Both the position numbers and the translations under genes were made by a program. Shown piece after piece: positions 1-48,644 of a DNA stretch of 48,644 nt; positions within the stretch are counted from its first letter, which is position 1, and each line of letters starts with the position of its first letter. The DNA comes from a virus, in IMG/VR virus record IMGVR_UViG_3300008952_000086, positions 1 to 48,644 of that record, one strand, 5' to 3'. Under the pieces are notes generated by a model. That model was not told where the DNA came from. It did no database searches and was given only the letters and a program-made list of their open reading frames with translations.

Positions 1-346
1 GAGCCATGACCGATGCTCTTTTCTCTGGATCCTTCTCTAGCGTGCGGGAAAGGATGACAGCATGGGCCGCCTCTTTGTTCCCAGACTTGATGTGCAGGTT
101 GGCCTGCGACATAGCCCAGTCGTCCTTGACCTTGTTATCTCTCCTGCCACGGGCTGTGTCGCCGTACTTCCTGATGACAGCTTCTTGCTTGGGGTATTTC
201 GACACCAAGAAGTCTTCTAGGTCAGGATCCTTCTGTAGCGAACCAAGGTCCTTCATGAAGTCGTCGTCGCCACGGAGATTCTTGGCTGCACTCATGCCTG
301 AAACAGTGCCGCCAGCCACTCCACCTGCGAATGATCCAAAGCCCAT
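1..346 (-). CDS. Ejection (internal virion) protein, gp15 position: N-terminal part
   Basis: These are the first 115 codons of a leftward gene whose remainder lies at the other end of the window (47317-48644). The frame runs off base 1 and continues at base 48644 through a His codon formed across the junction, giving one 557-residue protein. The ATG overlaps the upstream stop as TAATG. The N-terminus is glycine-rich, then charged and helical with no recognised domain. Its place after a gp14-sized protein and before a giant protein matches T7 gp15, part of the DNA-ejection core. The role is inferred from gene order only. Confidence 0.7.
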   Translation of the reverse strand, partial: MGFGSFAGGVAGGTVSGMSAAKNLRGDDDFMKDLGSLQKDPDLEDFLVSKYPKQEAVIRKYGDTARGRRDNKVKDDWAMSQANLHIKSGNKEAAHAVILSRTLEKDPEKRASVMA

Positions 347-924
347 TAGTCGAACAAAGCTCCCAGGGCTGCTACGCCCATTAGACCAAGACCAGCGGGT
401 CCCATTGCTGCGGTAAGGGCAGTCGTACCTCCAAGGCTACCAAGCCACAGGCCGAGGCCCACGCCACCCATCTTGCCGTATCCCGCCATTTCAGCCTGCT
501 CAAGTTGTTTCAGGCCGAGCGAGTGACCCATGCGGATTCGTTCCTCTTCAATGTCGAGACGACGCTCTGACAGGTCCCAATCACGCTCCAGCCTCTCTAG
601 GCCGATATCGTAGTCAGCCATAGCCTGGGTTCCGCTCTCTCGAACCTTCCGCTGCGTGGCAGCAGCCTGACCGCTGGTGTACATGCCACGCCTAGCTGAA
701 CCCCTTGCAATATCCGACTGCTGTTGACGAACCTTCTCCTCTGTTCTTCCAGCGAAGGACTCGAAAGCCCTCTGGCGCCAGTCGGAATCCTGCTCCCTCC
801 TGCGCCTATGAAAACCAGCCGGAAGCACTGACTCACCCGCTGCGTTGCGAGCTTGGTAGTCTGGGTCGTAAGGAGCGGCAACCTCCTTACCGCCTTCGTA
901 GATCCTCAACTCACCGTTTGCCAT
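346..924 (-). CDS. Probable internal virion protein, gp14-like position
   Basis: A 192-residue protein, close in size to T7 gp14 (about 196 residues), lying just before the gp15-position gene. The first two thirds is highly charged and predicted helical, with many Arg, Glu and Gln residues. The last 45 residues are rich in Gly, Ala and Leu and could insert in a membrane. T7 gp14 forms the outer-membrane part of the ejection channel, and the hydrophobic tail would suit such a role. No sequence similarity is claimed; size, composition and gene order are the basis. Its stop overlaps the next ATG. Confidence 0.55.
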   Translation of the reverse strand: MANGELRIYEGGKEVAAPYDPDYQARNAAGESVLPAGFHRRRREQDSDWRQRAFESFAGRTEEKVRQQQSDIARGSARRGMYTSGQAAATQRKVRESGTQAMADYDIGLERLERDWDLSERRLDIEEERIRMGHSLGLKQLEQAEMAGYGKMGGVGLGLWLGSLGGTTALTAAMGPAGLGLMGVAALGALFD

Positions 925-934
925 AACGCACCCC

Positions 935-1492
935 CTATGTCGCCTGATGCTGAATGTGCTGCCAGACCTTCACCGTGTGCATATTGATAGCGTCTCCACC
1001 CCCACCAGAAGTGCGCCTGGCCTGAACGGTTATGATGTCGTTGTTGACCATAGCAATAGCTGGAGACTGTGCAGTCTCGTCACGGATATCAACAGCGCCA
1101 ACAACAGTGTGGATATTCCCAACCGCGACACCGTTCTTTAGCAACTGAAACTCCCACGTTCCGCTGGCCAGGTTGCAAAAGCTCGTAATCCTAACCAGCG
1201 TGCCAGTGTACGTGTTCGTCCACTGGTCAATGTTGTACCAAACATTAGTTGTGAATGTTCCAGCAACGTAGTTGTTGGTGCTCACGCGGGAGGCGCTAAC
1301 AACCTCCTTCACCACATGGTACGGCGCTGCATACTTCGTCAGCGCCAGCCTATCGGACGAGGCGCTAGAGAAGTTGGTATTCCCAACATTCCCGTTTGCC
1401 CAGTTGGTTACAGCGGTGAAGTTGGCGTTCAGGTCGCTGCCGTCTGCGACAAGACCGTCTGCAACCACATTCGGTACAACCAAGAAAGACAT
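935..1492 (-). CDS. Tail or head fibre-like virion protein
   Basis: A 185-residue, Asn/Thr/Val-rich protein of beta-structure character. The N-terminus has the pattern DGSDLNANFTAVTNWANGNV, resembling the short 'LNANF' segment that begins many phage fibre and appendage proteins. The rest could form a beta-sandwich ending in a His/Gln-rich tail. It follows the nozzle gene directly with a TAATG overlap, so it probably attaches to the tail tip. No catalytic motif is seen. Confidence 0.55.
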   Translation of the reverse strand: MSFLVVPNVVADGLVADGSDLNANFTAVTNWANGNVGNTNFSSASSDRLALTKYAAPYHVVKEVVSASRVSTNNYVAGTFTTNVWYNIDQWTNTYTGTLVRITSFCNLASGTWEFQLLKNGVAVGNIHTVVGAVDIRDETAQSPAIAMVNNDIITVQARRTSGGGGDAINMHTVKVWQHIQHQAT

Positions 1493-3321
1493 TATTCGGA
1501 TCTCCGCTGCTTTGGGACAATCTCAAGCTGCGCTGCGTACAACGAAGCACCGCCAACGTTTGCCCCAGAGTCACCGCACGACACCTCAAGAAACAGGCCG
1601 ACGTGCTTTCCCGTCACGGGGATTGTAGCAGCACCAACAGCGCCAGGACCAGCAACAACGCCAGATCCGTCGCGAAGCCCCACCGGCCTCTTTAGGGGCT
1701 TGTCCCCCCTGTATTGGGTCCCATCGGCCCAATCGAATCCATTGTACGCAGGGGACCGATCAAGAAGTGTGATCGTGTTGTTCTGCTGGAGCCTGTCATC
1801 ATCAGACACAGGGTCAACCGTCATGCTCTTGGCGGATACCTCCGAGGTGATGACCCAGGCACGACGGGGACGCATGGAGCTAGCGTCGTACAGGTTCACC
1901 GGGGCCGACAACCACGCACAGTGGACGTCTCTGGTCTCGTCAGAGATTCCGGTCTCCAACCACAAACGCTGCAACTGGTCTGCGGTAGGTGTAGGACGCG
2001 CACCATGCACAAGCTCTCCTCCATCAGTATCGAGGATGGTAACAGCATCCCATAGCGGCCTCGGGTCGTCGTCGTCCGCATCAGCCAGCCTGATCTCCCA
2101 AGGGAACCAAGAGTTCCTGTCGAGACGATACTCAAAGATGCGATTGGTGAACACACGGTTTGGGTTCACAAAGCCACGCAACTCCTGGCCGCCGTGATCG
2201 GCAAACATCAGGACGTAACGTCTGTCAGTGGCGTTGTAGTAACTGGTTATCCTTCCAGTTGCACACTGCTCCTCGTGGATGATGCCACGGCTTCTACGGT
2301 CAGAAATGTCCGTTATCGCCTGGCCCTGGAGACTATAGACGTGGCCACCCTCGCTCAGGAAGATCACGCCACGCCCTACAGACTGAATAGACCCGTGCGA
2401 AATACAGCCGATACCCTTCGTCAGCTTTACCTGCTGCTCCTCGCCAGGGATGCCGACATCAAGGAGAACGTAAACCTCTCTCCTAGTGAACACGTAGAGA
2501 AACGGTCCAGCAGACGCTAGGCCGGTGATATCAGACGTGGCATCAGAAACAGTGAACGTGTTTGCAGCCGGCCAACCGTTCGGGTCGTCCATGTTTGAGT
2601 ACCAAACACGCTGTGGGTCGTTTGGGTTTCCAGCAACAAAGAGACGGTTCTGGTGGGAAACACAGAAGGCCGATAGAAGCGGAGAATCAGCAGCATCAGC
2701 AGCAACGTCATACGGTCCAGGGTCGTCACCGACTGCGTATGGAGTCTCCACCCTGTCAATCATCTGCAACTGCTGAACACGGAGACCATGAGCAACGGCC
2801 TGGTCAACATCGTCCTCAATCTGGATCGCCCTAAAACCAGGGAAGGTCAAGACAAGGGACCTTGCGAATTGGACGCTTGCAGACCTCTTGCCGAAAACTG
2901 ACGTGATCGGATTGAGCCAACTGTAGTTCAAGATTCCGCCAGGACTATTCTCCATCTGCCTGGCGTCATATATGAGTATATCGTCGTCCTGGGTTCCACG
3001 CTTTATGGCGTGAGGAATCAGGTAGATATTCTTTCGCCCGTGAAAGACATGCAGCTTGACGTCGATGATCTCGCTGCTGCCGCCGGGCCAATCAAGGATG
3101 GCTGGGGAGTTCTCTAGGACGTTGGGCGGATTGTTGTGGTCGAGTCGGTAGGCTCTCGCCTCTTCAATGCCCGGCCTGTTTACAATCCGGTCGCCCTCTT
3201 TGGCTGCAGTCCAGTTGGACAGCCTGTCGGCGTCTCCAGGTTTCTGTATGGAGCGATCCTCCATCAGAGAACGAGTGACAGGACCCAGCGTGACTATCTG
3301 GTGCTGGGGTCCGACGGGCAT
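1492..3321 (-). CDS. Tail nozzle / tail stabilisation protein (P22 gp10- or T7 gp12-like)
   Basis: A 609-residue protein with the signature of podovirus nozzle proteins. It has repeated beta-rich blades and the segment NRLFVAGNPNDPQRVWYSNM near the middle, the usual 'NRLF-(V/A)-G ... v-yS' motif of beta-propeller tail-stabilisation proteins. The product caps the short tail and holds DNA in the head. It lies downstream of the connector gene, as in P22 and T7. It starts at an ATG immediately after the stop of the lysine-rich gene. Confidence 0.8.
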   Translation of the reverse strand: MPVGPQHQIVTLGPVTRSLMEDRSIQKPGDADRLSNWTAAKEGDRIVNRPGIEEARAYRLDHNNPPNVLENSPAILDWPGGSSEIIDVKLHVFHGRKNIYLIPHAIKRGTQDDDILIYDARQMENSPGGILNYSWLNPITSVFGKRSASVQFARSLVLTFPGFRAIQIEDDVDQAVAHGLRVQQLQMIDRVETPYAVGDDPGPYDVAADAADSPLLSAFCVSHQNRLFVAGNPNDPQRVWYSNMDDPNGWPAANTFTVSDATSDITGLASAGPFLYVFTRREVYVLLDVGIPGEEQQVKLTKGIGCISHGSIQSVGRGVIFLSEGGHVYSLQGQAITDISDRRSRGIIHEEQCATGRITSYYNATDRRYVLMFADHGGQELRGFVNPNRVFTNRIFEYRLDRNSWFPWEIRLADADDDDPRPLWDAVTILDTDGGELVHGARPTPTADQLQRLWLETGISDETRDVHCAWLSAPVNLYDASSMRPRRAWVITSEVSAKSMTVDPVSDDDRLQQNNTITLLDRSPAYNGFDWADGTQYRGDKPLKRPVGLRDGSGVVAGPGAVGAATIPVTGKHVGLFLEVSCGDSGANVGGASLYAAQLEIVPKQRRSE

Positions 3322-3867
3322 CTACTTCTTCTTCTTCTTCTTCTTCTTCTTGGCGTAAGCCTTCATGGACTCGCCAGTTCGAGCAGCCTTGCCCACCTTG
3401 TCGCTCTTGGCGGCCCTTGTCTCTCTAATGGCAGACACCTCTCTGCGGCGAGCACTGGCCTCGTCAGCCGTTGCCTTCTTGAGATTCTTCTTTGCTGCTG
3501 CGTGTCTTGCCCTGCTCTCTCCGCGGGAGGCCGCCCTTGTGGCTGAATCGGCGTGGTCTGGTTTCTTTACAAGAGGACGAAGAACAGAACCTGTTCTGTG
3601 GATCCTCTCTTGAAAATCCTCTGCCCTCGACTCACGGTTAGCGATGTCGGAGTAGTATTTGTAAACGCCTTTAGCTTGAGTTGCTCGCTTCTTGCTCTTG
3701 GCGGCCTTTGTTCCGGCAGCGCGTGCCTTTCTGCGCTTCTCATTAGCCTTGGCGATCTTCTTCTTGGAGGCGTCGGACACTCGCTTTTGTACGGACTTCT
3801 TCTTCGGCTTCTTGTCTTCCTCGCCGTTCCAGTACGAGAAGCCAGAATGTCCAGGCTTGTGAGCCAT
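3322..3867 (-). CDS. Highly basic lysine/arginine-rich protein with poly-Lys tail
   Basis: A 181-residue protein made mostly of Lys, Arg, Ala, Ser and Glu, probably helical, ending in nine lysines encoded by a run of AAG triplets. It lies between the connector and nozzle genes and is coupled to the 38-residue Lys-rich gene by a TAATG overlap. It may bind or condense DNA in the virion, but the composition only suggests this. No enzyme domain is seen. Confidence 0.6.
   Translation of the reverse strand: MAHKPGHSGFSYWNGEEDKKPKKKSVQKRVSDASKKKIAKANEKRRKARAAGTKAAKSKKRATQAKGVYKYYSDIANRESRAEDFQERIHRTGSVLRPLVKKPDHADSATRAASRGESRARHAAAKKNLKKATADEASARRREVSAIRETRAAKSDKVGKAARTGESMKAYAKKKKKKKKK
3325..3351 (-). 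repeat. (AAG)9 trinucleotide tract encoding C-terminal Lys9
   Basis: Nine perfect AAG codons stand directly before the TAG stop of the basic protein. A slippage-prone tract like this can change the length of the lysine tail without a frameshift. Confidence 0.9.
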
Positions 3868-3983
3868 TACTTCCCCCGTTTCTTCTTGGGCTTCGCCTTC
3901 TTCTTGAGCTTGGCAGCGGCCTTCTTTGCCGCAGCCTTGCCCTTGTCAGTATAGGCGTAGTGCTTTCCGCCGACCTTGGGCAT
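3867..3983 (-). CDS. Small Lys/Ala-rich basic protein (38 aa)
   Basis: The ATG at 3983 overlaps the stop of the upstream gene (TAATG), and its TAA overlaps the ATG of the next gene. The product starts MPKVGGKHYAYT and then becomes almost entirely Lys and Ala, like a histone tail. Tiny basic proteins like this are common between head-tail genes of phages, but their function is unknown. Tight coupling on both sides is the main support. Confidence 0.65.
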   Translation of the reverse strand: MPKVGGKHYAYTDKGKAAAKKAAAKLKKKAKPKKKRGK

Positions 3984-4432
3984 TAGTTCAACTCCCGCAA
4001 CGCTTCAAGGATGTCGGCCCGGGAACGAGGGAGGGGGCTACCAATGTAGTCCCTGGCGAAACTGCGAAACTCGTTCCAGTTCTCGATTCCCATAGCCTTC
4101 TCAAGAACGCTTCCAGCGGCAGCCTCGGTCGGCTCAACATCGGAGGTCTTGGCCTTCGCCTTCTTGGGCTTCTCCGTCTCGCTGGCACCAGAGGGGTCCT
4201 TTTCGTACTTGGCAGCACGCTCCTGCAGGACCTCCTCCACCATACTGTCATCCACATCAAACAAGGCGAGACCAAGGTCAACAGCACCCTTCTGCTGATA
4301 GTACCTCCACTGCGGGTCGCTGATCTGCTGCGGCTTGAAAGGCAAGAACTCCATACGAACCCCCTCGCACATCAAACGCAACGTGGGAGCCTTCATGGAA
4401 GAGTTGTTCGGGTTGTAGATAACGAAAGGCAT
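3983..4432 (-). CDS. Head-tail region protein of unknown function (149 aa)
   Basis: A 149-residue protein with an N-terminal globular half ending around 'QWRYYQQKG', a Lys/Ala/Glu-rich linker near residue 95, and a short helical C-terminus. A GGAG ribosome site stands before the ATG at 4432. It lies between the connector gene and the basic proteins and is probably a minor virion or assembly protein. No family was recognised. Confidence 0.6.
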   Translation of the reverse strand: MPFVIYNPNNSSMKAPTLRLMCEGVRMEFLPFKPQQISDPQWRYYQQKGAVDLGLALFDVDDSMVEEVLQERAAKYEKDPSGASETEKPKKAKAKTSDVEPTEAAAGSVLEKAMGIENWNEFRSFARDYIGSPLPRSRADILEALRELN

Positions 4433-4443
4433 GAGAATCTCCG

Positions 4444-5166
4444 CTAGACCGCTCCACGTCCTCCGGTGAAGTCGGAATCGGTCGCTTGAATGTAGTCAGG
4501 CTCCGAGGAGTTGCGCTCCTCGTATGAGCGAATCATCGCATCTGACAGGCTGGACTGCAGTGCCCCAAGGTTCATCAGTGCGTCACCAACAGCCTCGCGA
4601 GCCAAGATGGCGGCATCAATGGCAATCAGGCGGTTGAAGTACGTGAACTCCGGTCTCTGCAGGTCACCGTTAGGTGCAACAGGGAATGGCTTGAAAGGCG
4701 TGATGACGTTTAGACGAAGGTTCAGGTCCTGATTTGGCCGCCTAATGATCCAAAACTCCCTGGCCTTATACGACCAGTAGAACCCGACGTCACGCCTGGA
4801 AGCTGCCACCCGTGTCCCGGAAGAAGGTAGAACCTCGTTCCTTCTAATCCAGGGACAATAGGCAACCTCGACAGGGTCGGACGCATCCTGAACATCCTCA
4901 ACGAACACCCACTCCTGGACGTCGAACTCGGCGTTGCCGACTGCCGCTGCAATCTGATCATAGGTTACAAAGTCAGCGTTTGCCGGAAACGTGAAGTCAT
5001 ACGTCTTTACAAAGTCCAGGCGATGAAGAGAGATAATCTGCGCTCGGCGGATCTCGTAGGCAACGTTGATAAACTCATCAAGAGTCGCATCGGTCCACGT
5101 TTCAGCAGCAGCCTCGTCAAGGAACCGTCTACAGACGCGGCGAATCTCGCCCTTCGTCATGCTCAC
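4444..5166 (-). CDS. Head-to-tail connector / adaptor (P22 gp4- or T7 gp11-like)
   Basis: A 240-residue protein whose N-terminus (TKGEIRRVCRRFLDEAAAETWTD and a following 'FINVAYEIRRAQI' stretch) has the layout of podovirus adaptors, which form the ring between portal and nozzle. Helical ends flank a beta-rich middle. The gene order coat, 229-residue protein, adaptor, nozzle agrees. The start may be GTG at 5166, overlapping the upstream stop as GTGA, or ATG at 5160. Neither has a clear ribosome site. Confidence 0.65.
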   Translation of the reverse strand: MSMTKGEIRRVCRRFLDEAAAETWTDATLDEFINVAYEIRRAQIISLHRLDFVKTYDFTFPANADFVTYDQIAAAVGNAEFDVQEWVFVEDVQDASDPVEVAYCPWIRRNEVLPSSGTRVAASRRDVGFYWSYKAREFWIIRRPNQDLNLRLNVITPFKPFPVAPNGDLQRPEFTYFNRLIAIDAAILAREAVGDALMNLGALQSSLSDAMIRSYEERNSSEPDYIQATDSDFTGGRGAV

Positions 5167-5852
5167 TTCGGCATCTGCACTGTTACTGCAGGTTCAGGAG
5201 CAGGGGCGGTAAACGCAACGCCAGGAAGGCCCTGCTCGCTTCTCTCATCGTCCCTGTAGAGCTTTGCCTTTTCATTCACATCAACGCCCCGATTCATTGG
5301 GCTATCGGCGTGAGACACTGCCTTGCGGAACAGCTTTGTATCAACCTGATCGAAGGCATCGCCTGTCCCCTGGCGGGACTTTGCCTCGCGCTCAATCCTG
5401 TCAACAAGACTGGCAATGCCAGAGTGGGGCCGTGAATCACCCATCATAATGCGAAGGATAACCCGCTCATCCAACGGTCCCTGCTCTGGCCCCCACTCCA
5501 TGATGGGCACAAGGCCCATCGATCGCCACCGTAGATCCTGAGACAGGGTGGCACGAAGCAGGGCACGCTCATCGGCATTCTCGACGGCCCCGTACCAGTT
5601 CTCCGGGTCGTGCCAATGATGGCTGCTACCAATCCCCGTTCGGCTGATGTGGTTCCGGTAGAACACGTATCGACGTGTCATCCTGTTCCACATCACCCGC
5701 ATTTCAGGGATGTACCTACGAAGGCTCCGCCTGAACGTCGGACAAACGTAGCCGTCATGTTGAACTGTGAGTCGAGCCAGTGGTCCTGATAAGGACGCAG
5801 ACCGACCGCCGAAGTGCCCGGGTGTACCAAGAAAATCGGCGGTCGGTTGCAT
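5163..5852 (-). CDS. Unknown head-region protein (229 aa)
   Basis: Directly downstream of the coat gene with a 3-base gap. The product has an Arg/Tyr/Trp/His-rich N-terminal half with many aromatic residues around positions 50-90. A charged helical stretch follows, then a Pro/Ala-rich end. No known family is recognised. Its position suggests a head-completion or scaffold-like role. A GGTAGG stretch precedes the ATG. Confidence 0.55.
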   Translation of the reverse strand: MQPTADFLGTPGHFGGRSASLSGPLARLTVQHDGYVCPTFRRSLRRYIPEMRVMWNRMTRRYVFYRNHISRTGIGSSHHWHDPENWYGAVENADERALLRATLSQDLRWRSMGLVPIMEWGPEQGPLDERVILRIMMGDSRPHSGIASLVDRIEREAKSRQGTGDAFDQVDTKLFRKAVSHADSPMNRGVDVNEKAKLYRDDERSEQGLPGVAFTAPAPEPAVTVQMPK

Positions 5853-5855
5853 GAC

Positions 5856-7145
5856 CTACCAGCTAGTCAGGAAGTTCACACCGCCGCCCATGTCGGGGTC
5901 GATGTCCAGAGCGCCCAACTCCGAGTGGCTGTTCGGAGCGTTGGTGCCCATGTTCCCAATCCACTTGAAGTAGCCCCACAGCGGGTCGGTCCGACCCGTC
6001 CGACGGAAGCCCGAGCCGTCCTCGTCCGCGATGCGGAACGGCACCAAGTCCAGGCGGAAGATATTGGCCTTCGACTGGAAGTAGATGGTGCGAGCCGGGT
6101 GGAAGTCGAACCCGAGGAACTGCAACTCACGCGAGCCCGTAAAGAACTCGAAGTGACCGAAGCCCGCCGGGTACAACGTGCCGCCCATCTTGGGCATGAA
6201 CCGACGGTCGTCCTTGAGCAGCTTCGACAGGTGGGCAGCAATGGACGTGTGGGTCGTCGCAAAGTCGAGGTCCCCAGGGGAGCGCATCGACTGACGAGCC
6301 ACGTGGTCCATCAGCAAGTCCTCGGTCAAAGGCCGAACCACGCCACCGTTGGTGTCCAGATAACCCTGGGTGATAGTGGTCACCGTACGGTCAACGTTCT
6401 GGAAGGTGGCAGGGCTGTTGGTGCCGTCGTCGATGATGGCACGCAACCCGGTCATGCTCTGGTTGTACGTCCCCGTCTGGACAATCCAGTCGTTGGCGAC
6501 AACAGCAGCACCACCAACACCCTGGACAGTGATGCGGTTCCGGTTGACATGAGCAGTCACCGGGAGGTTCGCACCACCGGCCCGAACGGCGCCGTTGGCA
6601 GGGTTGATGAAGTCGACACGGAGCCCCACAGGGAGGTCCCACGCCCCGATGCTCTGGTAGTCCAGGGCGGCCGGGGTGAGGTCAACATCGTTTCCACCGA
6701 GAAGCCCACCGGCCCCGACCGTCCCAAGGACGCCGCGAACAGTGCCGAGAACAGCCTTGTCGAGCCGCAGCTTCGCAGACTCGGTTGCGTTCTCGAAGGT
6801 CTCCCGGGCCGCCGAAGCAAAGCTCACATCATCACCGGCCTCCGAGGCATACAGCGCACGGGTGGTCAGAGCGAAGGGGCTAGCCAGGTCAACCACGTCC
6901 ACCTGGAACTCGGTGTACGTCGGCTCGTCCTCGACCGGAATCGTGTCGGTCTCCAAGTTGAGGAACTGCGCCGCATAACCACGAGAGGTGTGGATGGGGA
7001 CTCGGAAATACTTACCGCCAGCGTCATACCGAGCGGAGGGGTTCTCCAGGTAGGCGGTGTAGGCAAGCGATTGACGCCGAACCAGAGACACAGCCGCAGG
7101 GGCAAGGTTCTCGTTCAGCAGGTTCTGCATTTGAGCAAAGTTCAT
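5856..7145 (-). CDS. Major capsid protein (HK97-fold expected)
   Basis: A 429-residue protein immediately downstream of the scaffold gene, very close in size to the P22 coat protein (430). The N-terminal arm is helical (FAQMQNLLNENLAPAAVSLV). A beta-rich 'E-loop'-like region follows at about 45-85, then a spine-helix-like segment (ASAARETFENATESAKLRLDK). The end (DMGGGVNFLTSW) is a Gly-rich beta strand. The ATG at 7145 is preferred over TTG at 7151 because GGAGAA lies at the right distance. The call rests on gene order and overall layout. Confidence 0.8.
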   Translation of the reverse strand: MNFAQMQNLLNENLAPAAVSLVRRQSLAYTAYLENPSARYDAGGKYFRVPIHTSRGYAAQFLNLETDTIPVEDEPTYTEFQVDVVDLASPFALTTRALYASEAGDDVSFASAARETFENATESAKLRLDKAVLGTVRGVLGTVGAGGLLGGNDVDLTPAALDYQSIGAWDLPVGLRVDFINPANGAVRAGGANLPVTAHVNRNRITVQGVGGAAVVANDWIVQTGTYNQSMTGLRAIIDDGTNSPATFQNVDRTVTTITQGYLDTNGGVVRPLTEDLLMDHVARQSMRSPGDLDFATTHTSIAAHLSKLLKDDRRFMPKMGGTLYPAGFGHFEFFTGSRELQFLGFDFHPARTIYFQSKANIFRLDLVPFRIADEDGSGFRRTGRTDPLWGYFKWIGNMGTNAPNSHSELGALDIDPDMGGGVNFLTSW

Positions 7146-7178
7146 GACCAATTCTCCACGCTATTGAGGCACGTACCG

Positions 7179-7964
7179 TTAGCCTCGTTTCATCCTCTGC
7201 AGAGCTTCAACAGTGGCCTCTTCCGCCTTCTGCCAAAGATCCTTGTGAGGAACTTCCGAAAAATCGACCGGAGTTGGCGGCGTGGGAGTAGGCAGCTTCC
7301 CTCCCGTTTCTCCAGCCATACGTCCTGCTTCCGCTGCCTGCTTGGAGCGATTCTGCTCCGACTCTCTGATCGCCTCGACCTTCTCAAACTCCTTGTTGTA
7401 GAAGTTCTTGACGACCTCCTTCACGTCACGACCAAAACGCCCATCGACGTTTCCGACGATACGAGCGTAAATGTCGCCCTCCTCGATGTTTATGGGGAGG
7501 CCCTGTTCAGAGGCACGAGAGTTAGCCTCCGAAACATAGCGGCGAACCTCCGATTCCATTTCCATCTTCCTGACAAGGTTGGTTGCGCTCTGCGCCTCCT
7601 CCTTTGCCTTTTTTGCGCTGCGCTCTAGCTGAATAAAGCGCCGCTCATCCTCATCAAGGTCCGGATCATCAAGGATGTCCGGAGCAGCAGCGGTGGGCTG
7701 GGCACGGGACTGGTCAACCGATCGACGGTATTCAGCAGCCCACTCCCGCTCACGCTTCTCTGCCTCCTCCACTCGGACCTCAAGGTCTCGTCTCTTCTTC
7801 CGAAGCTCGTCAACCACATGCCTCGGAACCATTCCAGTGTCTCCACCAGAATCGGCATCGGACGAGGCGACCCCGTTACTTCCAGTGGAGCCATTAGTCT
7901 GCTCCACCGCTGGGGCCGCCTCGTTCGAGTGCCTAGGGACTTCCAAATCGCCGGTCACGTCCAT
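7179..7964 (-). CDS. Capsid scaffolding protein
   Basis: A 261-residue acidic, helical protein between portal and coat genes, the standard scaffold position. It has a disordered Ser/Gly/Thr-rich first 45 residues and a charged coiled-coil region at about 50-95 (VVDELRKKRRDLEVRVEEAEK). A second helical region follows, and a short basic C-terminal helix ends QRMKRG. That helix resembles the coat-binding ends of other scaffolds. GGGAGG precedes the ATG. It probably directs procapsid assembly and leaves before packaging. Confidence 0.75.
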   Translation of the reverse strand: MDVTGDLEVPRHSNEAAPAVEQTNGSTGSNGVASSDADSGGDTGMVPRHVVDELRKKRRDLEVRVEEAEKREREWAAEYRRSVDQSRAQPTAAAPDILDDPDLDEDERRFIQLERSAKKAKEEAQSATNLVRKMEMESEVRRYVSEANSRASEQGLPINIEEGDIYARIVGNVDGRFGRDVKEVVKNFYNKEFEKVEAIRESEQNRSKQAAEAGRMAGETGGKLPTPTPPTPVDFSEVPHKDLWQKAEEATVEALQRMKRG

Positions 7965-8086
7965 AGCAAACCTCCCAAGGAAGGATTCGGTACGTTTTTC
8001 ATTCCACGACTAGCCAAGGTCATGCGGTAGTGGCCGCAAATACACTTGTTTCGACCTTTGGATCGTGGCGGGAGAATCGGCTCCAT
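7955..8086 (-). CDS. Possible small Cys-containing protein (43 aa)
   Basis: A short ORF fills the gap between portal and scaffold and overlaps the scaffold start by 10 bases. The product contains KCICGHYRM, a possible half of a metal site, within a basic sequence. An AGGA stretch lies only three bases before the ATG, which is closer than ideal. The otherwise tight packing of the operon is the main argument that it is real. Confidence 0.4.
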   Translation of the reverse strand: MEPILPPRSKGRNKCICGHYRMTLASRGMKNVPNPSLGGLLWT

Positions 8087-8096
8087 CCTTCCTCGT

Positions 8097-10253
8097 CTAG
8101 GTAGGACCACCTTGACCCCGAGGATTCAGGGCCTTGGAAAGTCCAGCTTCCACTCCACCCCCGCCAGCCGCCGCCGGTCCAGCTTGAGTGGCTGGGCCGC
8201 GACCTCCAGGCGATGGTTGTCCTTCTGCGTTCATAACCTCGTCCACCTCTCCCTGCAACCTTTGCACTACCATGTCCCAACGATCCAGTATTTTGCGCTG
8301 GATCATTGGTGGTAGAGACAGGTAGCGAGCAGAGTTGATGAACTTCCTGTAAACCTTGTGAACAACCTCCACGTTGGCTGCGGGGTTGATCAACAGAGGC
8401 TGACCATCCGGGGATGGACCGTAGTGGGGCATGCCACCCCTTACGATCATTTCGATCTCCCTTCTGGTGTTTCGTCTAACCGTCATCTCTTCCTCAAATG
8501 CAGAGGAAGTGCTGCCCATCTTGAGCAATCGTCTAAACTCATGGACGTCAGGACGGCCAAACTCGTCAACAAGAGCGCCAGACGCCCACATGTTCATCAC
8601 AAACTCAATACGGGCCGGCTCCGACACACTCATTGCGCTCATGTCTCGAATCTGGATGTCAGCGTACTCCATCGACTCCATCGGGATCATAGTCTTGGAC
8701 ATCATCGCTTCGGATCCGATGATGGAGAACGTCCTGGGTGCAAACCCAAACATCCTCTCGCAGAACGCTATGCCCTGGAAAACCTCTGACATCCTCCTTG
8801 CGTATGACCGCTCAAGCCTCTGGTGAGACAGGAGGTTTGCTTGGATGTTGGCGAATGCAAGCCGTCCAGACCGGCCCCCTGGCGGGTTCTGACCCTGCAG
8901 TGCCTCATGAATTGCAGCGATGTCCTGCATTTCGCTTTTGATTGCAGCCTGCTTGTGGGATAGCTGACCGCTGACCTCCGGAGTGGCAGTCCAGTGAGGC
9001 ATGGCACCGCCAGTCTCACGGATGTCCACATTTACAATCTCACCGGGGTCTGTCCTGATGTGCCCCTCGCCCTTTCTCTCCCTGCGCGGCCAGATGAACT
9101 TCGGGACAGAGTAGACAAGGGCATCATGCTCCTTGCCTGCCAGCCGGTTGTACGCCATCTGCTGTGGGATCAGGTGCGGGATCATGCCCTGTGGCAGGAA
9201 CCTCCCCAGCACAGGGTAGCAAGCGAATGGAACGTATGGGATCTGTCCGTTGTAGGGGTTGTCGTACCTCTCAAGTACGTACCCCTGGCACACCTTCACA
9301 ACTTTACCGTTGGGGTGCTTCTCTCGCTCCTTCTCGTCGAGGGCAGACCAAGGTGTCCACTCCTCGTAGACAAGGGCAACCTGCTCGCTATCGTCAGCGT
9401 TTCCAGCACCAAGACCAGACGAGAACATCAACTCTCTAATGTGGTTGCTTTCAAGCGTCCGGTCGGGCTTGATCTTGCCCTTGTACTTTGGATAGGCGGC
9501 TTCGATGGCCTTGATTGGGTAGAGGTTCTGCTCAATCAAATAGCGAGGCTTGAACACGCCACGCTCGGTGAGCCGCATGGATGCAATATCGACAATGATA
9601 TTGAACGGGGAGACACACCTGGCATACGGGGCACCAGTAAACCCGTCGATCGTCTGCGGGATCCCGTCTACAACAGCAGGACGCCTGGTCCTGAACCCTT
9701 CCTTGTCTGTGTATGTCTCAAAGACGTGTTGTCGTAGCCTGTCCCCAGCGTGCTGATCCCAGCCCCAGCGTATCCACCCCAACCCGGTGATGAGGCTCCA
9801 CCTGTAGACCTCCTCTCGGACGTCCGCGATCTTCGCCATCCTATAGTCGTGCTTGAGCACAACCTTGGTGTTCTCTGCACGTTCCCAAGCCTCGAAACTG
9901 CCAGAAATTGGGATAACGTCTGGCTCCGAATCCTCCCGCAGAAGGACAGAAAGCATCTGCTCAACAAAGCGAATAAGGAAGTTCGCCCGGTGAAAGGACC
10001 TTCTCGGCAGTGCAGGTTCTGGGCGAAGCCGCTGCAGCTTCTGCGACCAGTACACGTTTGTTCTTCCAGAGACGTAGTGGATTGCCTCCATCCAGGAACC
10101 TTGGTGGTCCCTGGTTAGAGTTTGCCACTGTCGAGCACGGCGGCTGATCCGCTGCACATCATCCCTGTCCTTCTTGCTTGCTCCGGTCTTTGGGCCGGTT
10201 GGACTAGGCGTCCCTTTCAAGTCCTCGACGTATGGTCGGTCGACTTGAGGCAT
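8097..10253 (-). CDS. Portal protein (P22 gp1-like)
   Basis: A 718-residue protein of the size of P22 portal (725). The N-terminal third includes a helical segment with aromatic residues (SWMEAIHYVSGRTNVYWSQK), then RANFLIRFVEQMLSVLL, typical of P22-type portals. The Gly/Pro-rich C-terminal 50 residues look disordered. The dodecameric portal is the DNA entry and exit ring and binds terminase and the adaptor. I chose ATG at 10253 because it overlaps the upstream stop as TAATG; a longer reading to 10286 is possible. Confidence 0.8.
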   Translation of the reverse strand: MPQVDRPYVEDLKGTPSPTGPKTGASKKDRDDVQRISRRARQWQTLTRDHQGSWMEAIHYVSGRTNVYWSQKLQRLRPEPALPRRSFHRANFLIRFVEQMLSVLLREDSEPDVIPISGSFEAWERAENTKVVLKHDYRMAKIADVREEVYRWSLITGLGWIRWGWDQHAGDRLRQHVFETYTDKEGFRTRRPAVVDGIPQTIDGFTGAPYARCVSPFNIIVDIASMRLTERGVFKPRYLIEQNLYPIKAIEAAYPKYKGKIKPDRTLESNHIRELMFSSGLGAGNADDSEQVALVYEEWTPWSALDEKEREKHPNGKVVKVCQGYVLERYDNPYNGQIPYVPFACYPVLGRFLPQGMIPHLIPQQMAYNRLAGKEHDALVYSVPKFIWPRRERKGEGHIRTDPGEIVNVDIRETGGAMPHWTATPEVSGQLSHKQAAIKSEMQDIAAIHEALQGQNPPGGRSGRLAFANIQANLLSHQRLERSYARRMSEVFQGIAFCERMFGFAPRTFSIIGSEAMMSKTMIPMESMEYADIQIRDMSAMSVSEPARIEFVMNMWASGALVDEFGRPDVHEFRRLLKMGSTSSAFEEEMTVRRNTRREIEMIVRGGMPHYGPSPDGQPLLINPAANVEVVHKVYRKFINSARYLSLPPMIQRKILDRWDMVVQRLQGEVDEVMNAEGQPSPGGRGPATQAGPAAAGGGGVEAGLSKALNPRGQGGPT

Positions 10254-10654
10254 TAGTTCAGAGCGGACTGCATCTGATTCTGCCACATGACAACGTGGTC
10301 ATCGTTGTCCGGATCGAAGCCCCTTCGCCTCATCATGGCAAACGTCGCCTGGCGAGTGTTCCCAGAGAAGTACGCGATTGTATCCTCAATCTCGTCTACG
10401 CCCGGAACCGGAGAGATATCAAGCTCGTTGTCCCAATTTACCGGCTCAACGTGCTCCTGCACCTCCGGAAGAAGCCTCTCGTGGACAGCCTGCGGCATTT
10501 CCCTGGTGTACATCTGCACACAGCGCATCGCAGTGTCGCACAACAGTTCAATATCTTCGGCAAGCATCTTTCGCTCGCGCAGAAGCCTCCACTCGCGAAC
10601 GAGCAGAAACGCAGCCAGCAATGATGCCGCCGTCGCAAAGACGGCGAAGGACAC
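10253..10654 (-). CDS. Small membrane-anchored protein between terminase and portal (133 aa)
   Basis: The N-terminal 20 residues (SFAVFATAASLLAAFLLV) form one membrane helix. Charged, helical and then acidic segments follow, with a C-terminal globular part. The GTG start at 10654 lies just after the stop of the preceding 57-residue gene. The function is unknown. Its position suggests a packaging- or morphogenesis-linked protein acting at the inner membrane. Confidence 0.55.
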   Translation of the reverse strand: MSFAVFATAASLLAAFLLVREWRLLRERKMLAEDIELLCDTAMRCVQMYTREMPQAVHERLLPEVQEHVEPVNWDNELDISPVPGVDEIEDTIAYFSGNTRQATFAMMRRRGFDPDNDDHVVMWQNQMQSALN

Positions 10655-10656
10655 TA

Positions 10657-10830
10657 CTAGATGCCCTTCTTGTACTTCGCAGCGCGGTCGGGCTTGGAAG
10701 CGCCAGCCTTGACGCTAGTCAGCGAACCACCGCTGCCAAGAACCTTTCGCGTGTAGGAATCACGCGTGCTCACGTTCTTCCGTGGGGTACCGCTCTTGCT
10801 TCGACCACTCTTGGAACCGTTGAGTGCCAT
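10657..10830 (-). CDS. Small basic Ser/Lys/Gly-rich protein (57 aa)
   Basis: A 57-codon gene whose ATG overlaps the terminase stop (TGATG). The product is rich in Ser, Lys, Gly and Thr (for example SKSGRSKSG-like stretches) with a basic C-terminus, and is probably disordered. It is the third small basic protein of the virion block. Coupling on both sides supports it; the function is unknown. Confidence 0.6.
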   Translation of the reverse strand: MALNGSKSGRSKSGTPRKNVSTRDSYTRKVLGSGGSLTSVKAGASKPDRAAKYKKGI

Positions 10831-12872
10831 CAGTGCCTCCAGGCTTGTTTATCCGCGATCTTATACGGATCCAGGGCCTTTCGCCCCTCATACATTTGGG
10901 AGCCTATGAGACGGTTCAGCATTTCGTCAACCTCCCTCTCCCTCTCACCCTCTGCCTCGGCGGCAAGAGTCTCCATAGCGTCCATTTCAATGTACGCCAG
11001 AATCATGCAGCCATCTACAAGGTCGTCGTACAGCTTGTTTCTCATACGAATGGCGCTATCCCTTGGCTTGATACCCCTGGGAGCGCCCTCGTAGTCAATG
11101 GTTCCGTCTGCTCTATTCACAACGACGTACTGCTGGATCTGGTCCAGTGTTCGCTTGTCGTGAAAAAGCCAACGCTGCTTGGCTATCACCCTTGCTAGAG
11201 CTTGCCTCGCCTTTGGCTTGTTTATCTTCGTAAGAAGAAACCCGTACTTGTTCTCCATCAGGTTCAGAACCTTGTCTGCATTCTGACGGATGTAGACCAT
11301 AGCCCCGCAGCCAAGAAGCCTGGACGAGACGTACTTCTGCTCCTTGTTGTCTGGAACGTGGAGTACACGCTTTCCTGTGATCGACTCGTAGTACCGACCA
11401 AGAAGGTAAGCCTGGTCCACGTACTCGTGCAGCGGTCTCTTGCACTCGATTACAGCGACCTGCTCTGGCCTTGAATTCTCCTTGAACGCGAAGAACTGGC
11501 TAGCCTGCATATCGCTGTCCGGATACCCGTCAGAAGCGTCGTGGATAGCAACCACATCAACACCCTCCTCCGGGAGCGTGTATATCTTCACGTCTCCGTC
11601 TGGAAGGTGAAGAACCTTTGGAACCGGCTCTGTTGCCTTCCACATATCAGCGTTGTTCGACATGGGGTCCTCCATGACCCCCTGAATCATTGGATCCCTA
11701 ACGTACGCTCTTGCAGCAGCGATACCAGCAGGATCAAACACTGTTACGCCAGATGATCTAAACGCAACCTCTGGGCACCACGGGTACTGATTGTCGAATA
11801 CGTCAGGGCTACCCTCGCAGTAGTTCGGAATCATCCACCGACGCCAGGCTAGCTGCCCGGCAGTCATGTCGTGACCGTATCTCTCACTGCAGCCCTCGAT
11901 CATTTTGGACTCTCTATCGTCCAGATCGTCCATGACCTGCTTTTCGCTCAACCCGACCCAACGGTCAGTGTCATCAAAGCAGTAGGTTGGTTCCTCCCAG
12001 AAACCTACAAATAGGGGCGTGTAGGCTGATTCACCACGCTCTGACAGCTTCCATGTGTCGTAGAACCACCCCTGCTCGCCCTCTGCCGTCGACTCAAGAA
12101 CCTGAACAGTATTCGGGTTGATGTGTGGCTGCGGCATCGCCTGATTGAGGTTCGAGAACAGGGTTGTGGCGTTACGCCAACCGCTTCTAGCCACCTCAGA
12201 CCCGTGGAATCCTGTGACCGTATAACCAGCGCCAGCGTCGGTGTCTCTCGCAGTGTCGATGCTGATGATGCTGCCAAGTCCAGGCTCTCGCATACGCATC
12301 TTCCCTGACGGGTTCTGAAACGAAAGCTCGTTTCTGTTGTCCTGTCTGGTCATCGGACGCATCCATTCAGGCAGGAACGTGTGAAACGTCTGGTACATGC
12401 GAAGAAGCTCTGCAGCGTTCTTGTCGGAGTGACCAACCACCAGGATTCTTTCGTACAGCTTTGATGCAGCGATGGCGTAGAGTATCGCCGCTGTCATGGT
12501 AGATGCGCCCTGCTGGCGTGCCTTGAGCAGGATGATCCACATGGGGTCCCCCTGCGAGCGCAGCTTCTTGAGAAGCGCATACAGCCTATTCTGCAGCGTT
12601 TTCCACTGGTTTAGCTGAACCGGACGCCTACCAAACTGCTCGTCAGCCTCCTTGGGCCGAATCCACAGGAGCGTCTTTACATACGTCTCAACAGACGTGA
12701 GACATTTCGCCTGAATCACATCCCTTCGGATACGACCCTGGTCGTCGTGGTGCTTTAGGAGTCGCAGCCGTTTCAGGTGCTCCGGATCCTTTTGGAACTG
12801 ACGGATGGCGTGCTCGATACCTAGGTTGACGTTGTAGGTCTCGTGCGGGCTGGGCTGTTCTAGGAGGTCCAC
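10830..12872 (-). CDS. Terminase large subunit
   Basis: A 680-residue packaging ATPase/nuclease. The N-terminal ATPase has the adenine-binding area and a Walker A-like LKARQQGAST at about 116-125, with Arg/Gln replacing part of the classic P-loop as in many terminases. A Walker B-like VQVLESTAEG follows with the catalytic Glu near 260. The RNase H-like nuclease half has candidate acidic residues in AIHDASDGY (Asp 445) and YDDLVDG near 620. It pumps DNA into the procapsid through the portal and cuts concatemers. It starts at GTG 12872 without a clear ribosome site. Confidence 0.9.
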   Translation of the reverse strand: MDLLEQPSPHETYNVNLGIEHAIRQFQKDPEHLKRLRLLKHHDDQGRIRRDVIQAKCLTSVETYVKTLLWIRPKEADEQFGRRPVQLNQWKTLQNRLYALLKKLRSQGDPMWIILLKARQQGASTMTAAILYAIAASKLYERILVVGHSDKNAAELLRMYQTFHTFLPEWMRPMTRQDNRNELSFQNPSGKMRMREPGLGSIISIDTARDTDAGAGYTVTGFHGSEVARSGWRNATTLFSNLNQAMPQPHINPNTVQVLESTAEGEQGWFYDTWKLSERGESAYTPLFVGFWEEPTYCFDDTDRWVGLSEKQVMDDLDDRESKMIEGCSERYGHDMTAGQLAWRRWMIPNYCEGSPDVFDNQYPWCPEVAFRSSGVTVFDPAGIAAARAYVRDPMIQGVMEDPMSNNADMWKATEPVPKVLHLPDGDVKIYTLPEEGVDVVAIHDASDGYPDSDMQASQFFAFKENSRPEQVAVIECKRPLHEYVDQAYLLGRYYESITGKRVLHVPDNKEQKYVSSRLLGCGAMVYIRQNADKVLNLMENKYGFLLTKINKPKARQALARVIAKQRWLFHDKRTLDQIQQYVVVNRADGTIDYEGAPRGIKPRDSAIRMRNKLYDDLVDGCMILAYIEMDAMETLAAEAEGEREREVDEMLNRLIGSQMYEGRKALDPYKIADKQAWRH

Positions 12873-12879
12873 CTAGGCA

Positions 12880-13266
12880 CTATACACCCACTGCGTGGAT
12901 CTGAACGTAGGTAGCCACGCCGGCCTTCCGCTGCAGGTTGAACTGAACAACCGACCCACCAACAGCAGCAGACGGAAAGTTGAACACCATAGCCCTATCT
13001 TGAGCTAGTCCAACCTGCGTGTCACCACCATGAAAACGAAACTGCACATCCTGGTCTGGGCGGATATACAAGAACTGGCACCTTGAAATGCCCAGCATCT
13101 GAATGGTGGTATCACCGTCAGAACCCAGAAGCCTGGTCTCCGAGTGCATTTCGCCTGTCGTAGACAGGTTCAGAAGATCGGTGACGTCCTCGGACAGAGA
13201 GTGCTGCGTGAACGCAGAGTCCCTCGCCACCTCCAGCACATGGCGCTGTCGGACGTGTGCAGCCAC
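12880..13266 (-). CDS. Beta-rich virion protein upstream of terminase (128 aa)
   Basis: A 128-residue protein with a helical first third and beta-rich remainder (SRCQFLYIRPDQDVQFRFHG, then a Gly/Val-rich end). The composition fits a small virion or head-decoration protein. The GTG start has an AGAGG stretch in front and lies 3 bases after the upstream stop. No family name can be given. Confidence 0.5.
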   Translation of the reverse strand: MAAHVRQRHVLEVARDSAFTQHSLSEDVTDLLNLSTTGEMHSETRLLGSDGDTTIQMLGISRCQFLYIRPDQDVQFRFHGGDTQVGLAQDRAMVFNFPSAAVGGSVVQFNLQRKAGVATYVQIHAVGV

Positions 13267-13269
13267 CCT

Positions 13270-13890
13270 CTACGCAGTCAGTTCGTTGATGTTCAGAGCC
13301 CTGAACCGGAGCGAACTCTGCGTCATGACCGGGTAGTAGTCCAACTCTAGGCCAAGCAGCCAGACGCCCTCAGCACCCACGTCAATGGCAGTCGCATCCA
13401 TTTCAGCCTTGAACGTCAGCCACTGCGACGTAACTTCCTCTGTCTGGGAGTTGAACGTGAGCGTATCTGCGTTGATGACGCCACGGCCAGTGCGCTTCAT
13501 CGAGCGCGCCAGGGCAACCCCAACAGTGTCCTGGGGAATGGTGGTGTCCAGCGCCGTGACGGGATCCACCAAAGCGGCATCCTCGGCAATGGCCGAGTAC
13601 GTCACGATCCAATCAATGGTGTCTGCAGCAGTCGCGCTACCGTGCGTCCAGTGGACACGAACCCCGATGGTTGCCCGGGGGTCAAGGTCGTACGGGACCT
13701 TGGTCGCAAAGTTGAACATATCGCCAGCAAGCATTCGAGGATACGCAAAGCCACCAGTAACAGCCAGCCACTGCGGGCTGCCAGTGTGGGCACCCTCAAT
13801 GGCAGTCCCCGCATTCAGGATTGACTGACCCTGCGCCGGCATCCAGATGCGCTTACGACGCCACTTCATCTTTGAGTCTACGATTGGCAT
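13270..13890 (-). CDS. Virion protein, possible head decoration or fibre (206 aa)
   Basis: A beta-rich, Ala/Thr-rich protein. The N-terminus is basic (KMKWRRKRIWMPAQG). The core shows alternating beta segments such as IGVRVHWTHGSATAADTIDW, and the C-terminus is LELDYYPVMTQ... The ribosome site GGAGG stands before the ATG at 13890. Three adjacent beta-rich virion genes upstream of the large terminase is an uncommon order. The function is inferred from composition only. Confidence 0.5.
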   Translation of the reverse strand: MPIVDSKMKWRRKRIWMPAQGQSILNAGTAIEGAHTGSPQWLAVTGGFAYPRMLAGDMFNFATKVPYDLDPRATIGVRVHWTHGSATAADTIDWIVTYSAIAEDAALVDPVTALDTTIPQDTVGVALARSMKRTGRGVINADTLTFNSQTEEVTSQWLTFKAEMDATAIDVGAEGVWLLGLELDYYPVMTQSSLRFRALNINELTA

Positions 13891-13902
13891 CGGTCCTCCA
13901 GT

Positions 13903-14661
13903 CTACAGGGCTTGGCCGGGACGATATCGGAACATCACGAAATACGAGGTCTGACCATCAAAGTCGTCGTCGGTGTGAAAATTCAACGAGCACTCGCCGT
14001 TCGCGTTGATCTGGTCGACCTGATAAGTGGCCCCGGATCCAGCAGCGCCATTGTTGGCAGCAAGCGTCGCGTTGAAGCAGACGGTGGTTGCGATGTCGTT
14101 GTCCAGGTGCGTGACCGACAGGATGTGGTCGATACGCGCAGCGCCCGTAACCTCAATGCTCGGGTCGCAGGGACCAAACACCAAGTGCAGGGTTGCCCCC
14201 ATAGCCAACTGGTCAGCACCCTCGGCAATCACGCCATCGGCACCCTCGACAACAACCTGATCGATCCGCCGGTACGCGTTCACGGTGTCGCCAGTCAGGG
14301 ACCCAGCAGCGAAGTTGATGACCTCGGTAATGGGATCACCGAACGCGTTAGATCCAGAAATGGTGATGGTTCCAACAGCATCAGCGCCTGCGGCGTCCGT
14401 GTACGTCCAGGTGTACCGACGCGGAGTTCCCGCCGGGACCTGATTGTTCATGCCAGTGCAGGTGATTCGCCGGTTGCCAGAGACCAACTCGTCTGTTCGA
14501 GCGGTTCCAAGGGCGTTCAGGTTTGCAGCCGTCAACAGGGCGGACGTCGCCGGTGCGTCGGTGGAAACCCAAGTCGAGATACCGTAGGTCTCCCGGCACG
14601 CTCGGGCGTTGGAAAGGTCAGGAAGCCCGAGTTCTCGTCCAGCAGTTCGTCCAGCAGCCAT
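13903..14661 (-). CDS. Probable virion structural protein (252 aa)
   Basis: The first gene of the virion block. The product is Ala/Thr/Gly/Asn-rich with regular beta segments (YTWTYTDAAGADAVGTITIS; TYQVDQINANGECSLNFHTD). This is typical of phage head or tail surface proteins with an immunoglobulin-like or jelly-roll fold. The ATG at 14661 has GGGGA in front; an upstream in-frame ATG at 14691 lacks one. Its promoter must lie between here and the oppositely oriented regulator at 14736. Confidence 0.55.
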   Translation of the reverse strand: MAAGRTAGRELGLPDLSNARACRETYGISTWVSTDAPATSALLTAANLNALGTARTDELVSGNRRITCTGMNNQVPAGTPRRYTWTYTDAAGADAVGTITISGSNAFGDPITEVINFAAGSLTGDTVNAYRRIDQVVVEGADGVIAEGADQLAMGATLHLVFGPCDPSIEVTGAARIDHILSVTHLDNDIATTVCFNATLAANNGAAGSGATYQVDQINANGECSLNFHTDDDFDGQTSYFVMFRYRPGQAL

Positions 14662-14699
14662 GATATTCCCCGTGGGTGATTGCGCGAACAAGCTCCCAC

Positions 14700-14727
14700 T
14701 GGACCATACGTGTCGTCAAGCTATAGT
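14700..14727 (+). promoter_or_regulatory. Promoter of a probable leaderless regulator gene
   Basis: TGGACC at 14700-14705 and TATAGT at 14722-14727 are spaced by 16 bases and match the sigma-70 consensus at 4/6 and 5/6 positions. The GTG of the HTH gene begins 9 bases after the -10 box, so transcription should start at or beside the start codon. Confidence 0.5.
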
Positions 14728-14735
14728 CTGGCGAA

Positions 14736-14942
14736 GTGGGACAAAGCGCGCACTACAAGGTCGTCTACCACATAGTGAAAGGTGCCCATGAGGCTGGAGA
14801 GCGATTGTCCGTCAGGAAAATCGCCAGCATAACGGGCATTCCGAAGTCCACTGTATGCAGGGATCTGGCGTTATTGAAAAGGTGGGGTTGGCTCAAGCGG
14901 TCTCATTTTCGGCGGGGCTACTACCCAACAAGCGAGCACTAG
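14736..14942 (+). CDS. Small helix-turn-helix regulator (68 aa)
   Basis: A 68-residue DNA-binding protein. Residues 20-60 carry an HTH (SVRKIASITGIPKSTVCRDL) followed by a wing-like basic stretch (RWGWLKRSHFRRGYY), as in IclR- or MarR-type domains. It faces the leftward virion genes across a 74-base gap and could control them or the replication module. It starts with GTG at the predicted transcription start, with no ribosome site. Its last 50 bases overlap the end of the opposing gene at 14893-15192. Confidence 0.65.
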   Translation: MGQSAHYKVVYHIVKGAHEAGERLSVRKIASITGIPKSTVCRDLALLKRWGWLKRSHFRRGYYPTSEH

Positions 14943-15192
14943 CCGCCTGCATCACGTTACCGATGCTCTCTATCGCTTCATCGGTCAAGGTCGTCATCGC
15001 CTGAATGTCCGCCTGCCTGTCCTTCCTTGTCGCTATGTGCTCCGGGATTGACAGCTTCACCCCCAACTGAACCCTCACCACATAGCGATGCTCGCCGTTT
15101 TCTTTGGGTAGTCGATCTAGCGCCGCTGGAATCTCCCTCTCTCGCAATCGTTCGCGAATCAAGTGTTCCAGTGGTTGTAACGAAGACGGCAT
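14893..15192 (-). CDS. Unknown helical protein (99 aa)
   Basis: A well-formed AGGAGGG ribosome site lies 8 bases before the ATG at 15192. The protein is helical and charged (LEHLIRERLREREIPAALDR), then beta-rich (YVVRVQLGVKLSIPEH), with a helical Ala-rich end. It lies wholly or partly inside the 3' part of the upstream gene in another frame. Its natural composition suggests that this frame is the coding one. No family was recognised. Confidence 0.6.
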   Translation of the reverse strand: MPSSLQPLEHLIRERLREREIPAALDRLPKENGEHRYVVRVQLGVKLSIPEHIATRKDRQADIQAMTTLTDEAIESIGNVMQAASARLLGSSPAENETA

Positions 15193-15589
15193 CGTGTCGT
15201 CCCTCCTTCCCCATTCTTGATATTCCAGATGGCGTGGTCTTGAAGGCCGTTGCTATCTCGTCCTTCGTCCACCCCATGTTGTTCATGCCCTTGATTACGA
15301 GCTTTCTCATGAGACGAATGTCTCTACGGGTGGTTCCCATCCTCATAACAGCGGACCACTTGTACCCGCACTGCTTGATCCACCCCTCTACCAGCCTCAT
15401 ATCCCTCTGTAGATCCGGACGGATGTCAGTGCCGAACACCACCCCACCGTCAGAGTGAACGCCGACCTCCTTCTCAAAGAAGTCGTACAACGCTCCGACC
15501 AGCGGTACTGCCACCTCGTTCCCCTCGACGCTGTCGACTAGCTCGTCCAGGACCTGTCGGATAATGTCGTTTGATGTGGTTTTTTTCAT
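14978..15589 (-). CDS. HTH-containing protein with a suspicious C-terminal extension
   Basis: The ATG at 15589 overlaps the methyltransferase stop (ATGA). Residues 1-130 look like a true protein: a helical N-terminus (DIIRQVLDELVDSVEG) and an HTH-like segment MGWTKDEIATAFKTTPSGIS near 110-130. The final 70 residues, after 'GRHDAVF', are low-complexity Gly/Ser/Arg/Asp and lie antiphase to the well-formed gene at 14893-15192 over 215 bases. The native stop may have been lost by frameshift, or the tail is tolerated dual coding. It may be a regulator or replication accessory. Confidence 0.5.
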   Translation of the reverse strand: MKKTTSNDIIRQVLDELVDSVEGNEVAVPLVGALYDFFEKEVGVHSDGGVVFGTDIRPDLQRDMRLVEGWIKQCGYKWSAVMRMGTTRRDIRLMRKLVIKGMNNMGWTKDEIATAFKTTPSGISRMGKEGRHDAVFVTTTGTLDSRTIAREGDSSGARSTTQRKRRASLCGEGSVGGEAVNPGAHSDKEGQAGGHSGDDDLDR

Positions 15590-16611
15590 GACATCATAGT
15601 GAATAGGTCCATCGGCTCGCATCGGACCCTCTCCACCGCCCGATCGGCAACCTCCTGGATGGCCTCGAATCCAACAAAGTCGCACCCAACCCTCTTGGCT
15701 GCTACTGCCGTTGTTCCGCTACCCATGAATGGGTCAAGAACCACGCCCGGCATGGTGCCAGCCTCACACCCGCACCTGATGGTTTCCTTCTCCCACTTCC
15801 GGTCATCCATGTGCCGGTTCTTTAGCCCTGTATTGCCTGCTGATCGCCCCTCTGGCCTCCATGTCCGATCGCGTTCCTCATGGTAGTCACCCCATGTCTG
15901 ACCCTCGGATCTCCAGGCCGTGTAGATTGTGGGCCGTGAACACTTGGGGCACACCTTCGCTGGCAGCGTGGCCGGCAGATACCTGCCAGGTAGGCCAAGG
16001 GGCTGCATGGCGAAGTGCTCCTTCCCCTTGAAGTTTGCCCTCTGAACCTGGCACCAGTCCTTTGGCGGCACGCCTGCTGGGTGAACCTTGTCCTTCGACG
16101 GTAGGCGTATCCTGTCCATGTCGAAGTGGTACTGGCCGTCAGAGTGTGGATGGGCAAGTAGAATCACCGGCTCCCACGCCGTTGAAAGCCTGTCAGTGTG
16201 GGGCTCTGGCATGGTCGACTTCTTCACCCATGCGATGATATTCCGCACATACCAGCCATGAGACTGCAGGGCCATAGCAACCCGAAACGGGATCATGCAG
16301 GCGTTTTTGCTCGCCACACCCTGGCCCATGCCAGCCGAATAGGAGTCTCCAAGGTTCCACCAGACGGTGCCCCAGGGCTTTAGAACCCTCTCCATCTTGA
16401 AGAATAGCTGAACAGTTCGCTCAACGTACTCGTCAACCGTTGCCTCTTCACCGAACCGTGTTATGTCAACTTCTACAGGGTACGCCCTCACCGAATAATA
16501 TGGCGGGCTAGACCACACGGTATCGATGGACGCCTCCGGAAGCGTGTCCAAAAGCTCAAACGTGTCTCCAACTAGAACCCTGTCCCTGTGGTCAACAAGT
16601 TTATCGTTCAT
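15586..16611 (-). CDS. DNA methyltransferase, beta class (N4-cytosine or N6-adenine)
   Basis: A 341-residue enzyme. The catalytic motif IV (SSPPYY, residues 34-39) comes first and the AdoMet-binding motif I (DPFMGSGTT, 293-301) near the end, which is the beta-class order. SPPY is common in N4-cytosine enzymes but also occurs in N6-adenine enzymes. A long target-recognition region between them holds CPKC and CGC, a possible zinc site. It is a solitary methylase with no restriction partner nearby, so it probably protects phage DNA or tunes replication or packaging. ATG 16611 overlaps the upstream stop. Confidence 0.85.
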   Translation of the reverse strand: MNDKLVDHRDRVLVGDTFELLDTLPEASIDTVWSSPPYYSVRAYPVEVDITRFGEEATVDEYVERTVQLFFKMERVLKPWGTVWWNLGDSYSAGMGQGVASKNACMIPFRVAMALQSHGWYVRNIIAWVKKSTMPEPHTDRLSTAWEPVILLAHPHSDGQYHFDMDRIRLPSKDKVHPAGVPPKDWCQVQRANFKGKEHFAMQPLGLPGRYLPATLPAKVCPKCSRPTIYTAWRSEGQTWGDYHEERDRTWRPEGRSAGNTGLKNRHMDDRKWEKETIRCGCEAGTMPGVVLDPFMGSGTTAVAAKRVGCDFVGFEAIQEVADRAVERVRCEPMDLFTMMS

Positions 16612-17207
16612 GGCGATGCGATCCGAAGGAGAAGGTGCGTGTGTACCGGGTTGGTTCCGTCGCAGTCGGTTTCCTGCACGCATTCGTGCTGAACTATGTA
16701 GTGCATTCCATCCTCATCGCACTTGAAAACCGCTGGCATGTAAGATCGTAGAACCTGCGGAAGGACGGTGCAGATTACCTCCTCGTTCACCTGAAAAGTA
16801 ACCCTCGTCCCAACACGAAAGCTCTTTGGCCGCCCTGCCACCGGGTTTGGCCTTTTCATGGCTGGCGGGGCGTTCATCAGGAGCAGCTTTGCCCCCTTTG
16901 GGGTCCTCAGGTAGCCGCCTTTTGGGTATTTAGCAGCCAGCCCCTTGCGAACCATGTGGTCAAGTGCCGCCCCCAGAGCGTCGGTCTCTCTCCTGTGGTG
17001 CTTTGGCTTCCTATTCGCCCACATGCCCCTGAAAAGCTCGTACTTGGTCTGCGGAACCATCGAATCAAGGACCCACAGGATGTACCTGTGCGGTAGGCAG
17101 AGGTTGTGCCTGTTTTTTACAAGCTCCGTCCCAACATCAAGGCAAGCGCAACAGGATCCATCAGACAAACCGATCAAAAAACCAGGCGTCTTGATCATGT
17201 CGTCCAT
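16608..17207 (-). CDS. Unknown Cys-containing protein in replication/methylase module (199 aa)
   Basis: A basic protein with an N-terminal CCACLDVG segment near residue 18 and LCLPHRYILWVLDSM after it. It then has a winged-helix-like middle (ETDALGAALDHMVRKGLAAKYP followed by a wing-like hairpin) and a beta-rich C-terminus with more cysteines. The ATG at 17207 overlaps the stop of the preceding gene (TGATG). It may bind DNA. No confident family is recognised. Confidence 0.55.
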   Translation of the reverse strand: MDDMIKTPGFLIGLSDGSCCACLDVGTELVKNRHNLCLPHRYILWVLDSMVPQTKYELFRGMWANRKPKHHRRETDALGAALDHMVRKGLAAKYPKGGYLRTPKGAKLLLMNAPPAMKRPNPVAGRPKSFRVGTRVTFQVNEEVICTVLPQVLRSYMPAVFKCDEDGMHYIVQHECVQETDCDGTNPVHTHLLLRIASP

Positions 17208-17701
17208 CAAATCGCCTTGTTTACCTTCACTTCCTGGTTTTGACGCTTCTGCTCTGGCGACACAGCTTCAAGCCACGTGTCCATGTGTCCCCTCTCGCAT
17301 GGATCACAAAGGGCACCCTGCCAGACGTCCACCCTAACTGAATACATCGACTCTGGACCTTTGTCCCACTTGTCAGCGATGCGGTAGAGTCGCCTTGCAG
17401 CGGCCTCCCTTGTCTCGCTGTACCCAGGCATCGCAACGCTGACAACGCCGTTTTTTTTCACTATCGGCGGATCCCTGGTGAATGGCTTACCATCATCCCA
17501 CTCGATAGACGGGTGTGGCCCTCGCCAGTGTGTTCCAACCCTGCAGGCTGGGCACCACGCCTTTTCCTTCGGCTCCCCATCGTCCATCTTCCTGTAGGTC
17601 ATGCAGCGTTTGTCTATCTCCCCGCTCATGGCCGACCTAACAGCCCCCTCCATCATTCTCTTCACTATCTTGTCGAGCCTAGAGAAGTTCGCCTTGACCA
17701 T
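17207..17701 (-). CDS. Unknown Zn-type protein in replication module (164 aa)
   Basis: ATG at 17701 is chosen because AGGAGAG stands at good spacing; the longer reading to 17752 would overlap the upstream gene more. The product has a helical N-terminus (FSRLDKIVKRMMEGAVRSAM) and a cysteine pair WCPAC near the middle. A second pair (LCDPC) near the C-terminus could complete a zinc site. Neighbours are the replication organiser and another cysteine protein. The function is unknown. Confidence 0.6.
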   Translation of the reverse strand: MVKANFSRLDKIVKRMMEGAVRSAMSGEIDKRCMTYRKMDDGEPKEKAWCPACRVGTHWRGPHPSIEWDDGKPFTRDPPIVKKNGVVSVAMPGYSETREAAARRLYRIADKWDKGPESMYSVRVDVWQGALCDPCERGHMDTWLEAVSPEQKRQNQEVKVNKAI

Positions 17702-18362
17702 ATTCGCCGTCTCTCCTGTTTGTTTCCACCGGATACTCCGGAGCGTCATCAAGCATAATTACGCCAGACTTCATCCTGTCCACGCCCTCTTGGACGTAGG
17801 AGTGAAACCGCCCCGTATATAGGGTCTCTGGCCTTATGTACCGTCGGTCCCACATCATTTCGTCTGCCCTGCCGCCAGGCCGCCTGTCTGTGCTTTGGCG
17901 CAGCTTCTCGTCCCAAACCAGACACATGCGGTTGAACACACGCTGCCAATGTTGGAGGTCTGTCTCGTCTGGGAACTCTGCCTTGGACTCCCTGAACGAC
18001 TCTTGAGCCCTGGCAACCATCAGCGTCCTGTACTGACTGGCGATCTTCTTGGTTCCATAGTTCCTGCCGCATATAGAGTTTGCGTAGGTCAGAACCTCGC
18101 AAAGGAAGCTAGACCACCCACCCATCGGCTCAACGCCGTTAGACTTCTTCGCCCTTGCTGGCTTCTTCTCTGGCTCTGGCCCTGGCTCTGGCTTTCCAGC
18201 CACAACCCTGCGCCTCCTCGCCTTCTGCTCCCTGTTGTACTCGCGCCTGTCAGACGTCTTCTGATCCATCTTGAGCAGGGCTGTCTCAACTAGAATAATC
18301 GCTGCAGTAACCTGCCCGGCGTTCAGCACGGACAGCAAACCCTCTAGTTGCTGGCGATTCAT
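17679..18362 (-). CDS. Phage replication organiser with DnaD-type C-terminal domain
   Basis: A 227-residue protein. The C-terminal third has the pattern of the conserved phage domain known as TIGR02220, found at the end of DnaD-like replication initiators: a helix with VFNRMCLVWDEK, then RRYIRPETLYTGRFHSYV. The middle is a Lys/Arg/Pro-rich linker and the N-terminus a short helix pair. Such proteins bind the origin and help recruit the host helicase loader. ATG at 18362 overlaps the upstream stop (ATGA). Confidence 0.65.
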   Translation of the reverse strand: MNRQQLEGLLSVLNAGQVTAAIILVETALLKMDQKTSDRREYNREQKARRRRVVAGKPEPGPEPEKKPARAKKSNGVEPMGGWSSFLCEVLTYANSICGRNYGTKKIASQYRTLMVARAQESFRESKAEFPDETDLQHWQRVFNRMCLVWDEKLRQSTDRRPGGRADEMMWDRRYIRPETLYTGRFHSYVQEGVDRMKSGVIMLDDAPEYPVETNRRDGEYGQGELL

Positions 18363-18538
18363 GTCAGCGTGGTGATCTTCTTCACACACACGATGCAGTT
18401 CTTTGCGTTGGCGTGATCCCATCTAAACAACTTGAAGTTGTCGACGGCCTTCCTGGCCACGTCCTCCTCACTCATGTCGTCGTCAGAACAGACGTCAACA
18501 TGAACCTCAAACGTAACAACCCAATCATTAGCAGGCAT
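18359..18538 (-). CDS. Small unknown protein leading the replication module (59 aa)
   Basis: I start it at ATG 18538 because a near-perfect GGAGG lies 4 bases upstream. An in-frame longer reading to 18619 starts at TTG with no ribosome site. The product is acidic with a beta-strand N-terminus (NDWVVTFEVHVDVC) and a helix ending near CIVCVKKI. No family is recognised. It is translationally coupled to the replication organiser. Confidence 0.6.
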   Translation of the reverse strand: MPANDWVVTFEVHVDVCSDDDMSEEDVARKAVDNFKLFRWDHANAKNCIVCVKKITTLT

Positions 18539-18681
18539 TGATCCTCCAAAAGCGCCCCCATAGACGGTCAAGGGCATATCATCGTCTGTCCGGACTAAAG
18601 CCGCGATGATTTGAGCCAAAGACGGACCGCAGCAGAACCAAAAGGATCCGCTGTGGGCGTCGCCGCCTTTGACCCCCGGGA

Positions 18682-18710
18682 TTCGGGCACCGGGAGGTGA
18701 AAAACCCGAA
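18682..18710. other. Nested stem-loop in the 18.5-18.8 kb intergenic region
   Basis: TTCGGG (18682-18687) pairs with CCCGAA (18705-18710). Inside it CACC (18688-18691) pairs with GGTG (18696-18699) around a GGGA tetraloop, leaving five A residues as a bulge. It lies in the leader of the leftward replication module and may be a regulatory RNA fold. Confidence 0.45.
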
Positions 18711-18754
18711 ACCAGCTACAAGATAGCACTAGGGGGCAAAAACGCTAGGTTGTT

Positions 18755-18775
18755 GGCGGGACTATAAGTACCGCC
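18755..18775. promoter_or_regulatory. Palindromic operator-like site over a -10 box
   Basis: Arms GGCGG (18755-18759) and CCGCC (18771-18775) enclose ACT (18761-18763) and AGT (18767-18769) symmetrically around ATA. The leftward strand reads TATAGT here (18761-18766), a 5/6 match to a -10 box for the replication module, although no good -35 is seen. A repressor bound here would cover this -10 box and lie 30 bases from the start of the rightward 18802-18810 promoter. Confidence 0.45.
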
Positions 18776-18782
18776 ACTTACC

Positions 18783-18810
18783 TTTCATGGGTCTCTGATC
18801 GTGGTATGAT
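18783..18810 (+). promoter_or_regulatory. Extended -10 promoter of a probable leaderless gene
   Basis: TGG plus TATGAT at 18802-18810 forms an extended -10 element. The -35 area (TTTCAT at 18783) is weak, as often seen with extended -10 promoters. The GTG start at 18817 begins 7 bases after the box, at the expected transcription start. Confidence 0.55.
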
Positions 18811-18816
18811 CTACTA

Positions 18817-19038
18817 GTGAGTGGATCACATGACCATAAAGAGTACCTCTCGGTCATCTGCGTGGCCCGAAAGCGGAAAGTACACCTGTACGACTCTGAC
18901 ACCACCGTCACCCGCGTGAGGGTTGCGTGTGGTCGCCAGTTTGAGATTCACCCGGACATAGCGGAGGTGCGCTCCGACATGATCCCAACATGCAGCGTGT
19001 GCGCTCGTCACATCCCGTGTGCCGGGTGTATCCGTTGA
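18817..19038 (+). CDS. Small Cys-rich protein, probable leaderless gene (73 aa)
   Basis: GTG start without a ribosome site, directly at the predicted start point of the 18802-18810 promoter. The product is basic and beta-rich in the first 45 residues. It ends with a cysteine cluster (CSVCARHIPCAGC, with CXXC spacing twice) that could bind zinc. It is isolated between two leftward units and ends 4 bases from the opposing small-terminase-like gene. A regulatory role is possible but unproven. Confidence 0.6.
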   Translation: MSGSHDHKEYLSVICVARKRKVHLYDSDTTVTRVRVACGRQFEIHPDIAEVRSDMIPTCSVCARHIPCAGCIR

Positions 19039-19042
19039 TGAG

Positions 19043-19705
19043 CTACCAGCCCTCCACGTCTCCATCCTCGGTCACAAGAGGATCGGCGGTGCCGATTGCC
19101 TTGGCCGCAGACATGTCTCGCTCCGTGGCCCTCGACACCGAGTGCTCGTGATGGTGGACGTGCTTGGTCGGAGCAGAGTGAACTCCGGACGTGTCAATGA
19201 TCCACTTCGCCAGCTTCACACGCTCGGATGCCTTGTCCGTGTAGAGGAACTGCTGCACAAGCGCGAGGTGGGCCATGCCAACCAGACGCGTCAAAGAGTG
19301 GTCCAGAACCTCACGCTGAAAAGAGCGCCAACCGGGCTTACGAACCCAGGAAGAGACCTGCTTCTGCGTGAAGCCAAGGATTCCTGCGATCGTTGTGTCG
19401 GAACACCCGCAAAGCTGCAGCAGTGCAGCCTTGGCCTGATGCTCCTTGAGCCCGTGAAGGCTCGGCATCGGCGCAGCGTCACCAAAGTATTCAGCAAGCT
19501 CCTTGATCGACGGCAACACACCGCCGAGAACAGGGGCACCGTCCACAGAACGCAGCAGAGGCTTGATGTGCTCCTCAATGGAGGCAGTCGTCTGCGCAGA
19601 CCAGGAAACAGGCTTTTCAACTTCCTCGACATCGCCCCTCACAGAGGTCGACGTCTTGGATTGCTCGCTCTTGGGGTATGGGAATTCCATCGCATTACGG
19701 TGCAT
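19043..19705 (-). CDS. Terminase small subunit-like protein
   Basis: A 220-residue protein with a helix-turn-helix at about 93-121 (AALLQLCGCSDTTIAGILGF, then QKQVSSWV). A helical region follows that ends VKLAKWIIDTSG, the layout of many small terminase subunits, which recognise the packaging site. The C-terminal tail is His-rich (KHVHHHEHS). It is separated from the large subunit by some 6 kb, which is unusual, so a transcription regulator is the alternative. I prefer ATG 19705, where AGGG stands 7 bases upstream. Confidence 0.5.
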   Translation of the reverse strand: MHRNAMEFPYPKSEQSKTSTSVRGDVEEVEKPVSWSAQTTASIEEHIKPLLRSVDGAPVLGGVLPSIKELAEYFGDAAPMPSLHGLKEHQAKAALLQLCGCSDTTIAGILGFTQKQVSSWVRKPGWRSFQREVLDHSLTRLVGMAHLALVQQFLYTDKASERVKLAKWIIDTSGVHSAPTKHVHHHEHSVSRATERDMSAAKAIGTADPLVTEDGDVEGW

Positions 19706-19743
19706 CACCATGCCCTACATCGCAACACAACACAGGAGACGTG

Positions 19744-20076
19744 ATGCCAGTAAAGAAGAAGAAGGTAGAAAAGGCAGTGATCAGCGAGAACGATCGGCAG
19801 TGCCCCAAGTGCGGGGACGTCAAGGACAAGGAAAAGGGGTTCGGGTTCAGGAACCTGCGCCGATCTGACGGTATCCGGGTCGCAGTCCAGCCCTGGTGTA
19901 GGGACTGCCGCAAGGAGTCGGCAAGGGCGTCCAAGCTGCCCATGAAGCACTGCAAGTCGTGTGAGAAGCCTCTGCGTATCAACCTGTTCGCCAAGAACAA
20001 GAAGAACAAGGACGGCTATAGCGCCATCTGCAAGGTCTGCAAGAAAAGCAACCGCAAGAAGAAGGCTGCGAAATGA
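19744..20076 (+). CDS. Small double zinc-ribbon-like protein (110 aa)
   Basis: First gene of the rightward early block, with AGGAG five bases before the ATG. The Lys-rich N-terminus is followed by two pairs of cysteine knuckles, CPKC with CRDC and CKSC with CKVC, as in two zinc ribbons, and a basic C-terminus. It is probably a nucleic-acid-binding protein. The spacing resembles HNH-type zinc ribbons, but no catalytic His-Asn-His is apparent. Its stop overlaps the next ATG. Confidence 0.65.
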   Translation: MPVKKKKVEKAVISENDRQCPKCGDVKDKEKGFGFRNLRRSDGIRVAVQPWCRDCRKESARASKLPMKHCKSCEKPLRINLFAKNKKNKDGYSAICKVCKKSNRKKKAAK

Positions 20077-20828
20077 AAGTCCTCTTCGTTACCGACCACA
20101 AAAGGTGGGTCCCATCGCTGCGCTGCAAGACAGTCGCAGTCACAGACCTCACCAGGGTCTCAACGGTCGAGAACTTCGACCTCGTTGTCGTGCTCAAGAC
20201 ATGTAAGCACAAGCTGTCGCTCCCATACACCAACGCAGCATCCAAAACCGGAACGCCATACGCGGTGTCCAACACTGGAGCAAAGCGAATCTACGCAAAC
20301 GTGGAGAACCAGACCGGGATCGACCTGTCTATCTGGGGAGGACGGTTCTGGACTCGACCCGTCGGGATAAACCTCATCAACCAAAGCGTCGACATCGCAA
20401 TGGCAGAGGAAACCACCAAGGGAAGGGACTACATGGTCAAGATGGCGTTCTCCAGGCTGGGAGGCGACGCAAGGAAGGCTCCCAAGTGGAAGAACATGTA
20501 CGACACCATCGCCAAGTACCACCCCGACGTCGTCGAAAAGCTCAAGCCGTACCTGATGAAAAGGGGAGTACGAACGGAAACCTCTCCAGCCGCTGACATC
20601 AGCAGCATGTACGCAGACCCCATCGGCCTAGTGGACAACCTGCCACACCCGCCCGATAAGGACCTCGGCAACGGGCACATCGACAGCCTAAAGCTGCTGC
20701 TCTCTCACGTCATGGTCCTCATGAAGGACCACAACATCAACGGAATCACGCTTGTCGCAGGAGAAAAGCCGCTGGTAAACCGGACGCAGATGAAGCCCGT
20801 TGAGGTCGAGGAGACCTGGGAAGTCTGA
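20073..20828 (+). CDS. Unknown protein with DUF2325-like N-terminus (251 aa)
   Basis: The ATG overlaps the preceding stop (ATGA). The first 90 residues alternate beta strands and helices: VKVLFV-like start, then FDLVVVLKTCKHKL, then TGTPYAVSNTGAKR. This resembles the small Rossmann-like DUF2325 domain, whose role is unknown. The remaining 160 residues are helical with no recognised motif. It is one of the largest genes in the early left part, conserved in spacing with its zinc-ribbon neighbour. Confidence 0.55.
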   Translation: MKVLFVTDHKRWVPSLRCKTVAVTDLTRVSTVENFDLVVVLKTCKHKLSLPYTNAASKTGTPYAVSNTGAKRIYANVENQTGIDLSIWGGRFWTRPVGINLINQSVDIAMAEETTKGRDYMVKMAFSRLGGDARKAPKWKNMYDTIAKYHPDVVEKLKPYLMKRGVRTETSPAADISSMYADPIGLVDNLPHPPDKDLGNGHIDSLKLLLSHVMVLMKDHNINGITLVAGEKPLVNRTQMKPVEVEETWEV

Positions 20829-20840
20829 ACAAGGGGAAAC

Positions 20841-21050
20841 ATGGCTGTCTCGCTAACAAACAAAATCATCGACATCGTGGAAATGGGCTGGTGGATCTCC
20901 GAAATCGACCGCCACCACAACAAGAGAAGCTGGAGCGGAGAGGTAAGGAAAGGACACACAAGGCTAAAGGTAAGAGACGCCGTCGATGTCCCACACCTGC
21001 TCTCAAAGCTACGAAGGGCAATCAAGGAATATGAAGTCAACGAAGAATGA
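20841..21050 (+). CDS. Unknown small protein (69 aa)
   Basis: AAGGGG precedes the ATG at 20841. The product has a tryptophan pair near residue 17 (MGWWISEIDRHHNKRSW) and a helical C-terminal half (LLSKLRRAIKEYEVNEE). It overlaps the start of the next gene by 20 bases in another frame. No family is recognised. Confidence 0.55.
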   Translation: MAVSLTNKIIDIVEMGWWISEIDRHHNKRSWSGEVRKGHTRLKVRDAVDVPHLLSKLRRAIKEYEVNEE

Positions 21051-21282
21051 CGCTGCAGCAGTCATGAAGGAACTCATCACAACGCCAAGAGCAAACACAG
21101 CAAGCGGCATCGCAAAGAGACTCGGATGGTTCAAGTATGGAGAGGAAAAAAGAACGCCAGACAACCACAGGGTAGTCAAAGCACTACACCTGTTGAGAAA
21201 CCTAGGACTCGTAGACGAAACACCCACAGCAAAAGGATCAAAGTGGGGAATCGTAAAACCTTCGCAAGCACAACAAAACTAG
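21031..21282 (+). CDS. Small winged-helix protein (83 aa)
   Basis: ATG at 21031 is chosen because AAGGAAT precedes it; longer readings upstream lie inside the previous gene. Residues 20-75 have winged-helix layout: TASGIAKRLGWF, then a helix (RVVKALHLLRNLGLVDE), then a hairpin wing (AKGSKWGIV). It is a probable DNA-binding regulator of the early region. Confidence 0.6.
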   Translation: MKSTKNDAAAVMKELITTPRANTASGIAKRLGWFKYGEEKRTPDNHRVVKALHLLRNLGLVDETPTAKGSKWGIVKPSQAQQN

Positions 21283-21292
21283 GAGACAGAAC

Positions 21293-21538
21293 GTGGCTAA
21301 CTGCAAAAACTGCGACCAAAAGACGTGGTGGGTCAAAACCACAAAAGACGGAGAAGAGAAGTTCGACATGGTCCAACCATTCAAGAAACGTCTCTACTTC
21401 AAGACCGGCGAGGACAACTCCGGACAGTACCCCACCGTCGTCGCCAAAATGGTCGAAGTCTACGAACCACACTACGACCAATGCCCCAACAAGCCCGAAC
21501 GGAAGGAAAGGCAAGACAACGATGACGTGCCGTTCTAA
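21293..21538 (+). CDS. Small protein with SSB-type C-terminal tip (81 aa)
   Basis: GTG start with AGGAG at 21284-21288, 4 bases before it. Cys 4, Cys 7 and Cys 64 could bind a metal. The body is beta-rich (KKRLYFKTGE, YPTVVAKMVEVYE). The last residues, DNDDVPF, copy the acidic tip of bacterial single-strand binding protein (DDDIPF or DDDLPF), which docks host repair and replication enzymes. No OB fold is evident, and the protein is half the length of an SSB. It may compete with or recruit SSB partners such as PriA, RecQ, RecO or the polymerase III chi subunit. Confidence 0.6.
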   Translation: MANCKNCDQKTWWVKTTKDGEEKFDMVQPFKKRLYFKTGEDNSGQYPTVVAKMVEVYEPHYDQCPNKPERKERQDNDDVPF

Positions 21539-21744
21539 ATCCCTAATCCAAACAATCAATGCCAGGGGGGTTAGGGGGGATTGGCCCGAACGAGGCAAAG
21601 CCGAGGGAGGTCATGAAACCCCCCACACGCGGTCAACGTCCTGCCGGGCACGCGCGAGAACTTTTGGGGTAAGGACAGGGAAGATGTCAAGCCCTATCTG
21701 CACACACCTGTAACATCAACAACTTACAACCAAAAACAACCACC

Positions 21745-21760
21745 GTGAACAATCGTTCAC
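21745..21760. promoter_or_regulatory. GTGAAC-N4-GTTCAC palindrome, copy 1 (LexA-box type)
   Basis: The 16-base site GTGAACAATCGTTCAC has 6-base perfect arms around four bases. The inner GAAC-N4-GTTC is the LexA/DinR box of Bacillus and Actinobacteria. A second copy lies at 27084-27099. Alternatively it is the operator of a phage-encoded repressor. Confidence 0.55.
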
Positions 21761-21771
21761 ACCTTACTCTT

Positions 21772-21811
21772 GTCCGCAATGTCCGCTGCGGACCACGCGG
21801 ACAACGCGGAC
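21772..21811. repeat. GTCCGC / GCGGAC repeat cluster
   Basis: Two direct GTCCGC copies (21772, 21781) face three GCGGAC copies (21788, 21797, 21806). The innermost pair forms a palindrome around a single T. The nine-base period of the copies suggests a cooperative binding site or alternative cruciforms. Confidence 0.65.
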
Positions 21812-21823
21812 ACAGAACATAAA

Positions 21824-21860
21824 GGGGGGGCCCCACAGCTACAATCAACGGGGCCCCCCC
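21824..21860. other. Perfect 11-bp GC stem-loop
   Basis: GGGGGGGCCCC (21824-21834) is exactly complementary to GGGGCCCCCCC (21850-21860) across a 15-base loop. No T run follows, so an ordinary rho-independent terminator is not shown. A cruciform or processing site is also possible. Confidence 0.7.
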
Positions 21861-22064
21861 CCAACATGGGACCCATACACAAAAGGGGACCCATTACGAT
21901 TTCGGTCGGCGGGGATTCGGAGAATCAAATACGCAAGTCGGCAGAAATTCACACATGGGCGCTCTCGCGCAGATGCTCGCGCAGGCGTGCGGTTGGCGAG
22001 ACGCGCGTGTCGCGTGGCACCCTGAACGCAGCGAATGTGGGCTGCGGGGCTGAATCCTCAACGG

Positions 22065-22366
22065 TATCAGTTACTTGCGCCGCACCATGCACCTAACCCC
22101 CTGATATCACTAGTAGTTTACATAATACCCATTATTGGACATGGCATAGGCCTTGCAATCAAAGGTAGACGCGAACGCGGGTGCGCCTGCGTCACCTTGA
22201 TTCCGAGGCGCCAGGGCGCGATCTGCATCATTTGCGGTGTGTGACAGGGTGGCACGGTATTCACATTCCCCAGTGATATCAAAGGCTTGCACCCTGATGG
22301 GCCCTGTAATGGTGCAAAGCTTGCGATGTAGCATGAAGGGTTACACCAATGATATCAGGCACTTGC
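22065..22366 (+). repeat. Three iteron-like repeats TATCA-N4-CTTGC
   Basis: Copies lie at 22065-22078, 22277-22290 and 22353-22366, all in the same orientation with exactly four bases between half motifs. Half sites (TATCA at 22105; CTTGC at 22152 and 22320) lie between them. The last copy is 87 bases before the next gene's ATG. They may be initiator or repressor binding sites. Confidence 0.55.
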
Positions 22367-22452
22367 AGGTTTGGCACGCGGTCTGCAGTATGTCCAGGGT
22401 GAAGCGGGGTCCGCGTCGGGCCCTGCATAGACACTCAACGGGAGAACACACC

Positions 22453-23082
22453 ATGAGCCCCAAGAACCAACCAACCGCCCCCAAGGCCCCCGCGGCCCCC
22501 TCTGTCGAAGACTTGCTCGCGATGCTCGCGGCCTCCGGAGACCCCGCGGCTCAGGCCGCGGTCAAGGCCCACGCGGACACCTTGGCCAGCGCGAAGCGTG
22601 CCGAGAACGCGGTGGCCATCGGTGAGGCCAAGTCCGCGACCGCTGAGCAGGTGCTCGCGTTCTGGCGAAAGCTGCGCGACCTTGACCCGGACACCGCGGC
22701 GCCGACGTCGGACAAGCGGGTCCGCGTGACCTTCGATATCAGCCTCAGCGCCCAGGAGGGCGAGGATGGTCCGGAGGATGTGCTCACCTGCGCGCTGGCC
22801 GGGAAGGTCCGGCAGACCGGGGGCGGTGGCGGTGGCGGTGGCAAGGTCAAGCTCCCCGATGGCTACGATGCATGGCTCGACAGCAAGCTCGCGGCCGCTG
22901 AGGATGGGAAGTACACCGTCAAGATGGCCAGGGTCGACGCGGACGCGCTCCTCGCGGACCCCGAATGTGAAGCCGGACTCCGGGCCATCGCGGAGCGCGT
23001 CGCGGAACAGACCGGAACCGCTCTGACTTCGACAATCTACAAGGCCAAGGTCCGCGCCGGACTGGTCAACGGCCGGTCGTAG
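22453..23082 (+). CDS. Unknown Ala-rich protein with poly-Gly linker (209 aa)
   Basis: GGGAGA precedes the ATG. The N-terminus is Ala/Pro-rich, followed by helical segments (VEDLLAMLAASGDPAAQAAV; EQVLAFWRKLRDLD). A beta-type region (RVRVTFDISLS) and a run of about eight glycines from a GGC/GGT repeat near residue 120 come next. A charged C-terminal domain follows. The gene is flanked by the two long noncoding regions, so its product may act on them. No known family is recognised, and its GC content is higher than that of its left neighbours. Confidence 0.6.
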   Translation: MSPKNQPTAPKAPAAPSVEDLLAMLAASGDPAAQAAVKAHADTLASAKRAENAVAIGEAKSATAEQVLAFWRKLRDLDPDTAAPTSDKRVRVTFDISLSAQEGEDGPEDVLTCALAGKVRQTGGGGGGGGKVKLPDGYDAWLDSKLAAAEDGKYTVKMARVDADALLADPECEAGLRAIAERVAEQTGTALTSTIYKAKVRAGLVNGRS

Positions 23083-23100
23083 CCGAACGCGGCTTGCTTC

Positions 23101-23137
23101 CCCCCCGCGGCCATCGATGCCGGGCCGCGGGTGGGGG
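23101..23137 (+). terminator. GC-rich hairpin after the poly-Gly gene
   Basis: CGCGGCC (23106-23112) pairs with GGCCGCG (23123-23129) over a 10-base loop, extended by a C run before and a G run after. It lies 20 bases past the stop codon, but no T tract follows, so termination is only likely. Confidence 0.45.
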
Positions 23138-23140
23138 AGC

Positions 23141-23184
23141 CCTTGCCAAGTGACGCGAGCGTAGGTTCGCGCCCCTTGGCAAGG
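23141..23184 (+). other. Two-tier stem-loop, 10 bp plus 5 bp
   Basis: CCTTGCCAAG (23141-23150) pairs perfectly with CTTGGCAAGG (23175-23184). After a 3/3-base internal loop, CGCGA (23154-23158) pairs with TCGCG (23167-23171) around an 8-base loop. A fold this precise suggests selection for RNA structure. Confidence 0.65.
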
Positions 23185-23245
23185 CTAGGCCCCTTGCTTC
23201 GCGTGCAACCCTGGAGGGCGCGAGCCCGATGAAGGGGGGGCCTAG
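23185..23245 (+). other. Long imperfect stem-loop, 9-bp outer stem
   Basis: CTAGGCCCC (23185-23193) pairs with GGGGCCTAG (23237-23245). Inside, a GCT-CGCG type stem with one bulge pairs with CGCGAGC. It starts at the base after the preceding hairpin, so the two would stack. Confidence 0.55.
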
Positions 23246-23259
23246 CGGTTACTTGCAAC

Positions 23260-23290
23260 GGCCCTACCCCGCGCTTAGCGGGGTGGGGCC
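23260..23290 (+). other. 13-bp stem-loop with one G-U pair
   Basis: Bases 23260-23272 pair with 23278-23290 along all 13 positions, one being a G-U wobble, around a five-base loop. The wobble fits an RNA-level structure rather than a DNA palindrome. Confidence 0.6.
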
Positions 23291-23465
23291 TTGCTGCGTC
23301 CGGCTGGCGCCCTTGGATGCCGGCCCCTTGCAGGCCTTGCGTACAGCACGCGGGCCCTGGATAGGGCCGGACCCCCGCGGGCCCGGTTAGGATGCCATTG
23401 GAGCCCCGCAGGGGGCCAGCAATCGAGTCCCCCGGGCGCGGCCCGGGGTAGCTTTGGGAGGAGCT

Positions 23466-24131
23466 ATGTTGAACGAAGGAACGCGAGAGCGGCTGCGAGA
23501 GATCGCGGCCAAGGCCAAGGCCAGAGCGGCTGACATCGAGCGCGACCGCGACGGGGCCCGGTCCGAGCGGTTGCGAGAGGTCGCGGCCAAGGACAGGGCT
23601 GAGTTGCGTGAGGAGAAGCGCGACCGCGACGAGGCCGACCTGAAAAGGCGGTACCAGAACCTGGCGGCCCAGCACTACGATATGGAGGTCGAGTTGCGTG
23701 GCATGCTGCGCGAGCGCGACGAGGCCCGCGTGGCCTTGGGGGAAGTGAGGCGAACGCGTGACACCGCGCTGGCCGACCTGGCCAAGGTGCGGCGGGTGTT
23801 CCGCGAGTGTCGGGACTCCCACGTGCGGTCCTCAGCGCGGGCCGACGAGGGTTGGGCCGAGCGGGTCTCGGCAGTGGAGGCCGAGCGCGACGAGGCCCGC
23901 GCCGAGTTGGCCCTGGTCATGGAGGAGCGGGACGAGTTCGAGGACCTGTACCAGGGGACCTTCGACGGTTGGTGCGCGGACCGCGACCGGCTGCGCGCCG
24001 AGCGCGACGCGGCCCGGGGTGAGGCGAAGGTGCTCAGCCAGGCGGTCAGCAGGATCCAGGCGAACCTGCAGTGGGTCGACGAGTGCAAGAAGCAGTGGGC
24101 CGCGGACCGCAAGCTGAACGGGGGTTCCTGA
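23466..24131 (+). CDS. Long coiled-coil protein (221 aa)
   Basis: GGGAGGAG precedes the ATG. Nearly the whole product is a highly charged helix of repeated Arg-Asp-Glu-Ala patterns (AERDEARAELALVMEERDE-like repeats) with heptad spacing, so it should form a coiled coil or a long rod. No catalytic motif is seen. It lies between the structured noncoding region and the FliS-like gene and is coupled to the next gene (TGATG). Very high GC and strong Arg/Glu/Asp bias mark it. Confidence 0.65.
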   Translation: MLNEGTRERLREIAAKAKARAADIERDRDGARSERLREVAAKDRAELREEKRDRDEADLKRRYQNLAAQHYDMEVELRGMLRERDEARVALGEVRRTRDTALADLAKVRRVFRECRDSHVRSSARADEGWAERVSAVEAERDEARAELALVMEERDEFEDLYQGTFDGWCADRDRLRAERDAARGEAKVLSQAVSRIQANLQWVDECKKQWAADRKLNGGS

Positions 24132-24478
24132 TGAGCTTCCCGCGGACAACAACCTGCGAGAGACGACTCTACTGGTCTAGCGATCTCCCCCCGCAAGGGT
24201 GGGCCATAGCCAGCTTCGCCAGGATGGTCGAGGTGTTCGGGTTCCCCGATGGCGGTGGAGACAAGTCGGACGTCGAGTGGACGGTGGACCTGGACGACGA
24301 GACCACTGTCGTTTTGTACAACTACAGGCCCGACTGCGGTTATGGGCTGCGGGATCTGCTGTCCAACCCGGACGAGAGGCGGACTTGGCGCGTTTGTGGT
24401 TCGATCTGGACGGACGCGAACAGGGTGAACGTTCTCGTTGATCCATTGCTCGACCTGCCGGAAGGGGGTGACGAGTAG
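24131..24478 (+). CDS. Unknown protein (115 aa)
   Basis: The ATG overlaps the stop of the coiled-coil gene. The product has several tryptophans, a Gly-rich turn (FPDGGGDKSDVEW) and beta strands (TTVVLYNYRPD), then a helix and an acidic end. No family was recognised. A structured hairpin follows it before the FliS-like gene. Confidence 0.55.
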   Translation: MSFPRTTTCERRLYWSSDLPPQGWAIASFARMVEVFGFPDGGGDKSDVEWTVDLDDETTVVLYNYRPDCGYGLRDLLSNPDERRTWRVCGSIWTDANRVNVLVDPLLDLPEGGDE

Positions 24479-24492
24479 TCGGTTCGTTGGGC

Positions 24493-24531
24493 CGACCCTA
24501 GGTGCCGCGAGAGGCGCGGCATCGTGGGTCG
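24493..24531 (+). terminator. Two-tier stem-loop before the FliS-like gene
   Basis: CGACCC (24493-24498) pairs with GGGTCG (24526-24531). After a symmetric 4/4 internal loop, TGCCGCG (24503-24509) pairs with CGCGGCA (24515-24521) around five bases. No T run follows. It could be a terminator, an RNase site or a 5' stabiliser of the FliS-like transcript. Confidence 0.5.
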
Positions 24532-24556
24532 AGTAACGAGCACTGGGAGGTGCAAC

Positions 24557-24958
24557 GTGATTGAGACGAGGAAGATGATCGCCGAACCCGTGAAGCGGTT
24601 TGAGGACATGAACCCCCGCGAGCGGCTGGGGCTGCTGTTTGACAGTGCCATCCGGTTTGCCGAGCGCGGCAAGCGGGCCGCCGGTGTCAACGACAAGGCC
24701 GGCTCTGCGATGTACATCGGCAAGTCGCAGGCTATCGTCCAGGAGTTGCAGAACGTCCTGCGACACCAGGCCGCCCCCGAACTCTGCGGCGCCCTGTCCG
24801 CACTGTACACCTACATCATCGATGTGTTGACCGTTGCGAACCTGCAGCACGACGGCACTCCCGAGGATATCGCCAACGTGGTGAACAGGGTCGACGAGGC
24901 TATCGACCTGCTCAAGACGGTCCGCACTGGCTTCGGGCCTCTGGCTGGTGACGAGTGA
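24557..24958 (+). CDS. FliS-like flagellin export chaperone homologue
   Basis: GTG start with GGGAGG at 24545-24550, 6 bases upstream. The 133-residue product has the size and pattern of FliS, the chaperone that binds the C-terminal helices of flagellin before export. 'RLGLLFDSAIRFAERGKRAA' at 23-42 matches FliS helix 1. 'KSQAIVQELQNVL' at 56-68 and 'CGALSALYTYIIDVLTVAN' at 77-95 match the conserved I-x-EL, L-x-x-LY-x-Y and L-x-x-AN signature. A final helix follows. I know of no standard role for FliS in phages. It may act on host flagellin or have been reused as a four-helix bundle. The match was made by eye. Confidence 0.65.
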   Translation: MIETRKMIAEPVKRFEDMNPRERLGLLFDSAIRFAERGKRAAGVNDKAGSAMYIGKSQAIVQELQNVLRHQAAPELCGALSALYTYIIDVLTVANLQHDGTPEDIANVVNRVDEAIDLLKTVRTGFGPLAGDE

Positions 24959-24960
24959 GC

Positions 24961-25521
24961 ATGTTCAACTACTACATCCCGCCACCGTCCCTGAACTGGG
25001 ACAAGGTCCGCAAGGACTTCGACGAGGCCCACAACCAGTGGTGTAGCGGCCTGACCGCCTACCATGCGTTGATGCGGCACATAGCCGCTGGCGCCGCGCT
25101 GGACGGTCATGGGTACGAGGAGGTCGTTGCGCTTGCCGAGAGGGGCATGGAGACGGCCCGCAGACTGCTCGAACAGCAGAATGCTATCTCGGACGACCTG
25201 TACTCCATGCAGAGCGAAATGCCCGACGTGGACGACGTTGAGTGCGAGGTCGTTGTTGGTGGTCCCCCACCCCCGCCAGTGTTCACCACCGGCACCCCTG
25301 TCATCCAGGTCAACGGGGACGAGGCCCGCAAGGAAATGGCAGGGTTTGACCCGTTGCCAGAGTGCATCTACCCCAGCGAGGAGGCGCGGGTCGCCCTTTG
25401 GGACCAGTTGGAACGCTCGTCGGTAACTACCACCCACGACAGAACCCGCACGTGGGGTATCAGCGGAGTGAGCATCGAACCCTGCAAGAACAGCATGATC
25501 GAGGAGGACGAGAATGAGTAG
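24961..25521 (+). CDS. Helical protein with a GTPVIQ motif (186 aa)
   Basis: Starts 2 bases after the FliS-like stop (ATG 24961; GTG 24955 is also possible). Residues 1-95 are helical (FDEAHNQWCSGLTAYHALMR; GMETARRLLEQQN). A Pro-rich stretch then leads to 'PPPPPVFTTGTPVIQVNG' and 'FDPLP'. The same PxF-x2-GTPVIQ ... FD-x-LP block is near the N-terminus of the DUF932-type protein 2 kb downstream. It may form a unit with FliS. The function is unknown. Confidence 0.6.
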   Translation: MFNYYIPPPSLNWDKVRKDFDEAHNQWCSGLTAYHALMRHIAAGAALDGHGYEEVVALAERGMETARRLLEQQNAISDDLYSMQSEMPDVDDVECEVVVGGPPPPPVFTTGTPVIQVNGDEARKEMAGFDPLPECIYPSEEARVALWDQLERSSVTTTHDRTRTWGISGVSIEPCKNSMIEEDENE

Positions 25522-25657
25522 GAAGCCGTGGCACCCGATCGCCTGCAACTGCGCCACCTGTATCGAGGCCCGCAGGGTTCGCATTGAAGCTGCGCGTGTG
25601 GTTGAGACCACGCGACGGAAACGGCAACCAGACGACGACAAGAAGACAACTCCTTGA
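25514..25657 (+). CDS. Small CNCATC-motif basic protein (47 aa)
   Basis: A short gene with GGAGG about seven bases before the ATG, overlapping the end of the preceding gene by 8 bases. It starts MSRKPWHPIACNCATC, a possible metal site, then is a basic helix (RRVRIEAARVVETTRRKR) and an acidic/Lys tail. A strong hairpin follows 7 bases after its stop, marking the end of a transcript. Confidence 0.6.
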   Translation: MSRKPWHPIACNCATCIEARRVRIEAARVVETTRRKRQPDDDKKTTP

Positions 25658-25664
25658 CGGGAGT

Positions 25665-25703
25665 CTGGCCGCGAGCCCGGCGGTTCGCGGCCAGCATCCT
25701 TTT
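25665..25703 (+). terminator. Rho-independent terminator-like hairpin
   Basis: CTGGCCGCGA (25665-25674) pairs perfectly with TCGCGGCCAG (25685-25694) over a 10-base loop. TTTT (25700-25703) follows. It closes the 24557-25657 gene group. Confidence 0.7.
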
Positions 25704-25730
25704 CAACGAGCGTTCACTGGGAGGTGACGT

Positions 25731-26204
25731 ATGAGGACGATAGGAAACTGGGAAGATATGCGTAGCTACGGGGTGATGTACCTCACCGGCGAGTCCTGCA
25801 GCTATGGACGAAGGCTGCTCTGCGACTTGACCGAGAAGGGGGCCCGAAGCGTGGCCCGCTTCTTCGAGCTAAACCCCAAGTCTGACCCTGCGAGCCTTTT
25901 CGCAGACAACTGGAACCACGGCGAAGCTGACGACCCCCATGTGGCGTCCATCATGCTCCCCCGCTTCGGGTTCCTTGAGGAGTTGGCGGTGTTCTGCGCC
26001 TTGGACCAGGGTGCTGCGGCTGTCGTTGTCCGTGGCGAGGGCCCTATCACCGTCTTCGAGTCCGACAGGGACATCGACGAGGTCGGTTGGGACCGCAAGT
26101 CGTGGTGGATCAGCGAGGACTGCAAGTATGGGTCGCTGCGCGGGTGCCGAATCTACACCAGCGTCGGCCGCAACGAGCACCAGATGAGCGGGAGGGTGGC
26201 ATGA
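25731..26204 (+). CDS. Unknown protein (157 aa)
   Basis: Preceded by GGGAGGTGACGT. The product has a Trp/Tyr-rich N-terminus (NWEDMRSYGVMYL), a helical middle, a hydrophobic stretch (FLEELAVFCALDQGAAAVVV) and an acidic region with WW (DRKSWWISEDC). It may be a globular enzyme or regulator, but no motif is diagnostic. The gene's leader, including an AACGAG...CACTGGGAGGTG element, resembles that of the FliS-like gene. Confidence 0.55.
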   Translation: MRTIGNWEDMRSYGVMYLTGESCSYGRRLLCDLTEKGARSVARFFELNPKSDPASLFADNWNHGEADDPHVASIMLPRFGFLEELAVFCALDQGAAAVVVRGEGPITVFESDRDIDEVGWDRKSWWISEDCKYGSLRGCRIYTSVGRNEHQMSGRVA

Positions 26205-26503
26205 TCTTCCCCCTGGAAGGATACGAGGTGCTTACCGTTGAGCGTGCCAAGGGGTTGTCCTGGCGCGACGAGGTTATGTACTTCCCCGATGGTCACGCTA
26301 CCTCGGTCCGCTTTTCCGTGCTGTCGGTTGCCCTGGTGGATTCGAGCATGGTCCGAAAGCCCAGCCGTTGGCGTGTCAACGGCAAGCCCAAGACCTGGAA
26401 GCGTAGCCCTGGTCGCGTCAAGGTGCCCGTCAAGTACGGCCTGTATAGCCACGGCTACATCACCGAGGACAACGTGAGCGACTTCTACGTGGAGGTGGCA
26501 TGA
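26201..26503 (+). CDS. Unknown small protein (100 aa)
   Basis: The ATG at 26201 overlaps the preceding stop (ATGA) and has GGGAGGG in front. It is beta-rich at the start, with a basic stretch (SRWRVNGKPKTWKRSPGRVK) and a Tyr-containing C-terminus. A longer upstream reading is rejected because it lies inside the previous gene. No family was recognised. Confidence 0.6.
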   Translation: MIFPLEGYEVLTVERAKGLSWRDEVMYFPDGHATSVRFSVLSVALVDSSMVRKPSRWRVNGKPKTWKRSPGRVKVPVKYGLYSHGYITEDNVSDFYVEVA

Positions 26504-26685
26504 CACGCCGTCCGACCCCACTGTGGCGGCAGGTCTACGCTGCGATCTACTGGGCCACCTGCGACTTCTGCAGCAAGAAGGACGGGGGCTGGTTTTGGGT
26601 CCACCCTGGCGGGCACGACAAGGGCAGCGTCTGTGAGCCCTGTTGGCCTGGGCGGCGTATCAAGTTCATCAACGAGGAGGTGTGA
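26500..26685 (+). CDS. Small CXXC-pair protein (61 aa)
   Basis: The ATG overlaps the stop of its neighbour. It contains CDFC and, 22 residues on, CEPC, a plausible zinc ribbon or knuckle. Aromatic residues between (GGWFWVHPGG) form a hydrophobic core. The function is unknown. Confidence 0.6.
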   Translation: MTRRPTPLWRQVYAAIYWATCDFCSKKDGGWFWVHPGGHDKGSVCEPCWPGRRIKFINEEV

Positions 26686-26867
26686 TGTTTCAGCGAAGGC
26701 ACATGGAGGCGGTGGCTAACACCATCATGAACGTGACCGTAAGGGGTCGGCTGTCCAGGCGGCAGGCCAGCCTCTTGATTACCGAGTTCGCCGTCCTGTT
26801 CGGCGAGAGCAACCCCAACTTCCAGCCCTCTCGTTTCGAGAAGGCTTGCACGAAGGACGAGTCATGA
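26685..26867 (+). CDS. Unknown small helical protein (60 aa)
   Basis: The ATG overlaps the previous stop (TGATG), with GAGG upstream. A basic amphipathic N-terminus is followed by a helix pair (RQASLLITEFAVLFGE). It sits in a chain of overlapped small genes, which supports translation. No family was recognised. Confidence 0.6.
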   Translation: MFQRRHMEAVANTIMNVTVRGRLSRRQASLLITEFAVLFGESNPNFQPSRFEKACTKDES

Positions 26868-27064
26868 CAATCGACGTAAACAATCCGCCAAAGAGTCAAC
26901 GCGGCAGGTGTCCGAGGTGCGCCAAGATGCGCCTTTGGGTTGGAAAAAACGTGGCGTTCAACGCCCTGTCTAGGAAGGACAACAAGACGTACGTCTGCTC
27001 CCCTTGCGGGACTGACGAGGCACTTGTGCCCTTCTTTGGGAAGAGGTGGCGGACCCAGGAGTAG
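26864..27064 (+). CDS. Small zinc-ribbon-like protein (66 aa)
   Basis: The ATG overlaps the previous stop (ATGA). CPRC near residue 17 and CSPC near 47, with a basic aromatic sequence between, form a candidate zinc ribbon. It is the last gene before the second palindrome and a promoter-like spacer. Confidence 0.6.
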   Translation: MTIDVNNPPKSQRGRCPRCAKMRLWVGKNVAFNALSRKDNKTYVCSPCGTDEALVPFFGKRWRTQE

Positions 27065-27075
27065 CAGGGTCGAGC

Positions 27076-27107
27076 GCGTGGGTGTGAACGGTTGTTCACG
27101 CTCACGC
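27076..27107. promoter_or_regulatory. GTGAAC-N4-GTTCAC palindrome, copy 2
   Basis: The core site GTGAACGGTTGTTCAC is at 27084-27099. Outer arms GCGTG (27076) and CACGC (27103) extend the symmetry over 32 bases. It lies between the stop at 27064 and the start of the DUF932-type gene, where a repressor could act. Copy 1 is at 21745-21760. Confidence 0.55.
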
Positions 27108-27116
27108 CTCTGTCCT

Positions 27117-27132
27117 GCTGCCATGTGGCAGC
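27117..27132. terminator. Short 6-bp hairpin upstream of the DUF932-type gene
   Basis: GCTGCC pairs with GGCAGC around a four-base ATGT loop. No T run follows, so it may be a pause site or terminator remnant. Confidence 0.35.
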
Positions 27133-27163
27133 GTAACCTTGACATCATCGGGAGGTGATACAG

Positions 27164-28498
27164 ATGCGAGTGAACGAAGATAGCAGGGTTCGTATCGAAT
27201 CCGACGAGAAGGCGGCTATTGCTGCGGGTTTTGCGCCCAAGCCGCCGCTGTTCGCTGCTGGTACTCCGGTCATCCAGCTTGGCAACGACAACTTCCAGAG
27301 GTCCCGCCAGGACTTTGATGCCCTTCCGGGTGTCGACGAGGCGTTTGGCGAGGCCGAGGCTGTCGTGGAGCGTGAGGATCGCGGGGACCTGCACGTTCCC
27401 TACAACGTGATGAACTTCACCGACGAGGCCAAGCTCCGCATCGGAGGTCACGACTTCGCCTTTGAGAAGCACGCCTGCGACCAGTTGTCGCACAACCTGG
27501 GCCCGCAGGGCTCTCACTCTGCCGTCTATCTCCGGTCGGTGGACGCGAAGATGCGGGCCTGGAACTGGCGCGAGTTGAACCAGCGCCGGTCCGAGCGTGA
27601 GGACAAGGACAACCCGCGCACCGCGCGGTTGCGCCTCCGTAAGCGCGACGCCAATGCCCCCGGGCACCAGATTTTCGGCGTGGTGTCCGACAGGTACACG
27701 CCTTTCGAGGCTGGGGACCTCGCGAAGATGCTGCGCAAGAAGCTGCCCTCGGACGCCAAGGGCGAGGTGATGTACGACGGTCAGAAGTGGGCCATGAGCG
27801 CGATGTGGCACGCTCCGGAGGACCTTGAGGGGCTTGCCGCTGGCGACTTCTTCAAGGCCGGCATCCGGTTCAAGACCGCCGATGATGGAACGTGTGCGGT
27901 GAAGGCCGAGGCCGTGCTCTGGCGGAACCTCTGCCTGAACCTGATCATCATTGACGAGGCCCTGGTCAAGTTGGGCAGCACCAGCCACAAGGGCGACATT
28001 GTGGACACCGTCATGGCCATCGAGCGCATGATCCACAAGGGGAAGGCGGCTGTCGGTCACTTCCGCGACAAGTGGGTCAAGGCCGAGGCGGACAACATGC
28101 TCAAGGGCTTGAACCCCGCCGATGCCATCGGTCGGTTGGTTCACCGTGGCTTCGTCCACGTCCCTGGTGTCCGGAAGGACGTCGTCGGTGCCCGGGTCCT
28201 GAGCGCCTACCACGAGGAGCCCGGCTACGGCATCACGTCCGTTGTCAACGCCATCACCCGGGCCGCGCACACCAACGCTTGGTCCAAGACCTGGGCCACT
28301 GACAGCCTGGAACGGCAGGCGTCGGTCTACCTGTACGGTGCCACCGATGGGAAGCCCAAGTACAGGCTCGACGTGCAGAACGAGAAGGACACCGACGAAC
28401 AGGACTTCGTCTACAACTTCGTCAAGAACGTGAACACGTCCAGCACCACCACGCTGGCGGCACCCACCAAGAAGAACGGCGGATTGCTGGAGTTCTAA
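27164..28498 (+). CDS. DUF932-type protein of phage/plasmid origin
   Basis: Starts at ATG 27164, with GGGAGG upstream. The 444-residue protein has the layout of DUF932 family members: a block 'VVSDRYTPFEAGDLAKML' around residue 185, a conserved Arg/Cys block (CAVKAEAVLWRNLCLNL) around 245, and helices with GK/HK motifs. The family is widespread in phages and plasmids; its biochemical role is unknown. Near the N-terminus, 'GTPVIQLGNDN...FDALP' repeats a motif of the protein at 24961-25521. It probably acts early in infection. Confidence 0.75.
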   Translation: MRVNEDSRVRIESDEKAAIAAGFAPKPPLFAAGTPVIQLGNDNFQRSRQDFDALPGVDEAFGEAEAVVEREDRGDLHVPYNVMNFTDEAKLRIGGHDFAFEKHACDQLSHNLGPQGSHSAVYLRSVDAKMRAWNWRELNQRRSEREDKDNPRTARLRLRKRDANAPGHQIFGVVSDRYTPFEAGDLAKMLRKKLPSDAKGEVMYDGQKWAMSAMWHAPEDLEGLAAGDFFKAGIRFKTADDGTCAVKAEAVLWRNLCLNLIIIDEALVKLGSTSHKGDIVDTVMAIERMIHKGKAAVGHFRDKWVKAEADNMLKGLNPADAIGRLVHRGFVHVPGVRKDVVGARVLSAYHEEPGYGITSVVNAITRAAHTNAWSKTWATDSLERQASVYLYGATDGKPKYRLDVQNEKDTDEQDFVYNFVKNVNTSSTTTLAAPTKKNGGLLEF

Positions 28499-28547
28499 CG
28501 ACCTCCCCCGGCTAGCGTGCTGCCGGTTATTGGTCAGTCGAGCGCGT

Positions 28548-28577
28548 CGCCCGCGAGGGCGTCGGCTGGCCGCTTTT
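28548..28577 (+). terminator. Hairpin with T-rich tail after the DUF932-type gene
   Basis: CGCCC (28548-28552) pairs with GGGCG (28557-28561) around GCGA, a GNRA-type loop. A short GCCG repeat and CTTTTCTT follow. It is a plausible rho-independent terminator just before the sigma-like gene. Confidence 0.5.
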
Positions 28578-28590
28578 CTTGGAGGTGCCA

Positions 28591-29046
28591 GTGCCGTACA
28601 AGCATGTGACGTACAAGATACCTGCGCTTTGGCGACTGGTTAGGCGTGACAGGTTGGACCCCGAGTGCTCCCCGCTGGAGGGGGCCCCGGAGCGACCGGC
28701 CAGCCGTGCTGACTGTAAGGACGCCGAGCGACCATGCCCGTGGGTGGGGTGCCGCTACCACCTGTGGGCCGACTTCAAGCCAAGCGGGACAGTTGTCGTC
28801 TTGAAGGACGTGGAGCCGTGGGACATGCCTGCGGAGTCAAGCTGCGCCTTGGACGTTGCCGACCGGGTGGACTCTCACGGGTTTCCGACGAGGGGTCCGG
28901 ACGCTCTGGCCGTCTACGAGCATGTGGCAAACATTCTTGGGGTGTCGAGGCAGCGAGTTCAGCAGAGGGTCGAGGAGGCCCTGGACTCGTACTTCGTAGC
29001 CCTTTCTGAAAACGAGCGCTTTGGCGCTAAACCGGGAGGAGACTGA
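28591..29046 (+). CDS. Sigma-region-4-like helix-turn-helix regulator (151 aa)
   Basis: Starts at GTG 28591, where GGAGG lies 7 bases upstream. It contains CPWVGCRYHL (49-58) and CALDVADR (85-92), followed by 'YEHVANILGVSRQRVQQRVEEALD' at 109-132, the region 4.2 helix-turn-helix of sigma factors. A group of bacterial proteins shares this exact order (CPW-x-x-CRYHL, then CALDVA, then sigma-like HTH). They lack the core sigma domains and are thought to bind DNA. It may redirect host polymerase at phage promoters. Confidence 0.65.
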   Translation: MPYKHVTYKIPALWRLVRRDRLDPECSPLEGAPERPASRADCKDAERPCPWVGCRYHLWADFKPSGTVVVLKDVEPWDMPAESSCALDVADRVDSHGFPTRGPDALAVYEHVANILGVSRQRVQQRVEEALDSYFVALSENERFGAKPGGD

Positions 29047-29570
29047 TGAGAGCGACGATTGAAGGAATCATTGGCAAGCTAGCTACGGATGCCTCGGACA
29101 TATCCCTGAGCGGGGAGACCGACCTGGCTGTTGAGGCGAACAATGTGCTCACCATGTGTTGGGACGCCATTGGCGCTGCGCGCGAGGGTCTTGACGAGGT
29201 CCCGACCGAGGACAGCGTGTTGGAGATGTTTAGCGAGGTCCGAAACGAGCTTGAGAGTTACAGGCAAGCGAAGGATGAGGTTGAGCACGCCTTTCACCGG
29301 CTGACCGCCGTCATGGACAACGTTCAGTCGGCCGCCGAGGACTTGGACCTTGGCGGCTCCTGGGACCTCTATGTGGTCTCCGGGTACCTCGACGATGCAC
29401 AGAGGCACACTGAAACTCTCCGCAAGAGCGTCGAGGATGGCGTTGTTGGTGGGTTCTCCGTGCCGCCCAAGGAGTTGTTGGACCGCACTGCGAGGAAGGC
29501 GGCCGGCATCGTCTGTAGTCACCTGATTGAGTTCCTCTCTGGGCTGCAGGGAAGGCTGAACGATGAGTGA
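29046..29570 (+). CDS. Unknown helical protein (174 aa)
   Basis: The ATG overlaps the previous stop (TGATG). The product is mainly helical and acidic, with repeated Asp/Glu/Leu patterns (EVRNELESYRQAKDEVEHAFHR), and resembles a coiled-coil bundle. No catalytic or DNA-binding motif is recognised. It lies between two regulators. Confidence 0.55.
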   Translation: MRATIEGIIGKLATDASDISLSGETDLAVEANNVLTMCWDAIGAAREGLDEVPTEDSVLEMFSEVRNELESYRQAKDEVEHAFHRLTAVMDNVQSAAEDLDLGGSWDLYVVSGYLDDAQRHTETLRKSVEDGVVGGFSVPPKELLDRTARKAAGIVCSHLIEFLSGLQGRLNDE

Positions 29571-29871
29571 CACATCCAGACCAACTCGTTTGAGTCTTCA
29601 CTTTCCCAGCTTGGAGGCGATGTTTGAGTGGGTGCGAGACGTGGCTGAATCCGGGGCGTTTGGTGGGTCCCGCAACACTCTTGTGCCGACTGTTTACGAC
29701 CCGGCAACAGACGTGGGTGTTCGTCAGTTTGATTCGATTGACCAGGGCAAGGCCGCCAGTTCGGATCACTACACGGTGTCCCGTTTGGGGCTTCCTGGGG
29801 TTCAGCCAGTGAACACGTCACCACCGGGCCTCTCTTGGGCTGAACTTACGGAGACCAAAAGCCATGAGTGA
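29563..29871 (+). CDS. Unknown protein (102 aa)
   Basis: ATG 29563 overlaps the end of the previous gene by 8 bases. The product starts MSDTSRPTRLSLHFPSLEAM and has a helical segment (EWVRDVAESGAFGG). A disordered, Ser/Pro-rich C-terminal half follows. Its initial MSDT is shared with the next gene (MSDTRRESHE). No family is recognised. Confidence 0.55.
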   Translation: MSDTSRPTRLSLHFPSLEAMFEWVRDVAESGAFGGSRNTLVPTVYDPATDVGVRQFDSIDQGKAASSDHYTVSRLGLPGVQPVNTSPPGLSWAELTETKSHE

Positions 29872-30262
29872 CACCAGACGAGAAAGCCACGAGGCCATTT
29901 CCTCGTCCCTTGGGCAGCGAAAAAGGGAGGTCTATTCCGCCATCTGGATTCGTAACAAGCTTGGCATGGGGTACACGGCGGCGGAGCTTGCCTACTGCCT
30001 CGACAAGCCTGTCGGGCCCATCACTGCGAGGCTGCGAGAGCTTCGGCTCGACGGCTTTATCAAGGACAGCGGAGACCGGAGGGTGAACCCCGACACCGGA
30101 CGACGCCAGACGGTGTGGGTCCTTGGCGAGGACTACGAGGTGGCGACCACAAAGCCCTGCCACGTCTGCAGTGGTTCAGGGCGGTTGCCGTCAAACAACA
30201 ACAAGGGTCAGTTGACGATTGAGTTCGGAAGCAGCGGCCCGGCATTTAGGAGTGAGTGGTGA
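29864..30262 (+). CDS. Winged-helix protein with C-terminal CXXC-x-G-x-G motif (132 aa)
   Basis: ATG 29864 overlaps the previous stop. Residues 20-75 form a winged helix (YTAAELAYCLDKPVGPITAR, then LRELRLDGFI and a wing). Near the end, CHVCSGSG resembles the DnaJ-type zinc knuckle. It probably binds nucleic acid and regulates early genes. Confidence 0.6.
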   Translation: MSDTRRESHEAISSSLGQRKREVYSAIWIRNKLGMGYTAAELAYCLDKPVGPITARLRELRLDGFIKDSGDRRVNPDTGRRQTVWVLGEDYEVATTKPCHVCSGSGRLPSNNNKGQLTIEFGSSGPAFRSEW

Positions 30263-30567
30263 CCAGAAAGCGAGAGAGGCTTGTCGGGCAGATTGCCAAG
30301 CAGAACGAAAAGCGAGAGAGGCTTGTCAGGCAGCTTGCCAAGCAGAACGAAAAGCGAGAGGAGCTCGTTCAGCAGCTTGCACGCCAGTTGCGCGTGGAAA
30401 GCCTCTACGGGATCAAGGCCCACGAGATTCGCAAGATCGTTCTCAAGCCAGAGGGGAGGTGCTCAGGTCAGATTCAGTACGGCTCCGTTGTGACCATGAA
30501 GGATGGGTCGCAGCACGCCATCAAGGGCGTCAACATCAAATACGAACTAGACGAAAGGGAGGTTTAG
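30259..30567 (+). CDS. Small protein with 14-residue helical repeat (102 aa)
   Basis: GTG 30259 is preferred because AGGAG lies six bases upstream; it overlaps the previous stop. The N-terminus holds two perfect-frame copies of KRERLV(G/R)Q(I/L)AKQNE and a third partial one, an Arg/Glu/Lys-rich coiled-coil-like repeat. The C-terminus is a small basic domain with SGQIQYGSVVTM. The repeat arises from a 42-base tandem duplication. The function is unknown. Confidence 0.6.
   Translation: MTRKRERLVGQIAKQNEKRERLVRQLAKQNEKREELVQQLARQLRVESLYGIKAHEIRKIVLKPEGRCSGQIQYGSVVTMKDGSQHAIKGVNIKYELDEREV
30268..30390 (+). repeat. 42-base tandem repeat, about three units
   Basis: Units begin at 30268 and 30310 with very few substitutions, and a partial degenerate third unit begins at 30352. 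The unit length is a multiple of three, so unit number changes keep the frame. Confidence 0.85.
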
Positions 30568-30568
30568 G

Positions 30569-30910
30569 GTGATTCCAAACGAAACTATCAGCAAGGTCCT
30601 GGACCTAATTGGCAACGACGGTCACACCATCTACGGGGTGGAGGAGTTCGAGAAGTTCGGACTGCCAGACGAGTTTATGGAGCGGCACATTACAGTCCAC
30701 AAGTCCCACAAGACGAACCCAAAGGGGATGATCTTTGGCGAGGGTGGCAAGCTCCTCACCGAGTTGCGGGGCGTCTACGGGCTCGACGTGCTGTGGGGTC
30801 TGGCCAACGAGGTTGGGGCTGACACGGAGAAGGCTGCACGCAAGATGGGGCGCGGTGGTCAGGCTTGCGAGCTTACCGTTAGCATTCGGAGGGCGTTGGA
30901 GAATGCCTAA
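30569..30910 (+). CDS. Unknown protein (113 aa)
   Basis: GTG 30569 follows the previous stop by one base, with GGGAGG upstream. It has helical, mixed-charge regions and a basic/Gly segment (MGRGGQACELTVSIRRALE). There is no recognised motif. It ends inside the next gene's start (ATG 30903). Confidence 0.55.
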   Translation: MIPNETISKVLDLIGNDGHTIYGVEEFEKFGLPDEFMERHITVHKSHKTNPKGMIFGEGGKLLTELRGVYGLDVLWGLANEVGADTEKAARKMGRGGQACELTVSIRRALENA

Positions 30911-31112
30911 CGACTTCTACTTCCAGGTGACGATGGAGTTCCGTGTGGAGTTGGACGGGGACGAGGAGGAGGGTAGTCAGGCTGTGTCTGGCGCTGATGT
31001 TGTCCCATACGGGAACGATCTTATTGGTGTCGTCGTTGCCGGCAGGACTGCGGAGCTTGTTGGGAGCGGCGAGCCAAGCGATGTCCACTGTGTCGGTTTT
31101 GGTTCTGACTGA
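30903..31112 (+). CDS. Small acidic protein (69 aa)
   Basis: ATG 30903 overlaps the previous stop by 8 bases. The product alternates beta strands with acidic stretches (VELDGDEEEGSQ) and ends in VHCVGFGSD. It lies immediately upstream of the RuvC-like gene, with its TGA overlapping that ATG. The function is unknown. Confidence 0.55.
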   Translation: MPNDFYFQVTMEFRVELDGDEEEGSQAVSGADVVPYGNDLIGVVVAGRTAELVGSGEPSDVHCVGFGSD

Positions 31113-31627
31113 TGACGGGCAACAAGCCAGACGCTTGGATTCTGGCGATTGACCCGGGGCTGAAAGCCCTCGGATGGGCGACCTGTCACACTAGGCGTGG
31201 CTGGGGTCCGTGCGGGGTGCTTTCAGCCCCGGACTTGCGAGGCATGTCCAAGAAGGTGGCGCAGTTACTACGGCGGCTTCCGCGCACCAGGGTCAGGCAC
31301 GTGGACGTGTTCGCCTACGAGGACCTCCCCATCCTGTCTCGCTCTGTAGCCATGACGCTGCAGGCAACTGCTGGCATTTGGATGGGTGCGCTTGGGGTGG
31401 ACGGTCGGCTAACGACCGGAACCCTGGTGTTGCCCATAACACCGCAGTCCTGGGCGAAGTTTTCAGGCTGCTCCAAGATCAAGGGACCCAAGCGGAAAGC
31501 TGCCGCTGTGGAGTTCGCAAGAATCCTGAACCCCTCTGCGATAGAGGACAACAAGGACTGCGCGGACGCCATCATCATGGCGGCCTATGCCGCCACAAAT
31601 CTTGTCGGGGTGGCAGATCCGGGTTAG
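31112..31627 (+). CDS. RuvC-like Holliday junction resolvase
   Basis: A 171-residue RNase H-fold enzyme. 'LAIDPGLKALGWA' carries the first catalytic Asp (D14). 'VFAYED' has the Glu (E70), and 'DNKDCADAI' near 146-154 gives the last acidic pair. This is the RuvC layout at RuvC length. It should cut four-way junctions in phage concatemers before packaging. It starts at ATG 31112, overlapping the previous stop. The next three genes form a recombination module. Confidence 0.85.
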   Translation: MTGNKPDAWILAIDPGLKALGWATCHTRRGWGPCGVLSAPDLRGMSKKVAQLLRRLPRTRVRHVDVFAYEDLPILSRSVAMTLQATAGIWMGALGVDGRLTTGTLVLPITPQSWAKFSGCSKIKGPKRKAAAVEFARILNPSAIEDNKDCADAIIMAAYAATNLVGVADPG

Positions 31628-31666
31628 ACTCTAGGTCACTGATCGCACCCCCTTCACGGAGTAGAA

Positions 31667-32641
31667 ATGAGCGAAAAGACAGACGCGCTGCGTAAGCAGG
31701 ACAGCGTGGATCTCCCACCAGACATCAGCCGTTCCGAGTTCGACGGGATGCTTACCATCATGCGCGGCATGGGTAGCACCATGACGGCCCGAGGCGACTC
31801 CCTTCCTAGCGAGTTGGCCTATGCTGTCTCCATTGTTGCCTTGCGGCTTGGCCTGGAGCCGACGCTTGGTCACGTGCTCATCCTGGGCAGCAAACCGTAC
31901 ATCACTGTCGGCGGCCTTCTCTACAACGCGAACCAGAGGGACGAGTTCGATGGTCTGGAGGCCCGACCGGCTACGCCGGAAGAGAGGGTCTCGTTCTACT
32001 CCCCCGGGGAGCCGCCACCGGATGAGCACCTGTGGAGGTGCGAGGTCCGAATCAAGGATCGCTCCCTGCCGGCAGTGGCGTGGGGTCGGGCTATGGTTGC
32101 CACGCACCGCATTGGCGAGCGTGCCAGTAGGGACAACAGGTTCTCTCCGTCCCAGGCGTGGTCGATTGAAATGGCCGAGGCCCGCTCTATCGGTCGGGCC
32201 CTGCGCCGAGCGTTCTGTATCTCGTCACCGACCTACGAGGAAATGGTGACGTCTCCAGAGGAGCAGCAGACTGGCGTCATCGAGGTCAACGCCGATCCGG
32301 TTGACGAGCCCAAGTCGGTTAGGCCAAAGGCCGCCGCTGTCAGGCCGGAAGCACCCGAGCCAGAGGTCGCCGTTGTGGTTGAGGAGCCTCCAGTTGTGGA
32401 GCCAGAACCAGAGCCCAAGCCGGCAAAGCGTCGACCGAGGCGGTCCAAGGCTGAAATCGAAGCCGACAAGGCGTACGCCGAGAGCATGAACGTCTCGGAG
32501 GAGGAGGCTCGCACAGCCAGAGAGGAGGCCTACGAGCGGCGCGACGCTGTCGAGGCAGACATGAAGAAGGAGCCCAAGGCCGTCGAGCCGGTGCAGGACG
32601 AGCCGGTGCAGGACGACATTGATTGGGATGCGTTCTCGTAG
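31667..32641 (+). CDS. Single-strand annealing protein (RecT-type)
   Basis: A 324-residue protein. Residues 40-200 match the pattern of phage annealing proteins: LGLEPTLGHVLILGSKPYIT, then 'RPATPEERV', then 'AEARSIGRALRRAF' near 180. The C-terminal third is Glu/Val/Pro-rich, probably a disordered tail with a helical end. It anneals complementary single strands during phage recombination. It sits between the RuvC-like and nuclease genes. GGAG precedes the ATG at 31667. Confidence 0.7.
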   Translation: MSEKTDALRKQDSVDLPPDISRSEFDGMLTIMRGMGSTMTARGDSLPSELAYAVSIVALRLGLEPTLGHVLILGSKPYITVGGLLYNANQRDEFDGLEARPATPEERVSFYSPGEPPPDEHLWRCEVRIKDRSLPAVAWGRAMVATHRIGERASRDNRFSPSQAWSIEMAEARSIGRALRRAFCISSPTYEEMVTSPEEQQTGVIEVNADPVDEPKSVRPKAAAVRPEAPEPEVAVVVEEPPVVEPEPEPKPAKRRPRRSKAEIEADKAYAESMNVSEEEARTAREEAYERRDAVEADMKKEPKAVEPVQDEPVQDDIDWDAFS

Positions 32642-33829
32642 ATGGCCCCAGGCAAAAAACACGCAAGAGTCAGCCCGTCTGCCATCCGGGACTACTCCGA
32701 GTGCGCTCACCGCTACTGGTTGTTGCGTGTGCAGAAGCACAAGGCGGATCCCAACCCGGCGTTCGACGTCGGCCGGGCGGTGCATGTGTTCCTTGAGCGG
32801 TATTCGGAGCACATCATAGGGCGGGGTGTGTCTCGTGACGCCAGTGTGGGGAAAGGTATCGCCGGGGAGTGTATGTCCAACCTTGGGCCAGACACCGCCA
32901 CCGAGACCAGCCTCATCATCAACGGGCTTCTTGAGCGCAGGGACCTGTTCCCAGAGTCCGCTTACGACAACCCCACATTCTCTGTGGAGCGCAGGCTGTC
33001 GCTGGACAGGGACGGATGCGAGGTTCCCTGGGACAGCAAGAAGGCAATGTGGAGGGGCATTGTCGACGCCATATGGTCGGAAGACGACGGCAAGACAGTT
33101 GTCATCCGGGACTGGAAAACGAACAGGAGGCCGAAGTCTAGGGAGGGCGTAGTCAACGACTCCCAGCTTGCACAGTACGCGTGGGCTGTTATGCAGCTTG
33201 ACGAGTTCAGGGATGCAACCAGCGTCTCCGCGTACCTTTACTACGTCCGGTATGGAGCGGAGGTTGGTGTGCTCTGGCCTCGCAAGGCGATAGAGCAGAC
33301 GCGTCAGACCATCGACATCATGTCCAGGCGCATAGCGTCAGAGCGGGATTGGGCCCCAAACATTGGTGGTGCCTGCGCGACGTGCCTCGTTCAGAAGCAC
33401 TGTGAAGCGTTCAAGGGGGCCCTGGTTCGCGAGGACCCGTTCGATGTCATCAGTCAGGACAGCGCAGAGGAGGCTGCTCGTTTGTACGCGGCAATGGGAA
33501 CGGCGAGGAACGTACTCGGGGGGAAGCTGCGCTCTTGGATAGATGAGCGTGGTGGTCTCCCCGTTGGCGATGACAAGGTTCTCGATGTGTGGGTCAGCGA
33601 GAGAAGCGAGCTTACCGACGTGGCTGGCGTGGTCGCTGTTCTTGACGAGAAGTACGGGGTGGACAGGGACGCACTTTGGTCGTCCTTGAAGCTCTCCAAG
33701 AGGGACGTGACCACCCTCCTAAAGAGGACGGGGATAGCCAGTAAGAAGGCGAAGAAGATCACAGAGGAACTGTTCGACGAGTTTGGAATACGCCGCATGA
33801 GACCAGTGATGGAGGTCAAGAAGATATGA
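32642..33829 (+). CDS. RecB/Cas4-like nuclease with Fe-S-type cysteines
   Basis: A 395-residue PD-(D/E)XK nuclease. The N-terminus has 'SPSAIRDYSECAHRYWLLRV' with Cys 21. The catalytic His is in VGRAVHVF (near 48), Asp in GIVDAIW (near 142) and the DWKT core near 156. Q-x-A-x-Y follows. 'CATCLVQKHC' (near 243-252) plus Cys 21 could bind a 4Fe-4S cluster, as in Cas4 and AddB. It probably resects DNA ends to load the annealing protein. The C-terminal 100 residues form an extra domain. Confidence 0.8.
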   Translation: MAPGKKHARVSPSAIRDYSECAHRYWLLRVQKHKADPNPAFDVGRAVHVFLERYSEHIIGRGVSRDASVGKGIAGECMSNLGPDTATETSLIINGLLERRDLFPESAYDNPTFSVERRLSLDRDGCEVPWDSKKAMWRGIVDAIWSEDDGKTVVIRDWKTNRRPKSREGVVNDSQLAQYAWAVMQLDEFRDATSVSAYLYYVRYGAEVGVLWPRKAIEQTRQTIDIMSRRIASERDWAPNIGGACATCLVQKHCEAFKGALVREDPFDVISQDSAEEAARLYAAMGTARNVLGGKLRSWIDERGGLPVGDDKVLDVWVSERSELTDVAGVVAVLDEKYGVDRDALWSSLKLSKRDVTTLLKRTGIASKKAKKITEELFDEFGIRRMRPVMEVKKI

Positions 33830-34908
33830 ACGTTGAAGGTCAAGCCGCCGTTGACGCCCTCAAGGCTATGGATCCGGTGAGGTCCGATACCGTCAGGATT
33901 GACGGTACAAAGGGCGGCCTAAAGCTGTCGGCAGTAAACCTTGCCACAAACCTGCGTGTTATCGCCCTCGTTCCAATGAAGAAGGCAGCGAAGACTGGAA
34001 CGTGGATACTTCCGCGTCAGCCGTTGATTGCGTGGTCGAAGTCTGGGGACGCGCTCAAGCTCACCCCTGGAAAGTCAACGGTGACCCTGTCTGGCGACAA
34101 CTTCGAGGCCAAGGTCCCGTTCTCCACAGAGGACCAGGGACCCGACAAGGCCGGCAAGGTGGGCAAGTGGTACGACATGGACTCAAAGTCCCTCACGGGG
34201 GCGATCAGGCCCTGCCTGTGGGCGGTGGGGGACAGGGTGGTCAGGCCAGCCCTGCACACCATCCGACTAACCATTGACGACTCAAGCGTCACCGGCGAGG
34301 GCGTGTCGGGGTTCTCTTACGCCAAGTCGCAGGTACAGATCGAAACCGGAGGCCCGAGCGATCCTGTGGTTGTTCTGCTTGACGCTAGCGATGCCGCCAG
34401 TCTTGCAAAGATTGAGTTCGACAAGCTGGGCTTTTGGCCAGACGGAGAGGACGTGCGCGGTATCCGTGTCCGGTCAAGCATTGCAGACTACGAAATGAGA
34501 GCACTGTCCGTTGACTACCCAGACCTTGAAACGTTCATTGGACCATTGGTGGAGGGTATTGGCGAGGAGCAGACGTGGGTGGAACCGGAGGAGCTTTCCG
34601 GCGGGCTTCGTACCCTGATTGGAGCCGTAGCACCCACCCTTGGCTCACCACTGGACGCCCTGGTTTCGTCAACCGGGACCAGTTCCATTAGGCTGGACTG
34701 CAAGGGTCAGTGGGACGCCCACGTTGACGTGGAGTTGTCTGGAGAGGGGATTGAGAGCGACAACCGCTTCAAGGTTGGTCAGATGCTGCAGGCCAGTGAG
34801 ACGATGGTCGGAACCTCGAACATAAAAGTTAGCGATAAGGTGTTCGTTGTTAGGTCAGAGGTCTCCGGCGTGGAGCGAACCGCCCTGCTTACGTGCATGA
34901 GGAAGTGA
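33826..34908 (+). CDS. Sliding clamp-like protein (DNA polymerase III beta type)
   Basis: A 360-residue protein, close to beta-clamp length (about 366). The segment 'TWILPRQPLIAWSKSGDALKLTPGKSTVTLSGDNF' type pattern at about 60-95 and similar beta-alpha-beta units later match the three-domain repeat of bacterial clamps. Such rings tether polymerase to DNA. No phage polymerase is seen, so it may bind host polymerase or nucleases. Its ATG overlaps the nuclease stop (ATGA). A clamp-like, not proven, assignment. Confidence 0.6.
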   Translation: MNVEGQAAVDALKAMDPVRSDTVRIDGTKGGLKLSAVNLATNLRVIALVPMKKAAKTGTWILPRQPLIAWSKSGDALKLTPGKSTVTLSGDNFEAKVPFSTEDQGPDKAGKVGKWYDMDSKSLTGAIRPCLWAVGDRVVRPALHTIRLTIDDSSVTGEGVSGFSYAKSQVQIETGGPSDPVVVLLDASDAASLAKIEFDKLGFWPDGEDVRGIRVRSSIADYEMRALSVDYPDLETFIGPLVEGIGEEQTWVEPEELSGGLRTLIGAVAPTLGSPLDALVSSTGTSSIRLDCKGQWDAHVDVELSGEGIESDNRFKVGQMLQASETMVGTSNIKVSDKVFVVRSEVSGVERTALLTCMRK

Positions 34909-35108
34909 TGAGCGATACCAAAAAGCCAACAACCCTTCGTGGCGGAAACTCTGCATTCCCTGTTTGGGATATGGTTGACGACGAGGAAAAGGAAAAAGAC
35001 GAACTCGACGACTGCGAGGCGTGTGACGGGTTTGGCGATGTTTGGGTTGGAGACGGTATGGACTCGTGTAGAGAGTGCCGAGGCGCCGGGGTTTTGCGAC
35101 TAACGTAG
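34908..35108 (+). CDS. Small DnaJ-zinc-finger-like protein (66 aa)
   Basis: ATG 34908 overlaps the clamp-like gene's stop (TGATG). The acidic N-terminal half is followed by 'CEACDGFGDV' and 'CRECRGAGVL', the CXXC-x-G-x-G pairs of DnaJ-type zinc fingers. Last gene of the rightward block; it overlaps the opposing lysis gene by 9 bases. The function is unknown. Confidence 0.65.
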   Translation: MSDTKKPTTLRGGNSAFPVWDMVDDEEKEKDELDDCEACDGFGDVWVGDGMDSCRECRGAGVLRLT

Positions 35109-35309
35109 AATTGCCCACAGCATTGCGAGGCACAGTCCTAGGGCGAAGCCGATGCCTCCCTCTAGGCCAACCGGATGAGCGGTCCCTTTCTCTACGACAA
35201 CGCAGTCTCCACGCTCGACCATGCGAGCCTTTGACGCCATCGCAGTAAACGCATCCCAGTCTGTGCAGGCGCACGCATCTGTACTGGACTTCTCGCAGGC
35301 TGTTGGCAC
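35100..35309 (-). CDS. Small C-terminally anchored membrane protein, lysis cassette (69 aa)
   Basis: GTG start overlaps the previous stop (TAGTG). Cysteine-rich N-terminus (TACEKSSTDACACTDW), then a C-terminal membrane helix (GGIGFALGLCLAMLWAIL). The last gene of the leftward block. It might be a spanin or holin accessory, but it lacks a clear lipobox. Confidence 0.5.
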   Translation of the reverse strand: MPTACEKSSTDACACTDWDAFTAMASKARMVERGDCVVVEKGTAHPVGLEGGIGFALGLCLAMLWAILR

Positions 35310-35593
35310 TACTCGCCAGCAGCCTCTCGGAGAGCAGCAGCCTTGTCGGCGGGGCTCAAGTCCTCGGTCTCAACAGACAGCGCCTTCTTGGCGGCCTGGA
35401 CCTTGAGCTTCGTCTTCTCCTTGCCAACGTCGGCAAGACCCTGACCAGCAATCTGAACGCCAAACAGACCCAGGATGCCGTAGACAGTGTTGGCGTCAAT
35501 GCCAAGGTTGTCACAAACAGCAGCGACAACCGCTCCAGCAATGGCAGACCAGAACTTCTTGCTGCCAAGCAAACCCTTGATTGCGCTCATCAT
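35309..35593 (-). CDS. Holin-like protein (94 aa)
   Basis: Two membrane-length hydrophobic segments (FWSAIAGAVVAAVCDNLGI; YGILGLFGVQIAGQGLADVG) precede a charged helical C-terminus. This resembles small phage holins that open with a short basic sequence, two helices and a 'GQGxADxGKE' motif. It would permeabilise the inner membrane to release or activate the endolysin. GAGAGG precedes the ATG at 35593, which overlaps the upstream stop. Confidence 0.6.
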   Translation of the reverse strand: MMSAIKGLLGSKKFWSAIAGAVVAAVCDNLGIDANTVYGILGLFGVQIAGQGLADVGKEKTKLKVQAAKKALSVETEDLSPADKAAALREAAGE

Positions 35594-35856
35594 CGTTGAA
35601 TCCTCTCAATCTTGTCCATCAACTTGTCGAAGTGAACCGTCTGTGCAGTCTCAATTCGGGACGTAGTCTTCTCGACCGTCTCCATGCGCTGCATCAAGAC
35701 GGCTACGTCCACCTTGATCTGCGAAACCTGGGAGGCCTGAGCCTCCACTCGCTTGAGGTCAGACGCCGATGGCAACCAACCAAAGCCAACAGCCATAGCA
35801 GCCGCAGCACTCACCATCGCACCCGACGAGGCAATCATCTTGATGGCGTCGGTCAT
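35590..35856 (-). CDS. Membrane/coiled-coil protein, holin or spanin candidate (88 aa)
   Basis: One N-terminal membrane helix (SGAMVSAAAAMAVGFGWL) followed by a long coiled coil (VDVAVLMQRMETVEKTTSRI). This layout is seen in inner-membrane spanin subunits and in BhlA/UviB-like holins. ATG 35856 overlaps the previous stop (TGATG). Confidence 0.5.
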   Translation of the reverse strand: MTDAIKMIASSGAMVSAAAAMAVGFGWLPSASDLKRVEAQASQVSQIKVDVAVLMQRMETVEKTTSRIETAQTVHFDKLMDKIERIQR

Positions 35857-36200
35857 CACTTGTCCTTCAATGCTTTGGTCACTGCCCGCTCGATCATGGT
35901 CTCTGTGGCAGTTGGCGGGCTGGGTCGAGGAGGAATCGGGGCGGATGGTTGTTGTAGCAGTTGATCCAGCTTTGCTGAAATCTGCTCGTAGATGGTTGCA
36001 CGCTCTTGGTCGTACTTCTCAACGACAGCGTCGAACCTCTCACGAATCAACGTCTCCTCACGGGCAGACTGGTCTGCGAAGCGAGCCATTGTCTCGTCAA
36101 GGCGGCCAGCGTCCAGTTTGCGCTGCCAGATCAGGTAGATAGCAAAGAGACCCATCCCGCCGTAGTCAATCAGCGATCCAAGAGCGCCAAGCTCACTCAT
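35856..36200 (-). CDS. Membrane/coiled-coil protein, holin candidate (114 aa)
   Basis: An N-terminal membrane helix (IDYGGMGLFAIYLIW), a long charged helix (ARFADQSAREETLIRERFDA) and a Pro-rich linker. The form is like the BhlA/UviB holins. It overlaps the preceding gene by 8 bases. It may work with the two-helix holin at 35309-35593. Confidence 0.5.
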   Translation of the reverse strand: MSELGALGSLIDYGGMGLFAIYLIWQRKLDAGRLDETMARFADQSAREETLIRERFDAVVEKYDQERATIYEQISAKLDQLLQQPSAPIPPRPSPPTATETMIERAVTKALKDK

Positions 36201-36495
36201 TGCTTGGACCGTTGACTGTTAGAATCCTGCAACGCTTACAGGACAGGGCAGCAGCGTGACGCAGGTGATTGGCCATTGGGTCCTCCTGCAGGTCAAACAG
36301 ACACGAGCACACAGTGTCGCGTCGCTCAACAGCCTGAATGGCAACCCACTCCATCTCGTTAGCCACTTCCTCTGCGCGCATGGCAGCAGCTACAGCCTCG
36401 TTGCGCTCCTCGTTGGCAACGACAGCCTCAATGGAAAGGTGGGTAACGCTGCCAAGCATGGCCAGCATAACCAGAGCGGCAAGAGCCTCACTCAC
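36193..36495 (-). CDS. Small membrane protein with Cys cluster (100 aa)
   Basis: I start it at GTG 36495, overlapping the endolysin stop as GTGA; the longer reading to 36528 is not needed. One N-terminal membrane helix (ALAALVMLAMLGSVTHLS) leads to a helical body and a C-terminal cluster (CSCLFDLQ ... SCKRCR). It may be a spanin-like or holin-like component. Confidence 0.5.
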   Translation of the reverse strand: MSEALAALVMLAMLGSVTHLSIEAVVANEERNEAVAAAMRAEEVANEMEWVAIQAVERRDTVCSCLFDLQEDPMANHLRHAAALSCKRCRILTVNGPSNE

Positions 36496-37007
36496 GCCAG
36501 GGCCAGTTTGCGTGCGCCCCCATTCCACCTAGCACGCTTGCCTCGGCAGTCAACATGCACAAAGCGCACTGTGCCGTCCTTGCGAAGGTACAGTGCTAAC
36601 CCTCCCTTTGGAATGCGACCGTCCTCCTGCATGGCGTTGGCACAGTCGAAAATCTGGAGAGTGCGCTGCTCCGTCGAGGCTCGAAGGTCCAACGCAACGC
36701 CTAGCATGTGCTTGCTGCCCGTGCCCGGGACGATCACGCCGTCCTTGTATTTGGGCTGCGCCCCGCCCACACGCCGGTTCATAGCAGGAGAACGCACACC
36801 ACCACCGGCAAGCACAGTCAGCCCGAAGCCCAACTCGTCACGCAAAGGCTGGAACATTTGGATAGCCATGCGCTCCACGTTCGCAGCCACGTCGTCAGGC
36901 AACGAGGCAACGTCGTCGTACCCGCTGCCGCGCAACACCTCCGACCATGTTAGGTTGGGGGCCAGCGACTCCACACGCAGCGGAGGCATCTGGATCACCT
37001 CACTCAT
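36492..37007 (-). CDS. Endolysin, M15-family peptidase
   Basis: A 171-residue enzyme of the peptidase M15 group (D-Ala-D-Ala carboxypeptidase / L-Ala-D-Glu endopeptidase). 'RSPAMNRRVGG' (near 80-90) is followed by 'SKHMLGVALDL' with the zinc His and Asp, and 'VHVD' near 158 with the second His. It should cleave peptide stems of the cell wall at lysis. ATG 37007 overlaps the previous stop (ATGA). A cluster of membrane proteins follows, as expected for holin and spanin partners. Confidence 0.8.
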   Translation of the reverse strand: MSEVIQMPPLRVESLAPNLTWSEVLRGSGYDDVASLPDDVAANVERMAIQMFQPLRDELGFGLTVLAGGGVRSPAMNRRVGGAQPKYKDGVIVPGTGSKHMLGVALDLRASTEQRTLQIFDCANAMQEDGRIPKGGLALYLRKDGTVRFVHVDCRGKRARWNGGARKLALA

Positions 37008-37159
37008 CCGTCGTCGGCTGGCGGAATGTTGAGCATGACGCGCCAACCGGCCTCGACGGCATCGCCAAACGCCTCCTTGACGGGCAGTCGCATCGTCTCC
37101 TCGCTGGATCCAGTGACGACGACGATCTCGACGTAGAGGACAGAAGTCTCGTCAGCCAT
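37004..37159 (-). CDS. Small unknown protein before the endolysin (51 aa)
   Basis: ATG 37159 overlaps the preceding stop (TAATG). Beta strand start (SVLYVEIVVVTGSSEE), then helical and acidic end. It may be a fibre chaperone or minor virion protein. No family is recognised. Confidence 0.5.
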   Translation of the reverse strand: MADETSVLYVEIVVVTGSSEETMRLPVKEAFGDAVEAGWRVMLNIPPADDG

Positions 37160-37893
37160 TACCAGCCTCCGGTCGGGACGATCAGATCGTACAGCGTCGC
37201 ATCGCAGATTCGTTGGGACGCCCCCGATGCGCTTACGTTGTATGCCGACATCCCTGCGTGCCACGTCCGAGAAGTGTCCAGATTCGTCAACGGGGCCGTG
37301 CCCTTCAAGACTCCATTCGCGTAGCCGTCAACGCCGGTCGCGGTGTAAGCAAGGCGAAAAGTCGTCCAGTTTGTCGTGTCGATTGCGCCGAGATTGACGG
37401 TCGACTCCGCCCCCGCCCCGCCCGCTTGATCCTTTACGACCAAGTGCCAGTTCGTATCAACGCCCGTGTCGTAGCGGAACCCGAGAAAGTCCATCGTCAT
37501 TGCGACCCGTGGCGCGATGTTGTTGGCCCCTTGAATGCCGAATGCAAACATGGCGTCGTTGCTAAATGCCCCGGCCATCGGGCGGACTCGAATCGTCAAC
37601 GACAGGCCGGGCCGGATGGATCCGACGTTGCGATAGTATTGAGTCCAGACCGTGAAGTCGTCCGTCGCAGTGTGCGATCGTATACCCTTGATGCCGAAGG
37701 CCCCGGCGACGGCGTGCGCCACGTTCATGTTCTGGGGATTCGTCCCAAGGCGATACCAGTCCAACTGACCTGCCGTCCCGGTAGCGTTGTTGCCGCCGTA
37801 GAATCGCTCGGTCAGTCGAAAATACTTGAGCGGGTCGTCGTACCTTGCTCCGGTCACGCCCGACAGGGCGCTGTCAATGACTTCGACGCTCAT
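37159..37893 (-). CDS. Concanavalin/LamG-like fibre or receptor-binding protein (244 aa)
   Basis: Beta-rich throughout, with Gly/Thr/Asn-rich turns. A stretch 'WTTFRLAYTATGVDGYANGV' and 'DGxxNG' turns resemble concanavalin-like jelly-roll domains that bind glycans. Its place after small appendage genes and before lysis fits a tail-spike or fibre tip. Function inferred from composition and gene order. Confidence 0.5.
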   Translation of the reverse strand: MSVEVIDSALSGVTGARYDDPLKYFRLTERFYGGNNATGTAGQLDWYRLGTNPQNMNVAHAVAGAFGIKGIRSHTATDDFTVWTQYYRNVGSIRPGLSLTIRVRPMAGAFSNDAMFAFGIQGANNIAPRVAMTMDFLGFRYDTGVDTNWHLVVKDQAGGAGAESTVNLGAIDTTNWTTFRLAYTATGVDGYANGVLKGTAPLTNLDTSRTWHAGMSAYNVSASGASQRICDATLYDLIVPTGGW

Positions 37894-37894
37894 T

Positions 37895-38740
37895 TTAGGA
37901 CCCGATCTTCTGGACGACTGACGAGAGTTCAGTCACCAGGGAGACTTGATGGTTGGCCGCAGGACCATTGTCGTAAAGTGCCCACGGTCTTTCGTCCTCA
38001 GAGGCAATCGGCACATCCATAGAGGAACCCTGGACTGCAGAGTCAGACGGCAGAAGCAGACACGCCCAGCGCCAGTTGCCGACCCTGATTTGAGCGGCAG
38101 CGCCTCCAGCAGTGCCGCTGAACGTGATGGCCACGACGTATCGACCAGTGGCAATACCGGAGGGACCACCGGATGTGCTTGCATCCCAGCTTGGCGGCTT
38201 CGACCAGATGATCACCTGATCCTCTGCTGTGTCTCCGATAAGCGTCGGCTGCACCACCACAGACGGCATGGCAACAAAGGTTCCTCCGTCCAGGTATGAG
38301 ACTGTGTGGCTTACTGAACCGTGCGTGGTGGAAACAATAACGGAGCAGGCGGTGAAGGGCCTGTCTGCGTGGATGATGAACCCATCGTTAGAAGACGCCC
38401 CGGAGGCCGGTTGAAGATGAAAGTCTCCAACTCCTGCATCCTGAGCGTCCGTAGTGTCGTCGAGAAACGCATTAGCTGACAGGTCGTACTGACCGGCACC
38501 CCAGGCAGAGTCCGGAAGCAGCCCGCCAACGAACACCCTGGCAGAACCAGAGGTTCCGTTACGCCAGGAAAGCTCCTTGAGCACATGCCCTGCAGCTTCG
38601 CTAGAAGACTGGAACTCTCCAAGCGCAAGCTGCGACTGACTGGCAGTGCTGGTTGCAGCCATAGCCTGTGAGTTCGCAAAATCAGGACCCCAATCGCCAA
38701 AGCGATGAAACCCGTGCCGCCTTCTGACTTGGTTTGCCAC
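37895..38740 (-). CDS. Beta-rich fibre/appendage protein (281 aa)
   Basis: GTG start with AGGAGGG upstream at a good distance. The N-terminus is basic; then long beta-rich Ser/Thr/Gly-rich sequence (SYLDGGTFVAMPSVVVQPTL) with several Trp residues. Probably a virion surface protein, perhaps the fibre shaft or a glycan-binding module. Confidence 0.5.
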   Translation of the reverse strand: MANQVRRRHGFHRFGDWGPDFANSQAMAATSTASQSQLALGEFQSSSEAAGHVLKELSWRNGTSGSARVFVGGLLPDSAWGAGQYDLSANAFLDDTTDAQDAGVGDFHLQPASGASSNDGFIIHADRPFTACSVIVSTTHGSVSHTVSYLDGGTFVAMPSVVVQPTLIGDTAEDQVIIWSKPPSWDASTSGGPSGIATGRYVVAITFSGTAGGAAAQIRVGNWRWACLLLPSDSAVQGSSMDVPIASEDERPWALYDNGPAANHQVSLVTELSSVVQKIGS

Positions 38741-38764
38741 GACGTATCCCTCCTGGACCTTACG

Positions 38765-39118
38765 TCACACCGCCAACCATGTTACACCGTCTCCTGCAAC
38801 AGCAGCGTCGATGTATATTAGATTGGCGTTGCCTATCCATAGCTCAAGCGTGGATGCGGCGTCTAGGATATACCCGTTAGCCGAAGAAACGGTCGAGCCA
38901 CCTACGTATATGTTGCCGGCATTGCCGACATTGGCCCTGATCATGATTCTCTGGCACCGAACGCCAGTGGACAGCGCAACCCTTGTCCCTGCGACTGCTA
39001 CAGCCGTGGCCCCACTGGTGGGGTTGATCGCCGGGGAGTTGAGCCGGGTTCGGTCGACGCCAATGCTTCTTCGCCAAACGATGTCATCTCGCTCAACGTC
39101 TGCATCGGGGGTCGGCAC
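38765..39118 (-). CDS. Small beta-sandwich-like virion protein (117 aa)
   Basis: GTG start overlaps the giant gene's stop (TAGTG). The C-terminal 70 residues have 'GNIYVGGSTVSSANG' and 'STLELWIGNANLIYIDAA', a pattern seen in small phage decoration or fibre-linked proteins. Probably a virion surface component. Confidence 0.5.
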   Translation of the reverse strand: MPTPDADVERDDIVWRRSIGVDRTRLNSPAINPTSGATAVAVAGTRVALSTGVRCQRIMIRANVGNAGNIYVGGSTVSSANGYILDAASTLELWIGNANLIYIDAAVAGDGVTWLAV

Positions 39119-42100
39119 TACTCCTCCTGCTCCTCAAGGTTGGTCTCTGCTGGGACTGAATTAGGAGCGGCATCGTCTAGTCCAAGGCGAATCTTCCTCT
39201 GAACCCTAGCCCAGTCCCTCAGGAACACAGACTTCTGATACATCGGATCATACTCATAAGCCTTGAAGGGCGTGACAGCACCCATGACTCTGGAGCGTTG
39301 GGCACGTTGCTTCGGCGTGAGATCCATCAGGTTGCCCAAGAAGAAGTTTCCAAGACCTACGCCACCAGGAATGGTGTTTAGGTAGTAGGCAGGCGGTAGC
39401 GCCGACAGAGAGCGGAGCGTGGATTCGTTCATACGCCACACCCACTGTGTTTTCCCGTCGTCTGGGTCCCCTATGGAGATTTCCTCACGGCGAAGCCCCA
39501 TCATAGCTCGGAATCCCTGGTCCTTGCCGTTCTTGTCCTTGCCTGACCACGCGAGGTGCTGGTCAATGAGCATAATCCACGCGGGGGCCTCTGTTCGCCT
39601 GTCGTAAAGTGGGCGTCCCTTGAAGAAGCTATAGGCATGGCCGCTGCTGTCTAGCTTCTCCTCGAACGGCCACTTGTACCAGGGGTATAGGGACCCAAGA
39701 AGCTCGTCGGAAAGAACCCTGGTGGTAGAACGACCGCCAGCCTCTTCCGGTATAAACATACGAAGGGCGTTCAGGTCCTCGCCCGGAAGTCCGAAGCGAA
39801 ACAATGCCAACGACTTCTTTCCTCTGTCCTCCTTGCCTACGGTGAGCCCCCACATATTGCTCCACCATTCAGGCATCCAAACCTCATCAACCTCGTCTCC
39901 AGAGCCAAGTGCCTCCACGTATGTTTGTAGTTGGTGCATACGGTAGAACTTGTTGGGACGGTTGATCATTGCATCAATCTGCAGCCCGATGTTCTTACGC
40001 TTCCATGTGCTGAACGGTGTGACGTAATCACGCATAAAACGCAGGGTTGGAGTCAGGTCGTCGTAGTCGAAGTGGATCTTGATAACTCGCTCGATAGACT
40101 CCTGGATGCCCATGCCTTTGTTGACTCGACCATCAATGTAGGCGGCAGTACGAAGCCAGTCCTCGATCACCGAACCAACTTCGCGCCCGACCTTGACCGG
40201 AGCGAACTGACGGGACAGCGGATTTGCCTGTTGTAAGGCGTGGAACGTCTTTCCAATTTTGGACGTAGCGCCAAACTCACGCATCAACTCATCCATAGTC
40301 CCTAGCTGCGTGTTCACGGCGTGCTCGTTCCTGCGAAGAATCCCCGCATTGTTCAGTTCTTCGCGTATCTGCCTTCTGGTGATCCCGCTGTCTCCGATAA
40401 CCTCATCAGCCCACTGCAACCCCTTCTGGGTCGCAGCAAGTGTGTCAGGGGGAGGAGGGATCACGTCTCCAGCTATCCCCTTGGTCTGGCCAGGCGTGTT
40501 GATGGTCTTGAACGCCTCCATGTAAACACGGGGATCATTGACGTTGTAGGTCCACGCATTGATGGCTGACGAGATAATGTTGCGCTCGTGAAAGCGCGGG
40601 AAGATGCCTGTGGCGAGACCCTTGAATGTTTGAGTAGCCCAGCGCAGCCCAGGAATAAGAGCAGCAAGGTCAGCGTCACTCCCCTGGAATGCAGTCTGCA
40701 TTCGGTCTAGACCTTCGGCCACCTCCTTGGGGATTAGATACTTTTCGCCCTGGAGCACGTACTCACGCTCAACACCACGAATTCCGCTTACTGCCTGGTA
40801 CAGTTCAGTGTCTGCAGCCACCTTACCAAGTGCGCCCTCGCCCTCCTTGATGGGCACCTTTGACTGCCTTCCAAACTTCTTGATTATCTTCGACTCGAAG
40901 TCGGACCAGGCCAACATGCTCTCAACTGTCGCCCGCCAGATAGTGTAGGCATACCTGGCGTCGTCTACAGGCTGTAGACCCAACTCCCGCAGGTTCTCCA
41001 CTGTCTCCCAATAGCGATGCTTGGATGCGTTCACCCCCTGCGGCATTGAGCCGCCAATGGGCCTGACCGCCATAATTAGGTCTTTCCGCTGGATGATGTG
41101 TGGGATCCATGCGGATATCTCATCCATAGTGTATCCGCCCTCATGTAGAAGGCGCAGACCGTCTGCAAACTCATCTTTGAGCCAAATGCTGAGGTCTTCC
41201 ACCGCCTTGTCAACCACGCGGACCTGTGGGTCGAACGATTGGGAGACTAGGTCAACGATGTTTCTAGAGTTGACTACAGGATTCCTGATATTGCCAAGTT
41301 GCCCCTCCGGGGCGTCGTAGTCCATTCCCTTGACAGCATCGTCCAGGATGGACTGAACCTGCGGATCAGGGTTGGATGTAGGACGATACCTTGGACGCCC
41401 GACCATTACCTCGTCGGGGATCATCTTGGCGTCGGCAAGGGACTGGATGCGTGGGTCTGGGTGACGATTGGCAACTGTATTGAAGAAGTTAGCAGTCTCC
41501 TTCGCGTTATCCGTCATGTGGGATGACGCGATGATGGCATCGACCTCCTTCGCCCGCTCGTTGCTGGCCATCCTCCATGCCTTGTAGAAGTCGACCTCCC
41601 CGTACTTCTCCATCATGGCGATGTTCTTTTCCGCCTGTTCGGACACCCTGGACATGGCCTTGCCGAGTTCAATCCTGGCCTTGTTGCTCCGCTGAACGTG
41701 AGCCAAGAACGCGTGCCCGGCAAAACGCTCAAGACCAGTGTCGCCAGGGGCAGGTAGGCGAACAAGAGACTCCGGGTCGGTGGAGGCCGCACGCTTCTTG
41801 AGTTCCTTCGACCTCTTTAGCCACTCCTGCTTGCGCCAAATCTCATCCCTGAACGGCTCGTAGTCGCTGAGCTTGCCACCTCGCTGTGCCACCTCATCCT
41901 CAAGGTGGGCGAGCCGGGCCTTGTACCACTTGTCGATCTCTCGTCCGTAGTGCCACAGCACCGAGTCCGGGACGTCATCGAACCTCCCCTGCCGCACTGC
42001 GTCGTCCACCATGTCGGGCAGGTTGGCGTACATCCTAGGGACAGGCTCCGCTCCGACAGCCTTGGATGCTGCACGCGCCGGAATGGCCGTGGGGTCTGGC

Positions 42101-45100
42101 GGAAACTTCGCCACATCCTCTGGTGTGAGCGGCATCCCTGTGCGCGCTCCCAACTGCATTTGCTCGCGGGACTGGTAGGCGGGTGAGGGAGCGGCCTCCG
42201 GGGCTGCTGCTGGGGGTGCCTCCGGGGCGGCCTTCTTCGCCCCCCACACCGACTCAAAACTCGACCCCTTCGGATCGTAAACCTCTGTACGAAGGTGCTC
42301 AACAGCGTCACGCTTGGTTGGGAACACGCCCCAATCAATAGTTCCCCCTCCCTCCTCCCACTGACCGAGGTGCCATCCCTTCTCATTCGTTCCGAATCTT
42401 TCAGAAGCCTTCATGATCTCGAACTTGCCGTCAGCAGTACGCCAGTTGCCGGCCTCGAACATTTCGACCTTCAACTCTGGCGCGGCGGCTGCGGCCTCGC
42501 GTGCAGCCACGTCGGGGGTCCAATACTTGAGGTTCGCCAGTGGAACCCCTTTATCCTGGGCAAAAGATCCATAGAGGGGGTGCGGATCGTCTTTTGACAG
42601 CCACCAATGCAGCCACGCCTCAACAGACTGCATCGGATTTGTGTCTGGCGGAACGCCAGCCTTGTCACGGTAACGTGACACAAAGGACAGGTGACTCTCG
42701 TGTACTGGTATATCTTCGTACGACTTGAACGTCGTAGTGTCGTAACCCATTTCACCTGGATCGCGATTGAGCCAACTTATTTCGTTTGCGTCGAAAGCCT
42801 CATAGCGGCCGCCTCTCCTGTAAAAACTGTGCTGGCTTTTTTGTAGTTCACTCTTGCTCTCATACCCCCAGGCAGAAAAATCGTCGCCCTCAATCAATAC
42901 CCTGGCAATCTTTGCTTCGTCGTCGCTCAACGGACCGTAGTAAACAGGGTTGGCCTCGTCGGACCTATCTACAACGTACTTCCCTTCTGGTCCCTCTGGC
43001 CGCTTTGATCCGGGGTGGGCGGCCTTGATTGCGTCGATCTTCGACTGCGTAAGAGTCGGGTCGGGACGCACGTGGGGCGGCAGTCCTGCGTACTCCGGGG
43101 CTGGGGGAGCCTCGGGCGCGGCGGCGGCGGCTGGGGCATCGGGCGCGGCTGCTGCGGCTGGGGAATCAAGATAGTCGTCGTCCGGAAGTCGCTTCCGCAT
43201 TCTCTCTATGCCAGAGAGGATCCCGTCCTTGTCACGTCGGATTGTGGCAGCAGCCAACTCGGCGGCGTCCCGCTGTGCAGCGGTTGCTGCCCTGTCTGCC
43301 ATTTCGTCGTAAGCGCCGGCTATTGCCTCGGCGTTGCGAACAGCATCCTCTGGAAGGTCGTAGACAAAGAAGTTCTCGCCCTCCATAGCGTAAAGGCCGA
43401 CATCAAGACCGTATTCGTCCTTGGGTGCATCTGGGAACATGCTTTTCTTTGTAACGGCGCTCTCAAGGCTATCCAGCTTTTCAGCTATGTAGTTACGGTG
43501 AGAGGACGGGAGCCCATCACCACCTTGAGCGGTCGCACCACGGAACACGTCACCAGCGTTCATGGTTGCATGGCCGTGGCCGGCGGCGGCCCCAAAGTGC
43601 CTTCCTTGTGCCTTGGTCTCTTCTATGGATAGCGTCTTTCCTGCGTACTCAACCCTGTTCTGCATAGAGAACAGTTCTTCGTTTGATGCAACAGGAGCCT
43701 CGGGCGCGGCTGCTGCCGGTGGAGCCTCGGGCGCGGCTGCTGCAGCCTGACCGGGGGTCGGCTGCGCCGTCTGCTCTGGCAGTCTGTCGGTCTTTGTGTG
43801 CCACTGACGGTACTGTGGGAGGGCCTGATCATCAAGGGGTGCAACACCCTTGGCCGGCTTCGGACGTGGGGGACGATCCCCGACACCCGGTTTGACATAC
43901 TCTGCAGGCTTCCACTGCAGGAACTCATCTTGGGCGCTGTTGATCAGCCTGTGAGACGTTTCCATCTGTTCAACGATGAATTCCATCTCCTCGCGTTTGA
44001 GGCTCTTACGTCTCGACAACTTCGCCATAATAGAGCGAAGACGCCTCAACTCCGGAGCGTCTTTGCCCAGGGCCTTGTGGACTAGCTTCATGGCGTCCTG
44101 GAAGTTGACGATGAATGTCTGCCCCTTGACTGTGGGAAGTTGAACGGGAAACGACTTCCCAAGCTGACCAGTCTTCCACGTCTTTAGATCGAGGTCGGAC
44201 AGTGCGTCTCTCAGGCCGTTGACTATCCAGGAGGCAGCATCGCTTCCGTTATTCCACACCTGCAACTTGGTTCGGATCTTGCCCAGGGAAGACTCGAACT
44301 TCTTGAGCCTCTTCGCCATCCTCCTGCCAAGCTCACGCTCCTTCACTTCGCCACGGATCATGCGTTCACGGGCGCGGAGTAGGTCTTTCCCTGCCTTCCT
44401 GGTCGCCCTCTGCTCCGCAAGTGCTGCCTTGCGGATCCTGAGGAACAGTGTGTTGCCGTCCCCGTATGGGTCCAGCATGAGAACGTCCCGCTCAAAGTTG
44501 TTCCAGACCTTGTCACCACGAACGTACTTCGCAGCCATGTTGTCTGTGGACACATGCCAAGAGAGTCGGTTGGCAATAAGTTCGTCGATATGAGGCAACA
44601 TGCTCTCGTCAACGAGGTCCAAGATTACACGGGTAACTGCTACCTCTCTGAATGCCGGCGCTACCTGCTTGGAGAACAGCCGAGGGTGCTCCATAGAGAG
44701 CAGCGTCTCTTGGTGTTGCTCTGTAGTTAGTCTGCCCTTCAACTTTCGCTTCGATGAAGCAATCTTCGCGTGAATACGGGCAACCTGTTCAGCAGGCTCT
44801 CCAGCCGCCTTTGCCAACCTTGCCTTTTTATTGAGCAGAGCGATTTCAGCCCTTAGGGCCCTCGCCTCCTCCCCCCTTGGCCTGTAGGTGTCCTCCACCT
44901 TTGCAATCATCGACTTGTATGCGGCAACACCACGCCTTTGTGCTGTCGTTTGTTGCCGTTGCATAGACAACTGCATCGTTCTGAACTGCCTAGAGATAGG
45001 GAGTCGGTCCAGTTGCGAGGCATCCCAGATAACGCCGCCGATCTTTCTCCAGATGGCATCCACAAAGAACGCTGGGTTCGCCCAGAAGTCCCACTGCGCC

Positions 45101-47316
45101 TGAATGCGTTTCTGAATCTTCGATGAGACTATAGCTCTGTTGGTAGAACCATACGTGTCAACCGCGAACTGGTACGCATCTGCCTCTACCTTGGCCCCAA
45201 GCTCCGTCCACTCGGCCCAAAGATCGCCAGGACGCGCAGTCCAATGTCCTCTGACCTTCTCCAGCTTTCCGGACTTGGCACCAATAAGACGGGCAGCCTT
45301 CGTCATTCCAATCTTGTTGAACGCTTTGTACATTCCCTTGATTGGGCGAACACTCTGAACGACTGTGGCTGGCAGCAAATCGACGCCGGGAAGGATCTCC
45401 GCGTAAGACCTGCCGTAAGCAATCCCAACCTTGTCATCGAACACTCGCGACAGGTCGTCTACGCGTTTGGGGGCTTCCTTGCGGTAAACACGCTGAATCA
45501 TCTTCGAGGACATTTCGTACGCCTCCGAAGGACCAACCACATGCACCATCGTCTCTGTGTGTTCCCGTAGCCCCTGGGCGATAAAGTTCGCTTTTGTCTT
45601 CGATATGCCCCTCTTGGCGAACTCCCTGTTTGCGAACCTGAACACCTGACGCCCTGCAACCTGGGCAGGCGTGGACATTTTAGCGAACGGGACAAACCCA
45701 CCAGGGTTCAGTAGCGACCAATACTCGCGAGCAGCTATGTCACGCTGCTTCTGGAAACCGCGGTTGTGAAGAACATGATCCTGAACACTCTTGAGGATCG
45801 GCTGCATCTTCTCCGCGACTTCACGCTTCTTCTTGGGGTGCAGTAGATCCTTTCTACGACTGACCTGCGGAGGCAACGGGATCCACCCCATGCCGCGCTC
45901 GACAGTGGTGATCGGAGAGCCTGCCTCAAGTGAGGCGTACTCTGGGTGCTGCGAGCCCTTCTCCCAGGACCTGGGACCTCCATGAAAAGCCCCGGCTTGA
46001 AGACCTGAAATGAGCTTTCCACCGCCAATGCCAAGAATAATCGGAGAGTTCAGCCACTTCATCGGGCCTGACTGGCGCAACAGCCCAACCAGGGTTTCGT
46101 TGTGTCCCTCCCACTCTCTCTGAACAGAGTGAATCTGGGCATGGTCAAAGACTGTCTGTAGCTCGTCCTTGGTGAGTGCCACACCGGACGAGAACACAGC
46201 CCGAGCCCACTGAGCCTCTCGCCCGGGCTGGCTGTCCCTAATGATGTCAGACGGTCCGTCAGAAAGCAGTGCAGCGACACTGGACATCACAGCGCCATCT
46301 GCCATTTCGCTCAGGCCCATAGAGCGAAGGCTGTAGTCCAGGGCGGTCTCCCGCTCTCCGAACAGACGCTTCCCGAACATATACAGGTGCTCTATCGGTG
46401 GAGGAGCCTTGTGCCACCACTCGTAGTCGTCCTTCGTGAGAACCTTGCGGCGCCAACGCACGTTCTCACGAAGTCTTCCGTTTCTGTCACGGATCGGCGG
46501 CAAGACCTCCCTCTCCATTTCGGAGATAGGCATGTCAAACCACTCTGCGCGAGAAGCACGTGGGATCATCGTCAGACCGAACGTCCCAAGAGGATCCTCT
46601 ATCACATCCTCCATCTGGCCGCCGAGAGCGTCGCTGATGTTCTCTGCAGCCTTCAACAGACTGTGCCACCAGGGAGGGTCCACACCGTCCCTGAGCAGAG
46701 CGGGGACCTCTCTCTGAATAGCAGCTATGTGCTCCTGACCTCTGTCTGACGTTTCCGACAGGAACTCCATGTCGTCTGCTGTGATGACTCCAGTGACGTA
46801 GAGTTTGGCGAGGTTCTTGGCTACGTCTGGCTGGCTCTCTGCGAAGTCAAACGAGTTCTCGAACTCCGAGTACGCCTTCGATACAGAATCCTCTGCTTTC
46901 GCTTCTGTCTCTTCGACAGCGACAGCCTCAGCCTCTGACCGAGGAGGCCCACTGACAGGCAAACGCTCCAGCATGTCCACAGGGATGCGAGCGGGCTTGT
47001 CTGGCACTCCCTCGGTGCCGTATCTGCGGAAGTCTGGATCTATGGCAGGTGGACCACCTGCGGCAATGGGAGCGCCAGTCTTGGCAGCGTGAGCCATTTC
47101 CTTCAATCGAAGGCTGGTCTCTGGGCTGATCTCGAAGTCGTCATCAATGTCGACTGGCGCGGCCTGTTCTACTGGCGCTTTCGGCAGTGCCGGCGCGGCA
47201 GGCCGCTCAACCTCGACCTCGGGGGTGTCCCTACGGGACTCATCCACGCTCAGGTTGTTGAAGAACTCCAGGTCTCGCTGGAACTCATCATCCAGATCCA
47301 GGTCGGGGTCAGCCAA
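39118..47316 (-). CDS. Giant modular virion protein, gp16-position ejection protein (2732 aa)
   Basis: About one sixth of the genome. It begins with TTG right after the gp15-position stop and has an acidic N-terminal 80 residues. A helical, basic region runs to about 1150. Three Ala/Pro-rich linkers (about 1180-1215, 1380-1412, 1690-1712) then separate globular modules. The C-terminal third has FPRFHERNIISSA and, near 2435, TPFSTWKRKN, resembling a segment of large phage internal virion proteins. No lytic transglycosylase, helicase or polymerase motif is evident. The gene order matches T7 gp14, gp15 and gp16, which form a trans-envelope channel. A tape-measure-like role cannot be excluded. 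Confidence 0.65.
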   Translation of the reverse strand: MADPDLDLDDEFQRDLEFFNNLSVDESRRDTPEVEVERPAAPALPKAPVEQAAPVDIDDDFEISPETSLRLKEMAHAAKTGAPIAAGGPPAIDPDFRRYGTEGVPDKPARIPVDMLERLPVSGPPRSEAEAVAVEETEAKAEDSVSKAYSEFENSFDFAESQPDVAKNLAKLYVTGVITADDMEFLSETSDRGQEHIAAIQREVPALLRDGVDPPWWHSLLKAAENISDALGGQMEDVIEDPLGTFGLTMIPRASRAEWFDMPISEMEREVLPPIRDRNGRLRENVRWRRKVLTKDDYEWWHKAPPPIEHLYMFGKRLFGERETALDYSLRSMGLSEMADGAVMSSVAALLSDGPSDIIRDSQPGREAQWARAVFSSGVALTKDELQTVFDHAQIHSVQREWEGHNETLVGLLRQSGPMKWLNSPIILGIGGGKLISGLQAGAFHGGPRSWEKGSQHPEYASLEAGSPITTVERGMGWIPLPPQVSRRKDLLHPKKKREVAEKMQPILKSVQDHVLHNRGFQKQRDIAAREYWSLLNPGGFVPFAKMSTPAQVAGRQVFRFANREFAKRGISKTKANFIAQGLREHTETMVHVVGPSEAYEMSSKMIQRVYRKEAPKRVDDLSRVFDDKVGIAYGRSYAEILPGVDLLPATVVQSVRPIKGMYKAFNKIGMTKAARLIGAKSGKLEKVRGHWTARPGDLWAEWTELGAKVEADAYQFAVDTYGSTNRAIVSSKIQKRIQAQWDFWANPAFFVDAIWRKIGGVIWDASQLDRLPISRQFRTMQLSMQRQQTTAQRRGVAAYKSMIAKVEDTYRPRGEEARALRAEIALLNKKARLAKAAGEPAEQVARIHAKIASSKRKLKGRLTTEQHQETLLSMEHPRLFSKQVAPAFREVAVTRVILDLVDESMLPHIDELIANRLSWHVSTDNMAAKYVRGDKVWNNFERDVLMLDPYGDGNTLFLRIRKAALAEQRATRKAGKDLLRARERMIRGEVKERELGRRMAKRLKKFESSLGKIRTKLQVWNNGSDAASWIVNGLRDALSDLDLKTWKTGQLGKSFPVQLPTVKGQTFIVNFQDAMKLVHKALGKDAPELRRLRSIMAKLSRRKSLKREEMEFIVEQMETSHRLINSAQDEFLQWKPAEYVKPGVGDRPPRPKPAKGVAPLDDQALPQYRQWHTKTDRLPEQTAQPTPGQAAAAAPEAPPAAAAPEAPVASNEELFSMQNRVEYAGKTLSIEETKAQGRHFGAAAGHGHATMNAGDVFRGATAQGGDGLPSSHRNYIAEKLDSLESAVTKKSMFPDAPKDEYGLDVGLYAMEGENFFVYDLPEDAVRNAEAIAGAYDEMADRAATAAQRDAAELAAATIRRDKDGILSGIERMRKRLPDDDYLDSPAAAAAPDAPAAAAAPEAPPAPEYAGLPPHVRPDPTLTQSKIDAIKAAHPGSKRPEGPEGKYVVDRSDEANPVYYGPLSDDEAKIARVLIEGDDFSAWGYESKSELQKSQHSFYRRGGRYEAFDANEISWLNRDPGEMGYDTTTFKSYEDIPVHESHLSFVSRYRDKAGVPPDTNPMQSVEAWLHWWLSKDDPHPLYGSFAQDKGVPLANLKYWTPDVAAREAAAAAPELKVEMFEAGNWRTADGKFEIMKASERFGTNEKGWHLGQWEEGGGTIDWGVFPTKRDAVEHLRTEVYDPKGSSFESVWGAKKAAPEAPPAAAPEAAPSPAYQSREQMQLGARTGMPLTPEDVAKFPPDPTAIPARAASKAVGAEPVPRMYANLPDMVDDAVRQGRFDDVPDSVLWHYGREIDKWYKARLAHLEDEVAQRGGKLSDYEPFRDEIWRKQEWLKRSKELKKRAASTDPESLVRLPAPGDTGLERFAGHAFLAHVQRSNKARIELGKAMSRVSEQAEKNIAMMEKYGEVDFYKAWRMASNERAKEVDAIIASSHMTDNAKETANFFNTVANRHPDPRIQSLADAKMIPDEVMVGRPRYRPTSNPDPQVQSILDDAVKGMDYDAPEGQLGNIRNPVVNSRNIVDLVSQSFDPQVRVVDKAVEDLSIWLKDEFADGLRLLHEGGYTMDEISAWIPHIIQRKDLIMAVRPIGGSMPQGVNASKHRYWETVENLRELGLQPVDDARYAYTIWRATVESMLAWSDFESKIIKKFGRQSKVPIKEGEGALGKVAADTELYQAVSGIRGVEREYVLQGEKYLIPKEVAEGLDRMQTAFQGSDADLAALIPGLRWATQTFKGLATGIFPRFHERNIISSAINAWTYNVNDPRVYMEAFKTINTPGQTKGIAGDVIPPPPDTLAATQKGLQWADEVIGDSGITRRQIREELNNAGILRRNEHAVNTQLGTMDELMREFGATSKIGKTFHALQQANPLSRQFAPVKVGREVGSVIEDWLRTAAYIDGRVNKGMGIQESIERVIKIHFDYDDLTPTLRFMRDYVTPFSTWKRKNIGLQIDAMINRPNKFYRMHQLQTYVEALGSGDEVDEVWMPEWWSNMWGLTVGKEDRGKKSLALFRFGLPGEDLNALRMFIPEEAGGRSTTRVLSDELLGSLYPWYKWPFEEKLDSSGHAYSFFKGRPLYDRRTEAPAWIMLIDQHLAWSGKDKNGKDQGFRAMMGLRREEISIGDPDDGKTQWVWRMNESTLRSLSALPPAYYLNTIPGGVGLGNFFLGNLMDLTPKQRAQRSRVMGAVTPFKAYEYDPMYQKSVFLRDWARVQRKIRLGLDDAAPNSVPAETNLEEQEE
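42185..43760 (-). repeat. Three Ala/Pro-rich linker segments in the giant gene
   Basis: GC-rich coding stretches near 43690-43760, 43085-43165 and 42185-42235 encode repeats built on PEAP/APEA. They mark module borders and give local homology that could recombine. Confidence 0.7.
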
Positions 47317-48644
47317 CTAATCGCCTGCAGCCATTCGCTTTTGCCACTTGCTGCTGGCAGTCACCTTGAGCGTATACCCATGCTTCTTTCTATCTTTAGA
47401 GAGGGTCCCGTACCGTCCGGCAATCTTCCTCACCTTTTCCTTGTTCGCCATATTCTTTGGGTCGGCAAGGTACGCAGCTACTTGCTTGTCTTCCGCTTCG
47501 CTAGTGAAGTCTTCCTCAAAGAGGAAGTTTATGAACTCTGTTAGAGGTACACGCTTCGTGGTCCAAAGCTTTCCAAGCCTCTTGCGGTCTCTAGCCTCAC
47601 TGGCGGAAACATTTGCATCATAAGCACCGAACACACGATCAATCTGGCTGTCTGTGTATCCCACGCCCTGCAGTACGCGTGAAGCCTCTTCCCTCTGGTC
47701 GTTCCGCAGGAAGTCGTGAGCCTGACGCAACACCATTGCATTTGACGGGCCTGACCTACGTCGCCCTTTGTCTTCCGCCCTTCTCTCCTCGCCACGCCCG
47801 ATCCAGAATCGAACGCCCTGCTCCTTGTCGATGAAGCCCTTTTTCCTGGCCCTCTTGATCGCCTTCTTGAGGCTCTTTTTAGCCTTGGTGTGGGCTGGAG
47901 TCCCTTCCTTCTCGTTGGACAGGTCAAAGCCAAGGTCTGTGAGTCTTTCCTCCGCGCTCTCTCGACTGTCCATCATCGCCGCAAGCCTAACCCTCGCACC
48001 CGCTGGACCGGCTGATATCCTAGCTCGTCTCTCCAGCCCTTTCTGCTTCCGCTCCTCCTCCTGCTCCTGCCTGGAGACCCGTTCTAGCTCAAGGGTGCGC
48101 GCAGCAGTAGAGGCCAGTTCTCCAGTGGTGCCGCGCCGCAGGTCGTAGAGAGGACCGCCACCGCCCATCTCTTCTGAAAGCTGGGCGGCGCCTGGGGCCC
48201 CTCTGTAGAGGTGAGCGGCGTCATCAGGAGCGTCTCTCCATTCCGGGGTGCGGTGAAACTCACCAATGGAGAAGTCAGTCGCCTCCCCAAGGGGCTCATC
48301 GGCGGATAGCATTTCACGCTCGCCAGCGTCGAACATAGCTGCAGCAGTGGAGAGGTCCATTGCGTCTTTGTAGAGATTTCTCCAGCCAGGGTTCTCGCTG
48401 TCACGAGAAACCTTGGCAGCACGCAATAGCGATTTTGCCATGTCTCTCATGTCCGTTGGATTTTCAGGGACCGGAAGTCCGGATCGATCTGCAGCCTCAG
48501 CAGCCATACGCTGCCCCATGCCAACCTTGGAACGACCACGACCAAGAACATCACGAGCAGTGTCTCTCTGCTGCTGCAATTCAGGGCTCATTTCAGTACG
48601 AGGCGGGTACGCAAGCCTTTGTGGCGCGGGATCGTCAGCCGAGT
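47317..48644 (-). CDS. Ejection (internal virion) protein, gp15 position: C-terminal part
   Basis: This is the rest of the 557-residue gene that starts at base 346. The ATG at 48591 lacks a ribosome site and the frame is open to base 48644, so it is not the real start. The encoded part is helical, charged, rich in Arg, Glu, Ala and Ser, with coiled-coil stretches. Its stop at 47317 is followed directly by the giant gene's TTG. T7 gp15, the positional counterpart, lines the ejection tube. Confidence 0.7.
   Translation of the reverse strand, partial: SADDPAPQRLAYPPRTEMSPELQQQRDTARDVLGRGRSKVGMGQRMAAEAADRSGLPVPENPTDMRDMAKSLLRAAKVSRDSENPGWRNLYKDAMDLSTAAAMFDAGEREMLSADEPLGEATDFSIGEFHRTPEWRDAPDDAAHLYRGAPGAAQLSEEMGGGGPLYDLRRGTTGELASTAARTLELERVSRQEQEEERKQKGLERRARISAGPAGARVRLAAMMDSRESAEERLTDLGFDLSNEKEGTPAHTKAKKSLKKAIKRARKKGFIDKEQGVRFWIGRGEERRAEDKGRRRSGPSNAMVLRQAHDFLRNDQREEASRVLQGVGYTDSQIDRVFGAYDANVSASEARDRKRLGKLWTTKRVPLTEFINFLFEEDFTSEAEDKQVAAYLADPKNMANKEKVRKIAGRYGTLSKDRKKHGYTLKVTASSKWQKRMAAGD

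Follow-up and report, generated by a model that had tools for sequence, protein, structure and literature searches.

A FliS homologue in a tailed-phage genome, possibly a decoy chaperone for host flagellin

The FliS-like gene and its phage surroundings

The stretch of DNA analysed here (the window, 48,644 nucleotides) is a virus contig of IMG/VR, record IMGVR_UViG_3300008952_000086, and an open reading frame for a FliS-like protein of 133 amino acids lies on its + strand at 24557..24958, from a GTG start at 24557 to a TGA stop at 24958. A Shine-Dalgarno-like box, GGGAGG (24545..24550, +), can be read in the sequence 6 nt 5' of the start codon, and at third codon positions the frame has a GC of 0.83, in line with the genes around it (0.81, 0.82 and 0.85). 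With this putative ribosome site and phage-like composition, the 133-residue frame called in the initial annotation is confirmed.

Hallmark genes of a tailed phage are present on the contig. The terminase large subunit (10830..12872, -) matches PHROG 2 with E 7e-12 and, by tblastn, phage terminases; the portal protein (8097..10286, -) matches PHROG 156 (E 6e-19), the major head protein (5856..7151, -) PHROG 14242 (E 2e-22) and an M15-type endolysin (36492..37046, -) PF08291 and PHROG 894 (E 2e-13). A PD-(D/E)XK exonuclease (32642..33829, +; PF12705, E 2e-20; PHROG 69, E 2e-25) belongs to the same + strand block as fliS, and further matches concern a DNA methyltransferase, a polymerase processivity factor and, weakly, a Holliday-junction resolvase. 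The fliS-like gene sits within this rightward block of small genes, which is flanked by two leftward structural blocks; it is part of a genuine tailed-phage genome. Upstream is an ORF at 24071..24478 (+), whose true start is probably internal and which has no family in Pfam or PHROGs. Downstream is a gene of 188 or 186 amino acids (+), also without family, which runs to 25521 either from GTG 24955, in which case it overlaps the fliS stop codon, or from ATG 24961. No flagellar gene besides fliS was found in the window, and the fliD and flagellin neighbours usual for a cellular copy are absent, with phage genes on both sides.

Some other genes of the contig deserve mention in their own right. 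The products of 24955-25521 and 27155-28498 have a segment in common, PPVFTTGTPVIQVNGDEARKEMAGFDPLPE (at 25273) and PPLFAAGTPVIQLGNDNFQRSRQDFDALPG (at 27242), which is possibly a docking motif or a duplicated piece. The 155-residue product of 28579-29046 (+), in the same block as fliS, has a weak match to sigma-70 region 4 (E 0.0013, below the cut-off) and is a possible phage transcription regulator. At 39118-47316 (-), a protein of 2732 amino acids, whose linkers are rich in Ala and Pro, has no family in Pfam and shows a weak match to PHROG 19395 near its C-terminus; perhaps it is a virion protein that is ejected.

Homology to FliS

FliS is the chaperone that brings flagellin to the export gate of the flagellum. 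The phage protein was matched to FliS by Pfam, by NCBIfam and by comparison with FliS structures in the PDB, using both sequence and fold. It scores 62.6 bits (E 5.1e-17) against PF02561, over positions 9-108 of the 115 in the profile and above the curated gathering cut-off of 26.7 bits. Against TIGR00208 it scores 50.8 bits (E 1.7e-13), narrowly under the equivalog cut-off of 53.75 bits. The closest solved structure by sequence is FliS of H. pylori, PDB 3iqc (E 3e-9). The motifs on which the initial annotation had relied are all present and in order, with L83-Y-T-Y86 and L91-x-x-A94-N95 as described, while the one given as I-x-EL has to be corrected, being strictly I-x-x-E-L (I60-V-Q-E63-L64). 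The resemblance to FliS is far beyond chance.

We also compared a predicted structure with FliS, as the initial annotation had suggested. The AlphaFold2 model, for which the input was the phage protein together with two Polyangiaceae relatives, has five helices and a mean pLDDT of 78. When it was searched against the PDB with Foldseek, FliS structures took the first 16 places (best E 1.2e-3, probability 1.00), those of H. pylori (3iqc, 3k1i and 6lea) being among the best, and designed bundles ranked behind them. With VIA-align, a DALI-like method, FliS reached Z values up to 12.9 and unrelated four-helix bundles up to 14; since generic bundles score equally high, this ranking is not taken as proof of the fold. 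In our reading it is the sequence profiles, rather than the fold alone, that prove the relationship to FliS. The identity first proposed for the protein is thus supported by the sequence profile, by the best structural matches and by the tree described below, in a contig that is a real phage.

The conserved core and the flagellin groove

Alignment and column statistics delimit a conserved core of residues 26-96 (24632..24844, +), comprising helices 2-4 and holding the positions of the flagellin groove. Here the phage protein keeps R33, K56, I60, E63, L64, L68, the APELC motif, L80, Y84, A94 and N95, and where columns are conserved in at least 80% of cellular FliS it has kept 14 of the 21 residues. 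The flagellin-groove residues have been named for H. pylori FliS (PMC7248283). Its contacts R33, R56, L64, I67 and Y84 correspond to R33, K56, L64, V67 and Y84 in the phage, whereas Tyr28, Asp69, Gly73, Tyr79 and Gln87 are replaced by Phe, Arg, Ala, Ala and Ile, respectively. A further change in the groove is that of Gly30 to Ser30; concerning Phe28 in place of Tyr28, the same change is found in 14% of cellular FliS. Judged by this alignment, helices 2-4 retain most of the flagellin-groove residues.

An altered docking segment

The counterpart of the FlhA-docking helix is the N-terminal helix, residues 2-16 (24560..24604, +), as defined by the AlphaFold2 model and by column statistics. At the position of the docking tyrosine (Tyr10 in Salmonella) stands Phe15 (24599-24601), while all 62 cellular FliS that have this column carry Tyr. 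The alignment also shows that residues 16-19, EDMN (24602..24613, +), form a shortened linker in place of the usual one ending in TAS, so that the docking aromatic and the conserved Pro are separated by 5 residues in the phage, compared with 10 in 57 of the 62 cellular proteins, 14 in four and 9 in one. A second length change, like the first unique to the phage protein, is an insertion of 9 residues at about residues 103-111 (24863..24889, +), before or in the last helix; the segment preceding this helix counts 18 residues, against 9 in 63 of 64 FliS.

The role of Tyr10 in docking has been described in several studies (PMC5932034, PMC6070490, PMC8527033). In Salmonella FliS its hydroxyl bonds Asp456 of FlhA, the residue is termed absolutely conserved, and flagellin binding has to dislodge the N-terminal helix first (PMC5932034). 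In B. subtilis, swarming suffers strongly when Tyr7 and Tyr10 are replaced by Ala or when the N-terminus is deleted; these two tyrosines sit outside the flagellin interface (PMC6070490). Among the substitutions considered here from the literature, Tyr to Phe does not occur. Because the phage protein scores under the equivalog cut-off and has Phe at the docking position, we advise against classing it as a functional equivalog of FliS; we consider it a FliS homologue whose function has probably changed. It should be noted that V12, F15 and M18 preserve a hydrophobic i, i+3, i+6 face on the docking helix, and docking may therefore be weakened rather than lost.

This retained V-x-x-F-x-x-M face bears on whether the protein could be a working accessory chaperone, which would still dock on FlhA and boost flagellin export or filament length, or, by binding FlgM, tune late flagellar transcription, so that, for example, infected cells would stay motile. 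The conserved core and the score over the Pfam cut-off agree with such a role, as does the reported suppression of FlgM secretion by FliS (PMC8527033). Against it are the replacement of an absolutely conserved Tyr, the halving of the linker and the score under the NCBI equivalog cut-off, and we regard it as rather improbable.

Rarity among phages

The initial annotation did not recognise FliS as a standard phage module, and our searches agree with this: no other phage copy was found, within scans that were not exhaustive and may have missed records very close to the window. A tblastn search of 50,697 phage records with the protein as query returned nothing, PHROGs held no FliS family matching it, and a fold search of BFVD gave no FliS. 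Scans of IMG/VR with short peptide patterns, one taken from the single sequence and two based on alignments, found no viral FliS, within the limits of such patterns, which are not exhaustive. PF02561 was found in 0 of 50 records with related terminases. Scans with the portal, DUF932, capsid and exonuclease proteins found no relatives of this phage, and the only matches were remote terminases.

The only database matches were contaminating bacterial fragments. Three INPHARED records, MT836588, MT836129 and MT837262, were matched by cellular FliS queries and were rejected as phage FliS. Their other ORFs, inspected by eye, look like flgK, flgL, fliW, flaG, fliD or flagellin; tblastn with fliD or flagellin also matches the three records, and no phage gene was seen there. 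These faecal records, labelled 'UNVERIFIED: Bacteriophage sp.', are a contamination trap for anyone searching for flagellar genes in phages.

Origin of the gene

When genomes from 84,980 species were scanned by pattern, two relatives were returned and confirmed, both in Polyangiaceae and both with the gene order flagellin-flagellin-fliD-fliS. The best FliS copies in Myxococcota genomes are 41-44% identical to the phage protein. In a tree of 65 rows the phage falls inside a group of 41 Myxococcota rows, which contains the APELC-type sequences, with an SH-aLRT of 95 and a bootstrap of 85; its branch, of length 2.54, is among the longest. The outgroup consisted of 12 rows from plasmids, the PDB and faecal contigs, and with this thin sampling outside Myxococcota the donor phylum is probable but falls short of proof. 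From these comparisons, capture of fliS from a flagellated bacterium, of Myxococcota type, appears most likely.

The phage protein and the cellular Myxococcota-type FliS of Polyangiaceae share length, motif order, helical bundle, the APELC motif and groove residues. They differ in that the phage gene is phage-borne and away from fliD and flagellin, and in that its product has Phe for the docking Tyr, a linker of 5 residues instead of 9-14, and the insertion of 9 residues. As to the host, 379 Myxococcota genomes were searched with the phage terminase, which matched in 3 of them at 30-36% identity, and the DUF932 protein has no match in 96 Myxococcota genomes; these results do not single out a host. 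Two FliS copies occur together in a few genomes of Myxococcota, located in G157 on contig C94 at 14394-14726 and 17048-17344, in G200 on C266 and C406, and in G353 on C636 and C797.

We also evaluated whether the gene could be a passenger, that is, a host gene without function for the phage, or a chimera of assembly. Our searches found no related phage that carries the gene, as would be expected of a passenger. On the other hand, the nearest cellular copy found is only 44% identical and the branch is long, the frame is unbroken, is preceded by a good ribosome site and has a composition like that of the flanking phage genes, and no flagellar gene adjoins it. We judge this explanation highly improbable.

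Possible function

Three roles had been put forward in the initial annotation, namely alteration of host motility, retention of flagellin in the cytoplasm and binding of the product of the next gene. As far as the residues can tell, the altered docking segment favours the holding of flagellin. In the mechanism that we propose, a tailed phage would have captured fliS from a flagellated bacterium and then reshaped the gene. The four-helix core would have been retained to clasp the D0 segment at the disordered C-terminus of flagellin, and the N-terminal helix would have been left without the invariant tyrosine hydroxyl and with only half of the linker that swings this helix into the FlhA cleft. 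During infection, phage FliS would take newly made flagellin in competition with host FliS, and the captured flagellin would be poorly delivered to the FlhA gate, with less filament growth and less swimming as a result. The gain for the phage could be energy saved or a filament removed during replication.

That the protein binds host flagellin and docks poorly on FlhA, and would therefore compete with host FliS and lower filament export, is a proposal to which we give a chance falling just short of even. More tentatively, it may be a full decoy chaperone, the first FliS in a phage, in which flagellin is clasped, gate docking is gone and swimming is disarmed from inside; that phage FliS would control motility is plausible.

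Alternatively, the chaperone might have been redirected to a phage client, whose disordered tail it would clasp, perhaps that of the next gene (24955/24961-25521) or of a virion protein. The two genes overlap or lie almost end to end and may be translationally coupled, the two unique length changes suggest an altered partner, and loss of gate docking would in this case carry no cost. However, a search of the window for a C-terminus resembling that of flagellin found none: a motif scan of its reading frames for the D0-C pattern gave none, and tblastn of flagellin returned only matches with E of at least 0.02, out of frame with or opposite to likely genes. Most of the flagellin-groove residues are also retained, and apart from the gene overlap nothing was found in support of binding to the next gene's product. 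A phage client thus seems unlikely to us.

Shutting down pili and binding to flagella that are already assembled are known phage strategies. Aqs1 and Tip, two proteins of Pseudomonas phages, shut down type IV pilus assembly from the cytoplasm and in this resemble the role proposed for phage FliS, host motility being switched off from within the cell; their target is the pilus motor PilB, not flagella, and they are not known to be related to FliS. FlaGrab (Gp047) of Campylobacter phage NCTC 12673 reportedly attaches from outside to glycans of the assembled flagellum and is not known to be related to FliS. An action of this phage protein on host flagella, with inhibition of growth, is reported in PMC7099621. 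No phage that enters the flagellin export pathway was found in our searches.

If flagellin is indeed trapped, the phage protein would be a natural dominant-negative FliS, in which client binding is separated from gate docking, a separation so far probed by point mutants. Were the proposal true, flagellin export would be one more host function known to be usurped by viruses.
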